The notes beneath the pieces were generated by a model. It saw only the letters and a program-made list of their open reading frames with translations, did no database searches and was not told the origin of the DNA. The position numbers were made by a program, and so were the translations under genes. A stretch of 64,000 bases of DNA from Corallium rubrum. Lineage: Eukaryota > Cnidaria > Anthozoa > Scleralcyonacea > Coralliidae. The stretch spans positions 230,589 through 294,588 of the forward strand of contig CAXIUP010000256.1 in assembly GCA_964035015.1 (NCBI GenBank). Direction: 5' to 3'. Of this stretch, positions 1-64,000 are shown one piece after another (the first letter of the stretch is position 1; every line of letters starts with the position of its first letter).

Positions 1-79
1 TAGCAACATCAGCTGTAAGCACAGCCTCACAATTTTAACCGTCATTTGACAAAATTTTCATTTAACAACTGGATAAATG

Positions 80-206
80 ACGAAGGGCTTTCGCTCGAAA
101 CGTTAGACTCCTACGTTCTCTGTTTCAGCAGTATATCAAACCTTGCTATATTTCGATTGTTTCTACACTGCCTACGCAGCACGCTACTTTTATTATATAA
201 TATATA

Positions 207-267
<61 letters not shown>

Positions 268-270
268 TGA
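80..270. repeat. dispersed repeat end with (TA)n microsatellite
   Basis: A block containing GCTCGAAACGTTAGACTCC and TTTCAGCAGTAT is followed by TTGTTTCTACACTGC and a pure TA run (about 195-266). The first part recurs in diverged form near 5290-5350 and the second near 44635-44670, so this is a dispersed repeat rather than unique DNA. The family is not identified; a retroelement tail next to a microsatellite is possible. Confidence 0.5.
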
Positions 271-348
271 CAAACCCACAAACCCGTAGGATGCGTAGGT
301 AGTCAATTGTTATGTTTTGAAACCAGTGATATACATTGTTTTGCAGGT

Positions 349-560
349 ATTACAGTCACTTGCAGCTCACTTTTCACCCAAATATTCGGAAGTTCGTTCC
401 GAAGTTCGCACGTTCGTTTTGAACTACGCATTTGATTGATTGCTTGGTTCCTAGCAGCCAATCAAATGCGTGATTCAAAACGAACTTTGAACTTCCCAAT
501 GAACTTCAGAACAAACTTCCGAAGATTTGGGTGAAAAGTGAGTGGCAAATGACTGTAATC
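349..560. repeat. foldback element (hairpin, about 210 bp)
   Basis: The left arm runs inward from ATTACAGTCA through CTCACTTTTCACCC and TCGGAAGTTCG. The right arm carries the reverse complements (GGGTGAAAAGTGAG, TGACTGTAAT). The arms meet near a short loop around 440-460. No coding capacity. A target duplication is not clear. Confidence 0.6.
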
Positions 561-1470
561 ATGCTTCTTTACAAAATATATTTCAAAGGTTCTGACGTAA
601 TTGCCAACGGCCGCTTTGCGTTTGTGGGCGGGGGCGCAAATGTTTGTAGGCGTAAATGTCGTAATTTTTTCTACGTTTCGACAGTTCAAAGAGATCTGTA
701 ATACGTCTTCGTTGAATGATGCCTTGCAGATGCAGGCGTTCCGTTTTGAGGGAGATGGTATTGAGAGGGGTGAGTCGAGAGGGCCGAATTGAGAGGGGTT
801 AGTTGAGAGGGGCTAAAGGACTTCGAGTGTTGGCCCGCAGGCTACTGTTCATGCATCTACATAGTCCAGAAAAGAATTACCTTCACACTCTTGTAAAAAA
901 TCCCTCCAGTGCATAAGAATCAGTTCTTGTTTTCCTCTGGCGTTGCTTCCGACAGGAGCCATCATGGGGGTGAACATGCTGTCAAAATCCTTTGCATTTA
1001 ATTTTTTTTCTTGGAAACAGAAGAGAGCTTCAAATTCCACTGGATGTGCTTCCATCAGATCAAGAATTCCAAGGGTACTTAAACCTTCTTTGAGCTGCTC
1101 TAAAGCACTTCTGGGTTTGTCTATCACCATATACTTTGCTATCATTTTTAGCAATTGGTCTTTCTCTGCGAACTTTGGTAAAGAAGTATAACCTGACGCC
1201 CACAACAAATCAAAAACACAACCGTTATTAACGGCTGTATTGAATTCCTCTTCAGTTTGGGAATCATTGACCTTAAAAAAGATAATACTATGTCGATTGT
1301 GGATTATATATTGTGGATTATATATTGCGGATATACTGTACAGAGAACATTTCAAGCAAAGGTCCTTTGTCAGACAGAAACAACAGTGGATAAAAACAGA
1401 ATAAATATACCTAAATATATAATGAAAAGCGAAAAGATTGTGAACTGCCGAGATCTTTTAGAATGAAATA

Positions 1471-1802
1471 CCATAGATAATGGAGGGGAACTGGACAGGA
1501 AACTTACAAAACCGGAAGTGATGTTTGCACAACTTGCTATGGTAATTATACACTTACAGTGTAAGGGGCTAATATGCACCTAATAACGGGTGGTCCCACA
1601 TGGCTAACATCAGACACTGCTAAACTTAAGTGATATTACAATAATTGCACTACTGTTTAATTTCAGCAATGGTTGATCCCGGCCATGTGGGACCACCCGT
1701 CAGGCTTATAAGTGTATAATCACCATAGCAAGTTGCAAACATCGTTTCCGGTTTTGTAACGCCGTTTAAGTTTCCTATCCAGTTCCCCTTCATTATCTAT
1801 GG
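1471..1802. repeat. foldback MITE, 332 bp
   Basis: The ends are CCATAGATAATGG and its reverse complement CCATTATCTATGG (one base different), with arms of more than 130 bp that include ACTTGCTATGG, ATTATACACTTA and GGGTGGTCCCACATGG. It is flanked on both sides by AAATA (1466-1470 and 1803-1807), a likely 5-bp target duplication. Non-coding. It lies between the last two visible HECT exons of element A. Confidence 0.65.
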
Positions 1803-3807
1803 AAATACTGACGTTTCGACCAAGGTAAATTAAAACAAGGATTATACATGTTTAATGTGCCAAGAGGGTGATGTATGTTAAAAAGTAGCCAATCAAATGC
1901 ATGGAATTCTCCATCCGAGCCTCATTACCTTATCTTCTGAGTATTAGCATTAGCTTGACAAATACCTACCAAACATTAACATCATAGAAACTCCCAGCTA
2001 TAAATAAATTATACAGTAATTATGTTTACCTTTAATAACATATCTTTGGTCTGTTCATCAGGGATATCACTAATGCTTGGTATTGAAGCTCTCTCATGTT
2101 CACCGTATACCAAAAAATGGTAAACACTTTTACACAAACAATGACAAGCATTCCCACCATTACATAAAGAAATAGCCAATAACTTGCCATAGCTTCTGTA
2201 CAGACCCTGAGTCCGAGCTATAAAGAATAAATAAAAGATATTTAAGTACTATGAAGAAAAACGAAATTGTATTACAATAAAGATTTAAAATACTACTTTT
2301 TTGTCCTAAGTATTTAATCTGCTGGAACTGATGCATTATGCTAATGTTATCCATGTCCACATATAGTAATACATATGGATATTTATATGTATATGTGTTT
2401 GTATACAGTATGTATATCATAATTTAGTGGATTCATCTACCATGGCAGAATATCTAAGTTGAGAATTTAAGACCCCGTTCACACGATGCCGGGGCATGTA
2501 CAGTTGTTTCATTAGTTGTGGTCAATAGCCCTGCTAGCTGGACTCCAGGGGTGCACCCAATAAATTTTAATTAAATTTAAATTTAAATCTAGAGTCTCTG
2601 AAATTGACTGAATTGAATTGAGTCTTTTGAAACTTCATCTGTCACTATGTTGCCGTCACTATACCTACAACTAACTGTCACAGTCCTAATAGGGTAACAT
2701 CTATGTTGTATAATTGTACTTGTAATTAACCCTTTATAGCCCAAGACCTTCCCATATGCTGAATAAAATCGTCTGGCGTTAGCCAGAATAAAATTCTTTA
2801 AGTGGCCAGTGGACTATAAAGGGTTAAGGCTTTGAAATGACAATGACATCGTAAACAAACCCTGAATATTGTGAATCAAAACTTTATTTCCCTCTGGTCC
2901 CTGAAAAATGCTTGTTCTTGAGAACATCTCTTTAATGCACAACCGGAAAAATTCCCGAGTAGGCCCTCCAGTATCCACAGCTCCTTCACTATTCCCATCA
3001 TCGTCCGCAAATTTAACAGACAAAGCAATTTCGGGTTGAAGATTGCCCTATTTATTTTATGAATGCCATCATTAAGCACATGTCCCCGTCTCACATTTAT
3101 GTAGTTTCTCCCAGCACTTTCAGAAGATTCCATGACTGCTAATGTATGTGTCTGCAACATATCTTTAATATCTTGCAAAGAGGCCGGTCTTTCAAACTGT
3201 TGAGCATCTCTGTAAAGATATACATGTAGAATTATTTCCCACATACAGTATTTAACACGGTTTTAGTTACCAACTTAAGTATGTGTATCATTCATAATGT
3301 GTATTAAATTAAATGTGTATTATTATACCGTAAAATTCAAAAAGTAACCACCTTCCCAAAAGTAACCACCTTTTTCATGAATGCAAAATATACCCAAACG
3401 TATACTCCTCACAAAGTAGCTGTTCCCCAGGGAGAACATTGACAAATAATTGCATGTAGTCACGTTATCAAGATTTTAATATTTCAACAATTGAAATATT
3501 TCAGCATCCAAACCTTCAAATATAGTGATCAGTCTGATCAGCTTTGAACGATTGTTCATTTGTTCCTTACTAACCATTCACTGACAAATTGGATTGATTT
3601 TCTCTCAAGGCATGCTGACAGGCTAGACACCACACCCCTCATGTGTGGGTATTTATATTTCTCCCCTACCCCCCCCCCCCAGACATCTACGGGGCCAGAC
3701 AATCAACACAGTTTCCCAGGGGTTGCGAGGTAGCCTGGGGGGTTGGTCACAGAAATAATCGAACCATGCATTATACATGACTGGCCAAGGTTTTCAAAAT
3801 ATTACTT

Positions 3808-4598
3808 TTGATGGCATTTTTTGTTACAAGCAGGCAACCATGCTAAATCATATCACATAGTATATACTGTACTTTGAAGGGGGATTACCAGCTCTAAAAT
3901 TTGGAGCTTTTTGAAAGCGTAATGGGATGAATATTGAATGGGGTATCTGTAAAGTTCTGCCTAATATGTTTGTGCTTTATTTGGATTGGCTAACTTCAGA
4001 ATGCTATCTAATCAGCATGCCTGAAGTTCTGGCTATTTGAGGACATAACTCACAATCATAAAACAAACAAGAAACATGGTGCAAATTTACCAAAATATAA
4101 GTCGCCTTGAAGAACAGCCACAACAAGCAGCCAACTAACTTTTTGTTACAAACAGGCAACCACCATAAAAATGTAGCTTAGACAATAATCAACTGAAGAT
4201 GACTAGGCCAGTTGCCATCTGTGTATCACAAGTAGTATTGTTGAGCCGGTGAGTTAAATGTCTGAAGATATCATGAGCAGGACTGTACTGTAATACAAAA
4301 GCTCAGCTTTATAACATTACATACATGGCAGTATAGGCAAATACCAAAATAAAACAAAGTAATTTATGAATATGAGATTTTAACTGTTGCTACCAGATCT
4401 AATAAATTTCTGACTCTTGGCAAGCTTACCTTGTTGTGGCTTTTTTTCAAAGTGTTATATTTAGAGGTACAGTATTTACACCATTTGTTTATGATTGTGA
4501 GTTACTGTATGCGAATTAGGTTAACCAGAACTGTATACTGTGCACTATCCGATACAATCTGTTATGGTTGCCTGCTTGTAACAAAAAAATGCCATCAA
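3808..4598. repeat. non-autonomous element with imperfect inverted ends
   Basis: Begins TTGATGGCATTTTTTG, then TTACAAGCAGGCAACCAT. The reverse complement of the same sequence ends at 4598, and weaker similarity extends about 100 bp inward. A third partial copy of the end sequence is internal (about 4141-4170), and a diverged one lies near 44957-45010. No target duplication was made out and no coding capacity seen. It sits in an intron of the element A HECT gene. Confidence 0.5.
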
Positions 4599-5040
4599 CG
4601 GTGTTTTTGAAACACTTTTATTGAGGTTGACCAGCTGTCTACAGTATTAGTATACAGTACCTGTAATGAAAATTTTATTTACCTTGCACTCTCTTCAAGT
4701 GCTAGCTGCATTGAAAAATCATTGCCATCATCACTAAGATCTTCATCATCTAGTAGTGATATATAGGACCTGAAATATTTTAAAATTAGTAAAAACATTA
4801 TTAGAAAATTGAAATATTACATTTTGCATTTTCTGGATTTGTCAACGTTTGCAACCAACCTGTATTGAGGAGAAGATTCTACTTCTCCAGTTGATTCTAG
4901 ATCTATTTGTTCAATGTGCTGTTGTGTTTCTGGTCTTTCACAATGATATAGTACATCTGTACCTTCTTCTACACCCTACAATATTTTAAGAAAAATTGAA
5001 AGAAAAAGTTATTCTACAGTAGAACAATGAGTTACAACCA

Positions 5041-5891
5041 AAGGAGCACGCCAGACTCACCTGAGTGTGTTTCTTCTTCTTTGTTCAGTGTTCCTTCATT
5101 TATATTCAGCCATTTTGAATAATGCGGTATATATCATGAGTGTATCGCAGGCACGGGTTACGGGGCCGAAGGAAACCTGAGCACGTTCCAAAAATTAAAT
5201 AACGGTCGGAAGGAAGATAAATAGAAGGGGAGTGAAATGCCAGAGATTTTGTAAGAAAACGTAATGTCTAATATTTTGACTCTATATTAAAGGGCCTTGG
5301 CTCCAATCGTTCGAAACGTGAGACATCTACATTCTATGTTTCGGCAGTACATGTACATATTAAACAAACTAATACTATCAGTAGATCGAAGGTGGATTTC
5401 AGTTGATATGTTAGTAAATTAAATACAGTGTAATATTACAATTTTACGACGTGTTTGGATGATGTAATTTAAATACAGCATTTGAACAGTATTTTCTTTC
5501 TCTGACTCTGTCTTTGCAAGTGGTTCGCTGGTGGCTAGTTGGGTCATGGGTTGTAACTTCTGGCAACTTATAAATACTTACCTCGCGTGAACAACCTAAT
5601 TGATTGTTGACAGATCAAGGGCTACGAGCGTAGCTAGATTTCAAAACCCAAATAACACATCACCGCTGGTCAATACTCCATCATGTGATGGTTGTTTCAC
5701 TCTCTCCTTTTTTCTTCCCTCCTTTCTCCGCCCTCGTAAATGTTCGGGCCTCGGGTTTCCTTTGGCCCCGTAACCCGCACCTGCGATACGCTGATGATAT
5801 AATTATACCACATTATTCAAAATGGCTGAATATAAATGACGGAACTCCGAACAAAGAAGAAGAAACACAGGTCAGTTTGGCGTGCTCAATT
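5041..5891. mobile_element. non-autonomous DNA transposon, 851 bp, long TIRs, 10-bp TSD
   Basis: Inverted arms of about 200 bp (5041-5245 and 5690-5891) share GAGCACGCC, GTTTCTTCTTCTTTG, TTATATTCAGCC and GGGGCCGAAGG. The sequence GTTACAACCA lies directly outside both ends (5031-5040 and 5892-5901), which is a 10-bp direct repeat of target-duplication type. An 8-10-bp duplication with long TIRs suggests a Mutator-like or hAT-like non-autonomous element. No transposase is present. It sits in the long intron between HECT exons 3 and 4 of element A. Confidence 0.65.
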
Positions 5892-5901
5892 GTTACAACC
5901 A

Positions 5902-7215
5902 CCATACAAGAACTGCCATACAATAGGCATCCTTATTATACAACTGCATTAAAAACTGTCCAAATAATGCTAAAAATGTGTGCAAATATACAGCAATATT
6001 TGCATAGTTAGTTATTTGCACTGGTTATTTGGATGGTTAGCCAATCAAATTTATCACACGGGAGACTACTTCATGTGTGCTTATTATTTTGTCCTGGTGC
6101 AAGTCACGCTCCTACTTCTCTGGCCTTTTTAGAGTTTTCTTTTTCCATAAAAAATCAGAGCAGTTGTATAATAAATCTCTTATAAGATGTTTTCATGTGT
6201 AGTATCACTGTATATTTTTACTTGTTGTTTGTATTTTGACTCACCCTGCAAGCTCATCAAAATACGGCACAACTCGTAAAAATATACAGCGTTATTTTTT
6301 TTCGGTCCGTATCCTACCAAATCCTGCTTTCTGATTGGTTAACGAGCGGTCTGTATGAGCCCGTACGAACCGCTCGAGATAATTTTTTAATGTGTTTTAT
6401 AGGCCGTAAAATTGACCGATTTTCATACATAACTATTTCGCTTGCCACAGAAAAAATATATTCAACAGAGAGCTACAGGGATGCAAATGAGTTTTATTAT
6501 CGAAATGGCTTTGACAACTTTGAAAACAGCGAATTTTAAAAGAACGTGAGAATGCTGTGAAATGTCAGTGAGCAACATTTATAAAGTTTTAAAGTATTAT
6601 TGCTCAACGACGTACGAAAACAGTTTAAAACAGTAGGCAAAACATACACAAACTTGTGAACACAGTATTTTTAATCACTACATGAAAATATAAGACAGAA
6701 AAGCTGAAACCTTTTGATACTAAACTGTCATTCTTCTGTTGTCCAACTATACTCAACAAAACCACTACAAGTCTTTACCCTTTAGTCAAATATTTTCCAC
6801 ATGCCAACCTCATCGTGTCATGTCTTTGAAAAAAGTTTCAAATGGCTTTAATACTACAAGCATTTTCATCTTCAAACTCAAACGACCCACTTTCAATTTC
6901 CATGCAGTCAGCAGAGTATTAAAAGTGATTTTCCAACAGCCAAAAACGAGCAAGCGACGAAGAAGAACGACAAAGAATCTTTATCAACTAAACTTTAAAA
7001 AGACTAGATCTTCAAGTTTTGACTGGTTTTTTTATCACAAAAGACGTTCCAAGCTTCCCTGTCAGACAGCATGTCTGCAGTTGTTTACTGTCGAACGATA
7101 AACTGTGGACTTTTGAATATCACGTGAATATCATCTCGATTACACAATTCAATTATGTTAATTTACCTAATTATGTAAATTATATAAATCGTACGATTAA
7201 TAAAAAAAAAAAGAA
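5902..7215. other. intronic or intergenic DNA, no gene seen
   Basis: AT-rich sequence inside the long HECT intron of element A. Short open frames occur on the plus strand near 6740-7100 but show no recognisable domain. GGTCCGTA at about 6303-6312 resembles the MITE at 7216-7353. Confidence 0.4.
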
Positions 7216-7353
7216 GTTATTTACCGTTTTGGTCGGTCCGTATAGAGAAATATTTCCCTCAGTCTCAGAAACGACCCTCGGCCTGCGGCCTCGGGCAGTT
7301 TTTGAGACCTCGGGAAATATTTCTCTATACAGACCTCCCAGCTGGTAAATAAC
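7216..7353. repeat. small foldback MITE
   Basis: GTTATTTACC near the left end and GGTAAATAAC at the right end, with inner matching arms TATAGAGAAATATTTCCC and GGGAAATATTTCTCTATA around a GC-rich centre (CGGCCTGCGGCCTCGGG). Non-coding. Confidence 0.6.
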
Positions 7354-8397
7354 ATATATGTACTACACACCAACACATCTAATAAGAGATATATATTTTT
7401 GTTGTGGTTTCCTTATGAATTATAATGTAAAATAATGCTGTGATGCACTGTACTGTACCTCAGCTGCATCTGGATGCAACTCTACTTTAATTAGTGCTGA
7501 GTTAGCCAATATGTATAAGCCTCCTTGGCCAGCAAGTGATGCAACCTCATGGCCATTCCAGGTAAAAGATGAAGATACTGACGGTATTTTCAACCGTTTG
7601 GTCCCAGGAACAACTGAAAGATAATCATAATCCAAAAGGTCCTGCTCCCCCAAGGCAAAAACCTTCTGAAAAATTGATGTGATCTCAGCTGCAACCTACA
7701 ATTACAGAAAATAGTTTCATATAACTCATTCACTGCCAGGCATCTCCCCTTAATGACAAGTAAAATAATACATGTACAGTATACCCAGCATGAAATAAAG
7801 TTATATGTAGCTGTGGTAGTAAAAGATTAATACCAGGTCATTAATGCATAATAGACATACAATATTCAGTTCACTTGCATATCGAAAAATTGAATCTTCT
7901 AAGTTATTAAAGTTCAGATTTCAGGGTGATGATGATGGTGTACTCTTCTTTTTTAAGTGGAAAGTAGTTTATTACAGTGTATACAATACAATAAAAAAAC
8001 CCCATTTGTTTGACATAAAAAATTATACAAAAATTTATATTACAAAGTTGTCCATTTGTAATGTTCATTGCAGATAAAATATTAAAATCCGTTTATAATG
8101 TTTGGCATGGTTAGTCCATGCTTGGGATGTGGCTCTCAGCACTAACCAGATCAATGGGCTCCCCATCCACCACTGCAAATGCTCCACATTATCCAACACC
8201 ACCCCCCATGGCCATTGTATGATTTGCTACAGTCTGCAAGTCCATACTAGTTGACCAAAAATTACTACTCAAAATAAAAGAAGACAACTTTGGGTGAATG
8301 CTTCTTTGAGCCATCAGATTTTCATTAGGGGGTCTATCCTGCACCCACTTGCCATTTCAAAATGTTTGGAGGGCTCCAACCCCCAGCTTCCATCACT

Positions 8398-8455
8398 CAA
8401 TAAAATAAAATAAAATAAAATAAAATAAAATAAAATAAAATAAAACAAAATAAAT
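8398..8455. repeat. (AATAA)n microsatellite
   Basis: About ten pentamers of AAATA/AATAA type in a row, degenerating at the right end. Located in the intron between HECT exons 2 and 3 of element A. Confidence 0.9.
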
Positions 8456-9249
8456 TAAACTATTATACATCTACTGTATCTGTCTAACTAATAAGCAAAG
8501 CAACTAATGAATAAAAATAAGGATAACCTTACCTGCCGAGGAGACCACGTAGAAACTATTCTAATTTTCCCAACTAATCCTTTCTCAGCCAATCTTCCTC
8601 GTGCTTGTCCTCTTGGGATCGAGTATCGTTGTGACGCAGAACCTTCGCCTTTTGGTATACAGACAACGTCTTTACTCCATGTCTTTGTCTTGCCGACGCT
8701 ACCTGACGTTCGTCGCTTTGATGTCGAGCCTGTGCTGGATGGAAAAGACTGAAAACGTGACGGCAATACTGCTTGTGTTGTTCTCATAGTGGAGGTACTG
8801 GGTGTCGTCGACCGCGTTGCCGTGGCATTCGTCATCGTTGCATATCTCGTCGTGCTAGTGTCAGACTATACAAAGGGAAAACACAATGTGTTATAAAGCA
8901 TTCAACGACGGCGAAGAAAATAAGCTATAGAAGCGATAGATAGTGTTCAACGAACTTCATTAAACTGACCTGAATAGTGCGAGTCTGTGCGGTTGTTGTC
9001 CTCGTTTGATTTCGCCGTTCAGTCTCACTGGGACGGCTTTGCGAAGGGTGTAAAAAACTCGTTACTGCATTAGCAACAACTCTGCCAAGTTCTTCTGCGT
9101 TGAGATCGGGTCGATCGGCCATATTCCGTCGAAGAAATAGTGAATGAAGCTCTCTCTTTATTTAATTATGGCGCCATATTCCAACTCCAAGAGCGTCTGA
9201 GCACGTGGAAAGATTTTCTTACTGCGCATATAAGTTGCGCACACCCAAA

Positions 9250-9690
9250 ATGCTTATTTATAAATAAGCAATTGCTTATTTATAAATAAGCAATTGCTTA
9301 TTTACATTTAAGCATTATTTAAACATAAGCATTATTTAAACATAAAATGATTATTTGTAAATAAGCAATATTTCACTAATGTAAACAATCATTTTTGAAG
9401 AAATGCTTGTTTATAAATAAGCATTTGCATTCAAATGATTGTTTATAAACAATCAATGAGCAATAAATGTTTATTTATAAATAAGCATTTATTCAAAAAT
9501 GATTGTTTATAAACAATCAATGAGCGATAAATGTTTATTTATAAATAAGCATTTCTTCAAAAATGATTGTTTATAAACAATCAATGAGCGATGAAGGATT
9601 ATTTATAAACAAGCATTTATTCAAAAATGATTGTTTATAAACAATCACACTGCACTGAATTGATTATTTATAAATAATCGGTTATTTTGT
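9250..9690. promoter_or_regulatory. subterminal array of palindromes, element A
   Basis: More than ten near-perfect palindromes of about 18-20 bp with a TTTATAAA-type centre occur one after another, for example TGCTTATTTATAAATAAGCA and TGATTGTTTATAAACAATCA. Part of the array is a roughly 65-bp tandem repeat holding one palindrome of each kind, separated by ATGAGCGATAA-like spacers. It lies between the HECT start (9122) and the transposon terminus (9764). By position these are candidate transposase-binding or promoter sites. Element C has an equivalent array with different outer bases. Confidence 0.75.
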
Positions 9691-9954
9691 GTGATTGTTT
9701 ACAAACCATGGAAAATTGATTAACAAAATTTGCTAAATAATTTTTTTACACCTGGCGCCTCATACGATATCGCATTGCGAAATTCGCTGTTGAATCACGA
9801 ACTTCGATAATGGATTACAAAGTTGATTGTTCGTGATGCATAATCCATTGTTGCACTAGTTAATGTTCATTGTTGATTAACGAATATGGTTGTTGCAAGC
9901 GAAACTTGAATGTTGGCAAGCAAAATGTATTTTTGGCGGGGATGGAACACCATA

Positions 9955-10275
9955 GGAAGTAACATTAAAAACATTCGCAATTTAATTTTAAGCAGCCGGA
10001 AGTGGATTTCTCAAAGACCGGAAGTGAAATTTTCCAAACCGGAATTAACGTTAAAAACACTCCACTCGAAATTGAATTTTAAGCAACCGGAGGTGGATTT
10101 CTCAAAAACCGGAAGTGAAATTTTCCAAACCGGAAGTAACGTTAAAAACATTCAGAATTTAATTTTAAGCAACCGGAAGTGGATTTCTCAAAAACCGGAA
10201 GTGAAATTTTCCAAACCGGAAGTAACGTTAAAAACATTCACAATTTAATTTTAAGCAACGGGAAGTGGTTGTCTC
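9955..10275. repeat. 86-91-bp tandem repeat, about 3.5 copies
   Basis: Copies begin near 9955, 10041, 10132 and 10218, each with GTTAAAAACATTC, AATTTAATTTTAAGCA, GGAAGTGGATTTCTC and GTGAAATTTTCC. Open reading frames run through it only because the period keeps frame in parts, so I do not call a gene. Confidence 0.85.
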
Positions 10276-12016
10276 CTGAAAGTGAACGTAATAGCGTCTC
10301 AGTGACTCTACATTCCAAAATTTTCCGAGAGCATGCCTGCAGACCCCGTTATAGGTTTCTTCATCTTACCCGCTCCGTTTTTGCAGCGGACTTGTATAAC
10401 CCTGGCAGGGCCACTGATTAAAATATCAAGCAATAGTAATCAAGGAGAAAAAAACGAAAATAAATAGTACTAAAATAGTAAAATATTTAAAAGGAAGATC
10501 ATTCTATGTTATACCAAGACACTACACAAATTTAATAAGGCAAAGGTAAAAGGCCAGAATGACATTTGACTGCATTTCTGAATGCACTGTCTTGTTTACT
10601 TAAAACAAATAGTACTTTCAGTACCCTTGAAGAAATGGGTATCTGTTATGAATCGATTTTTCTGCTTCTTTGCTGTCATGAACTTCTTATGCCTTAAAGA
10701 AACAAGTTTTTGTACCCATATTAAATTTACTTCGTACTTCGGATATTTTGGGCAGGCCCTCACCAATCTGAACTATGGTCTTTTCCTAATTGTGGCCAGT
10801 GGCGGGCTACCAAATGTAAGAGTTTGGTTACAGTGGTGATGGCAAGTGTCAACGGTAACCCATGCAGCAAGAACAAATGCGAACACTGCAATAACAAGTT
10901 CCAGCACGTTGTTGGACATAATCATGCCTGAATTTCGCGATTGATCAAAATTGTAAAAGACGAACATTGATCTGTGTCAGGCCTGGTTAGAGTCGTATGT
11001 AACGTTCTAATGAACGAGGCACTTTTCTTAAAAATGAATTCGACAACCAAGCGAGTTTTCTGGTAGCTTTAGGATAGATTACGTTCTTATTTGGAAGTAC
11101 TGGATTAATGTTTCACGTGTACTTGTGGATTGCAAAAACCACCAAGGAATGACCAAACGGGTGTTCATTTAATTTTCAGTCTTTGGCAATAGACAGTCAA
11201 AAGATGGCAAATATGGACAACAGGAGATACCGTAAAGGCATTAACATTTTTATAACTAGATCCCAAGGATAATGCAAAGTTTCTAGTAATAACAATTTTT
11301 GCCACGTGTACGGACAGAGCTGCCAGCCCCGCAATCTGCCAGCCCATTTTCGTGAGCAAAGCCCAAGTTAATTTAATACAAGCGAAAACTCAGACAAACA
11401 ACCCAAAATAGAATCTCGAAGGATTCTTAAAGAGTCATTTTCTCTTCAAGAACGAAAAAAAAATTTATAAACTCCGACAAACATGAATACTGACGTCTTT
11501 TGTGCCCTTCACTATTATTTTCCGGTTTGTTTAATAACATCAAGATATTTTTAAACTCCTCGAAATTTTTGCATAAAAAGCTTGGCGTATCACAAGAATT
11601 CCGATACTAATACGTATCGTGTGACGTCCAGTCAATCCAGATCAAAATTGACTACAATTTGTCAAGTGGATGTCAAGATAAGTAAGTTTTTGTTGCCTTC
11701 ACAAATTATTACGCCTGATGATTATGTCGTTGCGAATCGTCTGCCCAATCACCCCCTAAGTTCACGCAGGTACAGATACATGTAGAACTAAACATTCATG
11801 TTTACTATATGGCCAGGGTTCTTGGTACAGTTGCTTATTCCACGCCAAATCAAAATGCGAAGACAGTCTACGATCTCCAGTACACAGAATTTGTTACTGA
11901 GCTGAAAGTATAACAGACACGAACCAACAACACTCTACAAACCGACTCTTCACAACATCGTCAACATGCCACACCATATTAAACTTAAATATAAAGCTTT
12001 TAATATTTACTCGCAC
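10276..12016. other. no confident gene
   Basis: Short minus-strand open frames at 10773-10967 (a hydrophobic stretch of about 20 residues after MSNNVLEL) and 11165-11359 could be exons of a small membrane protein, but no family is recognised and no splice links were confirmed. Otherwise I see nothing here. Confidence 0.3.
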
Positions 12017-12145
12017 CTTTGACCTTCCGCTAGGCAGACAGTAAATCCTTTCGCCCAGACCATATTTAATTAGCCATGCACTAAGGCCTAGAAATTCGTT
12101 GTTTCGAGAAGAAAAATCAATTACTCCTTTGCGTTTCTCCGCCAT
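12017..12145 (-). CDS. possible first exon of an unknown gene
   Basis: An ATG at 12145 starts MAEKRKGVIDFSSRNNEF and the frame reaches a donor-like GTGCGA at 12011-12016 (exon end 12017). The ATG sits in ATGGCGG context near CpG-richer DNA, as at the gene starts of the transposons in this window. The LINE begins about 120 bp upstream of the ATG. No domain is recognised and no second exon was found, so this is weak. Confidence 0.25.
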
Positions 12146-12262
12146 TGTTGTATTCGCCAGTCGCGAACAAAACCACGCGTGCGCAGTGGTATTCTAATAT
12201 ATTCCGGGGGGAAACTTCTTACATTCTTGGTATATTAAGATAAACACGTCTTTCAAGAAATA

Positions 12263-15130
12263 TAATAATAATAATAAAAGTCTTTATTTGAACACTCAAA
12301 ACAAACGTCTGAGTTTACATATTAAGAATACTACAATTAGATTGTTACAGTTATTTACATCAATTTTTTTTTTAGTACATTAAAATTCTAAGGAATAAAT
12401 AAGAATATAGATAGTTTATATAAAATTGAAAAGACATCTATTTATAAACGCGTTTTTGAACCTCTCAGTTTTAACAATTGGTAGTTCAAAGTCATGACCT
12501 CTCCGTCTTAAAGGTCTATTTAACTTACTAGGTAAAAGATTGTGTAAAGCATTCTTATCATCATTTATAATTCTTGACCATAATTTCTTGTCTCTGTTTG
12601 ATATTATTGCTTTAAAATCTGATCTGTTGCTTGTATAACCATTTCTATAGGCACGATTGACAAACTTATCAATCTGACTTACGTATTTATTGTACGATGC
12701 TCCACCCCAAACTTCGGCTGCAAAGGTGAAAAGAGAGACTATAAGACTATTGAAGAGAAGATCCAATTGATGCGTAGAGAGCCCGTAATGTTTGCAAACT
12801 CTTAGAATATACATTCTTTTACTAGCTTTTTTCATCATCTCTTCAAAATGTTTATCCCATTTTCCAGGTATTTCTTCCATCGTGACACCTAATAATTTGA
12901 GCCATTCTTTCCGTATTATGGACGGAATGAGATCCGGAAGGGGAATAGACACTTTTCCGCGAACTATCATTTCATAGGTTTTCTCCACGTTTAAAGACAT
13001 TCTATTCTCGTTTGACCATAGTTTCATGTTTTCCACTTCATCCCCAGCTGAATCTTCGCAATCATAAACTGGTGCTATTATTGCAATATCATCAGCAAAT
13101 TTAGATAAATCATTGGAGAGATTCACCGCCTTGATATCATTGACCATTATAGTAAACATTACAGGTCCAAGTACAGTACCCTGGGGTACGCCACGATTAA
13201 TGTCCAAAAATTCAGTTGTGACACCATCAACTTTCACTCTCTGTTTGCGGTTGTTCAAAAAGTCAATCATCCAGTTTATAATATATGGATTAATGGGTAT
13301 TTTCTTGATTTTATTAAACAAAATATCATGTGGGACACTGTCAAATGCTTTACTAAAGTCAAATGAGATTACTCTAACTGACCTAGCACCTTCATCAAGG
13401 CTTTTTAACCACATATGTTGATATTTTATTAGGGCCATGGTAGAATTATGCCCTTTTTTATATGCAAATTGATCATCCCCAATATAATTATACACTGTAT
13501 CAGCAACTTCACTTTGATACACACATTTCTCAAATAGGCGGCATAATGATATCTGTTAATGAGATAGGTCTAAGCTGGGAACAGGAATTAATTGAGTTTT
13601 CTTTTGGACTGGGTATCACATCAGCTCTTTTCCAAACATTCGGAATCTTCCCACTCTTCAGAGAAGTATTAAATATTCTCGTTATAACAGGAGTCAGTAT
13701 CACTGCGTACGTCTTCCAAAACCAGTATGGTATGTCATCTGGTCCGGATGTTGTGCGTTTCAATTTTCGCAAAAAATTATACACCATGTCTAATGAAAGC
13801 GAGGGAATTCTGGTGTCCTTAGGGATGGACAGCAACTGGGGAGCAGTGTATTCAGGGTCAGTATTTATGCCTTGGAAGTAAGTGTTTATTACACTTGGCT
13901 CTATTATAGAACTAACTGGTAAAGTGTTTCCTTTTCGTCCAGTTATACTGTTAACTTTATTCCACCATTTCTTAGATCCATTTTTCTCATTTTTAACAGC
14001 ATTCACCTGGTTGGAGTGGATAAGACGATTAATTTGATTCTGTAAACGAGTAATTGTCTCTTCATCATTCGTTCTCATTGCTTGCTTTCTCTTTTTTAAC
14101 AAGTGCTTAACAAGCGGAGACATGAACGGTGGGTCACGTGATGATGATCGAACTTTTATTAGTGGAAAACAAGTTTCAAATTTAGGCCATAGAGTTTCAT
14201 AAAATTGAGTAGCCATCTCATCAGAGGAAAGCTCCTCGTTTATTATATTAGTCCAGTCAACAGAGTCTAAATCACTAAACATTCTTTGTTTTCTATGGTC
14301 TCGCACGTCTCTGAAGAATAAATTCGTTCTTTCTGCTTTTATAGCATCTTTTGGAAATGTTATAATAATGTTATGGTCAGATCTTAATAGACCTTTTCTC
14401 ACTTGTACTTTTTTCCAATAATGCGGAACGTTAGTTATAAAGACATCAAGAATATTGTTGCATCTCGTAGGTGATTTGACCATTTGAATAAGAGATTGCT
14501 GACTAAGTAGAGCATGAATATTTAGTTTGTTTATATCTCCAGCAATAATAATATTCATATTTGGATCACGCAATAAAATTTGCTCACAAGAATCAATCAA
14601 ATAGTCTATCAAATCTTTGGCGTCATAGCTATAATCGCCAGGGGGATGATAAATTGCTGCAACACTAAACACAGAGTTTTCAGTTATTATTTTCACCCAA
14701 ATGCATTCGAACATATTTTCTACTTCTAGTATGTTTTCCATTCTCCAATCATTCCTACATAGTATCGCTACTCCACCCCCACGTGTATCCTGCCGATCTT
14801 TCCTGGCAATACCGTAACCAGGAGGGCAAATCAATGAACTTGGTATAGCTGAATGAAGCCACGTTTCAGATATAAAACAGAGATCAATGTTGTTGCTATT
14901 AAGTTCAGCATAGAGTGCAGGATAAGCATCAGGCTTAGCCAGCGATCTAGCGTTCAGCACTAAACATTTAGGAATTTGTCTAGGTTTGTTGATTTCACGT
15001 CCGATAATTTTAACTTTAATTAGGTTTCTGCAGGCGTGGCGTGGTTTAGATTTTTGTTTTGCTGAAAATTTTCTAGCTGATATACGTAGATAAGGTACAA
15101 ACCTGTCTGTTATCGCTGTTTATAGGCCTT
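12263..15130 (-). mobile_element. non-LTR retrotransposon (CR1/L2-like LINE)
   Basis: Minus-strand LINE with an endonuclease and reverse transcriptase region. On the minus strand its 3' end has AATAAAG followed by an ATT-repeat tail at 12263-12281, typical of microsatellite-tailed CR1/L2-group elements. The 5' limit near 15130 is a guess from where LINE-like sequence fades. No target duplication was identified. Confidence 0.75.
12416..14960 (-). pseudogene. LINE ORF2: endonuclease plus reverse transcriptase, frameshifted
   Basis: The first part (13530-14960) has an apurinic/apyrimidinic-type endonuclease: ISETWL, RGGGVAI, IIAGDIN and the terminal SDHNII motif, then the linker and RT motif 1-2 region (TSGPDDIP, LRPISL). 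The second part (12416 to about 13540) has the RT catalytic core: FDFSKAFDSVPH, GVPQGTVLGP and FADDIAI (the ADD catalytic pair), then the thumb. The two parts are in different frames; the join needs a one-base shift near 13540, around LFEKCVYQSEV. Apart from that the frames are long and open, so this is a fairly young but probably dead copy that would act in target-primed reverse transcription. Confidence 0.85.
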
Positions 15131-15501
15131 ACGAGCTTTAAGCAACATAAATATTTGTCGTCTATGAAAGACTGATACTAGTGTTTCACATTTTCACTGG
15201 TTTTAGCCTTTCAACTACGACAAGTATGTATGTCGTTAAACCTGGTAAGTTTAGCCCCCGGAAAGTTTACACTATCTATGTATCTATGTATCCATGTATC
15301 TATGTATCGTGTGAATTTTCGCCACTCATCACAATACTGCAAAGTTTCTGTGAAACTTTGCACTAAAAAGTACAATTTAAGACATATACTTCAATCATTC
15401 GTAAATTTAATTATCTGTTTTCTATTTTATAGAATGTATTGTGAAGTTTGTTCGTTTTTGCACTGAATAAAGACAATGAAATTTAAATGTTTTACAGTTT
15501 A

Positions 15502-15576
15502 CTGCTCAAACGGTCGAACCGTGGCCGTGTGTGCATATTTCGCATTTTTTTTAATTAAGTCGGACCAATCACGCGA
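15502..15576. repeat. left TIR of the Tc1-like element
   Basis: About 75 bp matching the right end in inverse orientation with roughly a dozen mismatches. The best conserved part is GCATATTTCGCATTTTTTTT followed by AATTAAGT and GACCAATCA. Confidence 0.8.
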
Positions 15577-15837
15577 CCTTAATTTTCTTTTAAAATTTTC
15601 AAATAAGCAACCGCATTACCGCAATAAATAATATTTGTCCTAGTTCAACGGATTTCAAAGAAACGTTTTATTCTCTAGTTCATGGAGCACATGTATTTGA
15701 ACAAAAGTAAGTATGCTGTCTAAAATTTTTCTGATTTTAATCACATCAGATTCGATTAGGTCTCCTGGCTAATTTATGACATGTGTTTTTAATGCGCTGT
15801 AGCGAATGTACAACTTAGAGTAAATCAAAAAGGAGGA

Positions 15838-16854
15838 ATCTATGATAATGGGCGAGCTCATCATAACCCGATTCGTGAAAGGGTCCTTAACCTTATAACG
15901 AAGGATTGTCGGAGAGAGCTATTGCTGCAGAAGTAAGAACAAGACGATGGTTCGTACACAAAGTGGTAAAAAATTATAACGAACATAACATCGCATTGCG
16001 TTTACCACGCAGAGGAGAACCATGGAATAGGAAACTCACAACGGATATTTTGGAATACATAGAAGTGCAGAAAAACATAAAACCAAGTACTCTAACCAGC
16101 GAAATTCAACAACGATTGCTACTCGACGGCGTATTACCCCCAAACAAAATCCCTTCCGCCAGCGTTATCAATACATCGATTCGCGAGAAGTTGCTGATGA
16201 CGAAAAAAAAAAAATCTCAAGTGCCCTCCGAGTCCACCACGCCACAAAATATCGACGCCATAAATGAATATTTGAACGACGTTTCAAACGTTAATGGCTT
16301 CGATCTGTTGTTTTTTGACGAAGCAAGTGTGATCAAAACAACCGGCAATCGTTCCTATGGCAATTCAACAATCGGTGAACGCGCCGTTGAAGTTCAGCGC
16401 TATGCATCAAACGCTAATTTCACAATAAACCTTCTTTCGTCAGCACGTGGTATTTCATACTGGAACATACTCGAAGGCCCATCTAATGGGATGGAACTGC
16501 TGAATTTTTTTGAAGAGGCATTGCAGGTTGAATTTCCAGATGGTTCAGCTGTCCTAGAAAATGGATCTGTTGTAGTTATGGATAACTGCGCATTCCACCA
16601 CGGTCACTTATGTGAACCATTCCTTAGAGATATGCTTGCAGAACACGGAATACGACTTTTGTTTCAACCACCTTATTCATTCCATTTTAACGTGTGCGAG
16701 TACTGATTTTTCGCAAATCAAGAGTTGGTTGCGAAAACACGATATGCTCACAGAGAAAGAAACACAGATTGCATTGGAATGGCGATAAACAACATAACAG
16801 AGGAGAACTTAGGTTCATATTTTCGACATTGTGGATATTTGTGATCGCTTTTGT
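15838..16854 (+). pseudogene. IS630/Tc1-type DDE transposase, frameshifted
   Basis: The longest open piece (15906-16706) starts in the helix-turn-helix region (SERAIAAEVRTRRWFVHKVV) and contains the DDE domain: LLFFDEAS (first Asp, about residue 138 of this piece), VVMDNCAFHHG (second Asp, about 226) and PPYSFHFNVCEY (Glu, about 265; 38 residues between the last two). Upstream, another frame from about 15838 gives GRAHHNPIRERVLNLI, an N-terminal HTH start that joins only with a frameshift near 15905. Downstream, two more shifts (near 16705 and 16780) are needed to recover SQIKSWLRKHDML and the C-terminal INNITEENLGSYF. At least three frame breaks make this a dead copy. It is tail to tail with the HIRAN gene, about 25 bp apart. 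Confidence 0.8.
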
Positions 16855-16880
16855 TTAAAAAAACAATCTTCAATATTGCA

Positions 16881-17409
16881 TCAATGTAGTTGAACAATTC
16901 CGCGAGGTACATGAACCATTGCTGCAAACAATATTTCGTAAATAAACGGCGCGCTATCGTCATTGCAAAATATTTCGTATGTGCAAGGAACGACTATCCC
17001 ACCACCAGTTTGCCACATTCTTGGCCAAGGTTCTGAGCTAGGAATAGGGTTACCAAGTATTTCACTGAAAAATATAGCGACAATATACAGTAAGTTCATA
17101 TATATAACAAAGTTTATACGACTCGCAAAATTAGCCGTAACATTGGTAGGTCGGCTTGCACATAATAATTACTTACCAATTTATTAGTATGTTTCCAGAA
17201 AAGCGATGTATCAGTTGCGTAAGGACAGTACAAAGCCCTACGGGAATGTGTCCAACTATACGCTTGTTGTGATCAACAACAGCAATCGCATTTATATCAT
17301 TTGGATTGTTCCTTTCCAAGAGACAATCATAAACTCTTCCGATAACGGTTGCATAATTGTAAACATGATGACCTTTCACAACGGCGTTCGTGATCGTGAT
17401 ACGCGGCAT
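16881..17409 (-). CDS. HIRAN-domain protein (transposon cargo)
   Basis: Two exons, 17177-17409 and 16881-17064, with a consensus donor (GTAAGT at 17171-17176) and acceptor TTTTCAG; frame is kept across the splice. Predicted 138 residues. Exon 1 has KGHHVYNYATVIG, RNNPNDINAIAVV and VGHIPVG, the pattern of HIRAN domains, which bind DNA ends in HLTF/Rad5-type proteins. Exon 2 has MWQTGGGIVVPC, like the C-terminal part of stand-alone HIRAN proteins. It sits inside the Tc1-like element, convergent with the transposase. A role in recognising transposon ends is inference. No stop or frameshift was seen, in contrast with the transposase. Confidence 0.7.
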
Positions 17410-17773
17410 TGCTTCGTTGCTAAACGGGAGTACGCTGAGATAGACCTCTCCCTTTCACAGACATTTCCTTTTTAAGGGACGCACTCCCCCAGCTTTTTTA
17501 GACAAGAAAACTAAAGCCCCCCCCCATATTTATTTAATGAATAGCGACCGCACATATGACGTCATGAGTGTTGTTGTCAATTTCAACATGTTTTTCCACA
17601 CTTTTCTCATTAATCTGGGTCCTAAACAATAGAAAAATTTCTTGTCGGTGAACCCCCTGAGTGTCGAGTTTAGTTTGTTTGTCTGCATTTTAGGTTTATA
17701 AAGATCAACTGTGCGCTTTGCTATTAGCTCCTTTTCACCTCCTCGGCTCCTCCAGACCCATTCGCTGCCCTTA
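17410..17773. other. non-coding spacer of the Tc1-like element
   Basis: Holds the 5' flank of the HIRAN gene and a short C-run near 17516. I see no gene. Confidence 0.4.
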
Positions 17774-18124
17774 GGCCTGTTTTATACGGCGTGCTTTTCA
17801 TGTGCCGAACCTAATAGGAGAGATTGGTACGGCAGTTTTTATTTGGTTCGACCTTTTGATTAAGTTCGACTGAATTGGCGTACTTAATGCATTTGGTGCG
17901 ACGTTGGTTTAGATCGATTTAGACGGCGAACTTCTCATGTACCGTATCTAATGCATAAATTAGTAAAATATATTTTCTATATTAGGTTCACAGGAACACG
18001 AAACGGTATTTGGTGCGACCCATTTGGTTCGCCGTATAAATTGACTGCCGTGCTAAATAGCTTTGAGTCGTCCCAAATTACTGTTAGATTCAGCACATGA
18101 AAAGCACGCCGTCTAAAACAGGCC
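17774..18124. mobile_element. PIF/Harbinger-type MITE, 351 bp
   Basis: Ends are GGCCTGTTTTATACGGCGTG and its near reverse complement (CACGCCGTCTAAAACAGGCC), flanked by TTA on both sides (17771-17773 and 18125-18127). A 3-bp TTA/TAA duplication with GGCCTG ends fits Tourist-like MITEs. No coding capacity. Nested in the Tc1-like element, so younger than it. Confidence 0.8.
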
Positions 18125-18319
18125 TTACTAATTTATTAGCAATAAAACCACGCAGAACAGTTTACTGTATACAATAAATATGTACCCTTCGTGTGCGCAT
18201 GTATCACGTGTTAAATGCAACTTTAAATAGACTTTATTGAAATCTTCATACGCTTTTGCCAAGGAGCAAATCACTCCTGAAAAAGTGTACGTGATCAAAA
18301 AATCATCTGGAGTTTTTTT

Positions 18320-18420
18320 CATGATTTTTTGATTTTTCTCGTGATTTTTTGATTTTTTTCATGATTTTTTTTGTGATTTTTCTGAAGGTGTACGTGATTT
18401 AAATCAGTGATTTGCCCCTC
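18320..18420. repeat. degenerate GTGATTTTTTGA tandem repeat
   Basis: Four or five degenerate copies of GTGATTTTTTGATTTTT-like units. The short open frames here are low complexity and not called. Confidence 0.6.
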
Positions 18421-18887
18421 GCTTTCTGCATTTGCGTCGGCATGCAGTGCCATTTGATATTTATGGCCAGCGCGCTTTTGAAATGAATCCTTGGACAACA
18501 CTATCAGATAAACGTTTAAATTTTTTACAAGACGAATAATGTTGATACAATATGATACTGAAAAAAAATTCTCAAAAATGGTCTCAAAAATTCTAGGTGA
18601 TTTCCCTACAAAGCGATTAGAGTCAAATTTTTGGCATAAACATAAATTTGGCATATTTCGAATTTATACAGGATGTGATTTTTGCTACTCGTGCAATGAC
18701 CTTTAGTTTTTGCATGATTATTTGATAATATTAATTTATACCGCGCTATAAACGAGACCTATAAATAATGATGCATGTAAAATGATTGACAGCTTTGAAA
18801 TAATAGAAGCGAGACAAAGCCAACGGCTCAACACCAAGGCGCCACTGCCGCCACATTTCCATAATTTTGCAGCTGGGAACATCGAAA

Positions 18888-19998
18888 ATGAGTGCGCCTT
18901 CTGAAATTTCTGACTGGTTAAAATCATTATCTCCATTACGTGGATCTAACCTGGAAAGACTTTCCAAGGGGTTTATAAAGAAAGGATTCAAGAGTAAAAA
19001 GTCCCTGGCGTTCATCCAGCCAGGCGACTTAGATGATTTCTTTCCCTCGCCTGACAGACTATTCCTAGCAGAAAGACGAGTTCTCGAAACCGAAATATTT
19101 CAAATAAAATCGGATTATCAGCAAAGTAAGTTGCAACCAAAGCAACTCGTTTATTCTGATGCTAGTGAAGGATCAAGTAGCAGCTCATCCTTCGTGGGCA
19201 CAGTTTGCTTGTCGTCAACATTGTCGTGAGGCTCAAGGTGTAACACAACGATGTAGCCCACTCGATGAGAAGAGATTGGAGCTGTCAGAAAACGTAAATT
19301 TTCTCACAGTGCAAGTAAATAGTGCTGCTCAAGAACTTCAGAGAGTGAAGAATATATATTCTAACTCAACGGCTCTTACTGATATTCCCCATCGTGTGTG
19401 TTCCACCTGTCACAAGCCTGGGCACAATAAATCCCGTTGTACTGGCACAGTATGCACTAATTACGACATGTGTAAAATTAGAGATAAACATCCTGAACTA
19501 AAAAACAAAATTTCTGAACTTCAACGAGAATTGAAACGGCTACAGAAATGCCACGAAAAAGCTGACACCGACCTACAGGTTTTTACTGAAGGACGATTAA
19601 AAGCCAAGACAAGCTTCTTTGCAGAAATGCGACCAAGGCTGAAGATAACGAACATGCCAAAATACGTAGACCGGAGTAAACTTGACCACGATTTGCTTGT
19701 TTTGAAACGGGCAATGGAAAACAAAATACCATCGTGGCCTGAGTCGGAAGATTGGCAGCTTCCTCTTATAATTGAACAATATAACCACTCCAATGTGAAT
19801 ATCTTACTTAGTGGCAGACCTCCATTGTCGAATGAAAATACCAGCGCTAGTGGATGTGATGCTGCAATTTGTAATGAAAGTCAAACAAAACGCAGTAATT
19901 TTATCTCATCGTTTACATGTAATAATATCCAGACAGGCGCGTCAGACTCAGCAGCAACCACAAACATAAACTCGCACGCTTCGCAATTCTTTTTTTAG
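18888..19998 (+). CDS. SAM-like and zinc-knuckle protein (transposon cargo)
   Basis: Two open frames overlap and are best joined by an intron: exon 1 18888-19125 (donor AAA|GTAAGT) and exon 2 19238-19998, giving about 332 residues in one frame. The N-terminus (DWLKSLSPLRGSNLERLSKGF) looks like a small helical SAM-type domain. Exon 2 has a Cys/His zinc-binding cluster CSTCHKPGHNKSRC followed by further Cys residues, then a charged coiled-coil stretch (KNKISELQRELKRLQKCHEK). It lies in the Tc1-like element in the same direction as the transposase. Function unknown; nucleic-acid or protein binding is inference. A frameshift instead of the intron is the alternative. Confidence 0.55.
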
Positions 19999-20734
19999 TC
20001 GTCAATGTACTTTTTATATGTACCAAATGGTATATAACTGAACTTGTTCAGTTCAAATATTTAGCTTTCTTCAGTGACATTGCACCGAACTGTTGCGTTT
20101 GGTTTTGTTATATTAGTAATAGTTGATGTTCAATACGTGCCGACGTTTGTATGCATGTATATACGTGGACTGTAGACAGTGCATAATAAAGTATAAATTA
20201 TTTTAACCTCTGACTATTGTTGGCTGTGTTTGTATTCGCATAATAATTTACCTCGATTGACATATACTGCGTACGAACAAAACAAAAGAAGGCTCTGTTT
20301 GCAATGTGCTTTTGCTATTATTTGTCTTTGCAATTTTTTTAGTACCTCAGTCATTTCGTAACGTCTAAGCATCTGTTCTTGTTCGGGTTTTCAGACCGTC
20401 GTGTTCAATAATTACTATCCGTTGGGTTACCATTGGCTTACTAGTATTCAATCGCTGTTGAAGCCTTGTTCAGTTGACGCTCCGAGTTCCAAGTTTTACA
20501 TAAACTAGATTTTCTCTACTGTACGCGTCATTGATTCTCATCAAATTTTTAACGGGTTCATAATTGTTGACTTGAATGCAATGCAAGCCACTTGAAGAAG
20601 TTTATGGTCAGTCGCAACGCTTGTGACATCGTCTTTTATCCTCGTTTGATCAGGACGAGTTTTTATTCTTTATAATACAGTATGTTGACATGCAGGCTTT
20701 TCATAACCGGAAGATGTTCAAAGTTCAAATAAGC
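19999..20734. other. 3' non-coding part of the Tc1-like element
   Basis: AT-rich. An AATAAA-like signal (CATAATAAAGTATAAA, about 20182-20197) is a candidate polyadenylation site for the SAM-like gene. Nothing else recognised. Confidence 0.45.
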
Positions 20735-20809
20735 GCTGTTGATTGGTCTAACTTAATTAAAAAAAATGCGAAATATGCAAAACCGGCCTCGGTTTGCCCG
20801 TTCGAGCAG
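20735..20809. repeat. right TIR of the Tc1-like element
   Basis: Inverse partner of 15502-15576, with TGATTGGTC, ACTTAATT and AAAAAAAATGCGAAATATGC reading inward to outward, and ending GAGCAG next to TA. Confidence 0.8.
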
Positions 20810-21121
20810 TAATAGTACAAAGAAATACAAGATATTAGCATATTATGGCTTAACCAGTATTTCTTTTACTTATATTCTTTTAATTTTTTCTAAAATAGAT
20901 TTTCATGTATGAAACCTTATATGAAAATTAATGATCGTTCAGTTTAGCGTTTCCTGAATTACATCAGCGGACGCCATTCTATATAATACTTATTGATCAA
21001 ATTAAATACGAAAACTGGTACTGCAGGTTCTGCTCTTTGTCGTTTTCACTTTTCTTATCGTATTCCGTAACTTATTCATGATGTCCTTTTTTCTGCTTTT
21101 GTTCACTTTTTTCTAATTGTT

Positions 21122-21854
21122 CTATTTCGTGTTCGGTTTATTTTCTTGTTCACGTGCTAGTTGTTTTTGCTGATCTTGTTCATGCTCTCTTGATCGTGCT
21201 TTTGTAAAGATGTCATCAAACGGCAAGATTTGTGCTTTTACTGCGTTTCGGATATTTTTAACGTCATCTTCGATCCTGCCGTAGTGGCGGTAAAATAGCT
21301 GGAAATTGAAGACCTTGCGAAGATCATTAATTACGATGGCCCAAGCGTCAATTGTTGGATCAGCCTTTATCCAGAAATTTTTTTCCTTCATACTGCTTGT
21401 TCTTTTTCTTGCTTTGAATGAATGAAAGAAGGTCGGCCGGTAGAAGTCGTCCTGGTCCAATTAAATTCCTATGAAAGTGGTTTTTCAGTATTTTATACAC
21501 CCTTGCGTGGTATATCGCACTGTTGATGTCCTGCTCTTTAAGTGATTCTGGTTCCTCGTATTCACATGACGAACGTGACGGAGAACTGCAAGAGCCGGAC
21601 AGTTTCTCCAAAGTTTCTTCTGTTCTTTCAAATTCGTTATTCTCGTCGCATTCGTTATCTTCATTTGCTGTTGCATCAACACGAGCAGAATCTAATAGAA
21701 ATTGCGAGGAAGATGCTGTAGCTTCGCCAAGTGCATCATCGTCTAATGTGTCATTGAGAAACCAATCTATTGGCTGGAAGTTATCGATGCATTGTTCCGA
21801 AGTTTCTTCTGATGATTTATCGAAAATTCTGTCTCCTCTGATATTTCTGGTCAT
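21122..21854 (-). pseudogene. unrecognised acidic-region protein gene, frame break
   Basis: Two minus-strand frames overlap: 21360-21854 starts MTRNIRGDRIFDKSS and 21122-21460 ends in KARSREHEQDQQKQLAREQE. Joined by one shift near 21420-21450 they give about 245 residues: an acidic Ser/Glu/Asp-rich N-terminal half, a helical middle (INSAIYHARVYKILKNHF), then DAWAIVINDLRKVFNFQLF and a charged C-terminus. I do not recognise the family. It lies just outside the right end of the Tc1-like element. It could be an exon pair or a broken gene. Confidence 0.4.
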
Positions 21855-22329
21855 TTCTTACTCAGAGTCCAGAATGTGTCTGTAACGAAAGAACGAAACA
21901 TGGAAAGAATAATATCTAAATATAATATTTTAGTTACATCATTAGTTATTATTTGTCTATAAACTTTTCAGTTTAACTGACTTTGACAAATATTCTAGAC
22001 GATTTTGAAAATGTTTTGATTATACTTGTTATTGTCAGAAAAGTTTCTACCGCAAAAACAACTGTAAAAAGTTTCTTTTAACAACTAGAAAAGAAAAAAG
22101 AAAAAAATATAAATGAACAAGAAAGTCTGAGAAATTTCTTCGTTCGTTTGCTGATATTTTATCACTTTTATATAATGATAAAGTAACAGAATTTCATTGT
22201 AAGAATTTTTTTGCCTTTTTTTTTTGAAATACGTAATATAATATATCCAATTCTGTACTGCCTTTACCATCTTCATATATATACAGAATTCGCGATTAAG
22301 CTTTTGACCAGGCTGTCTGTGACTAAATC

Positions 22330-22515
22330 GTCAGAATATTGTTATGACGTGGCATTTTCGCCAAAAATGGTCGAGAAAAAAAAAACGTGTTGAGAATCGA
22401 CCAAAAAGGGTCAAATAAAAAGGCGTCGATATTTCCGCAAAATTTAGTCGAGAAATAAAAACGTGACGACATTTCATCAAAAAGAAGTCGAAAAGCAAAA
22501 ACGTTTTGACAGATT
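22330..22515. repeat. degenerate tandem repeat, about 60-bp unit
   Basis: About three copies of a unit with TTTCGCCAAAAATGGTCGAG-like sequence followed by AAAAACGTG (22355-22510). Non-coding. Confidence 0.5.
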
Positions 22516-23119
22516 TATTTTATATAATACTTTTTCAGCTGCTCGAGAATAAATTTCTGACTCGCTGACACCATGCGGTCAAGTGATACGAGGAGGGTCA
22601 CAAATAATTTCCAAAGGGGTATATAACTAGCTACTTTATACTTTTTATAGGTGCGTACGTAGGTACGATTGTACTAACTAGTGTATTTTCATCGCCGAGC
22701 TACCGAACATGACGCAATTTCGCATAATCATAACAGATGTGAACTGACTTTTCTACTAGTAAGATAACGCTATCGATTCTAGAGAACGGGCATACGTGAA
22801 CGCCAATACCAAGGAACTCATATAAAAACAATGGCGATGCATTCGTTCGGCAGTAACGTTGCGTTTAGTGACTCACGTTCCACGCTAACTATAACGGAAT
22901 AATGAGTCGTCAGATTTTTCTTCAAGTTATACAAATATATACTCGTTTGTGTCTGAACTCCGACTGAACTTTTTGTTATTTTTTTCCCAACTTTCTCAAC
23001 TGAAGTTTGACAACTTTCACGTAAAGTAAGAACAACGACAGAGAAAATTAATTAAAAACGACCAAATGAAGGGTAATTCTCCTTCCACAACGAACCCTCA
23101 GGGGGGGGGACGAACGAAC

Positions 23120-23271
23120 GGATATCAGCGTAAAACGCGGATATGAGGGTAAAACGCCGATATAAGGGTAAAACGCGGTTCTCAGGGTATAACGCGGATA
23201 TAAAGGTAAAACGCGGATATCAGGGTAAAACGTGGATATCAGGGTAAGACGTGGATATCAGGGTAAAACGC
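23120..23271. repeat. 19-bp satellite, eight units
   Basis: Eight consecutive 19-bp units of consensus GGATATCAGGGTAAAACGC, with one to four changes each and constant length. It follows a nine-G run (23102-23109) and direct CGAACGAACG. Non-coding. Confidence 0.95.
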
Positions 23272-23664
23272 TATTTTTCTATTATTCTCAATAGAAGCAA
23301 TTTAGTTATTATGTTAATATGTGTAGAGTTAGTTTTACTGCAAGCTTGTCAGTTAATGCGTCAGGTAAATGTCAAAAGGTTTGACGTGGGCGTAGCTGTC
23401 ATGCTTCTGCCATTTTACACTATTCCAGATACCTTTCCATGACGCGTTAAAACGTTAAAAAGTTTGACGTCAGCGTAGCTGTTATGGTTCAGTCATTTCT
23501 TACTATTCCATGGCATCGGCTAGCCACAAGTTATCTCTGGATTCTTAAATCACAGTTGTAATAAATTACAATGTAAATACAAAAATGCGGCTAGCAGGAT
23601 ATCCTGTTTTGGCAAAGTAGAGTCAATACATGAGGTTGTTAGACTTACACGGACCGTGACAGTG

Positions 23665-23712
<48 letters not shown>
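23665..23712. repeat. (TA)n microsatellite
   Basis: Pure TA run of about 47 bases. Similar TA runs occur near 24420-24440, 24618-24720 and 25024-25080, the last followed by (GA)n. Confidence 0.9.
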
Positions 23713-23714
<2 letters not shown>

Positions 23715-24442
23715 GATAACAAAGGTGAAAGGTGCTGAACTGTTGAGATTTTGACTAATGAAATACTGACATTGTGGGACGAGCTGTTCAGAGTAAAACA
23801 TGTTCAAATAAAAACGGAGAGTTTTATATATATATATGCCAATAGCTGGTGTAAGTGGAAAGTAAATTTATAAACGGTAGCAAAATGTAAATTTATTTGC
23901 GGTTTTTTGATTAGCGATCAACAGACAGACTAAGTAAAGGGAGAACTAATCACTCAACAGTACTGTACGGTATATACTTCATTAGTATTTGTACTGTTTC
24001 TTATTTATTAATTAATTGTTAGTTTCTAAAGAAAAATAATTGATTTGTCCATTAAAGATATTTGAAATTTATAATTTGGTTTAATAACTTTTTGATACTA
24101 TTTTACTTAACTGAAAATTTATTTACATTTCGTAAAGAAGTTATGATCTTTATGTAATTATGTGTCTTTAATACATGCAGTTGCAATTTAAGTAATGACG
24201 AGAGTGAGTTTGATAATACATGACAGTTATTTGCTAGAATCTATAAAGTTTTTCGGTATTATACAAATATGGATTTTTCAAAGCTAGTTCTTCAGTTTTC
24301 TTAAGTCAACAAGCGTTTTACTAAAATATAAGAAAACCCGTTTATAGCAGCAGATTTTAACATATTGCTTCGGCTTTCACAAGAGGTACCGTTTTTACAA
24401 AAATATGTCATAAAATAAGACATTTATATATATATATATATA

Positions 24443-24548
24443 TTCGCTTACCTCAAAAGTCTGCAACAGGCTGTTTCATTTAAAAAGAATCTTCAGGCAG
24501 ATTCTTTTTAGATGAAACAGCCTGTTGCAGACTTTTGACGTAAGCGAA
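24443..24548. repeat. 106-bp hairpin
   Basis: Arms of about 50 bp, TTCGCTTACCTCAAAAGTCT inward and its near reverse complement outward, around a 6-base loop TCAGGC. Strong secondary structure; non-coding. Confidence 0.85.
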
Positions 24549-24614
24549 AATCTATTTGCTGTAACTATATGTTATTGAGGATTCTTTGCGTTTCGTAGAC
24601 CAAAATCCACACAC

Positions 24615-24645
<31 letters not shown>

Positions 24646-24650
24646 CATAC

Positions 24651-24683
<33 letters not shown>

Positions 24684-24716
24684 CATATACATATACATAT
24701 ACATATATATATATAT

Positions 24717-24948
24717 ATAAGATGAAAAAACACACAAGTTACTTCATAAAGAACTTTATTTCACTACAAATTTGTTTCGTATGGCAAGCGCAGTGCTTGC
24801 CACACACGCTTCTCATATATACATTCACACCAACTGTGGACTAACACTTTCACCTGACGAGTGTGGCAAGCACTACGCTTGCCATACGAAACAAATTTGT
24901 AGTGAAATAAAGTTCTTTATGAAGTAACTTGTGTGTTTTTTCATCTTA
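24717..24948. repeat. long inverted repeat, arms about 90 bp
   Basis: The left arm starts TAAGATGAAAAAACACACAA and includes GTTTCGTATGGCAAGCG. The right arm is its reverse complement with a few differences, ending at 24948. The loop is about 50 bp. Confidence 0.85.
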
Positions 24949-25065
24949 TGTTATGCTCTGCTTACGCATTGAGCACTCTATCCGTACGATTTTATACTCG
25001 ATATTTTTTATCGCAACACTTTGTTATATATATATATAAAAATCTGCATATATATATAAATGTGA

Positions 25066-25101
<36 letters not shown>

Positions 25102-26846
25102 TTCAATCTACATACATGTGTTTTGTTATACTACAGCTCATCAGTGTACCTTGGAACAATCTGAATGAATTCCATCAATTACTTATACACATGCGATTAT
25201 CGGTGACAACCGCATGTGGGACAGCATTGGTGAAGTACATTCAGATAGCGTGAAGTGCGCATGGGGCCAGAGTGCTCAAACTTCCATAAGGGTAGTGAGC
25301 CTTGCATTATTGCTAATAGGTACCGAGGGCAACTTCACAGAGTGCTCAACAACACTGAAGTGATGGAGCATACATAGTTCGATCTACAGACACGTGTTTC
25401 GCTGTACTACAGCTCATCATCAGTGTAGCTTGGAACAATCTGAATGAATTTCATCAATTACTTATACACATGCGATTCTCGGTGACAACCGCATGTGCGA
25501 CAGCATTGGTAAAGTACATTCAGATAGCGTGAAGTTCGCATGGCGCCAGTAGCGTGAAGTGCGCATTCAGATAGCGTGAAGTGCGCATGGACCCATATAT
25601 ATATATATATATGGGCCCATGCGCACTTCACGCTATCTGAATGCGAGAATATATATAGAGAATATATATATATATATATTCTGTGATATCTGACAATAAT
25701 TAAACAATAATTTCTTAGCAAATACACGTATTTTTTTCAAAAGGCTGTTGCACGGGCATGTTATGACTTTATGCATTATGTGTCTTACAGCGATAATAGA
25801 TATCTCAACTTCCAAAGGTTTCTGTCATATTTGACAGAATGATTATACAAAAATTTCTTTTCAAATACACGTATTTTTAAAAAAGACCTTTAGATGACGT
25901 AATCCGTCACATATGTTATAGCAATACTGAATAACTGCAGTGGAAAGGCTTCTATATACCATGTGTCAGGTCATTACCATTCAAAAATTTGCTGTGATAT
26001 AGCATGCCACACGTGTGTTATAGCATGGCAAATACACGTATTTTTACAAAAGGCAGTGCGCTTAACAGAAAATTTATTTACATTTCGTAAAGAAGTTATG
26101 ATTTTCATGTAATTATGTGTCTTTAATACATGTTGTTGCAATTTAAGTAACGACGACAGTGAGTTTGATAAGAGATGACACTTATTTGCTAGAATCTATA
26201 AACTTCTTGGGTATTATACAAATATGGATTTTTCAAATCTAATTCTTCATTTTTAAATAATAATTTCTTAGCAAATACACGTATTTTTCCAAAAGGCTGT
26301 TACACCCGCATGTTATGACTTTATCAATTACATGTCTTACAGCAGTAATAGATATCTCAGGTTCCAAAGCTTTCTGTCATATTTGACAGAATGATTATAC
26401 AAAAATTTCTTTTCAAATACACGTATTTTTAAAAAAGACCTGGGCAAGCGCTGAGATGACGTAATGCGTCACGTATGTTATAGCAATACTAAATAACTGG
26501 AGTGCAAAGGCTTCTATATACCATGTGTCAGGTCGTTACCATTCAAAAATTTGCTGTGATAAAGCATGCCTCACGTGTGTTATAGTATGGCAAATACACG
26601 TAATTTTACAAAAGGCAGTGCGACGTCACGTTACGCAATGTGTTACGCCTGTTATAGCAATAAGTAAATAAGCTGGCAAAGGTTTTTACTTGTTCGTCTC
26701 TTTCTTGGTTTTCAATACAATTTCTTGTATTATATTTTAACGAATGTTCTATGATTATGTTATACCAAGTAAGGCTATACGTTAGTATTTGCAAATACGT
26801 AATTTGTAATTTAACGATGCTTTAACTGACATTACTGACGTTTTTT

Positions 26847-29800
26847 TCATGTAAAGAATTTGCCATTATCTTGTACTAGGTCTTCACAGTTACCCCAATC
26901 AACTTTCTGTTGTAATGTCCAGTTACTTTCTGCAGAGTCAAAAAGAAATTCAACAATGTCAACCATGTCTTTCGGGTAACTTGCAGGGTCTCTTATAATA
27001 GCGGAAAGCCAATAGGCACGCAAATCGCCATAATTAGTAAATATTTCTTCACGGTATTCGGATGCAGGAAAGTCATTGTTTGCTATTAGAACCAGGCTTT
27101 CTCCATTAACTTGGTACGACGCATTTGATAATTTCTGAAGTTTTTCATTTACTAACTTCCATTCCTGTTCGGCGAACTCAGTAAACACTGATCGATCACT
27201 TCTTCGCTTGACATCACGTAATGCGTCAATTACTCCTGTCTGATTAGCAAAACGACCGATGTTTGTTCCATCATATGTCGATGAATCATAGTACCTAGTT
27301 CTGCCACGATGGCTTACTTCAAGCAAGTATGAGCCTGAAAAGAATGGTTGTTGAAACAATTATTAATAAAAATATTACATTTCGCAATCGAAAAATTTTA
27401 AATTTAAAAGTTTACAATTACAGCCACTTGATAATTTCAGCGTAAAGTGAAATACTGTAAGTGCTATTTTAGAACTCACATGTAAAATTTATGATAAGTT
27501 TACGAACTTGTTATTTGTAAGGTAACTGTAATATTACAGTAATAACCAGAATAATGGCATACTGAACAGAAACTTTATTAAAGTGTTTTGGAACCTTAAT
27601 CTATAGTGAAATGGTTAGTCTCATCAAATCTTACGGTTTTACATGGGCGTCGTTTATATGAAAAGTTTCATAGTCACACTGTGTCTCGTTGCGTGACTTT
27701 TCTTAGCGGAAATGACAGAGACCTTAAATGGAATTGTATAAGAACATATACGTTTTATAACGTTAATCGATGGCAATGTTACAAAGAAAAATCGACTACG
27801 ATTGAAGTTAACTGCATGTTCGTTGCTTTAAACTGGCTGCCTATAGTTTCAATAAATAAGCAGTATTTCATACATTCATTATCTAATGTTAGTCACAAAT
27901 TTAAACATTTGTTATATAAATACTAAGTAGACCTTACTATAGCATAAGTATTGCATATATAAAATATCTATCAAAACGTTGAATCATTTGCTGTTACCAT
28001 GCTAATAATGACGTTGGAACTTTTGTATTTTTTGAAATACTGCATAATTGAAACGGAATGTCTTCCCTTTGCTTTACTAAATTTTTTTAAAAATTGCTCA
28101 AATGATAGCTATTGTTGTACAGAATATCTATGCACGAAATCAGAGACCGTTATAGGCGCAGTTTTTTGGCTATAAAAATTATGGACGTAAAAAGCTTCTA
28201 GATGTTATGACATTTTTTTAAAATTAAATATACTTTATAAGTTTTTATAAGGTACTTACGTACCAAATTTTAGCAAAATTAACTGAAGAAAACGTCTACA
28301 AGTCTAACATTTATGTCGACGCAGTGATAGAATTTGCCATGGACAAGATAGTTATTTACGCATACGTATACCGATACTGTTTCTATAGTTACCAGTGCGT
28401 TATTGAAATTGTCGTACATAGCCACCTTAAAAGTGAATTGTGTTGAACTTTTCAGGCAATATAAATCTCTTTCCGAAAGCAAATTTAAAGTAACTGTTCC
28501 TAACGTTTCATGTCTGGTTTATACGTATAAGACTTATTAAATCGTTTGAAACATTTAGGGTTACGCAAAGTTCGTTAAAATTATATTATTACAGATATTA
28601 CAGTTATTTAATTGCAACTTTTACATAACACACGTATACTTTACATAAAATATTTCTTTTATCGTAAGAATATTAATTGTATATTAAGTTTTAGGATATT
28701 GCATTTTCGCAGCTTTTGCTATCTCATTTTTCGTTTTATAAGTAAGAGTGTTCTTTAGTAAAGTAATAATATGAATTTGTATAGATGGAAGTTCCATTTC
28801 ACTCATTTCGTAAATTTCAACAATTAAGACTTACAAGTTTAATATCATTTCTCGAATAATGAACAATTAATAATTAGACTGAATTTGATATTAAAGTATA
28901 TGTTATTTTTCTTACCAGCTTCATCGTAGTTGGGACGTGTAGATGTCCAGGAACTCGCGTAGGTGCACAAGTATTGTCCTTTGTTAACTTTCTGGTTTCT
29001 TGCGGAAAGGAAAAGACCTCGTCCAGCGCAAGGCAAATTGCTAACACTTGGAAACAAAAAAACTTCATTTGCCATATTAGAATTAGATAACCGAAAAGAT
29101 TCTATAATGGAATGTCCAGTTTCAGGATACTTCTCTGATGTAATTCGTGTGCCGAGATTATAAAGTCCCATAGCGTACGGATGAATATCTAGTGGCATTT
29201 CAAACAGCCCAACTTCGTTTGATTCCGCCAGTATTGAAGCGTTGACGATACGCTCATTGACTTATCGTTTAGTAAAGGTAGACTATGGCCTTTTCGTGCT
29301 AAAATTTCAGGTAGCAATAACAGTTGTGTCATCGTTAGTCGGACGTATCCAAATGTCTAATATGACACGGCCACAGTCATCTTTCTCGACCAACAAACGT
29401 CCTATATTATCTGTAGGAAGGTAGAGAAATACAGCTGAGGACGTCGCGATAGCGTGACGTGCGCAACGTAGACTGTTAACAGCAAGGTCGATGACTTTCA
29501 ATAGTTTGCCGCACGTGTATAATTGAAACTTTAATCCTAACTGTGGTGTCTTGTTACCTTTCGTACAAAAGTGTAACGTGTATCGATCAAGTTCTTTGTG
29601 TGTCCAGTTAGAAGCTACAGCTTTATTTGTAAATGATATTGGGCATTTCACTCGATTACACAGCATGTTCTAAGGATTTAGGGTGAAGGAAAATTCGAGT
29701 GTAGAATATATACATTTTAAGACCACACCGGGAGCAGTTGCGAAAAATGCAACTACACAGGCCCTCCGGCAGGAATTGAACCCACGACCTTGCGATTCTA

Positions 29801-30256
29801 GTGCAATGCTCTGACCACTGAGCCACGGAGGCCGTTGCCGAGAGCTCTCGGCAACGGCCTCCGTGGCTCAGTGGTCAGAGCATTGCACTAGAATCGCAAG
29901 GTCGTGGGTTCAATTCCTGCCGGAGGGCCTGTGTAGTTGCATTTTTCGCAACTGCTCCCGGTGTGGTCTTAAAATGTATATATTCTACACTCGAATTTTC
30001 CTTCACCCTAAATCCTTAGAACATGCTGTGTAATCGAGTGAAATGCCCAATATCATTTATAATATACCCAATTCTCTCCTGGCATTACAGCTTTATTTGT
30101 AGTTGCATTAATTTCTACTTGACCATTGTTACCATGGAACATCATGATGTCGTCACGATTTACTTCCACCATATGTTCGTCTGATTTCTGTGTTTCACGT
30201 TTCTCTACCTTTTGCAGTTCTTTGTATGACGACTTTGTTTTCTGGTATTGTAACAT
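26847..30256 (-). pseudogene. SET-domain protein gene, split by a SINE insertion
   Basis: The two 3' exons carry a SET domain. The exon ending at 28917 has CAGRGLFLSARNQKVNKGQ, the N-terminal SET motif. The exon at 26847-27336 has SYLLEV, then DGTNIGRFANQ, matching the SAM-binding asparagine region of SET methyltransferases. The splice between them is clean (donor GTAAGA after 28917, acceptor TTTTCAG before 27336). Upstream minus-strand coding (about 29307-30256) begins MLQYQKTKSSYKEL and is interrupted at 29616-30101 by an insertion with a 16-bp target duplication. The link between about 29307 and 29225 is unclear and may hold a frameshift or intron. A lysine methyltransferase role is predicted from the family. 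Some motifs (no clear NHSC) are changed, so activity is doubtful. A Helitron lies 1.6 kb upstream. Confidence 0.6.
29632..30085. mobile_element. head-to-head SINE palindrome with 16-bp TSD
   Basis: A palindrome with arms of about 215 bp is centred between 29844 and 29845 (AGAGCTCT). Each arm begins near the centre with a tRNA-like head: GGCCTCCGTGGCTCAGTGG (A-box-like) and GGTCGTGGGTTCAATTCC (B-box-like). An arm-specific tail follows. TACAGCTTTATTTGTA occurs on both sides (29616-29631 and 30086-30101), as expected for LINE-driven insertion. I call this a tRNA-derived SINE rather than a tRNA gene because the acceptor stem does not pair properly and the tail is long. Confidence 0.75.
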
Positions 30257-31182
30257 TTATGTACTTTGGTATAGTTGACGGTGCAAAGTTCTACGCCAGT
30301 TAATGTTATTTACACTGTAATTATTTTGTAAGGTATTTCTTGTATATACTTAAACAAAATTTATCTCGTTTCTTTTATGTGCAGTGGTGTAACTTGAAAT
30401 AACAGAACACGTACGTGTTATACAGTTTTTTTGCTTTATTTCGCATACAGGTATTACAGATCGGCTAGATAGCGTACCAATTCCGCGTTAGCGTAAGTTG
30501 AAAGTATCATATATTCAGAAGGTTCGTGAACAACTTTGTCATTGCTGTCTGTTTCACACGTTTAATCACAGTTGACGCCTAAAGTAAAATACAACTAAGT
30601 CACATATGTCTTAATAAATATTCTTTAAACGATAATTATAATTAAACTGCATATATATATACGAGAATATATTTTTTTGTCTAAAAATGGCTTGTATTGA
30701 TACAATTCTAAAGGGATATAACGGACTATAAACAGACCAAAAATTTTTGACATATCTTGAATCAAACATTAGTTTTTTTAAATATGACTCAGATAAAACA
30801 GTCTGAGTACGAATAGCAGTGAACACGTCGAATTCAGATAAGGTGTAATGTACAATTACAGTTCTTTACTTATTTTAACATCGATATCTAAACATTGTCC
30901 TAAAACCCAGAGTAATGTACAATTTGCTGGACGGTGTCTTTACAAACTATAGGCAAACAGCTGTAATCGTCCGATAGGTTGTGCCGATATGACGTCATCA
31001 CCATTATTGAGAATCTTTAATTGTGCCGTCCATGTTTCAGAAAAACAGTTTTCAGCCTATGTTTGATGCAAGATAACTCAATAACTTTTTATCCCTTTAA
31101 CATATATTGTATGTCATTACAATGCTGTCTATACTGTTCATGTTTACAAAAAAAAAAGAAAATTGTCGTATATGGACTTTAA

Positions 31183-31754
31183 CCCTATCCAGACTGGGGG
31201 GGGGGGGCGGGGCAGAAAGTGCCCGCGCTGAATTTAAAGGTTAATATCTCCTAAACCATTACAGGTATTGTTCTGAAATTTTATGACTTTTCCTAAATAT
31301 GTATTGGCTTTATATGTGAAAAATTTGGTGAAAAAATATTACTCCAAAAAAAAGTTACAGCGGAGTCGTGAACACCTACCAACACTAAATTTCAGCCGAC
31401 AATTTTTATTATGCTTGCTTTTATAATAGTTACAATAAAAGTAAGCACTTTTTAATAAAGAGAAACTATTTTTTTGATATACTACCTTTTTTATGTTAAC
31501 AAAACAATAAGAAAATTTTTTTTGGAAATTCTAACAATTCTGGGTGTTCGCAATTAACGACGTCATAATGACGTCATAATTAGTCGCCATGACAACATAA
31601 GTGTAACACATACTTGAACAAGGCATACCATCCACCTGTAAAAAGTTTCGTCGGAATACACCAAATGGTTCAGGAGATATTGACCGCGGGCACTTTCCAC
31701 CCCCCCCCCCCCCCCCAGTCCCAGAAGTAAAAAAAAAGCCCAGTCTGGATAGGG
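31183..31754. mobile_element. piggyBac-like MITE, 572 bp
   Basis: Inverted ends CCCTATCCAGACTGGG and CCCAGTCTGGATAGGG lie directly inside TTAA tetranucleotides (31179-31182 and 31755-31758). TTAA targets and CCC-start ends are typical of piggyBac-type elements. Long G (about 31196-31207) and C (about 31701-31717) runs lie just inside the ends, so the hairpin would be extended by a G:C stem. No coding capacity. Confidence 0.8.
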
Positions 31755-31900
31755 TTAAGAAATATAAAGTCTTTAAATCTAAAGTGTTAACTTTAAGTTG
31801 ACAATATTATAAATTATTTGCAAAATTTAATTTGATATCATAAAGACATGTTCCGAAATATCAGCAAATTTATGAACAACTGTATTATGACGTAATGATA

Positions 31901-33088
31901 TCATATATCGATTACTGGCTTGAAGTGTGTCTGCTTTAACGGCGTAAGGAGATGTAATTGTTCTAATCGTTTGATCCTTGATAATGCTACATATGCAGTG
32001 CCACTTGGCACAGTGTCAACGTCGAACCAAAGTAACAAACTGTCTAAAGTTTGGCCTTGTGCTTTACAAATTGTTAGCGCGTACGAAGGCATAAACGGAT
32101 ACACAACCTTGTAAGCATTTGTCTGAGTGACAGAGGTTACTGGGTAAGTGTTGAGAATTGTTCCACTAGGAAGTTGAAGAAACACTGTGTTATTGTGAAC
32201 TGAGTGTACAAAAGCCTCTTGTCCATTTACTACGCTGTTTTCTTTATCACGGTTTTGCGTAATCATAACGCGCATATGTTTATAATTTGGTGTGCATTCC
32301 ATATTACAGTCACATTTAATTACAGCTAATGGCTGCTTATCAGAGAATAGCGCTGTAACAATTATTGCGTTAATCTTTTCGCATGCTCGTCTTGAGATTG
32401 TTAATACAGTTGACATTGAATGATTAATCACAGCTGTCTTGATCATTTCGTCGCATGGTTCTCCTTCTGGACAAATAACTTTACCATCTTGTATCTCGTC
32501 AAGGAGTTGCTGTGTTGGAATCCAGTTTCGGATATGATCGAGAAACGTTTGGTAAGGATCGGCACATCGGTACTGACTTGTAAGGTTATGAATGTAAAGT
32601 AAAGAGTAAAAGCATGTGTCTGACAAAATACTATTTGTAGCTGTTGTTTTGTTATTGATTGTATGTATTGGCTGTTGTTGTTTCTTGTCTCCAGACAGTA
32701 GAAGAACAGGACGAACTGTAAGTTCAGAGATTGTTCGGAGGACGTGTTCGAAGACAGCTTTCGGAACCATGGATATTTCATCAACAACAAGCAGATCAAA
32801 TTCAGCAATGCTCCAATTGATATTAGCTCTTTCTCCTTCTGGTATTGGAATATGGAAACGTGCATGTATAGTGTCTGTCGTAATGTCATCGCCAAATTGG
32901 TTCCGGTATCTAGTTGCAAGAAAGCCTGTTGGTGTAACTACTAGAACACTTCGTTCTCGTTCTATTTGCTGATCAATACAGGCAAGTAAAGTTTGCGTTT
33001 TCCCGCTTCCTGGTGCACCCGTTACCAGGAGAAATTTACGCCAGTCTATTGGACTCACATAGTCGTATCTGTAGTATTTTGAAAATTT
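31901..33088 (-). CDS. Helitron PIF1-like helicase domain
   Basis: SF1B helicase with Walker A GAPGSGKT (about residues 14-21), Walker B LLVVDEISM (Asp-Glu about 93-94), the SQYRC region and the C-terminal YVALSR motif. It would unwind DNA during rolling-circle transposition. It has no ATG: the frame opens upstream of a GTG at 33058 and overlaps the end of the Rep frame. The codons just upstream read KYYRYDYVSPIDW, which is still helicase-like, so the protein is probably made as a fusion with Rep through a -1 shift. About 390 residues, ending at 31901. One frame, no internal stops. Confidence 0.9.
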   Translation of the reverse strand, partial: KFSKYYRYDYVSPIDWRKFLLVTGAPGSGKTQTLLACIDQQIERERSVLVVTPTGFLATRYRNQFGDDITTDTIHARFHIPIPEGERANINWSIAEFDLLVVDEISMVPKAVFEHVLRTISELTVRPVLLLSGDKKQQQPIHTINNKTTATNSILSDTCFYSLLYIHNLTSQYRCADPYQTFLDHIRNWIPTQQLLDEIQDGKVICPEGEPCDEMIKTAVINHSMSTVLTISRRACEKINAIIVTALFSDKQPLAVIKCDCNMECTPNYKHMRVMITQNRDKENSVVNGQEAFVHSVHNNTVFLQLPSGTILNTYPVTSVTQTNAYKVVYPFMPSYALTICKAQGQTLDSLLLWFDVDTVPSGTAYVALSRIKRLEQLHLLTPLKQTHFKPVIDI

Positions 33089-35532
33089 ACGTAATCTTCG
33101 TTTTCAGATTCTTCATCGTCTGAGTCATTTGCGAAAAACGATATTTCTCTGTAATACTCGTTACGTTTCTGTAATGCAACTTGTATATGATTAAGGATGA
33201 CTTGCTGCGCGGGATCGGCTGGAAATCGTACAAAACGAGAGACAGAAAACGATAGATGTAAATTGTTTGTCGTAAAGACTTGTTTCTGCCAAAGATATAG
33301 CAAGTCGCGTAAACTATTGACAAAAGATACTAAAGTGTAAACATAATAGTTTTTGTGGCCTTCGTTTTCGAATAACTGGCGTACGGCATCATTGTTACAC
33401 CATAAATCGGGTTTTAAAGATACAGCGGAAGCAAAAAATTTTACTTGCTTTGGCAGCCTGTCTTGATCACGATGACGTAATTCGTCCAAATGACGATGCG
33501 GTACATTCATTAAAATACACTGGAAAAAATACTCTGGGTTTTTAGGTGATAAAAATTGTAAACCAACTAGCGTGTTTCCAGACTTATATAGTGATGGTCG
33601 TGCCGGTCTTTCATTTACTAACCGAAGCCATTCAAGTAAAGACAAGTTATGCATATTTGTTGCCCTGTTCAGGTATTTAATATGTGTTCTGTTCAGTATT
33701 ACTGTTTCACTAGTTGGAACTGTGTATTTTTTTGTTCGACTACAGGACCATGCATGTTTAATTGAGGACAATTGAAGCCACATTTCCGGCTCGCAAGGTG
33801 TCATTTCTCGTAAATGACGAAACGCAGCTTGGTATGGCGTTACGTGAACTGAGTACAATCCGTCATTCGAATAAGCATCTTGCCATTTCGATACGTACGA
33901 TGTAACATATCCTAGAATCATGGCTTTTCCGTCAGTTAGTTGAAGATCCATATGGCAATGAAGAGCAGGAAGAACAGAGGAAATAAATGCTCGAAGGTTG
34001 ATAGCGAAAGCTTCAGGTGGATGGTAAAGACGTAGAGAACGGTGGCCGTTAATTTCAGTCGGGCGAGTCGGTTGGTTGTTCACATCCAACGCAGATTTGT
34101 CTGAACGTTGCAGCTTGTGCACAAGATAAGCTGCATTTGGACAGTCCCAAGGAATATCAGCGCGGAACAAGTTATACGATGTATATGTTATGTTCCTAAG
34201 CCAGACAAGAAGATGTAAATGGACTGTGCCACGTTTCTGGAATTCGAAACGATAGAAATACGTGTTTATGTTAGTGACGTTTGCAAGGTTATTGTAATTG
34301 AATACATGCTTTCTCCATCTATTTGTATTAGAACCACACAGATATCCGCGAACAAGTTGCTCTAATGTATGCGCAATATGCATTGTCTCCAGTCCTGCTA
34401 GCATAGTAGGACTATGCCCGGTAGTGTTGCGGATATCTTCTATCCAGCGAGGGAAAGGAAACGACCATTCATAAGGGCTTAGGGTTACAAATGCTGATGG
34501 AAAACCGAATTGTCTTAACGCGTCTAATAAAAATCGATGTTGCCATTTCCAGTATCCTGGCGAAAATGTTTTTGCGTCTAACGCTCTAGCAGGTGAACAG
34601 TGTAGATACCGTCCGCTAGTTATTGCTCCTGTAACTGTTTTGTACAACCATCGATCGTACTGGAATTGAAGTAATTCAAAGTTGACGCTGTAATCAATTA
34701 TTTCAGATAAAACTTTTGTCATAAAGGCTATCTTTGCACTTTTGCGACTCTCGTTACCTTTAATGATAGATTCACACCAACTCGTATAAGGATATAAGTT
34801 TGGCCACAGACAACACTCTATTCCAGTTGTTTCCTGAAAATTATAGATCATGAATAAGGATTGGTTTTCAATGCACTCTTGTGCCTTTTGTACAAAATGT
34901 TTATATGTGCTGTTTTCGGAATTCATGAGATACATGTACGCCGCCAGACATCGCCTTTTTGCCACTTCGTCGGACAAATTGTTGATTTTCATATACACTG
35001 GGTGACTGCTAGGTGTAAGACGAAACATTCCATTTTTTTTCCGATAGCCATGTTGAAGTCTTTCGTAGTCACCAGTGTGAATGTTAAATGGACGTAAAGT
35101 AATAATGTCTGTAAAGGTTACGTTTTTCAATGGATCTGGTATTTGTCTGTATAATGGAGAAATGTAACGTTCTTGTTGACAAGTACAAGTGTTTGACATT
35201 TTGACAGGAGGTGTATTTTCAAATCTCGGTAACAATTTTTCTGTTTTCAACGATTTGCAATTTTCACAATATGTCCATGACGAATTATTTATCCAAAATA
35301 GAAGTTTCTCCGCCGTTTGCATGTACAATGGCTTCGTTAGATCGTGGTTTAAAAATTGTTCATTATTGGCGAAGAATTGTACTTTGTCTTGTTCTTGGCG
35401 ATTAAGACGTTCTTGAGTGTTGTTTCTCATCGCAATGATGTCGTTATCTACGTTTGGGTTATACGTAATTGCATAATAACGTCGTCCAGCCCAAAACGTT
35501 TTCGCCATTTCCGCGTTCCATTGTCTTGGCAT
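33055..35532 (-). CDS. Helitron Rep (HUH nuclease) domain protein
   Basis: 825 residues. The replication initiator region has FQKRGTVHLHLLVW (HxH metal-binding pair at about 438 and 440) and GYVTSYVSK (two Tyr at about 542 and 546, then Lys 549), the two-tyrosine motif of Helitron Rep. The N-terminal part has a Cys cluster (CENC about 89-92, CTC about 116-118) that may bind zinc. It would nick and join single-stranded DNA at Helitron ends. The ORF is uninterrupted from ATG 35532 to TGA 33055-33057. The helicase frame follows in -1. Helitron termini (5' TC, 3' hairpin plus CTRR) were not located. Confidence 0.9.
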   Translation of the reverse strand: MPRQWNAEMAKTFWAGRRYYAITYNPNVDNDIIAMRNNTQERLNRQEQDKVQFFANNEQFLNHDLTKPLYMQTAEKLLFWINNSSWTYCENCKSLKTEKLLPRFENTPPVKMSNTCTCQQERYISPLYRQIPDPLKNVTFTDIITLRPFNIHTGDYERLQHGYRKKNGMFRLTPSSHPVYMKINNLSDEVAKRRCLAAYMYLMNSENSTYKHFVQKAQECIENQSLFMIYNFQETTGIECCLWPNLYPYTSWCESIIKGNESRKSAKIAFMTKVLSEIIDYSVNFELLQFQYDRWLYKTVTGAITSGRYLHCSPARALDAKTFSPGYWKWQHRFLLDALRQFGFPSAFVTLSPYEWSFPFPRWIEDIRNTTGHSPTMLAGLETMHIAHTLEQLVRGYLCGSNTNRWRKHVFNYNNLANVTNINTYFYRFEFQKRGTVHLHLLVWLRNITYTSYNLFRADIPWDCPNAAYLVHKLQRSDKSALDVNNQPTRPTEINGHRSLRLYHPPEAFAINLRAFISSVLPALHCHMDLQLTDGKAMILGYVTSYVSKWQDAYSNDGLYSVHVTPYQAAFRHLREMTPCEPEMWLQLSSIKHAWSCSRTKKYTVPTSETVILNRTHIKYLNRATNMHNLSLLEWLRLVNERPARPSLYKSGNTLVGLQFLSPKNPEYFFQCILMNVPHRHLDELRHRDQDRLPKQVKFFASAVSLKPDLWCNNDAVRQLFENEGHKNYYVYTLVSFVNSLRDLLYLWQKQVFTTNNLHLSFSVSRFVRFPADPAQQVILNHIQVALQKRNEYYREISFFANDSDDEESENEDYVNFQNTTDTTM
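33082..33088 (-). promoter_or_regulatory. candidate -1 ribosomal frameshift site
   Basis: On the minus strand the heptamer A_AAT_TTT lies in the Rep frame as X_XXY_YYZ, ten codons before the Rep stop. The -1 frame is open from this point into the helicase. A downstream structure was not evaluated. Confidence 0.4.
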
Positions 35533-37209
35533 TTTGAGGATTTTCTTCTGACTGTAAGAAGTTTAATGTTATACTTACTTCTGGTTTGAATAGTAAATTT
35601 TTATTTCTATAAATGTCTATTTCGTTTAATAATTTATACGGAAAGCTAGTCTTTCCTTACGTTATTGTCTGGTTTATCAAGCTTTTCTTTTCCTTTATCT
35701 TTTTATTTTCGTTTTTTCTGTTTGTTATCGTTGATTTCGTTTCCGTTTAGCTTACTTTAACGTTATTTTACGAAATGGCTATTCCACTTTCTTGGGTAAA
35801 ATCATGTACAGTTTAGTAAATTGAAGTGGCTTAATTAACATCAAATGTTATAAAAGTGTCTGCTTGCTAGTTATAACTTGCTTACTCCATGCTGAAGTCA
35901 CACGGACTGTGCCAAAGGAGAAATATCATAACGTTTAAGCGAAATTTGAATTATTGTTTACTGTAGTTATTATTTATTACTGAGAACGTCAATATTATGG
36001 TCCTTAATACGCATACGTGCCTCATGTTGTCCCAAATTTCTATCTGGTAATGTGAATGTAATGCGAATGGCGATATATTTTGCTATGCTTGATAATATAA
36101 ACAACGGTCGTTTTACTTAAGAATATAACAATTTAATGAGCTTGTATACCCAGCAAAACTTTTGAAATAAATCTGAAAAGTACATTTTCAGAACATAAAA
36201 GGATGAACTATTTGTCTTGAAATTACAAACATTTAATGCGTTATATTGTAGCAAATTTCATACAGCACAAATAACGCCACGTCATACGAAATACATGAAA
36301 AATGCTGGACAACCTACTCAATAAGCAGAAGTCTCTCTTTAATATATTCGCCTTATATATATTTGCTGTTCAAAATGGAACGCGATCGTGAAAGGAATAT
36401 ATGTAAAATAGCTTTCAAGCAGTGCCATTTTGTTACTAATTTCTGGTAATGGATTACTTTTCTTTAACATGTCAATATTTCGCTTAGCCAGTAACGTCAG
36501 TACAGACAAACAAGATGCTAAACGGTTGTCTACGTATTCAAAAATTACCGGTATGAACGTATCAGACATTAATCTTCGTATTCACGGTGCAACATATTCA
36601 TTATTAGCAAAGTTCAGTCATTTTCGTTAAAAATGAAACTGTTCTAAGTTCATGGTTACGTAACCAAAATTAATTAATTATTTTTTCTTGAGCTAGCGAG
36701 AACATATAAACAGCTTCAATTTTATTAATAGAAAACGTATTTAAAATTAACAGAGCGCACAGGAATTTTTCAGCGAAAACGCTATCGATCGATTTGATAA
36801 TGAATAGATCTATATTAAGTCTTGAAACAATGAAATGTTGGCGATTTATAATTTTTCTTTCTCGAAGAAGAAAATTGTATACATATTGTAATACATGTTT
36901 CAGGTTTTCAGTTATAAAGAAAATGTATTGTTTTTAATAAAACTTGTAATTGTCTAAATCTGTCATTAACCTGTTTTGTTTAGCGATAGCGTTTCTCTCG
37001 AACGCGTTTGTTTAAAATACTCGTTGCAGAAGAGTATGCAACTTTACGTGTACAACTTTTGATTTGCAATAAAGTAGACAATGTGATAAATATAACAAAA
37101 AGAAAAGTGTTTGGAAATGATAGATAAGTGATTGTATTTTATAAGAAAAATTTTGTTGTATTTTAAATGAAAGATTCTGTAAATGCCAAGCTTCTTTTTC
37201 GCACTAAAG
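35533..37209. other. no gene seen
   Basis: AT-rich DNA upstream of Rep. It may hold the 5' terminus of the Helitron, which I could not locate. The part from about 36950 to 37209 is one copy of a diverged duplication (see 42690-43560). Confidence 0.4.
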
Positions 37210-37213
37210 TTAA

Positions 37214-38370
37214 AGTGTCCCTAACCCCGAAAACCTTTTTTAGCTATATGAAATCGTGGCATAATTTCTAGTGTTTCTGCGAAAACAAAATTTAATTTCT
37301 TAAAAAAACTCCGATTTTTATCGCAGTTTGAAATTGGCAAAACGGCGATCTTAGCTGGCACACTTCCGTGAAAATAATTCGTTTCGAGGAGGCTGGAATG
37401 AGTGTATTTTGTGACGTCACGCAAGGTACTCGTAGACTATAGTGCCTTCAAGGCTTTATGCTATAAATTTCGATATCTACAAATATTTGCGCTTGCTGTA
37501 TCGTTAGAAAACTTGTGAAAATATGGTGTTTAGTTGTGTTGCTGCCAATTGTACGAATAAAGCTAGTCTCAAGAATGGTCTTCACAACCATTCCGTATTT
37601 CAACGATGACCAAAGAACTAACGCTAAGAAGCGCAGAAAAATTTCGGTTGATTCAGATTTCGTGAAGACAAAACGTGTCTTCGAACATTCGTAAACTTCA
37701 ACACGTTGCTCAGATAATTTCAAGCCTAAGGAATTCGAGAGAAGATATTGCGTGTTACATGGTCAAACAAAACCGATCTATCAAAAGTTAAGGACTGATC
37801 ATCTCAGGATTTGTGTATTTGCAAGTATTCATGCCAAAGACCAGAGTGTAAACACATCGCTAAACACCATTCGCTTATTTCCACTGTTCTTCTGTTATAA
37901 TTTTCCAGCCAGTTCTTCGTAGGCCAAAGTGTTCGGCATATTCTAAGCTGGAGTTTAATACCTTCCTCTCGACTTGAATATTCATGTTGACTTTCACCGA
38001 CATTGATTTCTGCATCCTCTATCACACCATATCCACGAATAAAGTTTACGCCGTGTGGTTCCGACACCGGATCTTTAGGTTCGATGGCTATAGATCCGAC
38101 ATTGACATAACGCGTGCGAAATACTTTACTTTGAACTTAGTGCTTGTGGAATCTTTTCAACAACTAGCACAAGACCGGACATTATTTAGCCTTTTCAGTT
38201 TTGGGCTCCTGGTTATAAAAAATTACGACGGCACTGGGCTACCAAAAGCCAAATTCAACACGCCATAAAAACCGCACAATTTATGCAAATTGGAAATTTT
38301 TTTCACTAAAACACTACAAATGAAGAGTACATTGAATGAGCTAAAAATTGATTTTGGGGTTAGTGGCACT
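37214..38370. mobile_element. TTAA-flanked element with THAP-domain remnant, 1157 bp
   Basis: Inverted ends AGTGTCCCTAACCCCGAAAA and (inverse) AGTGCCACTAACCCCAAAA, each next to TTAA (37210-37213 and 38371-38374). The flanking DNA is duplicated near 42950-43000 without the insertion, giving an empty-site comparison. Inside is a degenerate THAP-type zinc finger on the plus strand (from 37523). Confidence 0.7.
37523..37750 (+). pseudogene. THAP-type zinc finger remnant
   Basis: An ATG at 37523 gives MVFSCVAANCTNKASLKNG, the start of a THAP domain (first two zinc ligands C-x4-C). After a shift near 37590 the frame continues as IPYFNDD and KKRRK, then a stop; a further frame gives KPKEFERRYC. THAP domains are DNA-binding and common in transposase-derived proteins. 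Several frame breaks make this a relic. Confidence 0.6.
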
Positions 38371-38379
38371 TTAAAACAA

Positions 38380-41220
38380 TATATAAGCCAACTTATATGG
38401 TCGTAACTATGTCATTTAATCCGTTTTAAAATATGTATTTCTGTCAATAAGCGTTATCGCGGTACAAGCAAAATAAATAATATCTAAGATTTTACTTTAA
38501 TTTATTGTTTAAATTTCGTTTAAGCTATTTTAGAAATAACTGTTATATAAATAAGTTTCTTATTACAGTCAATAGGTTAAAATAGAATTAAGTTATTATA
38601 ATAAAGTTAATGTAACATGTTATTATTTCTGAATATAGCACACTGTCTGTTTATTTGTTTAATTGTTCTTGTTATCGTTCTTATGACGTATTCTAGTCTT
38701 TTGCAATATCAGCAACAGATAAATATTTCTACTGTTTCGTTTATGTAAGTAAAATGTTGTCGATAAAATACATGTAAGTAGTCAGGAAAGTAAAATTGTA
38801 CTAACGTTAACAGATTTATTTTAGATTAACAGGGCAAATTGTTTGACATTTCAGAAAGGTAAATTACGTCATCCTGTATTAGAAAAATATTGAGATGTTA
38901 AAGATAAATACCTAGATAATATTACTGGTTAGTTTACTGATCTATATTTTCACCTTGTTTGTACTTACAGTGACAATAGCTTAAATATCTAAACTTATTA
39001 TCGTGACTTAAATTTTCTATGCTAGATTAACGTAAATCATGATTTGTCACAAATAGTTACTAGTACTGTCTTAATGTTAAAACAATTTTGTTATATTTTG
39101 TACTGTATAACTTGCTTTTTAAGTATATATGTATTTATTAAAATCGTATAGTTAGTTTTGCATATTGAAAATGGTTATAAAGAAGAAATATGTTCACGGT
39201 TTGTTCATTAGAGAAACCGATACGTTCGGTAGCGGTGTATGTATTGAAAAATTACGACTCGAGTCATAAAAGTATGACGTCCATGATTTTCTTCGTGTTG
39301 CAGTACACTAATGCACAAATCCAGTACTTCCAGTCATAGTTATTACAGGAAAAATTTGCATACGTTGGCTTCTTTTTAACTGATTTTTCTATATATAAAA
39401 AAGAAACTAGTAATTTACGAATTGTTGTTTTCTTCTTTTCCACTGAAACGCTATTTCTTGCATTTTGAAACAAGTGATTAACAGTAATCCGAAAGCCATA
39501 AATTACCTAATTTTGTTGAAATGAAACCAGAAAAGTATCTTTAGATTTATTTATAAACAGCTCGTAAATGTAAAAACAAGTTGGAGGCATTTGTATAGAT
39601 GTAATTAGTATTGTAATTTATAGCATATGCATACCTAATAATGTATAGTCTACTCAGTTGGCCTTACAACAATGTAACCTCGCCCTCACAAGTTTCTCAA
39701 CAGGTTTAAACTTTTCACATAACGGTCTTTGCAATTGCCTTAGCTACGCTACTGGATATAGCTACTGAAAACAGAAATAAGTTGGTAACAAATATTAAAT
39801 CATAGCGCTTTCATGATTGCTCTGCAAACATTTTATTTTTTACTTATTATGTTTGCAAACAATTTATTTGATCTTATCAGCGTCTGCAAACAATTTTTTT
39901 CAATATTTTTCATCCACGCCTTCTAGAAAAGTAATGGTTCGTAACTAATTGCACTATAGTGTGCTTGATTTCTCGTCATGGAACGTTTGAATAACTGTTC
40001 ATAATTTCAATGTGTAAAACGAATACATTATTTATTTTAACATCTATTAAGAAACAGCTATGCTTATGTTTGAAAAAGTGTCATGTAACATGAATTTTCA
40101 TTCTCTATATAGGCGAATATATGTCAGATCGTTTTTCTATTTTGTCCTATACATAAAATTTAGCATGTATTACGAACATGACGTGCCAAACGTTTGATAG
40201 TTCAAGGTAGGTAATCTTCGAGTTAAGCCGTTTCTGTTAAGCCGTTTCTGTTAAGCCGTTTGAGTTAAGCCCTTCCAGTTAAGCCGTTTTCGAATTAAGG
40301 CCCACTGTAGACACGCCCATTTTTTCCTAAAAGGGTCATCAGTTTATCGGGTTAAGCTATACCGTTCGAGTTAAGTCCTTTATAAAAGAACCAGTTTAAC
40401 TCGAAGACAATCAAGGAATTACATGGCCGAGGTAAGTCCTAACATTTCATGGATGTAAACGAACAGCGCCAGATTTAACGGAAACGAAATTATTCGCTAT
40501 TTTCATGATTTCTTTTCAGAGTGTACATAAAGTATAGATTATTTTGAGTGCGATGGCTATATCGTTGTCATTTTGATATCAGACGCTATATACATGTCTG
40601 TGTGCATTTTGGTAACAAAATATTGTCGAATGGGACACAAGCAAAATTTCACTCTTATGAACAGTTTTTCTTAGGTGAAAATCTGAAATTGCATGACAAA
40701 CCTCGCGGCTTTATTAAAATTTATCTATAAATTCTAAACACTACAGTTAGACAGTATTCGGCAACAACGTTAGCTAGTTCAATCGTTTACAAGGTTAATT
40801 GTATATGGAACATTCATAGTGTAAAATTACAGTTATTCATGCATAATGCTTGTGCTATAGTGTACTATTTCATATGTTCGTTTTCACGTACAAACATTGC
40901 GGAGTAGACAGTTAACTTTATACAGATATTTAAATTTTCTTTTATGGCAACAAAATAAGTAACTGTAATTGCTTTATGCTAATGTTAAATACATGTACAT
41001 TTTATTCCAATCGTTTAATTTCTTATTTGTTTTGTTCAAACAGTATAAAAGTTGTGAGTTAAAATTATCAATTAAATACTTAATTTTATAACAACGTAAC
41101 AATTACATATCTGCTGTCATTTAAACATATTATATAGCAATTAGATATATTTGTTAGTCTGTTACTTGGGGCTTGGTGTGTCTTATAGCTTGTTTGATAG
41201 AAATAAGGTTAACTTTAACA
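38380..41220. other. no gene seen; one arm of a diverged duplication
   Basis: AT-rich. The part at about 38395-38900 aligns by eye with about 43005-43500 (shared ATGTCATTTAATCCGTTT and TACTAACGTTAACAGATTTA). Short repeats of GTTAAGCCGTTT occur at 40215-40390. No coding evidence. Confidence 0.5.
40215..40390. repeat. GTTAAGCCGTTTC short tandem repeat
   Basis: About five tandem units of 14-16 bp (AGTTAAGCCGTTTCT), then scattered partial units to about 40390. Non-coding. Confidence 0.75.
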
Positions 41221-41237
41221 ACACATGAAATACGGTT

Positions 41238-42310
41238 ATTGCCAGGACCAGTTGCCCCCGTTCAGGACCAGATGCCTCCCTTGTGAAATCCTTTAAAATA
41301 CTTCTTAAACCAAGTTGTAAATGTACTGAAACTTGTTTTGAAAGTAACAATAAAAGTCTTAGATGGTTAAATGATATCGCAGGCGTTCGATAGACGTTGA
41401 AATATCTTGCAAAGTGCCAACAGGAAATGTTAATCGTGGTCGGCAATAATTTCTAGTTTTGAAACTGTGCTTCGGAGAAAAACCTGTGCCAAAATAGTCT
41501 CCTTTTTCAGTGTATGCCAGACATCAAAACCGAGGTCTATTTTAACGCTTTGAAACATCAGCTCAATGATGTTACAATAAATAAAAAACAAAACTTGAAC
41601 ATCTGTTTAATAAATTAGAAATTCGGCATGACCAATGACCGTGACGACTGACAAAATTGAAATTCTAATGTACTTCCGCGTGCTGGCTGGCTTTCGATCG
41701 GACTTTCTCTTTCATTATTTTGACACGATAACTTTCGGACTTTCTCTTTCATTATTTTGACATCATAACTATCGAATAACGTGGAATAGACTATTCGTAT
41801 GAGACTATTCCAGGTTATTTGATAGTCATAGTCGCGAAATGAAACAGAAAGTTGGAAAGCCAGCACCCGGAAGTGCATTAGAATTTCAATTTTGTCAGTG
41901 CTGATTGTAATGCTCCTGTCGAATTTCCAATTTATTAAGTAGGTGTTCAAGTTTCGTTTTTTTATTGATTGTAACATCGTTGACGTGATCTTTGAAAGCG
42001 TTGAAATAGACCTCGGTTTTCGGGTCTGAAAAAGGCAGTATCAGTACGGGTTTTTCTCCGAAGCAATATTTCAAAAATAGAAAAACAAGCATTAATCATT
42101 ACCGACCGCAATTAACATTTCAATGGCGCTTTGGCAGAGATTTGACGTCTATCGAACGCTTGCTAACTCATTTAACCATGTAAGAGTTTTATTGTCAGTT
42201 TAGAAACAAGTTTCAATACATTGCGAACTTGGTGTAAGAAGTATTTTAAAGGATTTCACAATTGTGACATCTGGTCCTGAAGGGGGGCAACTGGTCCTAG
42301 CAGCAGATGG
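41238..42310. repeat. 1.1-kb foldback element with long arms
   Basis: The left arm, from GGACCAGTTGCCCCC at about 41247, is matched in inverse by the right arm ending near 42300. Shared blocks include GTGAAATCCTTTAAAATACT, GCGTTCGATAGACG, AAACTTGAACA-like stretches and GAAATTCTAATG, with the arms meeting near 41800. Each arm holds a decayed coding-like segment, clearest on the minus strand at 41895-42092 (KTKLEHLLNKLEIRQEH). Family not identified; no target duplication resolved. Confidence 0.65.
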
Positions 42311-42689
42311 CCGGGGAGGCATTCTGAAGGGGTAGCATCTGATCATGTTACACCGGCATCAACGTGTGGTCAGTACATTTGCAGACTCTTTTCTGCAGTT
42401 CTCTTACTGATGCAGATATCAAATTTACATCGATCGGCGTTCTATGGCGTTGACAGTCGATTTTCTTTATGTGAGACTTATGCTGCTACGATCATGAAGA
42501 TTTTGTTGTTAAACGAAAAATATGAAGTAGAACACGAAATGACTGATTCGACACGCTAGGAAATTAATTAAAAACAGGGAAAAACTAACCTAAATTGCTA
42601 TTAAAATGGTATATTTAGTTTCGTACATATATTTCATGTGTAAAAAAACGTATTCTTTTTAGGACTAGTTTGTAAATATATAAATTTTT

Positions 42690-43560
42690 GACTAACTTTT
42701 TGTATTAAATTATACCGTGTCAACTGAATAACTTCTTTCTTTAGGATAGTCGTTCCAGAAGATGATAGAACTTTACGTGTCCAAGTCTTGATTTTCACAA
42801 AAGTAACTGAATTCAATGTTATAAACAGAAGAAGAAAAGAACTATTATGAACTAGATACATCTTACATCAATATCGAACATATAAGTTATTATACTTTAG
42901 GACAAAAAAATTGTACCTTCAATAAAAGGTTCTGCAAATGCCAAAGTTGTTTCAACGTACTGAACTTGAAGGAATCTAGCAGCAAACTTATATGCTCGTC
43001 AGTATGTCATTTAATCCGTTTCGAAATATCTATTTCTGTCAAATGTTACGGGGGTGCAACTATAATAAATATTTCAATATTTTCCAATACGTAATTGTAT
43101 TTTTCATTTGGAATTTTTTTCGTTAAGTTTTGTTAAAGGTCTTTCATAAATAATAATTGCATAAATCAGTCTGTTATTCAAGTGAATATCTTAAATAAAA
43201 TATAACTAAGTTATATATATATACTAGTAAATTTAATGTAACACTTTATAGTTTCACTTCAAATAAAGACACTGTTTTTTCATTTCTTCCATCCCCCTTT
43301 TTCTGATTGTTATCAGCTGTCATAACAAGTCTTTTGCAATGTCCGTATAAGATAAGCATTTTTACAGTTTGCATGATGTTAGCAAAATATTATCAATGAA
43401 AGAAATGTGCAAAGTAAGGCAAATAAAATTATACTAACGTTAACAGATTTATTTGAGATAAAGAGGAAAAAATATTTGACATTTGAAAAATCTAAATGTA
43501 AACTAGAATATGATAGTACGTCAGCAAAATTTTGAGATGTTAAAGATAAATAATTAGATA
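42690..43560. repeat. second copy of a diverged segmental duplication
   Basis: Aligns by eye with about 36950-37209 plus 38380-38900. Shared strings include ACTTTACGTGT, TCTGTAAATGCCAA/TCTGCAAATGCCAA, ATGTCATTTAATCCGTTT and ACTAACGTTAACAGATTTAT. The TTAA element of the first copy is absent here. No genes. Confidence 0.55.
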
Positions 43561-45180
43561 AACTTTACCGTTAGTGTATGTATGTTTACTGACTGTACTG
43601 ACATTGCAAACAGTTATAGCTATGATAAGCTATATTTTCTAGCTTGCACTAACGTAAAGGATGAATTCTGACAACGATCTACTAATGCTATATATTTTAG
43701 ATTAATTTTTTTATCTTTCAAGTACATAACTTGCACTTTTTTCTGCGAATGTATTTATCGTTTACAAATATTAAGATATAGTAAAGTTTGGCCTTTGTAA
43801 CATTGTATTGTCATCGAACGGTTTATATATTCAGAAAGTCCAATAAGATGTCTAATTGATGACATGTTCTAAGCGAAGTCTGATGAAATGTCGAATATTG
43901 AAGAAACATACATAATTACTAAAGTAATATGTTCGCTCATGATTCTGCTCTGCATATTACTAGTCAATTTTTCATAATGCTATATACTATACATGTCTTG
44001 TTATCTTATTCAAAGAATATCGTTTTATGATAGTGTTCGAACAACTAGACAATTGATAGTATGATAGAAACGGTGAACATATAACAGAAGTGTATATATA
44101 CGTTGCTGTGTCAGTTTTACTATAAACTGTACTGTATACGTTATGTGCTATCTTAGCCAGCTAGTAACGTATAATTTTGTTCATTTTCAGGGTTCATTGT
44201 CATTTTACGTTGTACAGTTTGAACAATAACGTTATATCAATGGATTATGCGTTATTGAATATTAAATTAGCGTAGATGACATTTATCAGTTGTTTAATTA
44301 TTTGTCTTTAATGGAATTTGCGAAGTAAGTTTTTGTCATATAAGCAGTATAGACGTTTTCGTAAGCTGTCAAGATAACATTACAAAAACATAGTTTAGTA
44401 TTCACTATCTTGCATAGCTTTTGAAAGAATGTATACGATAATATATTGTTATTTAGTTTTTCAAGTACGGAAACGCTATTGCTGTTACGATTATGCATAG
44501 GAATAACTGATTTTTTTGGTTTATCTTTTCTCACAGGTAAAGATAATAACTGGAAGTCTCTAATCGTATCTGTAAATGTCCAATCGGAAAGAAACTGTTG
44601 AAGACATTGTAATTTTTTTAGTATATTTCCATTGTTGTTTCTACACTGCGTACGCAGGAAGCTACTTTTATTTCACCATTTCACTCATTATACCGTGTTA
44701 TTCTCTATTTCCCCAGGCGGTGTATTCTCAATTGTAATACCACGGCGTTTCTGGTATTTTAACAATTTTCTTATCTTAAAAAATCAATATTCGCGTTCGT
44801 ATGCAGTAAGCAGAACTTTGAAAGTAATATTGATATAGTCATAGAATGAAAATGTGTCGGAACCTTCTCAATAAAATTCACTTTGCCATATGAATTAACT
44901 TTCGCTGTAGCAAGTTGTAGTAGTAATATATTGTATAGGCGGTACACTGTTAAGAATATTACTTTTCATCGTATATCTTGTTACAAGCAAGAAACTATAC
45001 TAAATCGTATTAGATAGTGTATAGTTTCAAAGTGCGTTGGCGATCTTGAAATCGGCTATCAAAAAAGCTATTATAGTCGACCAAATTATTAAATTGTTTT
45101 AATGAATCTGTTCATCGTGTATAGGAACAGAATACTAATGCATTGTATGCATGTACATAATACTAATGACATGGTATATA
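43561..45180. other. no gene seen
   Basis: AT-rich DNA. A dispersed-repeat fragment (GTTTCTACACTGCGTACGCAG) lies at about 44637-44660, and a diverged copy of the 3808-4598 element end at about 44957-45010. Confidence 0.45.
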
Positions 45181-45310
45181 TGTGATATATATATATAGAT
45201 ATATATTATATATTATATATTATATATTATATATTATATATTATATATAATATATAATATATTATATATTATATATTATATATTATATATTATATATTAT
45301 ATATATATAT

Positions 45311-45353
<43 letters not shown>

Positions 45354-45371
45354 ATTATATATATTATATAT

Positions 45372-45437
<66 letters not shown>

Positions 45438-45475
45438 TATGATATATATATATAAATATATATATGATATATATA
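45180..45475. repeat. AT-only repeat, TATATTATA type
   Basis: Almost purely A/T for about 290 bp with TATATATTATATAT units that fold on themselves. Open frames here are artefacts. Confidence 0.95.
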
Positions 45476-45982
45476 ACCAGTGTGAATTTCGTATATACGG
45501 AAGTATTTATTATGCATTCACAAACGCAGTAGACGCCTTTTTTCAATGAGCGATGACTCTCAAAAGCGAGCTGTATTGGTCATGCATACTGGTGTACGTA
45601 GTAGCTCGGAGATAGGTGATGCTGGCTTTGCCATGCATGTGTCATTCTTTGCCATTTTGGGGATACGTGATCAGGAATGGCTTTGCCATTCATATGTTCC
45701 ACCATCCATATGAAGCGTTATTCATGTCAAAATTCAATTTCAAATTATATTATGAAAATTTTCAAATTATATTCTATATACCTAAACACAATTTAAGTAT
45801 GTCAATAACATAATTTGGAAACGTCAAATTATATTATTGAAATATTCAAAGTATTTTTCACAAAAAAAAGAAAAACATAATACTTTGAGCGCATACCTAA
45901 ATTATGTTATGTTTTTACTCGCATGCGACGGCATTCACTTGTCTCAGCGGTTTTATCAAGAAAGACAGAGAAAGACTCGAAG

Positions 45983-48211
45983 ATGGCGGAAGAACAACAT
46001 AATATTTCGATCTTGTTTTCTGAATTAAGGCGGTACATCGAAGAAGTAGTGATGGCTTTGCAGCAAAGTGGTTCATATAGTAATGATTTTATACAATTTC
46101 GACTTGACTGGCTTTGCAATACTGTGATTCGATACGTGAGTCAAATACCTTTTGGGGATTCATTGCTGCATTTTATCCAGACAGCTAGGGACCTCGTTCA
46201 GCAGGAGAATAACGACCGTCCAGTATTTTATGAGACGCAACTTTCTTTTACTGGCCAACGCGGGAGGCCTCGATTGCACATTTCACGCGATCAAATGGGG
46301 TTCTTCCTGGACTTACATTTTACTGCAAGTGAAATTGCTTCTTTAATGGGAGTAAGCGAAAGCACGGTCAGAAGGAGTATTCACGAGTACGATTGCCACG
46401 TGGAAAGAAGCTATTCAGATTTTACCGAAGAACAACTAGACCAAGTGGTACTTCAATTTATTAGAGAATTTCCTAACTGCGGGTATAGAAGAATGACCGG
46501 ACTTCTACTCAGTAGAGGACATAGGGTGCAACAGCATCGTATAAGGGAGAGTATGAGAAGAGTCGATCCAAGGGGCGTGCTTCTCAGAGCAATTGAAATT
46601 AGAACAATTCGTAGGAGAAAGTACTAAGTTCCTGGCCAACTTGCTTTATGGCACATTGATGGGAATCACAAACTAATAAGGTACATCACTTTGAATTCTC
46701 ATTTTCTCTTTAGTCTTATAACATACACTGTATCATACTACGCAATAAGAATTAAAAATAATAGCATTACTTGAAGTGTCAAGACAGGGTTCACGGTTCA
46801 CCCCTGGCAATTGATGGAAATGTGTAGGTACTGTATGTATAAAACAAGTTTTCACTTCCTGTGTTTTTTTACACCTTAGGCAAACCTATAACATCAATAA
46901 GTATATCCACTCTCACTAGGATCTCCCTATCCCTCACATAGAATTTATTGAAACACCAAAGTAATTATGAAGCAATATGTGGTAGCAATACCTTGTTACC
47001 GATATTATAATAATTATTGTGTAAGGCAAAAGTTTAAGAACTCATAAATATTGCGATCCTTTTCAGTTCTGCCAAGTCTTTGTTTGATAGAACAGACAAA
47101 ACTCTGATTGAAAAATACTTACTCAATATGAATGCAGTTGTGCTCACTTCTAACAGTGACTTTATTTCGGTGTTCAATTTTTAAAGACCAAACTGTCATT
47201 GTCCATTTAATTTTTTTCTTTACTACATAGATGGCGTTTTGTAACTCACGGTGGCATCGATGGTTACTCTCGCATGATTGTCTTCTTGCAATGTAGCACC
47301 AATAACTGTGCCACAACGGTTCTACACAGTTTTTTGTCTGCTGTTAATCAATTTGGATTGCCATCAAGAGTTCGGTCTGATAAGGGTGGTGAGAATAGGG
47401 ATGTTGCCATGTATATGTTGAGTCATCCACTTCGAGGTGTTGGCAGAGGAAGCCATATAGCTGGTAGAAGCGTGCACAACCAGAGAATCGAGCGCTTATG
47501 GCGAGACATGTTCTCTGGTTGCATTCATGTATTCTATTATTTATTTCTGGATATGGAACAATGTGGCATTCTAGATCCAGATGAAGTGCATTTATTTGCC
47601 CTACACTTTGTCTATCTACCACGCATCAACAGAAATTTAAGAATATTCACTGGTGGACATAGCCGAGCACCAATCAGCAGTGAGAGAGGGAAATCTCCTG
47701 TGCAACTTTGGGTTCAAGGATGTATGACCAATAGGAACAGAGGCATTGAAGAGTTGTGGAGTCAGGTTTGTTTTATCCATGACCAGATTAAATATTCATA
47801 TTTTTGTACAGCTACTGTACATATATGTACTCAGGTTTCACTAATGTTCTATTACTGTAGTATAGTATCTACAGTGTTGTGTAGCAACACAATAATACTG
47901 TAGATTTATGAATATTTTATTTACATTTGTTTCACTCACACTAGAGTTGCTTCTTTTTTCAGGAAGAAGAACATTACTATGGAGTAGATTGGGATGGTCC
48001 CCCTCCAAGTGAACACTTCGATGGTAGGTTACCAAGCCCAGATGAAGGAGTTGAAGTGCCAACAACAGACAGCCCATTAAGCAACGAAAATAACATTTTA
48101 ATTACAAATTTAATCAACCCATTGCGAGAAAGTGACGTTCATGGTGTTGATATTTACGTAGAAGTCCTCTCTTTTGTTCAACAGTATGTGCAGATTAATA
48201 CAAACCAATAG
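45983..48211 (+). pseudogene. IS3/retroviral-type DDE integrase of element B, one nonsense codon
   Basis: Exons 45983-46680, 47231-47765 and 47963-48211 with GT-AG borders and matching phases. I prefer the ATG at 45983 (MAEEQHNISILFSELRR). The helix-turn-helix is at LHFTASEIASLMGVSESTV. The integrase core has WHIDGNHKL (first Asp), RSDKGGEN (second Asp) and [11 protein letters not shown] (Glu, 36 residues after the second Asp). The tail includes EHYYGVDWDGP. One TAA (46625-46627) interrupts the frame just before VPGQLALWHIDG; all else is open. The family would cut and join transposon ends. Possibly a recent loss or a base error. Confidence 0.85.
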
Positions 48212-49072
48212 CTTCAACCCAAAACAAAACTTAAAATTTTATAATGTAACAGTTACTGACCTGCATATACCTGGACTACTTCCTCCTATTGTCAGTTCCA
48301 GTAATGAAACTTAGGTGTTCCAAAGAAATTACAAAAATTGGTGGGAATATGGGCCCTTGTGAGCCTTCAGTCATCCTCACTTTTAGAAAATGAAGGTAAA
48401 CTACAAGATCAGTGTCTTAGTTAGTGATCACTGAACTATTCATGAGTGTATGAAGACATGAATGTGCCAATTTTGAAAAAAATGGGGTATATTTTTTTGG
48501 GAGAGATCAATTGGTCATCCAGGTATATACAAGTTAGTGGTAACAGTACTCTATACAGGTACAGTAACATTAGGATCATTTATATTACATGGAAGAAAAT
48601 AAGTTGCCACTTCATTAGCTTTGAACACATTCATTTCAATGGTCCGAATTTAGTCTAGAATTAAAACATCCACTGAGATGTAAGTGCGTGTTGACAAGAT
48701 GCCGGGATGTCATGTGATGTCAAGCCAGGTAGTATTAGGTCTAATCGAACTCCTGTTGAGGTATGATTAGTGAATGTAAATATTAACTGCTAGGTAAATT
48801 AGTTGACTTGTAAAAGGTACTTCAAAAAAAAAAAATATCAAAGCAAACATATTACCACTGACAGTGAGACACTTCTTAACTAAGTTAGGACTTATTTTCC
48901 TCCATAAAAATGGCCCTATTGTATCTTAAGCTATTGTATCTAACTAAGATCTACTGTAGCTATCACTTATCCAAAGCAATATAAACAGAAATATAGAAGA
49001 ATTCTAAACAGAAACATAGAATTCTAATTAACAGAAATACATCAAGTTTAGTGTAACAAATGATTTCAGTTT
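48212..49072. other. spacer between convergent genes of element B
   Basis: AT-rich, no coding capacity recognised. It should hold the polyadenylation sites of both genes. Confidence 0.5.
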
Positions 49073-52000
49073 TTACATTCGTCCATAACCTATTGCTTGT
49101 GCACTTAGTGTGGCATCAAATGCTCTCTTAAATGCTTCAAATGTAGCATGATCTGTAGGGAGTTGGATTGTTGCTGTGCAAGCATCAACATCTGGCAGCT
49201 CCCTGCCATCCCTTGTAAATTTCACATTAAGTAGTCTTGTTGGGGGTAATGGATCTCCATAAATGAACTGGGTTAATTTCTCCAAAGTTGGCACATGCTC
49301 ATTATCTGGACAACAGAATTAAAAACAGTTAAAACACAGTTACTGTATGGTACACTTACAGTTCTACAAAAAAAGATGTACTACAAAAGTGTGTATTATA
49401 AATACTATACCAGTTTGTGCTTTTGGTGGAAGCTGATGAATGAATTTTCGGAACCAATCTATTGCATCTCTTTGCTTATTGTTGAGGGTATCTGGTGTCA
49501 TCTCAATGTTGATTTTGCTTAAAAGGTTATCAGATTCCACAGTCACATCTTTTGATTGTGAAAATGCCTTTGATACAAATGATGGGTGGCACTTCAGGAA
49601 GGATGATAGGCCAACGGAATCCAAACCTCTGCGGATCTCATCCATCTCTGCCATTCTTATTCTGAGCACGTAGTAGATAAGAATATCTTGAACAGCCTTT
49701 TCTCTATTTGCTAAGGTTAACAATTTGTTAACAAAGCCACTTGTAGTAAGAAGAGAACCAATGCTGTCACAACCATGTAATTCCACCAATTCTTCCTGGG
49801 TTGCATTCATTATCTAAGAAGTAGACAAAATCACAAAAAATATCAGATACGTGTAGAAGTATGTTAATAGATTTTTGGATTTCTGTAGTTGTAGTACAAT
49901 ATTATTGTACTAAAAATGATCTGAGCAACTGAAATGGCATGTTACAGTTACAGAAACATCTCAGGCAGCATTTAGACCATAAAATGAGTATGTAAGTGTT
50001 TAGTTTATATATCAGCACATGCAGAAAAATAGACGAGTATTTTTCTCAGTCCAATACAGTGTTAAAATTTTATTGTAATCTCACCATTGTAATACAAATT
50101 AGGTTAGATATATAAGATTTTGACAGCACACTATACATATATTTATAACACAAATGTAATTCAGGTGAGACATGCAGATACACATAATTGTAAACTAAAT
50201 TCCAACCATGGGTTTACTTACTATAATAACCACATGACTGTAGATGTTTGTCTTATCTCACCTTTTCAATATCCTCCCGGATGCTTAAGTCGGGTACATC
50301 CTTTAATGTGATAATTGGGATGGCTTCATCAACAGATGCTGAATAAATATACCTTACAACTGGTTGTGCCATGCCTACAAAAGGATACCCGCCATGTAGA
50401 AAAGAATGCGAAATCAGCCTTCCAACATAGAAGAAGAGGTTTGACTCTAAAGCATCTATCGAATGTAAAGGTAGAAAATGATCCCTTTCTCCTTCAAACA
50501 GGGAAATACGCCTGTCACCAGTCGCCAATGCTTCCATTGTAAGGTGGAAGAACTCTCTAGTAGGCCCAGATGCATCCACGCCATCCTCACCCAAAAACTC
50601 TACATCTGGCTTGAGCTGTATATCCAAACCTCGCTTATGTAGTTTAATCAGGTCAGCAAGAATAGTGGTAGATTTTCGACTGATAGAAATTGACTGCTCT
50701 TGTCCGTGCTTTACAATTCTGGACAAGTATGCGGTTAATCTATCAGCATCAGTTTCTACAGAGTCTGTAAGCATGTAAATTAAGTTAAATAATGACAATT
50801 GTTACATCTCCAAGTATACAGTAGAGGGTAAGGAGGGATTATTTGCATTAGCTTAGCTGGACACTGGGTGATTAGAAGAGTGAGCATGAGAGCGGGGAGG
50901 AGATAAGGATCCAACAGCATTTTATCATACATACAGTACTATAGAGCCAATGGGTAATAGTTATAACATACCATCACTTTCCCAAAACTTCTCATCGTAA
51001 TCAGAATCCAATGTTATTAATTCTATTAAAAATAAAATATGGTATTGTACAAATAGTTCAAATAATGTACAGTAAGGGATATTAGGACAAAAGATGAAAT
51101 GTTGCATTCAATAGAGACGTTGAATGAAATATTTCATCTCTAAACTGAAATATTATTTCCTGACATAATTTGTAACAATGCATGAAAGCAGGGTTAATAT
51201 ATTGACACCCTGTATGACAATTTAACCAAACGGGTTGTACTGAAATATTTTCAGTCAAGAAGAAATTGCATTAAATGCCATATATATGCCATATAGAATA
51301 GTGACTGTAATTTTGTTTGGCAGGGTACATTGATGCTTATAGTAATTGGCTTACTAGTTACTCTAGTACTACAAATTATAGTAGTTACATTAAATTACCA
51401 ATATCAGCCAGCTTTGATGCTGCCATTTCCATGTTGCCATTGGACATACTCAAAATCCTGCCAATAGTTTGTTGACTAACTTTTGGGAAAATACAAGAAA
51501 GCTCTTTGACTTTGACATCATTTGCCTAAAATTAATAATTGTTTTGATGTGAAATTTCAAAATGTTAAGTATATCATTAAATTAAAAGTATATCCCAAAT
51601 TAAATGTCCTGATTGGCAACTCCTGGTTTAGATGCATGTTAAGCCAATTACGAACAAGTAGAAAAGCGAGAAAGGTGAAACGACAGTACACAATCTGCAG
51701 ACTGTTTTCCCATTCACATCAAAAATCATATGCGTAAACAGCTCTTAAGGGAGGGAGGGCACAAGCATTTTTTACATATCACTGGTGGATTTATAGGGGA
51801 GGCAGGGGTGTGCCTCCCTGTTGGCCTTGGTCAACTGGGGTGCAAAAAATTAAGTTTAGCCTACTTTTAAATGTTTGAGGTCTTATCAGTCTTAGACAAA
51901 CTTAAGTTTTGGAATTCAAGGCAGTGGTGCCAAATACCCAATATTAATAATTACTACCGTAATGTTGAGGTCTTAGTATGGGGCGCCAAATGTAAAAAAA

Positions 52001-55000
52001 TTATTTACGCAAAATACTGGTCTATTTTTTCATTATTTAGCTATATAATCCTTTATATATAAACAATAGTAAACATTTTCATAAATAATCCATGGATTGT
52101 TTGTAAATAATACAAACTATACAAGGATTATTTATAAACAATCCAAGGATGGTTTATAAATAATCCATCGATTATTTATAAATAAGCCGTAATCGTTTAG
52201 ATTATGTACATATAAGAAGTGGATGGTTTGTAAACCATCAGTGGATGGTTTGTAAACCATCCACGGATTATTTATATATAATCCAACGATTATATGTAAA
52301 TAATCCTTTAGATCACGCGCGCCAAGCGCCGTTTGTAAAACAAAGATGGCGGCGTGCGTTGCACGCGCAGGGGGGTGGGGGAGGTAATGCCAATTTCGCG
52401 CGCAACGCGCTGTCTTGAACATGCGCAAATCGCATACACAATAACACATTCACAAACGTGCATAATTGTTTCGTTCGACTACATGAATAATTCATCAGAA
52501 AATCAGGTTGTCAACGTTTTAAGCCAGATATCAAGATTAATAGCATCTGTTTCGAGTCCTGCTGTGCCTACGGCTACAAATAATCGAGGTCTAACGGCAT
52601 CGACGTCGTCTTCGTGTCAAGAGGTAACTCACTTTATAATAATACAAAAATATCATTATTTTGCACTGTTGTTGCGACGTTTAGATCTGTTTTTGTGTTT
52701 GTTATTTCATTCATTGTTTATCGTGTTTTTATAATACTTTGATCATTGTTTACCACAGCATGAAAGCATCTCAAGTCCACTTCCTTCGGGATATGTTGAC
52801 CAGCGATAACAACACATTTACAAATTACAATGGATGACTCAGATGAGCCAACAACAATCACAATGGATGACTCGGACGAGCCAACAACAATGGACGAAGA
52901 GATTGAGACACGAAGACGGTAATAGTATTGAAGGAGCTCGACCTTTATAGTGTCTTTTTAAGATGACGAGTCTCTTTACTCTATGCAATCTCACGGAGCT
53001 CGATCTCTAGTCTAGATGTAAATACGGTGACTAGTCTCTATGCAATGTCTTACATTTTATTTACGAGTACACATTTATGACCATTATTATTATTATTAGC
53101 ATGACAAAATTACTGGATGCTGTTTGGTTGAGAGGAGTACAATTAATTGCATAATGGTGATTTTACCAAAACAAAATGGCGGGAAATATCGGTTAAACCA
53201 ACACAGATGAAATTGCCCAAGAGAAACCTAGAGCAAAAGCACTAAAAAATACCAATAAAGCTTCAAATTTGAGTTGAAAATGAGAGTCTGGCAGGACTCT
53301 GTCTTGGCAAGACAACATGTTAAATTTGAGAATAATTATCCCTCACAAGGGCTGGATAAAGTGCTTTGGAAGTCATGGCAGATGCTAATAATAACGAGCC
53401 ATGCAATGTGGCTCGTACAATTAGGGATTAACAGTACTTGTGATGTTTGAAAATGTTGGCAAATTGGAGCTCGCCACAGCGGCTCGTCCAATTTTGGCAA
53501 AATTTTCAAACATTACTTGTACTATTAATCCCTAACTGTACTCGTCATTGCACGATTACCTATACTTATTATTATTATTACTATTATTATTATTATTATT
53601 ACTATTATTATTATTATTATTACTATTATTATTATTACTATTACTATTATTATTACTATTATTATTATTATTACTATTATTATTAATATTACTACAGTGT
53701 ATTATTGTTAATATTATTATTATTGTTAATATTATTATTATTATTATTACTATTATTATTAATATTACTACAGTGTATTATTGTTAATATTATTATTATT
53801 ATTGTTAATATTATTATTATTATCATTATCATTACTACAGTGTACTATTATTATGATTATTTTTGATGTCTGTAAATCAAAGGCAATGTGTTAGTTTTTT
53901 AATGTCATCTTTAAATATTTATAGACCTGGAAGACCAGGAGTCACTGTTTCCTCAGCAGACATTAAAAATATGTTCGAATTGGGGTTTACAGTTGCTCAA
54001 ATGGCCAAACGCCATAACATAAGCATGCCAACTGTATAGAGGATGCTGACATTGATCACCCAGCAAGATTTACTAACATCGATGACAACCAGCTGGATGC
54101 AATCATAGCACAAATTAAAATTACTCACCCAAATGCTGGTGAAACCAATGTGATGCGGCATCTCAGAGCAAGAAAAATAAAAGTCCAGAGGAAAAGAGTT
54201 AGGCAGTCCATACACAGGGTTGACCCAGAAGGCCCTTCTGAACGCAGTTCGAGAAATTTTCGTCACCGTGTTTATGAAAGTCCATGTCCCAACTATGTCT
54301 GGCATTTGGATGGGAACCATAAACTGGTTAAGTGGGGCTTTGTCACCCATCTGGCAATAGATGGGTACACAAGGCTTATAACGTTTGGTGCAACATCGGA
54401 TAATAATCGAGCTGAAACTGTTTTGCAGAAACTCACAAGAGCTGTATCGCTGTATGGTAGGCCATTGAGAGTGCGAACAGATCACGGGGGTGAAAACACA
54501 CAAGTGTGGCGGTACATGGTGGAGCACCGGGGTATTAGCAGTGTTATTGTTGGCTCATCCGTCAGGAACCAGAGAGTAGAGCGCTTGAATGGTGATGTCA
54601 ATGTACAAGTGAATGTATTCTACGCAGCTGTGTTTAGAGAACTGGAATTTGACAATAAACTTGATATTGCAAATCCAACAGACAAGTTTTGTCTTCGCTA
54701 TGTGTACCTGCCTAGGATCAATCAAGCTCTATCCGAGTTTGTTGCTGCCTATGATTCCCACAGTATTTCGACTGAGGGTAATGCTACTCCACTCCAGCTG
54801 CTGCATAGGTACCAGCATTTGACAGAGCTTCATCACTCAATTACGCATTCAACTCCTTATCCAACTGTAGCTGTCCAAGATCTGCTAAGGAGGGAAGATA
54901 CTCTCCCATTTGTCAACGTTGAGCCCCCAATCTCACCACTGCCTGATGAGAAATTGGCAGAGCTCAGGACATCTGTGGATCCACTAGCACCTTCCCACCA

Positions 55001-58000
55001 AAAGGGAAAAGACATTTATGATAGAACTGTTCAGTTTGTTGGACAATATCTCAATACATTGTAAGGCAATTTGTTGGCCAAGCAATCTTGTGTATGGTAG
55101 ATAAACATATTTTGGTTAAGAATAGGTTCTCGTTTTATTTTGTTAACTGTTTCACTAAATGCCACACATCTACAGTCTGTATATCAATATGCATGTGGGA
55201 AATATACTGTATACATAATCCATTGTCTGAATTGTGTACATAATTGCTGTCATTAATAATTAATGTTGGTATGGTGTTACTGTAGTGGTGGAACTGCATT
55301 TTCATAATTATTATCTCTGAACAGTATGATTGAGTAGCCCTTATCAATATGCACCAATACCATGGACCATTTGTTTTGTATTGACAAGATTTTCCAATTG
55401 GGTTAAAGTGAAATTCCTGGGATGGGGGTGGGGGGTGCATTGGCAGAACTTTGATCTTGCAAAATTTATATTTGTCAAGAAAAAGAAAAAATTTGAAGGG
55501 CACAAAAAATGAGGAAGGATGTAGCACCAGCACTTTTCAGTGATGTTGCTTCTGCTGGGTATAAATAAATTATGGTGGATATTAAATGGATGACACTTCA
55601 CTGTTAAATGCTTTAAAATCAGAGATACAAGCAAATAATAAGCAGTAGTGGAATAGTTGCAATTAGCTTCAGTGGTACAAAACTAAATTAGTTGAACACA
55701 GTATAAATATGATGTAGAGACTCTAAAAAATGTGAACAAACATGCCATCCACATAATGTATGCAGAATGACGTGACTTTAATTACTCCAGTGAGTTATCG
55801 CTCTCTCTCTTTTTGCAGAACACATACTGTATATAACCATAACTTGAAAACACTGTGTACTTATGTATGCTAAGATGCAGTACACTGGTAGTCAAAATAT
55901 GAAGTTCTGTTCTAAATTAGTCAATGTCTTTAGTTTTCTTCAAAGTTTAACTTTTGCTCAATAGCAGTGGAAGCCAAATGCTTCGCATTCCAGGGCCTTG
56001 TCCATGGCAGTAGCAAAGGCTCCCATGGTTTCATGGACAGTTGGCAGGTAGAAATTGAATCCACAGGTGCTGGCAGAAGGGTAGATGCAGCTTTTATCTT
56101 CTAAATATCCAACATGTATCTTACTAGGGAGGCCACTCAGTGATTGTTGGCCAGTTGAAAACTGAATAAGTGCTTCACATCTTGTTAGTTTTATCTCTGA
56201 AAGAATCAACAATACTGTATTAGGCAATAGTCAGGTCTGAAATGCAGACTGGAAAATGCAGACTGCAGATCAAATGAGGGTTAGGGTTGTAGTAAGGGTT
56301 ATGGGTTGACTTCATGGTTAGGGTTATGTTAGCAAATATGGTTAGAGTTGTGGTTGGGGATACATAGGTTTAGGGTTAGATGAACTTAAATGGTATAGGC
56401 AATGAAAATTTTTATTGTCTCATTGGAAAGATCTTTCAAAATGCCATATAAAAGCCGTTTACAGTTCATACAAATCTTGTTTAGTTTTTGAGATATTTTG
56501 ATCAGAAGCAGCATGTTGTCCGCCATCTTGGATATTCATGGCTATGCGGAAACGTCACAAGCGTGATCACGCGATATTTTTATTACACAATACATCACGT
56601 AAAGTCAAGACTTCTGTGGACCTTAGACTTCTGTAAGTACTTAAACTTTTAAATTCGACAATAGCTGTTCCTATGTTTTCTCCTTACAATTGTGGCATCT
56701 AGACGTTTTAACAGCTTTATCACGCTTGTGACGTCACGTAATGAGGTAAAATTATGATCCAAGATGGCGGACAGCATGCTACTTCTGATCAAAATATCTC
56801 AAAAACTAAACAAGATTTATATAAACTGTAAACGGCTTTTATGTTGCATTTTGAAAGATCTTTCCAATGAAACAATAAAAAATTTCATTGCCTATACCCT
56901 TTAATATTAGACTTTTAAGTAAATACATCGGTCTGCATTTTCCAGTCTGTATTTTTCAATCTGCATTTCATACCTGCCAATTAGGCAATAAAATGTTGTC
57001 AGTACATTTAGGTTTGCTGGGGGGCACCCCCACCCACCTAGTAATGCTAGTGCAAGGGATGATATCTTTAATGATCAAGCAAAATTTAAAGCGATCACCT
57101 CCTTTGGTATATTTGGTGATTTGGTTCTGAACCGTATCAGTTCTGCAGGTCCAGATGTCATGAGACAAAAGAAAGTGATCGCAAAAAGTTAAAATAGCAA
57201 GTGGAAATTAAAACTAAAATAGCAAGTGGAAATCAGCCTTAATTGGGATTCACAGGATGGCAACCCACCCTGAATAAATGGAAGTATTTGTATATGTATT
57301 ACCATGTCCACATGAAATGACTAGTTTGTCACCCTGCATGATATACCCTTTAAACATATTCTTTGCTTCTCCTCAGCATTGTTCCCTGGTTCAGCAATGT
57401 CAAGCCATTCCAACATCAATTCACCTGTTAAATTTGCACTGGATTGCACAAATTTGTTAAGAAAATTTTGAGGAGCCTTTTGTATCATCTGTAAGACATT
57501 CAACATCTTTAGACCTTGAATTATTTGGTTGATAGCTGTTTCCCGCTTCCAGATAATTTCATGAAGCATCAAAGTTGCGACCAATTGCTCCTTCTCAGAG
57601 AATGCTACAACATTTGTCCATCCTTGATAAATTTAATCCATGAAAATATGTAAAAAAATTTATTTCACAGAATTGTTTACTAAAAATTAAAAATGAATTA
57701 CTTCTTTGAATTGTACCTGCACTGAATACATAGTCCAAGACATCAGGTCTGTTTGCTAGTAGTTGGAACTGTTCTTCACTGCTCCTAGAAATCTACAGTT
57801 GAGAAACAATGCACTACATCAATAACAATAATTTCTAATAATAGTCTAATCTACATGTATCTTGAAACTAGTCTAGTATTCTTTGCCAGAGAAATTGGTA
57901 ACCAGCAGTGCTAGCAAGGTTACCTACTGTACGGTAACCCCTATAAGGACTGTGCTGAACAATGATTGGATTAACAATGATGTCAACGAATAAGTATTTT

Positions 58001-61000
58001 CAGGTCATTGTCTAGTGGTTAAATTTGGTACCTGTTTGAGGAAGATGAAGATGTTAGTACAGTACATTACCTCCTCAATCATCTCTCGGGTATCTTTGTT
58101 TGGAATCATTTCCTGTTCACAGTAGATCAAGCAGGCTTCCGCATTTTGGGACACAACATTCTCAAATACTGGACGTGCCAAATGAGGAAACCCTAGTAAG
58201 ATCAAGTAGATAAACTTAGTTATTGGTAGACATCTGTAGCTAATCAGGATTCACTCAGTAGCTTGACTAGCTACAAAGAACTTTAAGAAGGTCTGGGTTA
58301 ATTAGAGAGGAAAGCTCAGTTCTAGTTTGGTTTCTAGTCTATTATTGTCACCCAAGACATGGGGATACAGTTGATATTTGCTATTTGTCATTGCCACAGT
58401 CACCTTTTCATGCATATTTTTTGTGAGGGTCCAGAGGTTACACCCCAAAATAATTTTGTACCACTCCCTCCTCCCAGGGGTGTTTGGGAACCATTGGAAA
58501 TGATTTCCACCACCCTGCAAATTATATGAAAATTAACAATTATAAACAATTACCTATTGCTCCATTAATTATCGAGTGTGCAATGATATTGCCAATTATT
58601 CTGAAATGACCAAGTCGCAATGATGGGCCTTTCATAACGGGCAACATCTTGTCTCCAGCACCTTCAAAAAATCCGGTTGTTGTTTGTGCTATCTTGTTAC
58701 TCAACAACTGGAAAAATTCTCTCTTAGGCCCCCCGCTGTCAACTCCAATCTCTTCTGTATCACCCGAAAAACAGACCTGTAGTGGCCTAGCTCCATCCAC
58801 TCCAGATTTATAAAATCTAAATGCTTCAGCCCAAAGATTCTCTGTGTCTATAGACACGATATTTGGCTCTCCACGTAATTGCCGTTTAAAATACTCTGTA
58901 ACATCAAAAGTGCCTAAAAGAAAAATATGTTTTAATAAATATATTGACAGTATGCAGCCTAGTTGTTAAGTTTGTTGCATTTGAGTCTTCTGTGAGACTT
59001 GTGACCCAGTTATAATCTGCAGACAGATGTTGAGATATATTACATTGTGTGAGTTATGGGACAAAGCAGCAGAAATAACTGCTTGCTGTTTTGTTTACAA
59101 TATTTCAATTGTTGAACATTTAGTTGATGCATAAGGTAGCTTAATTGATGTCTAACAAAAGTACTGTATAGCATGTGATATCGGAAAGCTACCAAGATAA
59201 ATGTTCAACACGTTGAATTTCTATAATGGTAAATTAGACTTTGGTGGAGTGGACATTAAGTGTTAAGGGCAATTCTGAGCAACATTCAATCTATATCCAG
59301 CAAGCAGAGAAAAAGCCTACAATTGGCCCAGCTGGGAATCCAACCCACAACCCTTGGGTTAGTATATCATAGTGTCTGAGGGCGATGTTTTACCAACTGA
59401 GCTACATGATGGGGACGTGTGGAAATGGTCAAGGTTAAATTAATATTTCGAAACTAGGTTTAATTTCTTCAATATCGATGTGATATGGATACATGTTGTA
59501 TTATAATTGACATGCGATATTGAAAAAAAAAACTAGACCTAGACTGTTTAGAAATACCTGCCTCGACCACACCTTGACCTTTGACACCCCCAGCTTGACC
59601 TGTAGCTCAGTTGGTAGAGCATCACTCCAGGCTAGTAACTTCAGTTGTCGCTTTGACTCACAGATGGGATAAGTAGAGTTTATCTCTGCTTGCTGGGTAT
59701 GGATAAACTCATAAAATCTCGGAGTAGGTGAGTTGCCTTTAACACCCATTGTTGAATTTGATGGAAAAGACTAGAAAGCTAGACCATCATATACCTCAGA
59801 TGGGTAATTTACATACTTTGACTAACATCCTCCTCATTAGCAGATAAAAGTTCTTCAATTGCAAAATCAATTGTTAGATTATTTTCAATTGCATCCTGTA
59901 AAACTTGACGAGTTGTTCCTGGAAACATTGCTTGCAATGTGCTAAGATCATCAGTGTCATTTGTTGTCAAATCCTGAAATGAAGTAGAAATAGCTAAATT
60001 ACGGCATTAGTATTCATAGTTTATCCTAATGAAACTTGAAACATACAATACAACTACATACTGTCACATAGAATCACAGGTTGTAACAAGCCGCATGCAG
60101 AATGTGTTCGCAAGCCTTGTACACAAGTTGTTATGTTGTTGCTCTTTTTGCAATCTTCCTATTCGTTAGCAACCAAACACATCCCGCTGTGGCTTGTGAG
60201 ATTCTTGTACATATACTGTAGGACTGTGTAATATACCTGCTGGTTTGTGCTGCATGTAGGCTGCTCATGTGGCTGAGTAGTAGGAGCAATGATTGGAGTG
60301 GAAACCTGAAGTAAAGTAGAATTGTGCTGGAGCAAACATCTTTATGCATGAGTCAAATCTAACCGCGATCATCCCCCCAGGCAACTTCCGGGCATCTGAG
60401 TTGTGACGGGTCCCGTATGGACTGGTATTTGGCATAATCCAGCCCGGGCGGGCATTTGACCACATGAAAAAAAAACCCTGCAAAACCTGCAAAAAATCTA
60501 TCCCCAGTGTTGTTCTAGAGCGATTATCATCTTGTAAATCAGCTTTCTGGTAAACACACACGTCTCAAAATCATAAAAGATTGAATGATCGGCAACCAAT
60601 GTGTTTTATTTGGGTGCATGAACAAATAAAATGTTATTTGGAATAGGGTTTTCAACTACAAGACAAATTTTCAAAAGTCAAATTCCCTGGGGGTCGCCAT
60701 GATTGCGGTTGGATTTGAGTCATGCATTATTGCACAGTATTGAGTAACAATACAAACCTGTTGATCTGCATTATCTATTGGCATGTTATCTTCCCTACCA
60801 TGAGGATCCTCGCATTCCTCATCACTGATTTCCTATAGAAAAGACACAAAATATTTATATTACATCATAATGTGTTACAAACTTGAAAACATTGGCTTTT
60901 TTAAGTTTTATAACATGAAGTATAATCATAAATATTTCTCTTACCATTGTTGGGATCAATACAGGGAGTGGAGTATTGGCCATAATGTATAAGCTTCCTT

Positions 61001-63865
61001 GCCCTGCCAAGGATGCTACTTCTTGCCCATTCCAAGAAAAACTTGAACTCACAGTTGGTGGTTTCAGCCTTCTTAGCCCTGGCACCACAGACAGATAGTT
61101 GTAGTCCAAGAGCTCGTCACCGCTCAATGAAAACACATTGGCAAATACTGATGTTACTTCTCGTTTCACCTTAATAAAGCAGCATACATACAATAAATAT
61201 TACGCCTGGGATATACTGGAGCATTGGATAAAGCTGGTTTGCAGCCATATACGACTGCATTTGGACAGCAACTGCTTTTTCGTCAACTTAGATGTAAATT
61301 GCAGGTTGCTGATAGGTCGAAAGTTCTTGAACACTAGGTCCAGGTTCTGTTTTTTCAAGGACGGTAACAATAAGGCGTCCTTCCATTCATCTGGAAAAAC
61401 TCCAGACGAAAGAGACACATTAATAATTTTTTTTAGGGCGGGCAAAAGCTCTTCTAAACATTCTTTTACGATTTTTGTTGGTACCGGATCAAGCGAGCAC
61501 GATTTAGTAGGTGCACCTATAATTAAGTTCCTCACTGAAACCTCATCAAGAAGATCAAACTCTGTCAGTGATGTGGAGCACTGCGAAGTTGCCAGGGTTG
61601 AATTAACACGTAAATGAGACATATTCTGATCTTTATCAGTATCCAGTTCACTACAGATGTCCGTGATTTTCTTGACAAAAAACGACCCCATTTCATTAGC
61701 GAGCCTAGACTTGTCGCAGCAAGGAGGAAAGGATGTAGCATGTGTTTGATTGAAAAGACTTCTTGTAATTGAGAACAATTTTTTTTGATCATTCGAGTTT
61801 TCATTGATTAAGTTAGTATAGAAGTTCGTGCGTGCTTTATTCATAAGGTAAGTGGCCTTGTTCCTTGCAGCCTTAAATAGTCTCCAATCGCCTTCAGACT
61901 TAGAGGTTCTCCATCTACGCTCAGCACGCCTTCGTTGCCGTTTGGCATCTCTAACTTCCATGGAGAACCAATGGAACATATAGACAGGAGGGGGCTTATT
62001 ATTCGGGGGTATTATCCACGAAGTTTAGATTTTACGGTATGGGTATTGGGTAAGTGTAAGATACAGTAAATTATAGAGAAATGCCAAGTGATAACAGCAA
62101 ACTAGACAATTTTATAATCGCTACTAACAATGTCAGCATCAAAACACTATAAAACAACTAAAAATTTCACTACCTGCGTGATATCCCATGTTGAAACCAA
62201 TCGAATTTTCCCGATCAGGCCCCTTTCCGCCATGAGCCCCCGCTGCTTTCCTCGAGGAATGGAAATATTCTTATCACGGGTGTACGGAAAACATACTACA
62301 TCCTTATTCCAGGTTCGAACACGTCCAACAGTCCCAGAGGTTTTTCGCTTTGAGTTGTTGGCTGTGAACGGTGTTGTCCCAGTAGTTCTACTTCTACCAC
62401 TGGTACTACCACGGCCACTGCAAGCACTAGCACGAGTGTTCTGTCGCTGGTCAACATATCCCGAAGGAAGTGGACTTGAGATGCTTTCATGCTGTGGTAA
62501 ACAATGATCAAAGTATTATAAAAACACGATAAACAATGAATGAAATAACAAACACAAAAACAGATCTAAACGTCGCAACAACAGTGCAAAATAATGATAT
62601 TTTTGTATTATTATAAAGTGAGTTACCTCTTGACACGAAGACGACGTCGATGCCGTTTGACCTCGATTATTTGTAGCCGTAGGCACAGCAGGACTCGAAA
62701 CAGATGCTATTAATCTTGATATCTGGCTTAAAACGTTGACAACCTGATTTTCTGATGAATTATTCATGTAGTCGAACGAAACAATTATGCACGTTTGTGA
62801 ATGTGTTATTGTGTATGCGATTTGCGCATGTTCAAGACAGCGCGTTGCGCGCGAAATTGGCATTACCTCCCCCACCCCCCTGCGCGTGCAACGCACGCCG
62901 CCATTTTTTTTTTACAAACGGCGCTTGGCGCGCGTGATCTAAAGGATTATTTACATATAATCGTTGGATTATATATAAATAATCCGTGGATGGTTTACAA
63001 ACCATCCACTGATGGTTTACAAACCATCCACTTCTTATATGTACATAATCTAAACGATTACGGCTTATTTATAAATAATCGATGGATTATTTATAAACCA
63101 TCCTTGGATTGTTTATAAATAATCCTTGTATAGTTTGTATTATTTACAAACAATCCATGGATTATTTATGAAAATGTTTACTATTGTTTATATATAAAGG
63201 ATTATATAGCTAAATAATGAAAAAATAGACCAGTATTTTGCGTAAATAATTTTTTTACATTTGGCGCCCCATATCTTAGGGATTTATATTTTACAGTTTA
63301 TATAATAATTAAATTATATTCATTCAACATATCTGTAAATTGTAACCAAGAAACTACCAGGTGCGCTTTTACAACAGCACGCTGCTACTGCTAGCCAGTG
63401 CTGGGTTTGATGCCCGGTTGATTGCCAAACATCCCCTCTAAAAAAACTTGCTGGATCCATCCCTGCATAATAGTAATTTTGTACTGGCCAGTGTGCTTAA
63501 TATTTTTGTAACTTCCAGGTACGAATAAATAATAATCATCACTAAACTTGTATATTAGTAAATTGGGGTCTAACCTGCACACTTGTACTGACTCCAGCAA
63601 TGGGATTTCCACAGCATATGTTTGTACTGGCTCCTACAGGGGGTACTCCTGGTGTCACACTTGTACTGGCTCCTACAGGTGGTACTCCTGGTGTCACACT
63701 TGTACTGACTCCTACAGGAGGATTTCCATGGCATACATTTGTACTGGCTACTACAGGATTTTTCCCTTGGCATTCACCTTGATGCTCATGCCATAAAAGT
63801 AATGGAACACTCTCTCCGCAATCCATGCATTCTATTTTTTGAATATTTTCTGAAGTAAGATCCAT
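49073..63865 (-). CDS. HECT-type E3 ubiquitin ligase of element B (CUE and zinc-finger)
   Basis: Exons 63575-63865 (5' limit open), then, beyond the nested element C, 51399-51525, 50972-51022, 50262-50755, 49411-49813 and 49073-49305. All junctions are GT-AG and the phases add up with no stops. The first exon has a Cys/His finger (CMDCGESVPLLLWHEHQGEC) and a 13-residue repeat region. The 51399-51525 exon is a CUE-type ubiquitin-binding domain (CIFPKVSQQTIGRIL, then NMEMAASKLAD). The HECT N-lobe has DASGPTREFFHL. The C-lobe ends with the catalytic Cys in DACTATIQLP, 34 residues before the C-terminus. Predicted to transfer ubiquitin to lysines on substrates. Upstream exons are probably beyond 64000. 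The intron of about 12 kb is due to the nested element. Confidence 0.8.
51971..51976. repeat. left target-site duplication of element C
   Basis: TCTTAG directly before the first base of the left TIR; identical to 63274-63279. Confidence 0.85.
51977..52805. repeat. left TIR of element C, 829 bp
   Basis: Inverse copy of 62445-63273. It contains a terminal motif (52 bp with a T-run), a palindrome array (about 52080-52310), a GC-rich promoter-like stretch with ATGGCGGCGTGCG and a G-run (52315-52385), and a copy of HECT exon 1 plus the beginning of HECT exon 2. The reading frame of that exon copy meets TAA (52807-52809) directly after the TIR boundary, so here the exon probably serves only as 5' untranslated sequence. 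Confidence 0.9.
52083..52311. promoter_or_regulatory. palindrome array in the left TIR of element C
   Basis: Eight or so near-perfect palindromes of 18-20 bp, such as GGATGGTTTGTAAACCATCC, GGATTATTTATATATAATCC and CGATTATTTATAAATAAGCC. Their outer bases differ but each half matches its partner. They lie between the terminus and the promoter-like GC-rich stretch. The same array occurs inverted at 62939-63167. Candidate transposase or host-factor binding sites. Confidence 0.75.
52830..55064 (+). pseudogene. IS3/retroviral-type DDE integrase of element C, interrupted once
   Basis: Exon 1 at 52830-52918 starts 25 bp past the TIR with a duplicated MDDSDEPTT peptide. The donor is GTAATA and exon 2 begins at 53925 (RPGRPGVTVSS). 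The helix-turn-helix FTVAQMAKRHNISMPTV is cut by TAG (54037-54039). The next frame resumes at once with EDADIDHPARF and stays open to 55064, so a few codons plus a frame were lost here. Catalytic residues are intact: Asp in HLDGNHKL (54309-54311), Asp in RTDHGGEN (54480-54482) and Glu in NQRVERLNGD (54579-54581). The gap between the second Asp and Glu is 32 residues, four fewer than in element B. The N-terminal part is shorter than in element B. The TIR would supply its promoter. A sequence error at the break is possible. Confidence 0.8.
53569..53870. repeat. (TTA)n microsatellite in integrase intron
   Basis: About 300 bp of TTA/CTA units with interspersed ACTACAGTG. It lies in the intron between 52918 and 53925 of the element C integrase. 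Poly-Tyr and poly-Leu frames through it are artefacts. Confidence 0.95.
55065..55957. other. spacer between convergent genes of element C
   Basis: No coding capacity recognised. AATAAA-type signals (for example TATAAATAAATTA near 55560) could serve the integrase transcript. Confidence 0.45.
55958..62767 (-). CDS. HECT-type E3 ubiquitin ligase of element C (CUE domain)
   Basis: Eleven exons: 62627-62767, 62174-62491, 60945-61169, 60758-60832, 60237-60305, 59817-59973, 58554-58913, 58071-58192, 57717-57792, 57347-57622 and 55958-56196. All are GT-AG and phases agree, giving 685 residues without a stop. Exons 2-3 encode a conserved N-terminal region also found in element A (TWNKDVVCFP, GLIGKIRLVSTW, SSFSWNG). 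Exon 6 is a CUE ubiquitin-binding domain (LQAMFPGTTRQVLQDAIE, about residues 280-320). The HECT N-lobe begins near 350 (DSGGPKREFFQLL). The catalytic Cys is about residue 651 in STCGFNFYLP, 34 residues from the end. I use ATG 62767; an in-frame ATG at 62896 would add 43 residues. A ligase that would ubiquitinate unknown substrates; its place in a transposon suggests a role in transposition or in countering host control (inference). Confidence 0.87.
56270..56390. repeat. degenerate GGGTTAGGGTT-like repeat
   Basis: Irregular GGTTAGGGTT/GGGTTATGGGTT words over about 120 bp in the last HECT intron of element C. Too irregular for a telomere array. Confidence 0.6.
56400..56900. mobile_element. TTAA-flanked foldback MITE, about 500 bp
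   Basis: Arms of about 170 bp share GGTATAGGCAATGAAA, GAAAGATCTTTC, AAGCCGTTTACAGTT, ATATTTTGATCAGAAG and GCCATCTTGGAT. TTAA lies beside both ends (56396-56399 and 56901-56904). A second inverted pair of TGCAGACTGGAAAATGCAGA-type sequence lies outside it (about 56230-56270 and 56930-56975), so it may be inserted in an older inverted element. Located in the last HECT intron of element C. Confidence 0.55.
59225..59755. repeat. inverted pair of tRNA-derived SINEs
   Basis: The minus-strand copy (about 59225-59415) has, on its sense strand, CATGTAGCTCAGTTGG and GGTTGTGGGTTGGATTCC. The plus-strand copy (about 59590-59755) has CCTGTAGCTCAGTTGGTAG. Both tails share TCTCTGCTTGCTGG and GTTAAGGGCAA/TTGCCTTTAACA-type sequence. 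A/B-box-like heads with body and tail indicate SINEs, not tRNA genes. They lie in the HECT intron between exons 6 and 7 of element C. Confidence 0.6.
61200..61979 (-). pseudogene. LINE reverse-transcriptase fragment in HECT intron
   Basis: A 259-residue open frame matching the linker and N-terminal RT region of a CR1/RTE-like LINE: RRAERRWRTSKSEGDW, then SCSLDPVPTKIVKECL, INVSLSSGVFPDEWK and FRPISNL (RT motif 2). The catalytic ADD motif is not present, so it is a fragment. It lies in the second intron of the element C HECT gene, same strand. Not related closely to the LINE at 12.3-15.1 kb. Confidence 0.75.
62445..63273. repeat. right TIR of element C, 829 bp
   Basis: Contains the true first exon of the HECT gene (62627-62767), intron 1, the first 47 bases of exon 2, the promoter-like region and the palindrome array, and ends in GGCGCCCCATA. 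The differences from the left TIR are one coding change (Leu/Gln in exon 1) and two changes in an A/T run near 62904-62910. Confidence 0.9.
62939..63167. promoter_or_regulatory. palindrome array in the right TIR of element C
   Basis: Inverse copy of 52083-52311 with no difference seen. It sits directly upstream of the HECT transcription unit. Confidence 0.75.
63274..63279. repeat. right target-site duplication of element C
   Basis: TCTTAG directly after the last base of the right TIR. Confidence 0.85.
63600..63780 (-). repeat. 39-bp coding minisatellite in element B HECT exon
   Basis: About five units of 39 bp encode a 13-residue repeat of the type PVGASTSVTPGVP. It lies between the zinc finger and the CUE exon and is likely a flexible, low-complexity linker. 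Two of the units are almost identical. Confidence 0.85.
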
Positions 63866-64000
63866 GGAACTCTATCAATTCAACCAAGAAATAATGAAAC
63901 ATCTTTATAATATATTACATCAAAACTATTGAATTATTACAATAATAATTATACACTTCACAAACTGCACTTGTCATTGGAAATCCCATCCCCACTCCAG

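Follow-up and report, generated by a model that had tools for sequence, protein, structure and literature searches.

Within the window (the whole 64,000-nucleotide stretch of Corallium rubrum contig CAXIUP010000256.1 that was analysed) we identified a cut-and-paste DNA transposon, element C, that is best explained as an IS3EU-type element of a two-gene kind, in which a DDE integrase gene and a convergent gene for a HECT E3 ubiquitin ligase lie between terminal inverted repeats (TIRs). This explanation, taken as a whole and with the mechanism proposed below included, seems likely to us. The ligase gene very probably belongs to the element and is kept there by selection, as opposed to being a chance passenger. 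The common view of eukaryotic DNA transposons is that they supply an integrase or transposase and that the host provides the rest. A family in which selection maintains an element-encoded E3 ubiquitin ligase offers a testable case of a mobile element steering host protein turnover.

Structure of the elements

The window holds the whole or part of three two-gene elements (A, B, and C; Table 1). The inverted-repeat ends of element C are 99.64% identical over 830 bp, with 3 mismatches and no gaps, and a 6-bp target site duplication (TSD), TCTTAG, flanks the element on both sides; the long TIRs and the duplication reported in a first-pass annotation of this DNA were thus both recovered. TATGGGGCGCC is present at each end, so that the termini read TATGGGGCGCC..GGCGCCCCATA, and these TATGGGG..CCCCATA ends are of the IS3EU TA..TA (TAYGG..CCRTA) type. 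Element C fits IS3EU because its termini, its 6-bp TSD, and its rva_4/rve integrase core agree with published traits, which in the available part of the IS3EU / GingerRoot description (PMC10045372) are TA..TA termini, usually a 6-bp TSD, and an IS3-type DDE integrase. The first-pass annotation had also called the transposon complete, and this holds for the structure of element C but not for its integrase, the frame of which is broken in the HTH exon.

Table 1 Features of elements A, B, and C in the window (positions are those of the window).
Feature	Position	Strand	Remarks
Right part of element A	1..9764	-	6-bp TSD CGATAT
Element A HECT exons	882..9107	-	frame-broken
Left TIR of element B	45709..45967	+	about 260 bp
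Integrase gene of element B	45881..47903	+	ORFs 45881-46624 and 47211-47900
HECT gene of element B, 3' exons	49076..51525	-	CUE-like region, N-lobe, C-lobe; exons by eye
Left TSD of element C	51971..51976		TCTTAG
Left TIR of element C	51977..52806	+	830 bp; holds HECT exon 1 copy
Element C integrase, first coding exon	52830..52918	+	
Element C integrase, HTH exon	53925..54036	+	followed by stop; short out-of-frame deletion vs P0004
Element C integrase, DDE core ORF	54018..55064	+	rva_4 208 bits, rve 36.4 bits
HECT E3 ligase gene of element C	55958..62767	-	11 exons, 685 aa
HECT exon 11	55958..56196	-	C-lobe with catalytic-type Cys651
HECT exon 7	58554..58913	-	N-lobe start
HECT exon 6	59817..59973	-	CUE-like region
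HECT exon 1	62627..62767	-	within right TIR of element C
Right TIR of element C	62444..63273	-	
Right TSD of element C	63274..63279		TCTTAG

Element B extends from its left TIR in the window to contig position 295797, outside the window, with TIRs of ~260 bp (99.2% identity) and the TSD CATCCA. Given the position of this right end, C lies within B. Specifically, element C is inserted in an intron of the element B HECT gene (exons by eye, flank by tblastn), the 5' part of which is located on the far side of C, at about 63545 onwards and continuing out of the window (L021; tblastn of the flank). Element A (contig 224679-240352, flanking DNA included; TSD CGATAT) also carries convergent integrase and HECT genes, so that both A and B are TSD-bounded elements with this arrangement, A in a decayed state. 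Only about 146 of the 455 positions of the integrase P0012 were matched by the element A integrase, which lies to the left of the window, and the C-lobe of HECT was looked for in element A and not detected. The first exon of element A is present in both of its TIRs (98% identity), with the left copy outside the window.

The TIRs of element C could in principle bound an assembly or segmental duplication, a reading that the first-pass annotation had set against its own and that their 99.6% identity would suit. We consider it hardly credible, since the TIRs differ at 3 sites, element C has a TSD and is nested within an element with its own TSD, similar ends occur on many contigs, and relatives with both genes were found on other contigs.

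Ligase and integrase genes of element C

The convergent HECT gene reads as it had been described earlier: all ten introns are GT..AG, the splice phases agree, and the 11 exons form a single 685-aa frame with a stop. The predicted protein consists of an N-terminal domain, a CUE-like region, and the HECT domain. Pfam recognised HECT with a modest 27.2 bits, where 23.9 is the cut-off. The CUE-like region reached 13.9 bits, short of the 21.1 that Pfam requires; CUE was above this cut-off in the homologues P0001 (27.1 bits) and P0002 (24.5 bits). The conserved cysteine previously noticed near the C-terminus corresponds to Cys651, which lies in 'PSASTC', 34 residues before the end of the protein, and is conserved in 6/6 aligned sequences (element C and five relatives). 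In the relative L008, the C-lobe cysteine aligns with the cysteine of E6AP that we take to be catalytic. Solved HECT structures matched the element C protein weakly and in the N-lobe only (best E 0.0007, for Itch, followed by TOM1 and E6AP), and a structure prediction for P0001 from a 3-row alignment was unusable (mean pLDDT 33.7). The HECT protein is probably an active ligase.

Two other repeats lie in the introns of this gene. Intron 2 contains a LINE-like reverse transcriptase fragment on the minus strand (window 61200-62024; by eye), and the last intron contains 148-bp inverted arms with 93.9% identity (window 56386-56904), possibly a small nonautonomous transposon.

The integrase core is of the IS3-type DDE class (rva_4 and rve), with 16 relatives aligned. 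In element C the gene is interrupted, with a stop directly after the HTH exon and the core resuming in a different frame, so that the DDE integrase of the first-pass annotation stands as a DDE core ORF and not as an intact frame in this copy. The protein P0004 (412 aa), which is 98% identical to the core ORF, reads through unbroken, and ~10 bases are missing in element C by comparison with it (judged by eye from the protein). P0004 spans the first coding exon and the HTH exon joined exactly, and because the 1006-bp intron of the window (52919-53924) is absent from it, its source looks like a spliced transcript. Translation of the element C integrase from the HECT exon 1 copy in the left TIR was considered and rejected, as that frame (ATG at 52483) hits a stop at the TIR edge (52807-52809, just outside the TIR).

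In the octocoral Dendronephthya, the integrase P0012 and the HECT protein P0003 share 52 of 53 N-terminal residues. The simplest reading of this pair, and of element A, is that one first exon inside the repeats serves both genes. It is unusual for two genes to be coordinated by means of a first exon that each of the inverted repeats carries. The left exon of C meets a stop, and in the searched stretches of three related elements (C127, C1, and C188) the first exon was found on the HECT side and not on the integrase side. The shared-exon design therefore varies, and a shared leader peptide is not general.

Relatives of element C and selection on the ligase

We searched the genome (474 Mb, 312 contigs) for relatives of element C using its TIRs only. 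Nine TIR pairs besides C were picked by eye, and seven of them were examined (C49 and C32, of 2.2-2.3 kb, were left out). An integrase was found in 4/7 pairs (C127, C1, C238, C188), all four of which also carried convergent HECT sequence, whole or partial, while the three shorter pairs had neither integrase nor HECT. This bears on the concern, raised in the first-pass annotation, that homologous elements might usually lack the HECT gene, which was not the pattern among these seven pairs. Almost the entire HECT gene was present in C127 (585 codons matched, 3 stops) and C188 (549 codons, 1 stop), and C1 and C238 held pieces of it only. A 6-bp TSD was detected at 5/7 pairs; C1 had none, and the left tip of C127 was missing. 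Many element copies are thus decayed, as seen in the integrase frame of C, in element A, in the HECT pieces of C1 and C238, and in the stops of C127 and C188.

Searching with HECT gave 131 matches (129 of 515 candidates scored), hand-merged to about 115 places. These matches, of which many cover just a short piece of the C-lobe, suggest that such genes have spread widely through the genome in many copies. We read 19 places, namely the last 11, with about 5 kb to either side, and 8 spaced through the rest, with 4 kb on the 3' side only. A convergent integrase was present within 4-5 kb of the HECT match in 12/19 (7/11 two-sided and 5/8 one-sided stretches), which is a raw share uncorrected for the number of integrases in the genome. 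A short, edge-cut match at L042 was counted as positive and a weak match at L040 (E 2e-4) as none. In the two-sided stretches, all seven integrase positives were on the 3' side of HECT; for independent copies, chance alone would give this side and orientation with a probability of about (1/4)^7, but some of the copies are not independent (L026 and L027 look like near copies, and so do L029 and L030 on the HECT side). At L037, a second integrase piece lies in the opposite orientation, in addition to the convergent one. Intronless relatives were also encountered: L008 holds an intronless 657-aa HECT ORF (430-2403; 70.2 bits) with a convergent integrase piece adjoining, and L037 an intronless 508-aa integrase ORF (1198-2724) on the 3' side of another HECT match.

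Seven of the 19 sampled matches (L028, L030, L032, L034, L035, L038, and L040) showed no clear integrase over the length inspected, as might be expected if HECT genes formed a mobile unit of their own that often lands beside integrases. We regard such a unit as very improbable, considering that all 12 positives are convergent, that the two-sided positives fall on one side without exception, and that HECT exon 1 lies within the TIR in elements C and A.

Relatives were also found outside Corallium. A contig scan of genomes yielded two contigs that encode the integrase, both from sponge-symbiont assemblies, and we infer that both are host sponge DNA. In the first (L022; Iophon), the integrase (3379-4804, plus strand) and a HECT ORF (6111-4996, minus strand) are convergent and about 200 bp apart, and Pfam confirms both. 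The second (L023) encodes the integrase and ends too early to show whether a HECT gene follows. No relative was detected in the viral contigs searched. The two HECT protein searches were confined to the roughly 8000 candidates with the most words in common; they returned 3 and 2 proteins, which is no measure of family frequency.

HECT is under purifying selection between element lineages, given that dN (0.28-0.39 in 9/10 pairs) is far below dS (near 3 or saturated). The finite dN/dS ratios, which are rough because dS is high, were 0.09, 0.125, 0.125, and 0.124, with 0.42 for the close pair C127-C238 (77 codons). For the integrase (15 pairs), finite ratios were 0.06, 0.11, and 0.11, with 0.81 for the same close pair, for which the ratio suggests recent decay. 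Pairwise identities of HECT and integrase were also correlated over 8 elements (r=0.89, Mantel p=0.0008), in a mirror test in which some rows are partial and P0004 replaces the element C integrase.

The proposal of the first-pass annotation that the ligase functions as part of the transposon is supported by the presence of both genes in A and B, by purifying selection, and by co-divergence. We find it quite improbable that HECT is instead a captured host gene carried as a useless passenger. Part of HECT has been lost in C1, C238, and A, as a passenger might be, and the strongest HECT loci (L001-L007), short loci without integrase, may be host genes and a possible source; their lack of integrase is a weak control at 3.2-3.8 kb each. 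Against this, the same gene is found on the same side and in the same orientation in A, B, C, C127, C1, C238, C188, and contig L022, and neither the constraint between lineages nor the co-divergence with the integrase fits a useless gene.

Possible roles of the ligase and known systems

The mirrored TIRs may each supply the same promoter and leader, so that integrase and ligase would be made together. The ligase would then act in trans near the integrase, where it could ubiquitinate the integrase complex or host factors of repair, chromatin, or silencing that it encounters, and this ubiquitination would ease transposition. Action on host factors falls somewhat short of probable in our judgement, and we hold it slightly likelier than action on the integrase complex. 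Under a different and more tentative proposal, the ligase would regulate the integrase, ubiquitinating it or its bound complex and so limiting integrase dosage or clearing the complex after strand transfer. The N-terminal peptide shared by the octocoral proteins and the first exon shared in element A could unite both proteins in this way; the stop on the integrase side of C, and the failure to find the exon on that side in the stretches of C127, C1, and C188 searched, count against it.

It is possible, though we would put forward the combination only tentatively, that this IS3EU branch is an obligate two-gene transposon that either dates back to the ancestor shared by the octocoral elements and the sponge-contig ones or has passed from one such host to another. 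Some members of the branch would have TIRs that give both genes their promoter and first coding exon, and the shared N-terminal peptide would bring the ligase to the integrase complex, where it would ubiquitinate the complex or host factors. If the pair is indeed obligate, transposon genes would make up much of the 'G2/M phase-specific E3 ligase-like' genes that animals carry in multiple copies. Two animal proteins named 'G2/M phase-specific E3 ubiquitin-protein ligase(-like)', P0001 and P0003, are similar in length to the element C HECT protein (39% and 28% identity, respectively) and, unlike it, are annotated as ordinary genes. Judging by the N-terminus that it has in common with the Dendronephthya integrase, P0003 is probably an element gene. 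Transposon HECT genes could account for part of the 'G2/M phase-specific' HECT genes in animal annotations. A fish study, in its available part, reports an unclassified repeat candidate that matched G2E3 (PMC5638112).

The presence of a second gene has parallels in other transposons. In the accessible part of a study of fungal TET+ IS3EU elements (PMC12730594), the ends are TAYGG..CCRTA with a 6-bp TSD, an alpha-kinase gene lies opposite the transposase, and a TET/JBP gene lies between them. Element C agrees in its ends, its TSD, and the opposed orientation of its second gene, but that gene encodes a HECT ligase, and the same portion of the fungal text contains neither HECT nor ubiquitin. Likewise, the main text on IS3EU / GingerRoot (PMC10045372), as far as available, never mentions HECT or ubiquitin. 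According to the portion available of PMC9741609, Helitrons encode VTD and OTU deubiquitinases, for which domestication has been proposed in some hosts. They are thus also DNA transposons with a ubiquitin-system enzyme, but of another class; their enzymes remove ubiquitin and the VTD domain lies in the Helitron frame, whereas element C has a separate convergent gene whose product is predicted to attach ubiquitin. The transposon HECT gene has parallels both in fungal IS3EU, with their kinase and TET genes, and in Helitrons, with their deubiquitinases. Our literature search found no study pairing IS3EU with HECT and none joining a HECT ubiquitin ligase to the integrase of a TIR transposon. While IS3EU itself is known, HECT as its second gene is new as far as the literature was searched, and a Repbase entry may already list the gene.

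Apart from the three elements, the window contains a 443-bp near-perfect inverted repeat (29624-30066; 99%) with two tRNA genes in opposite orientation. Two long minus-strand ORFs of 835 and 400 aa (31901-35562) resemble pieces of Helitron Rep and helicase (by eye). A DDE_3 transposase with a PAX-like DNA-binding region is encoded on the plus strand (15891-16706) and is presumably Tc1/mariner-like.
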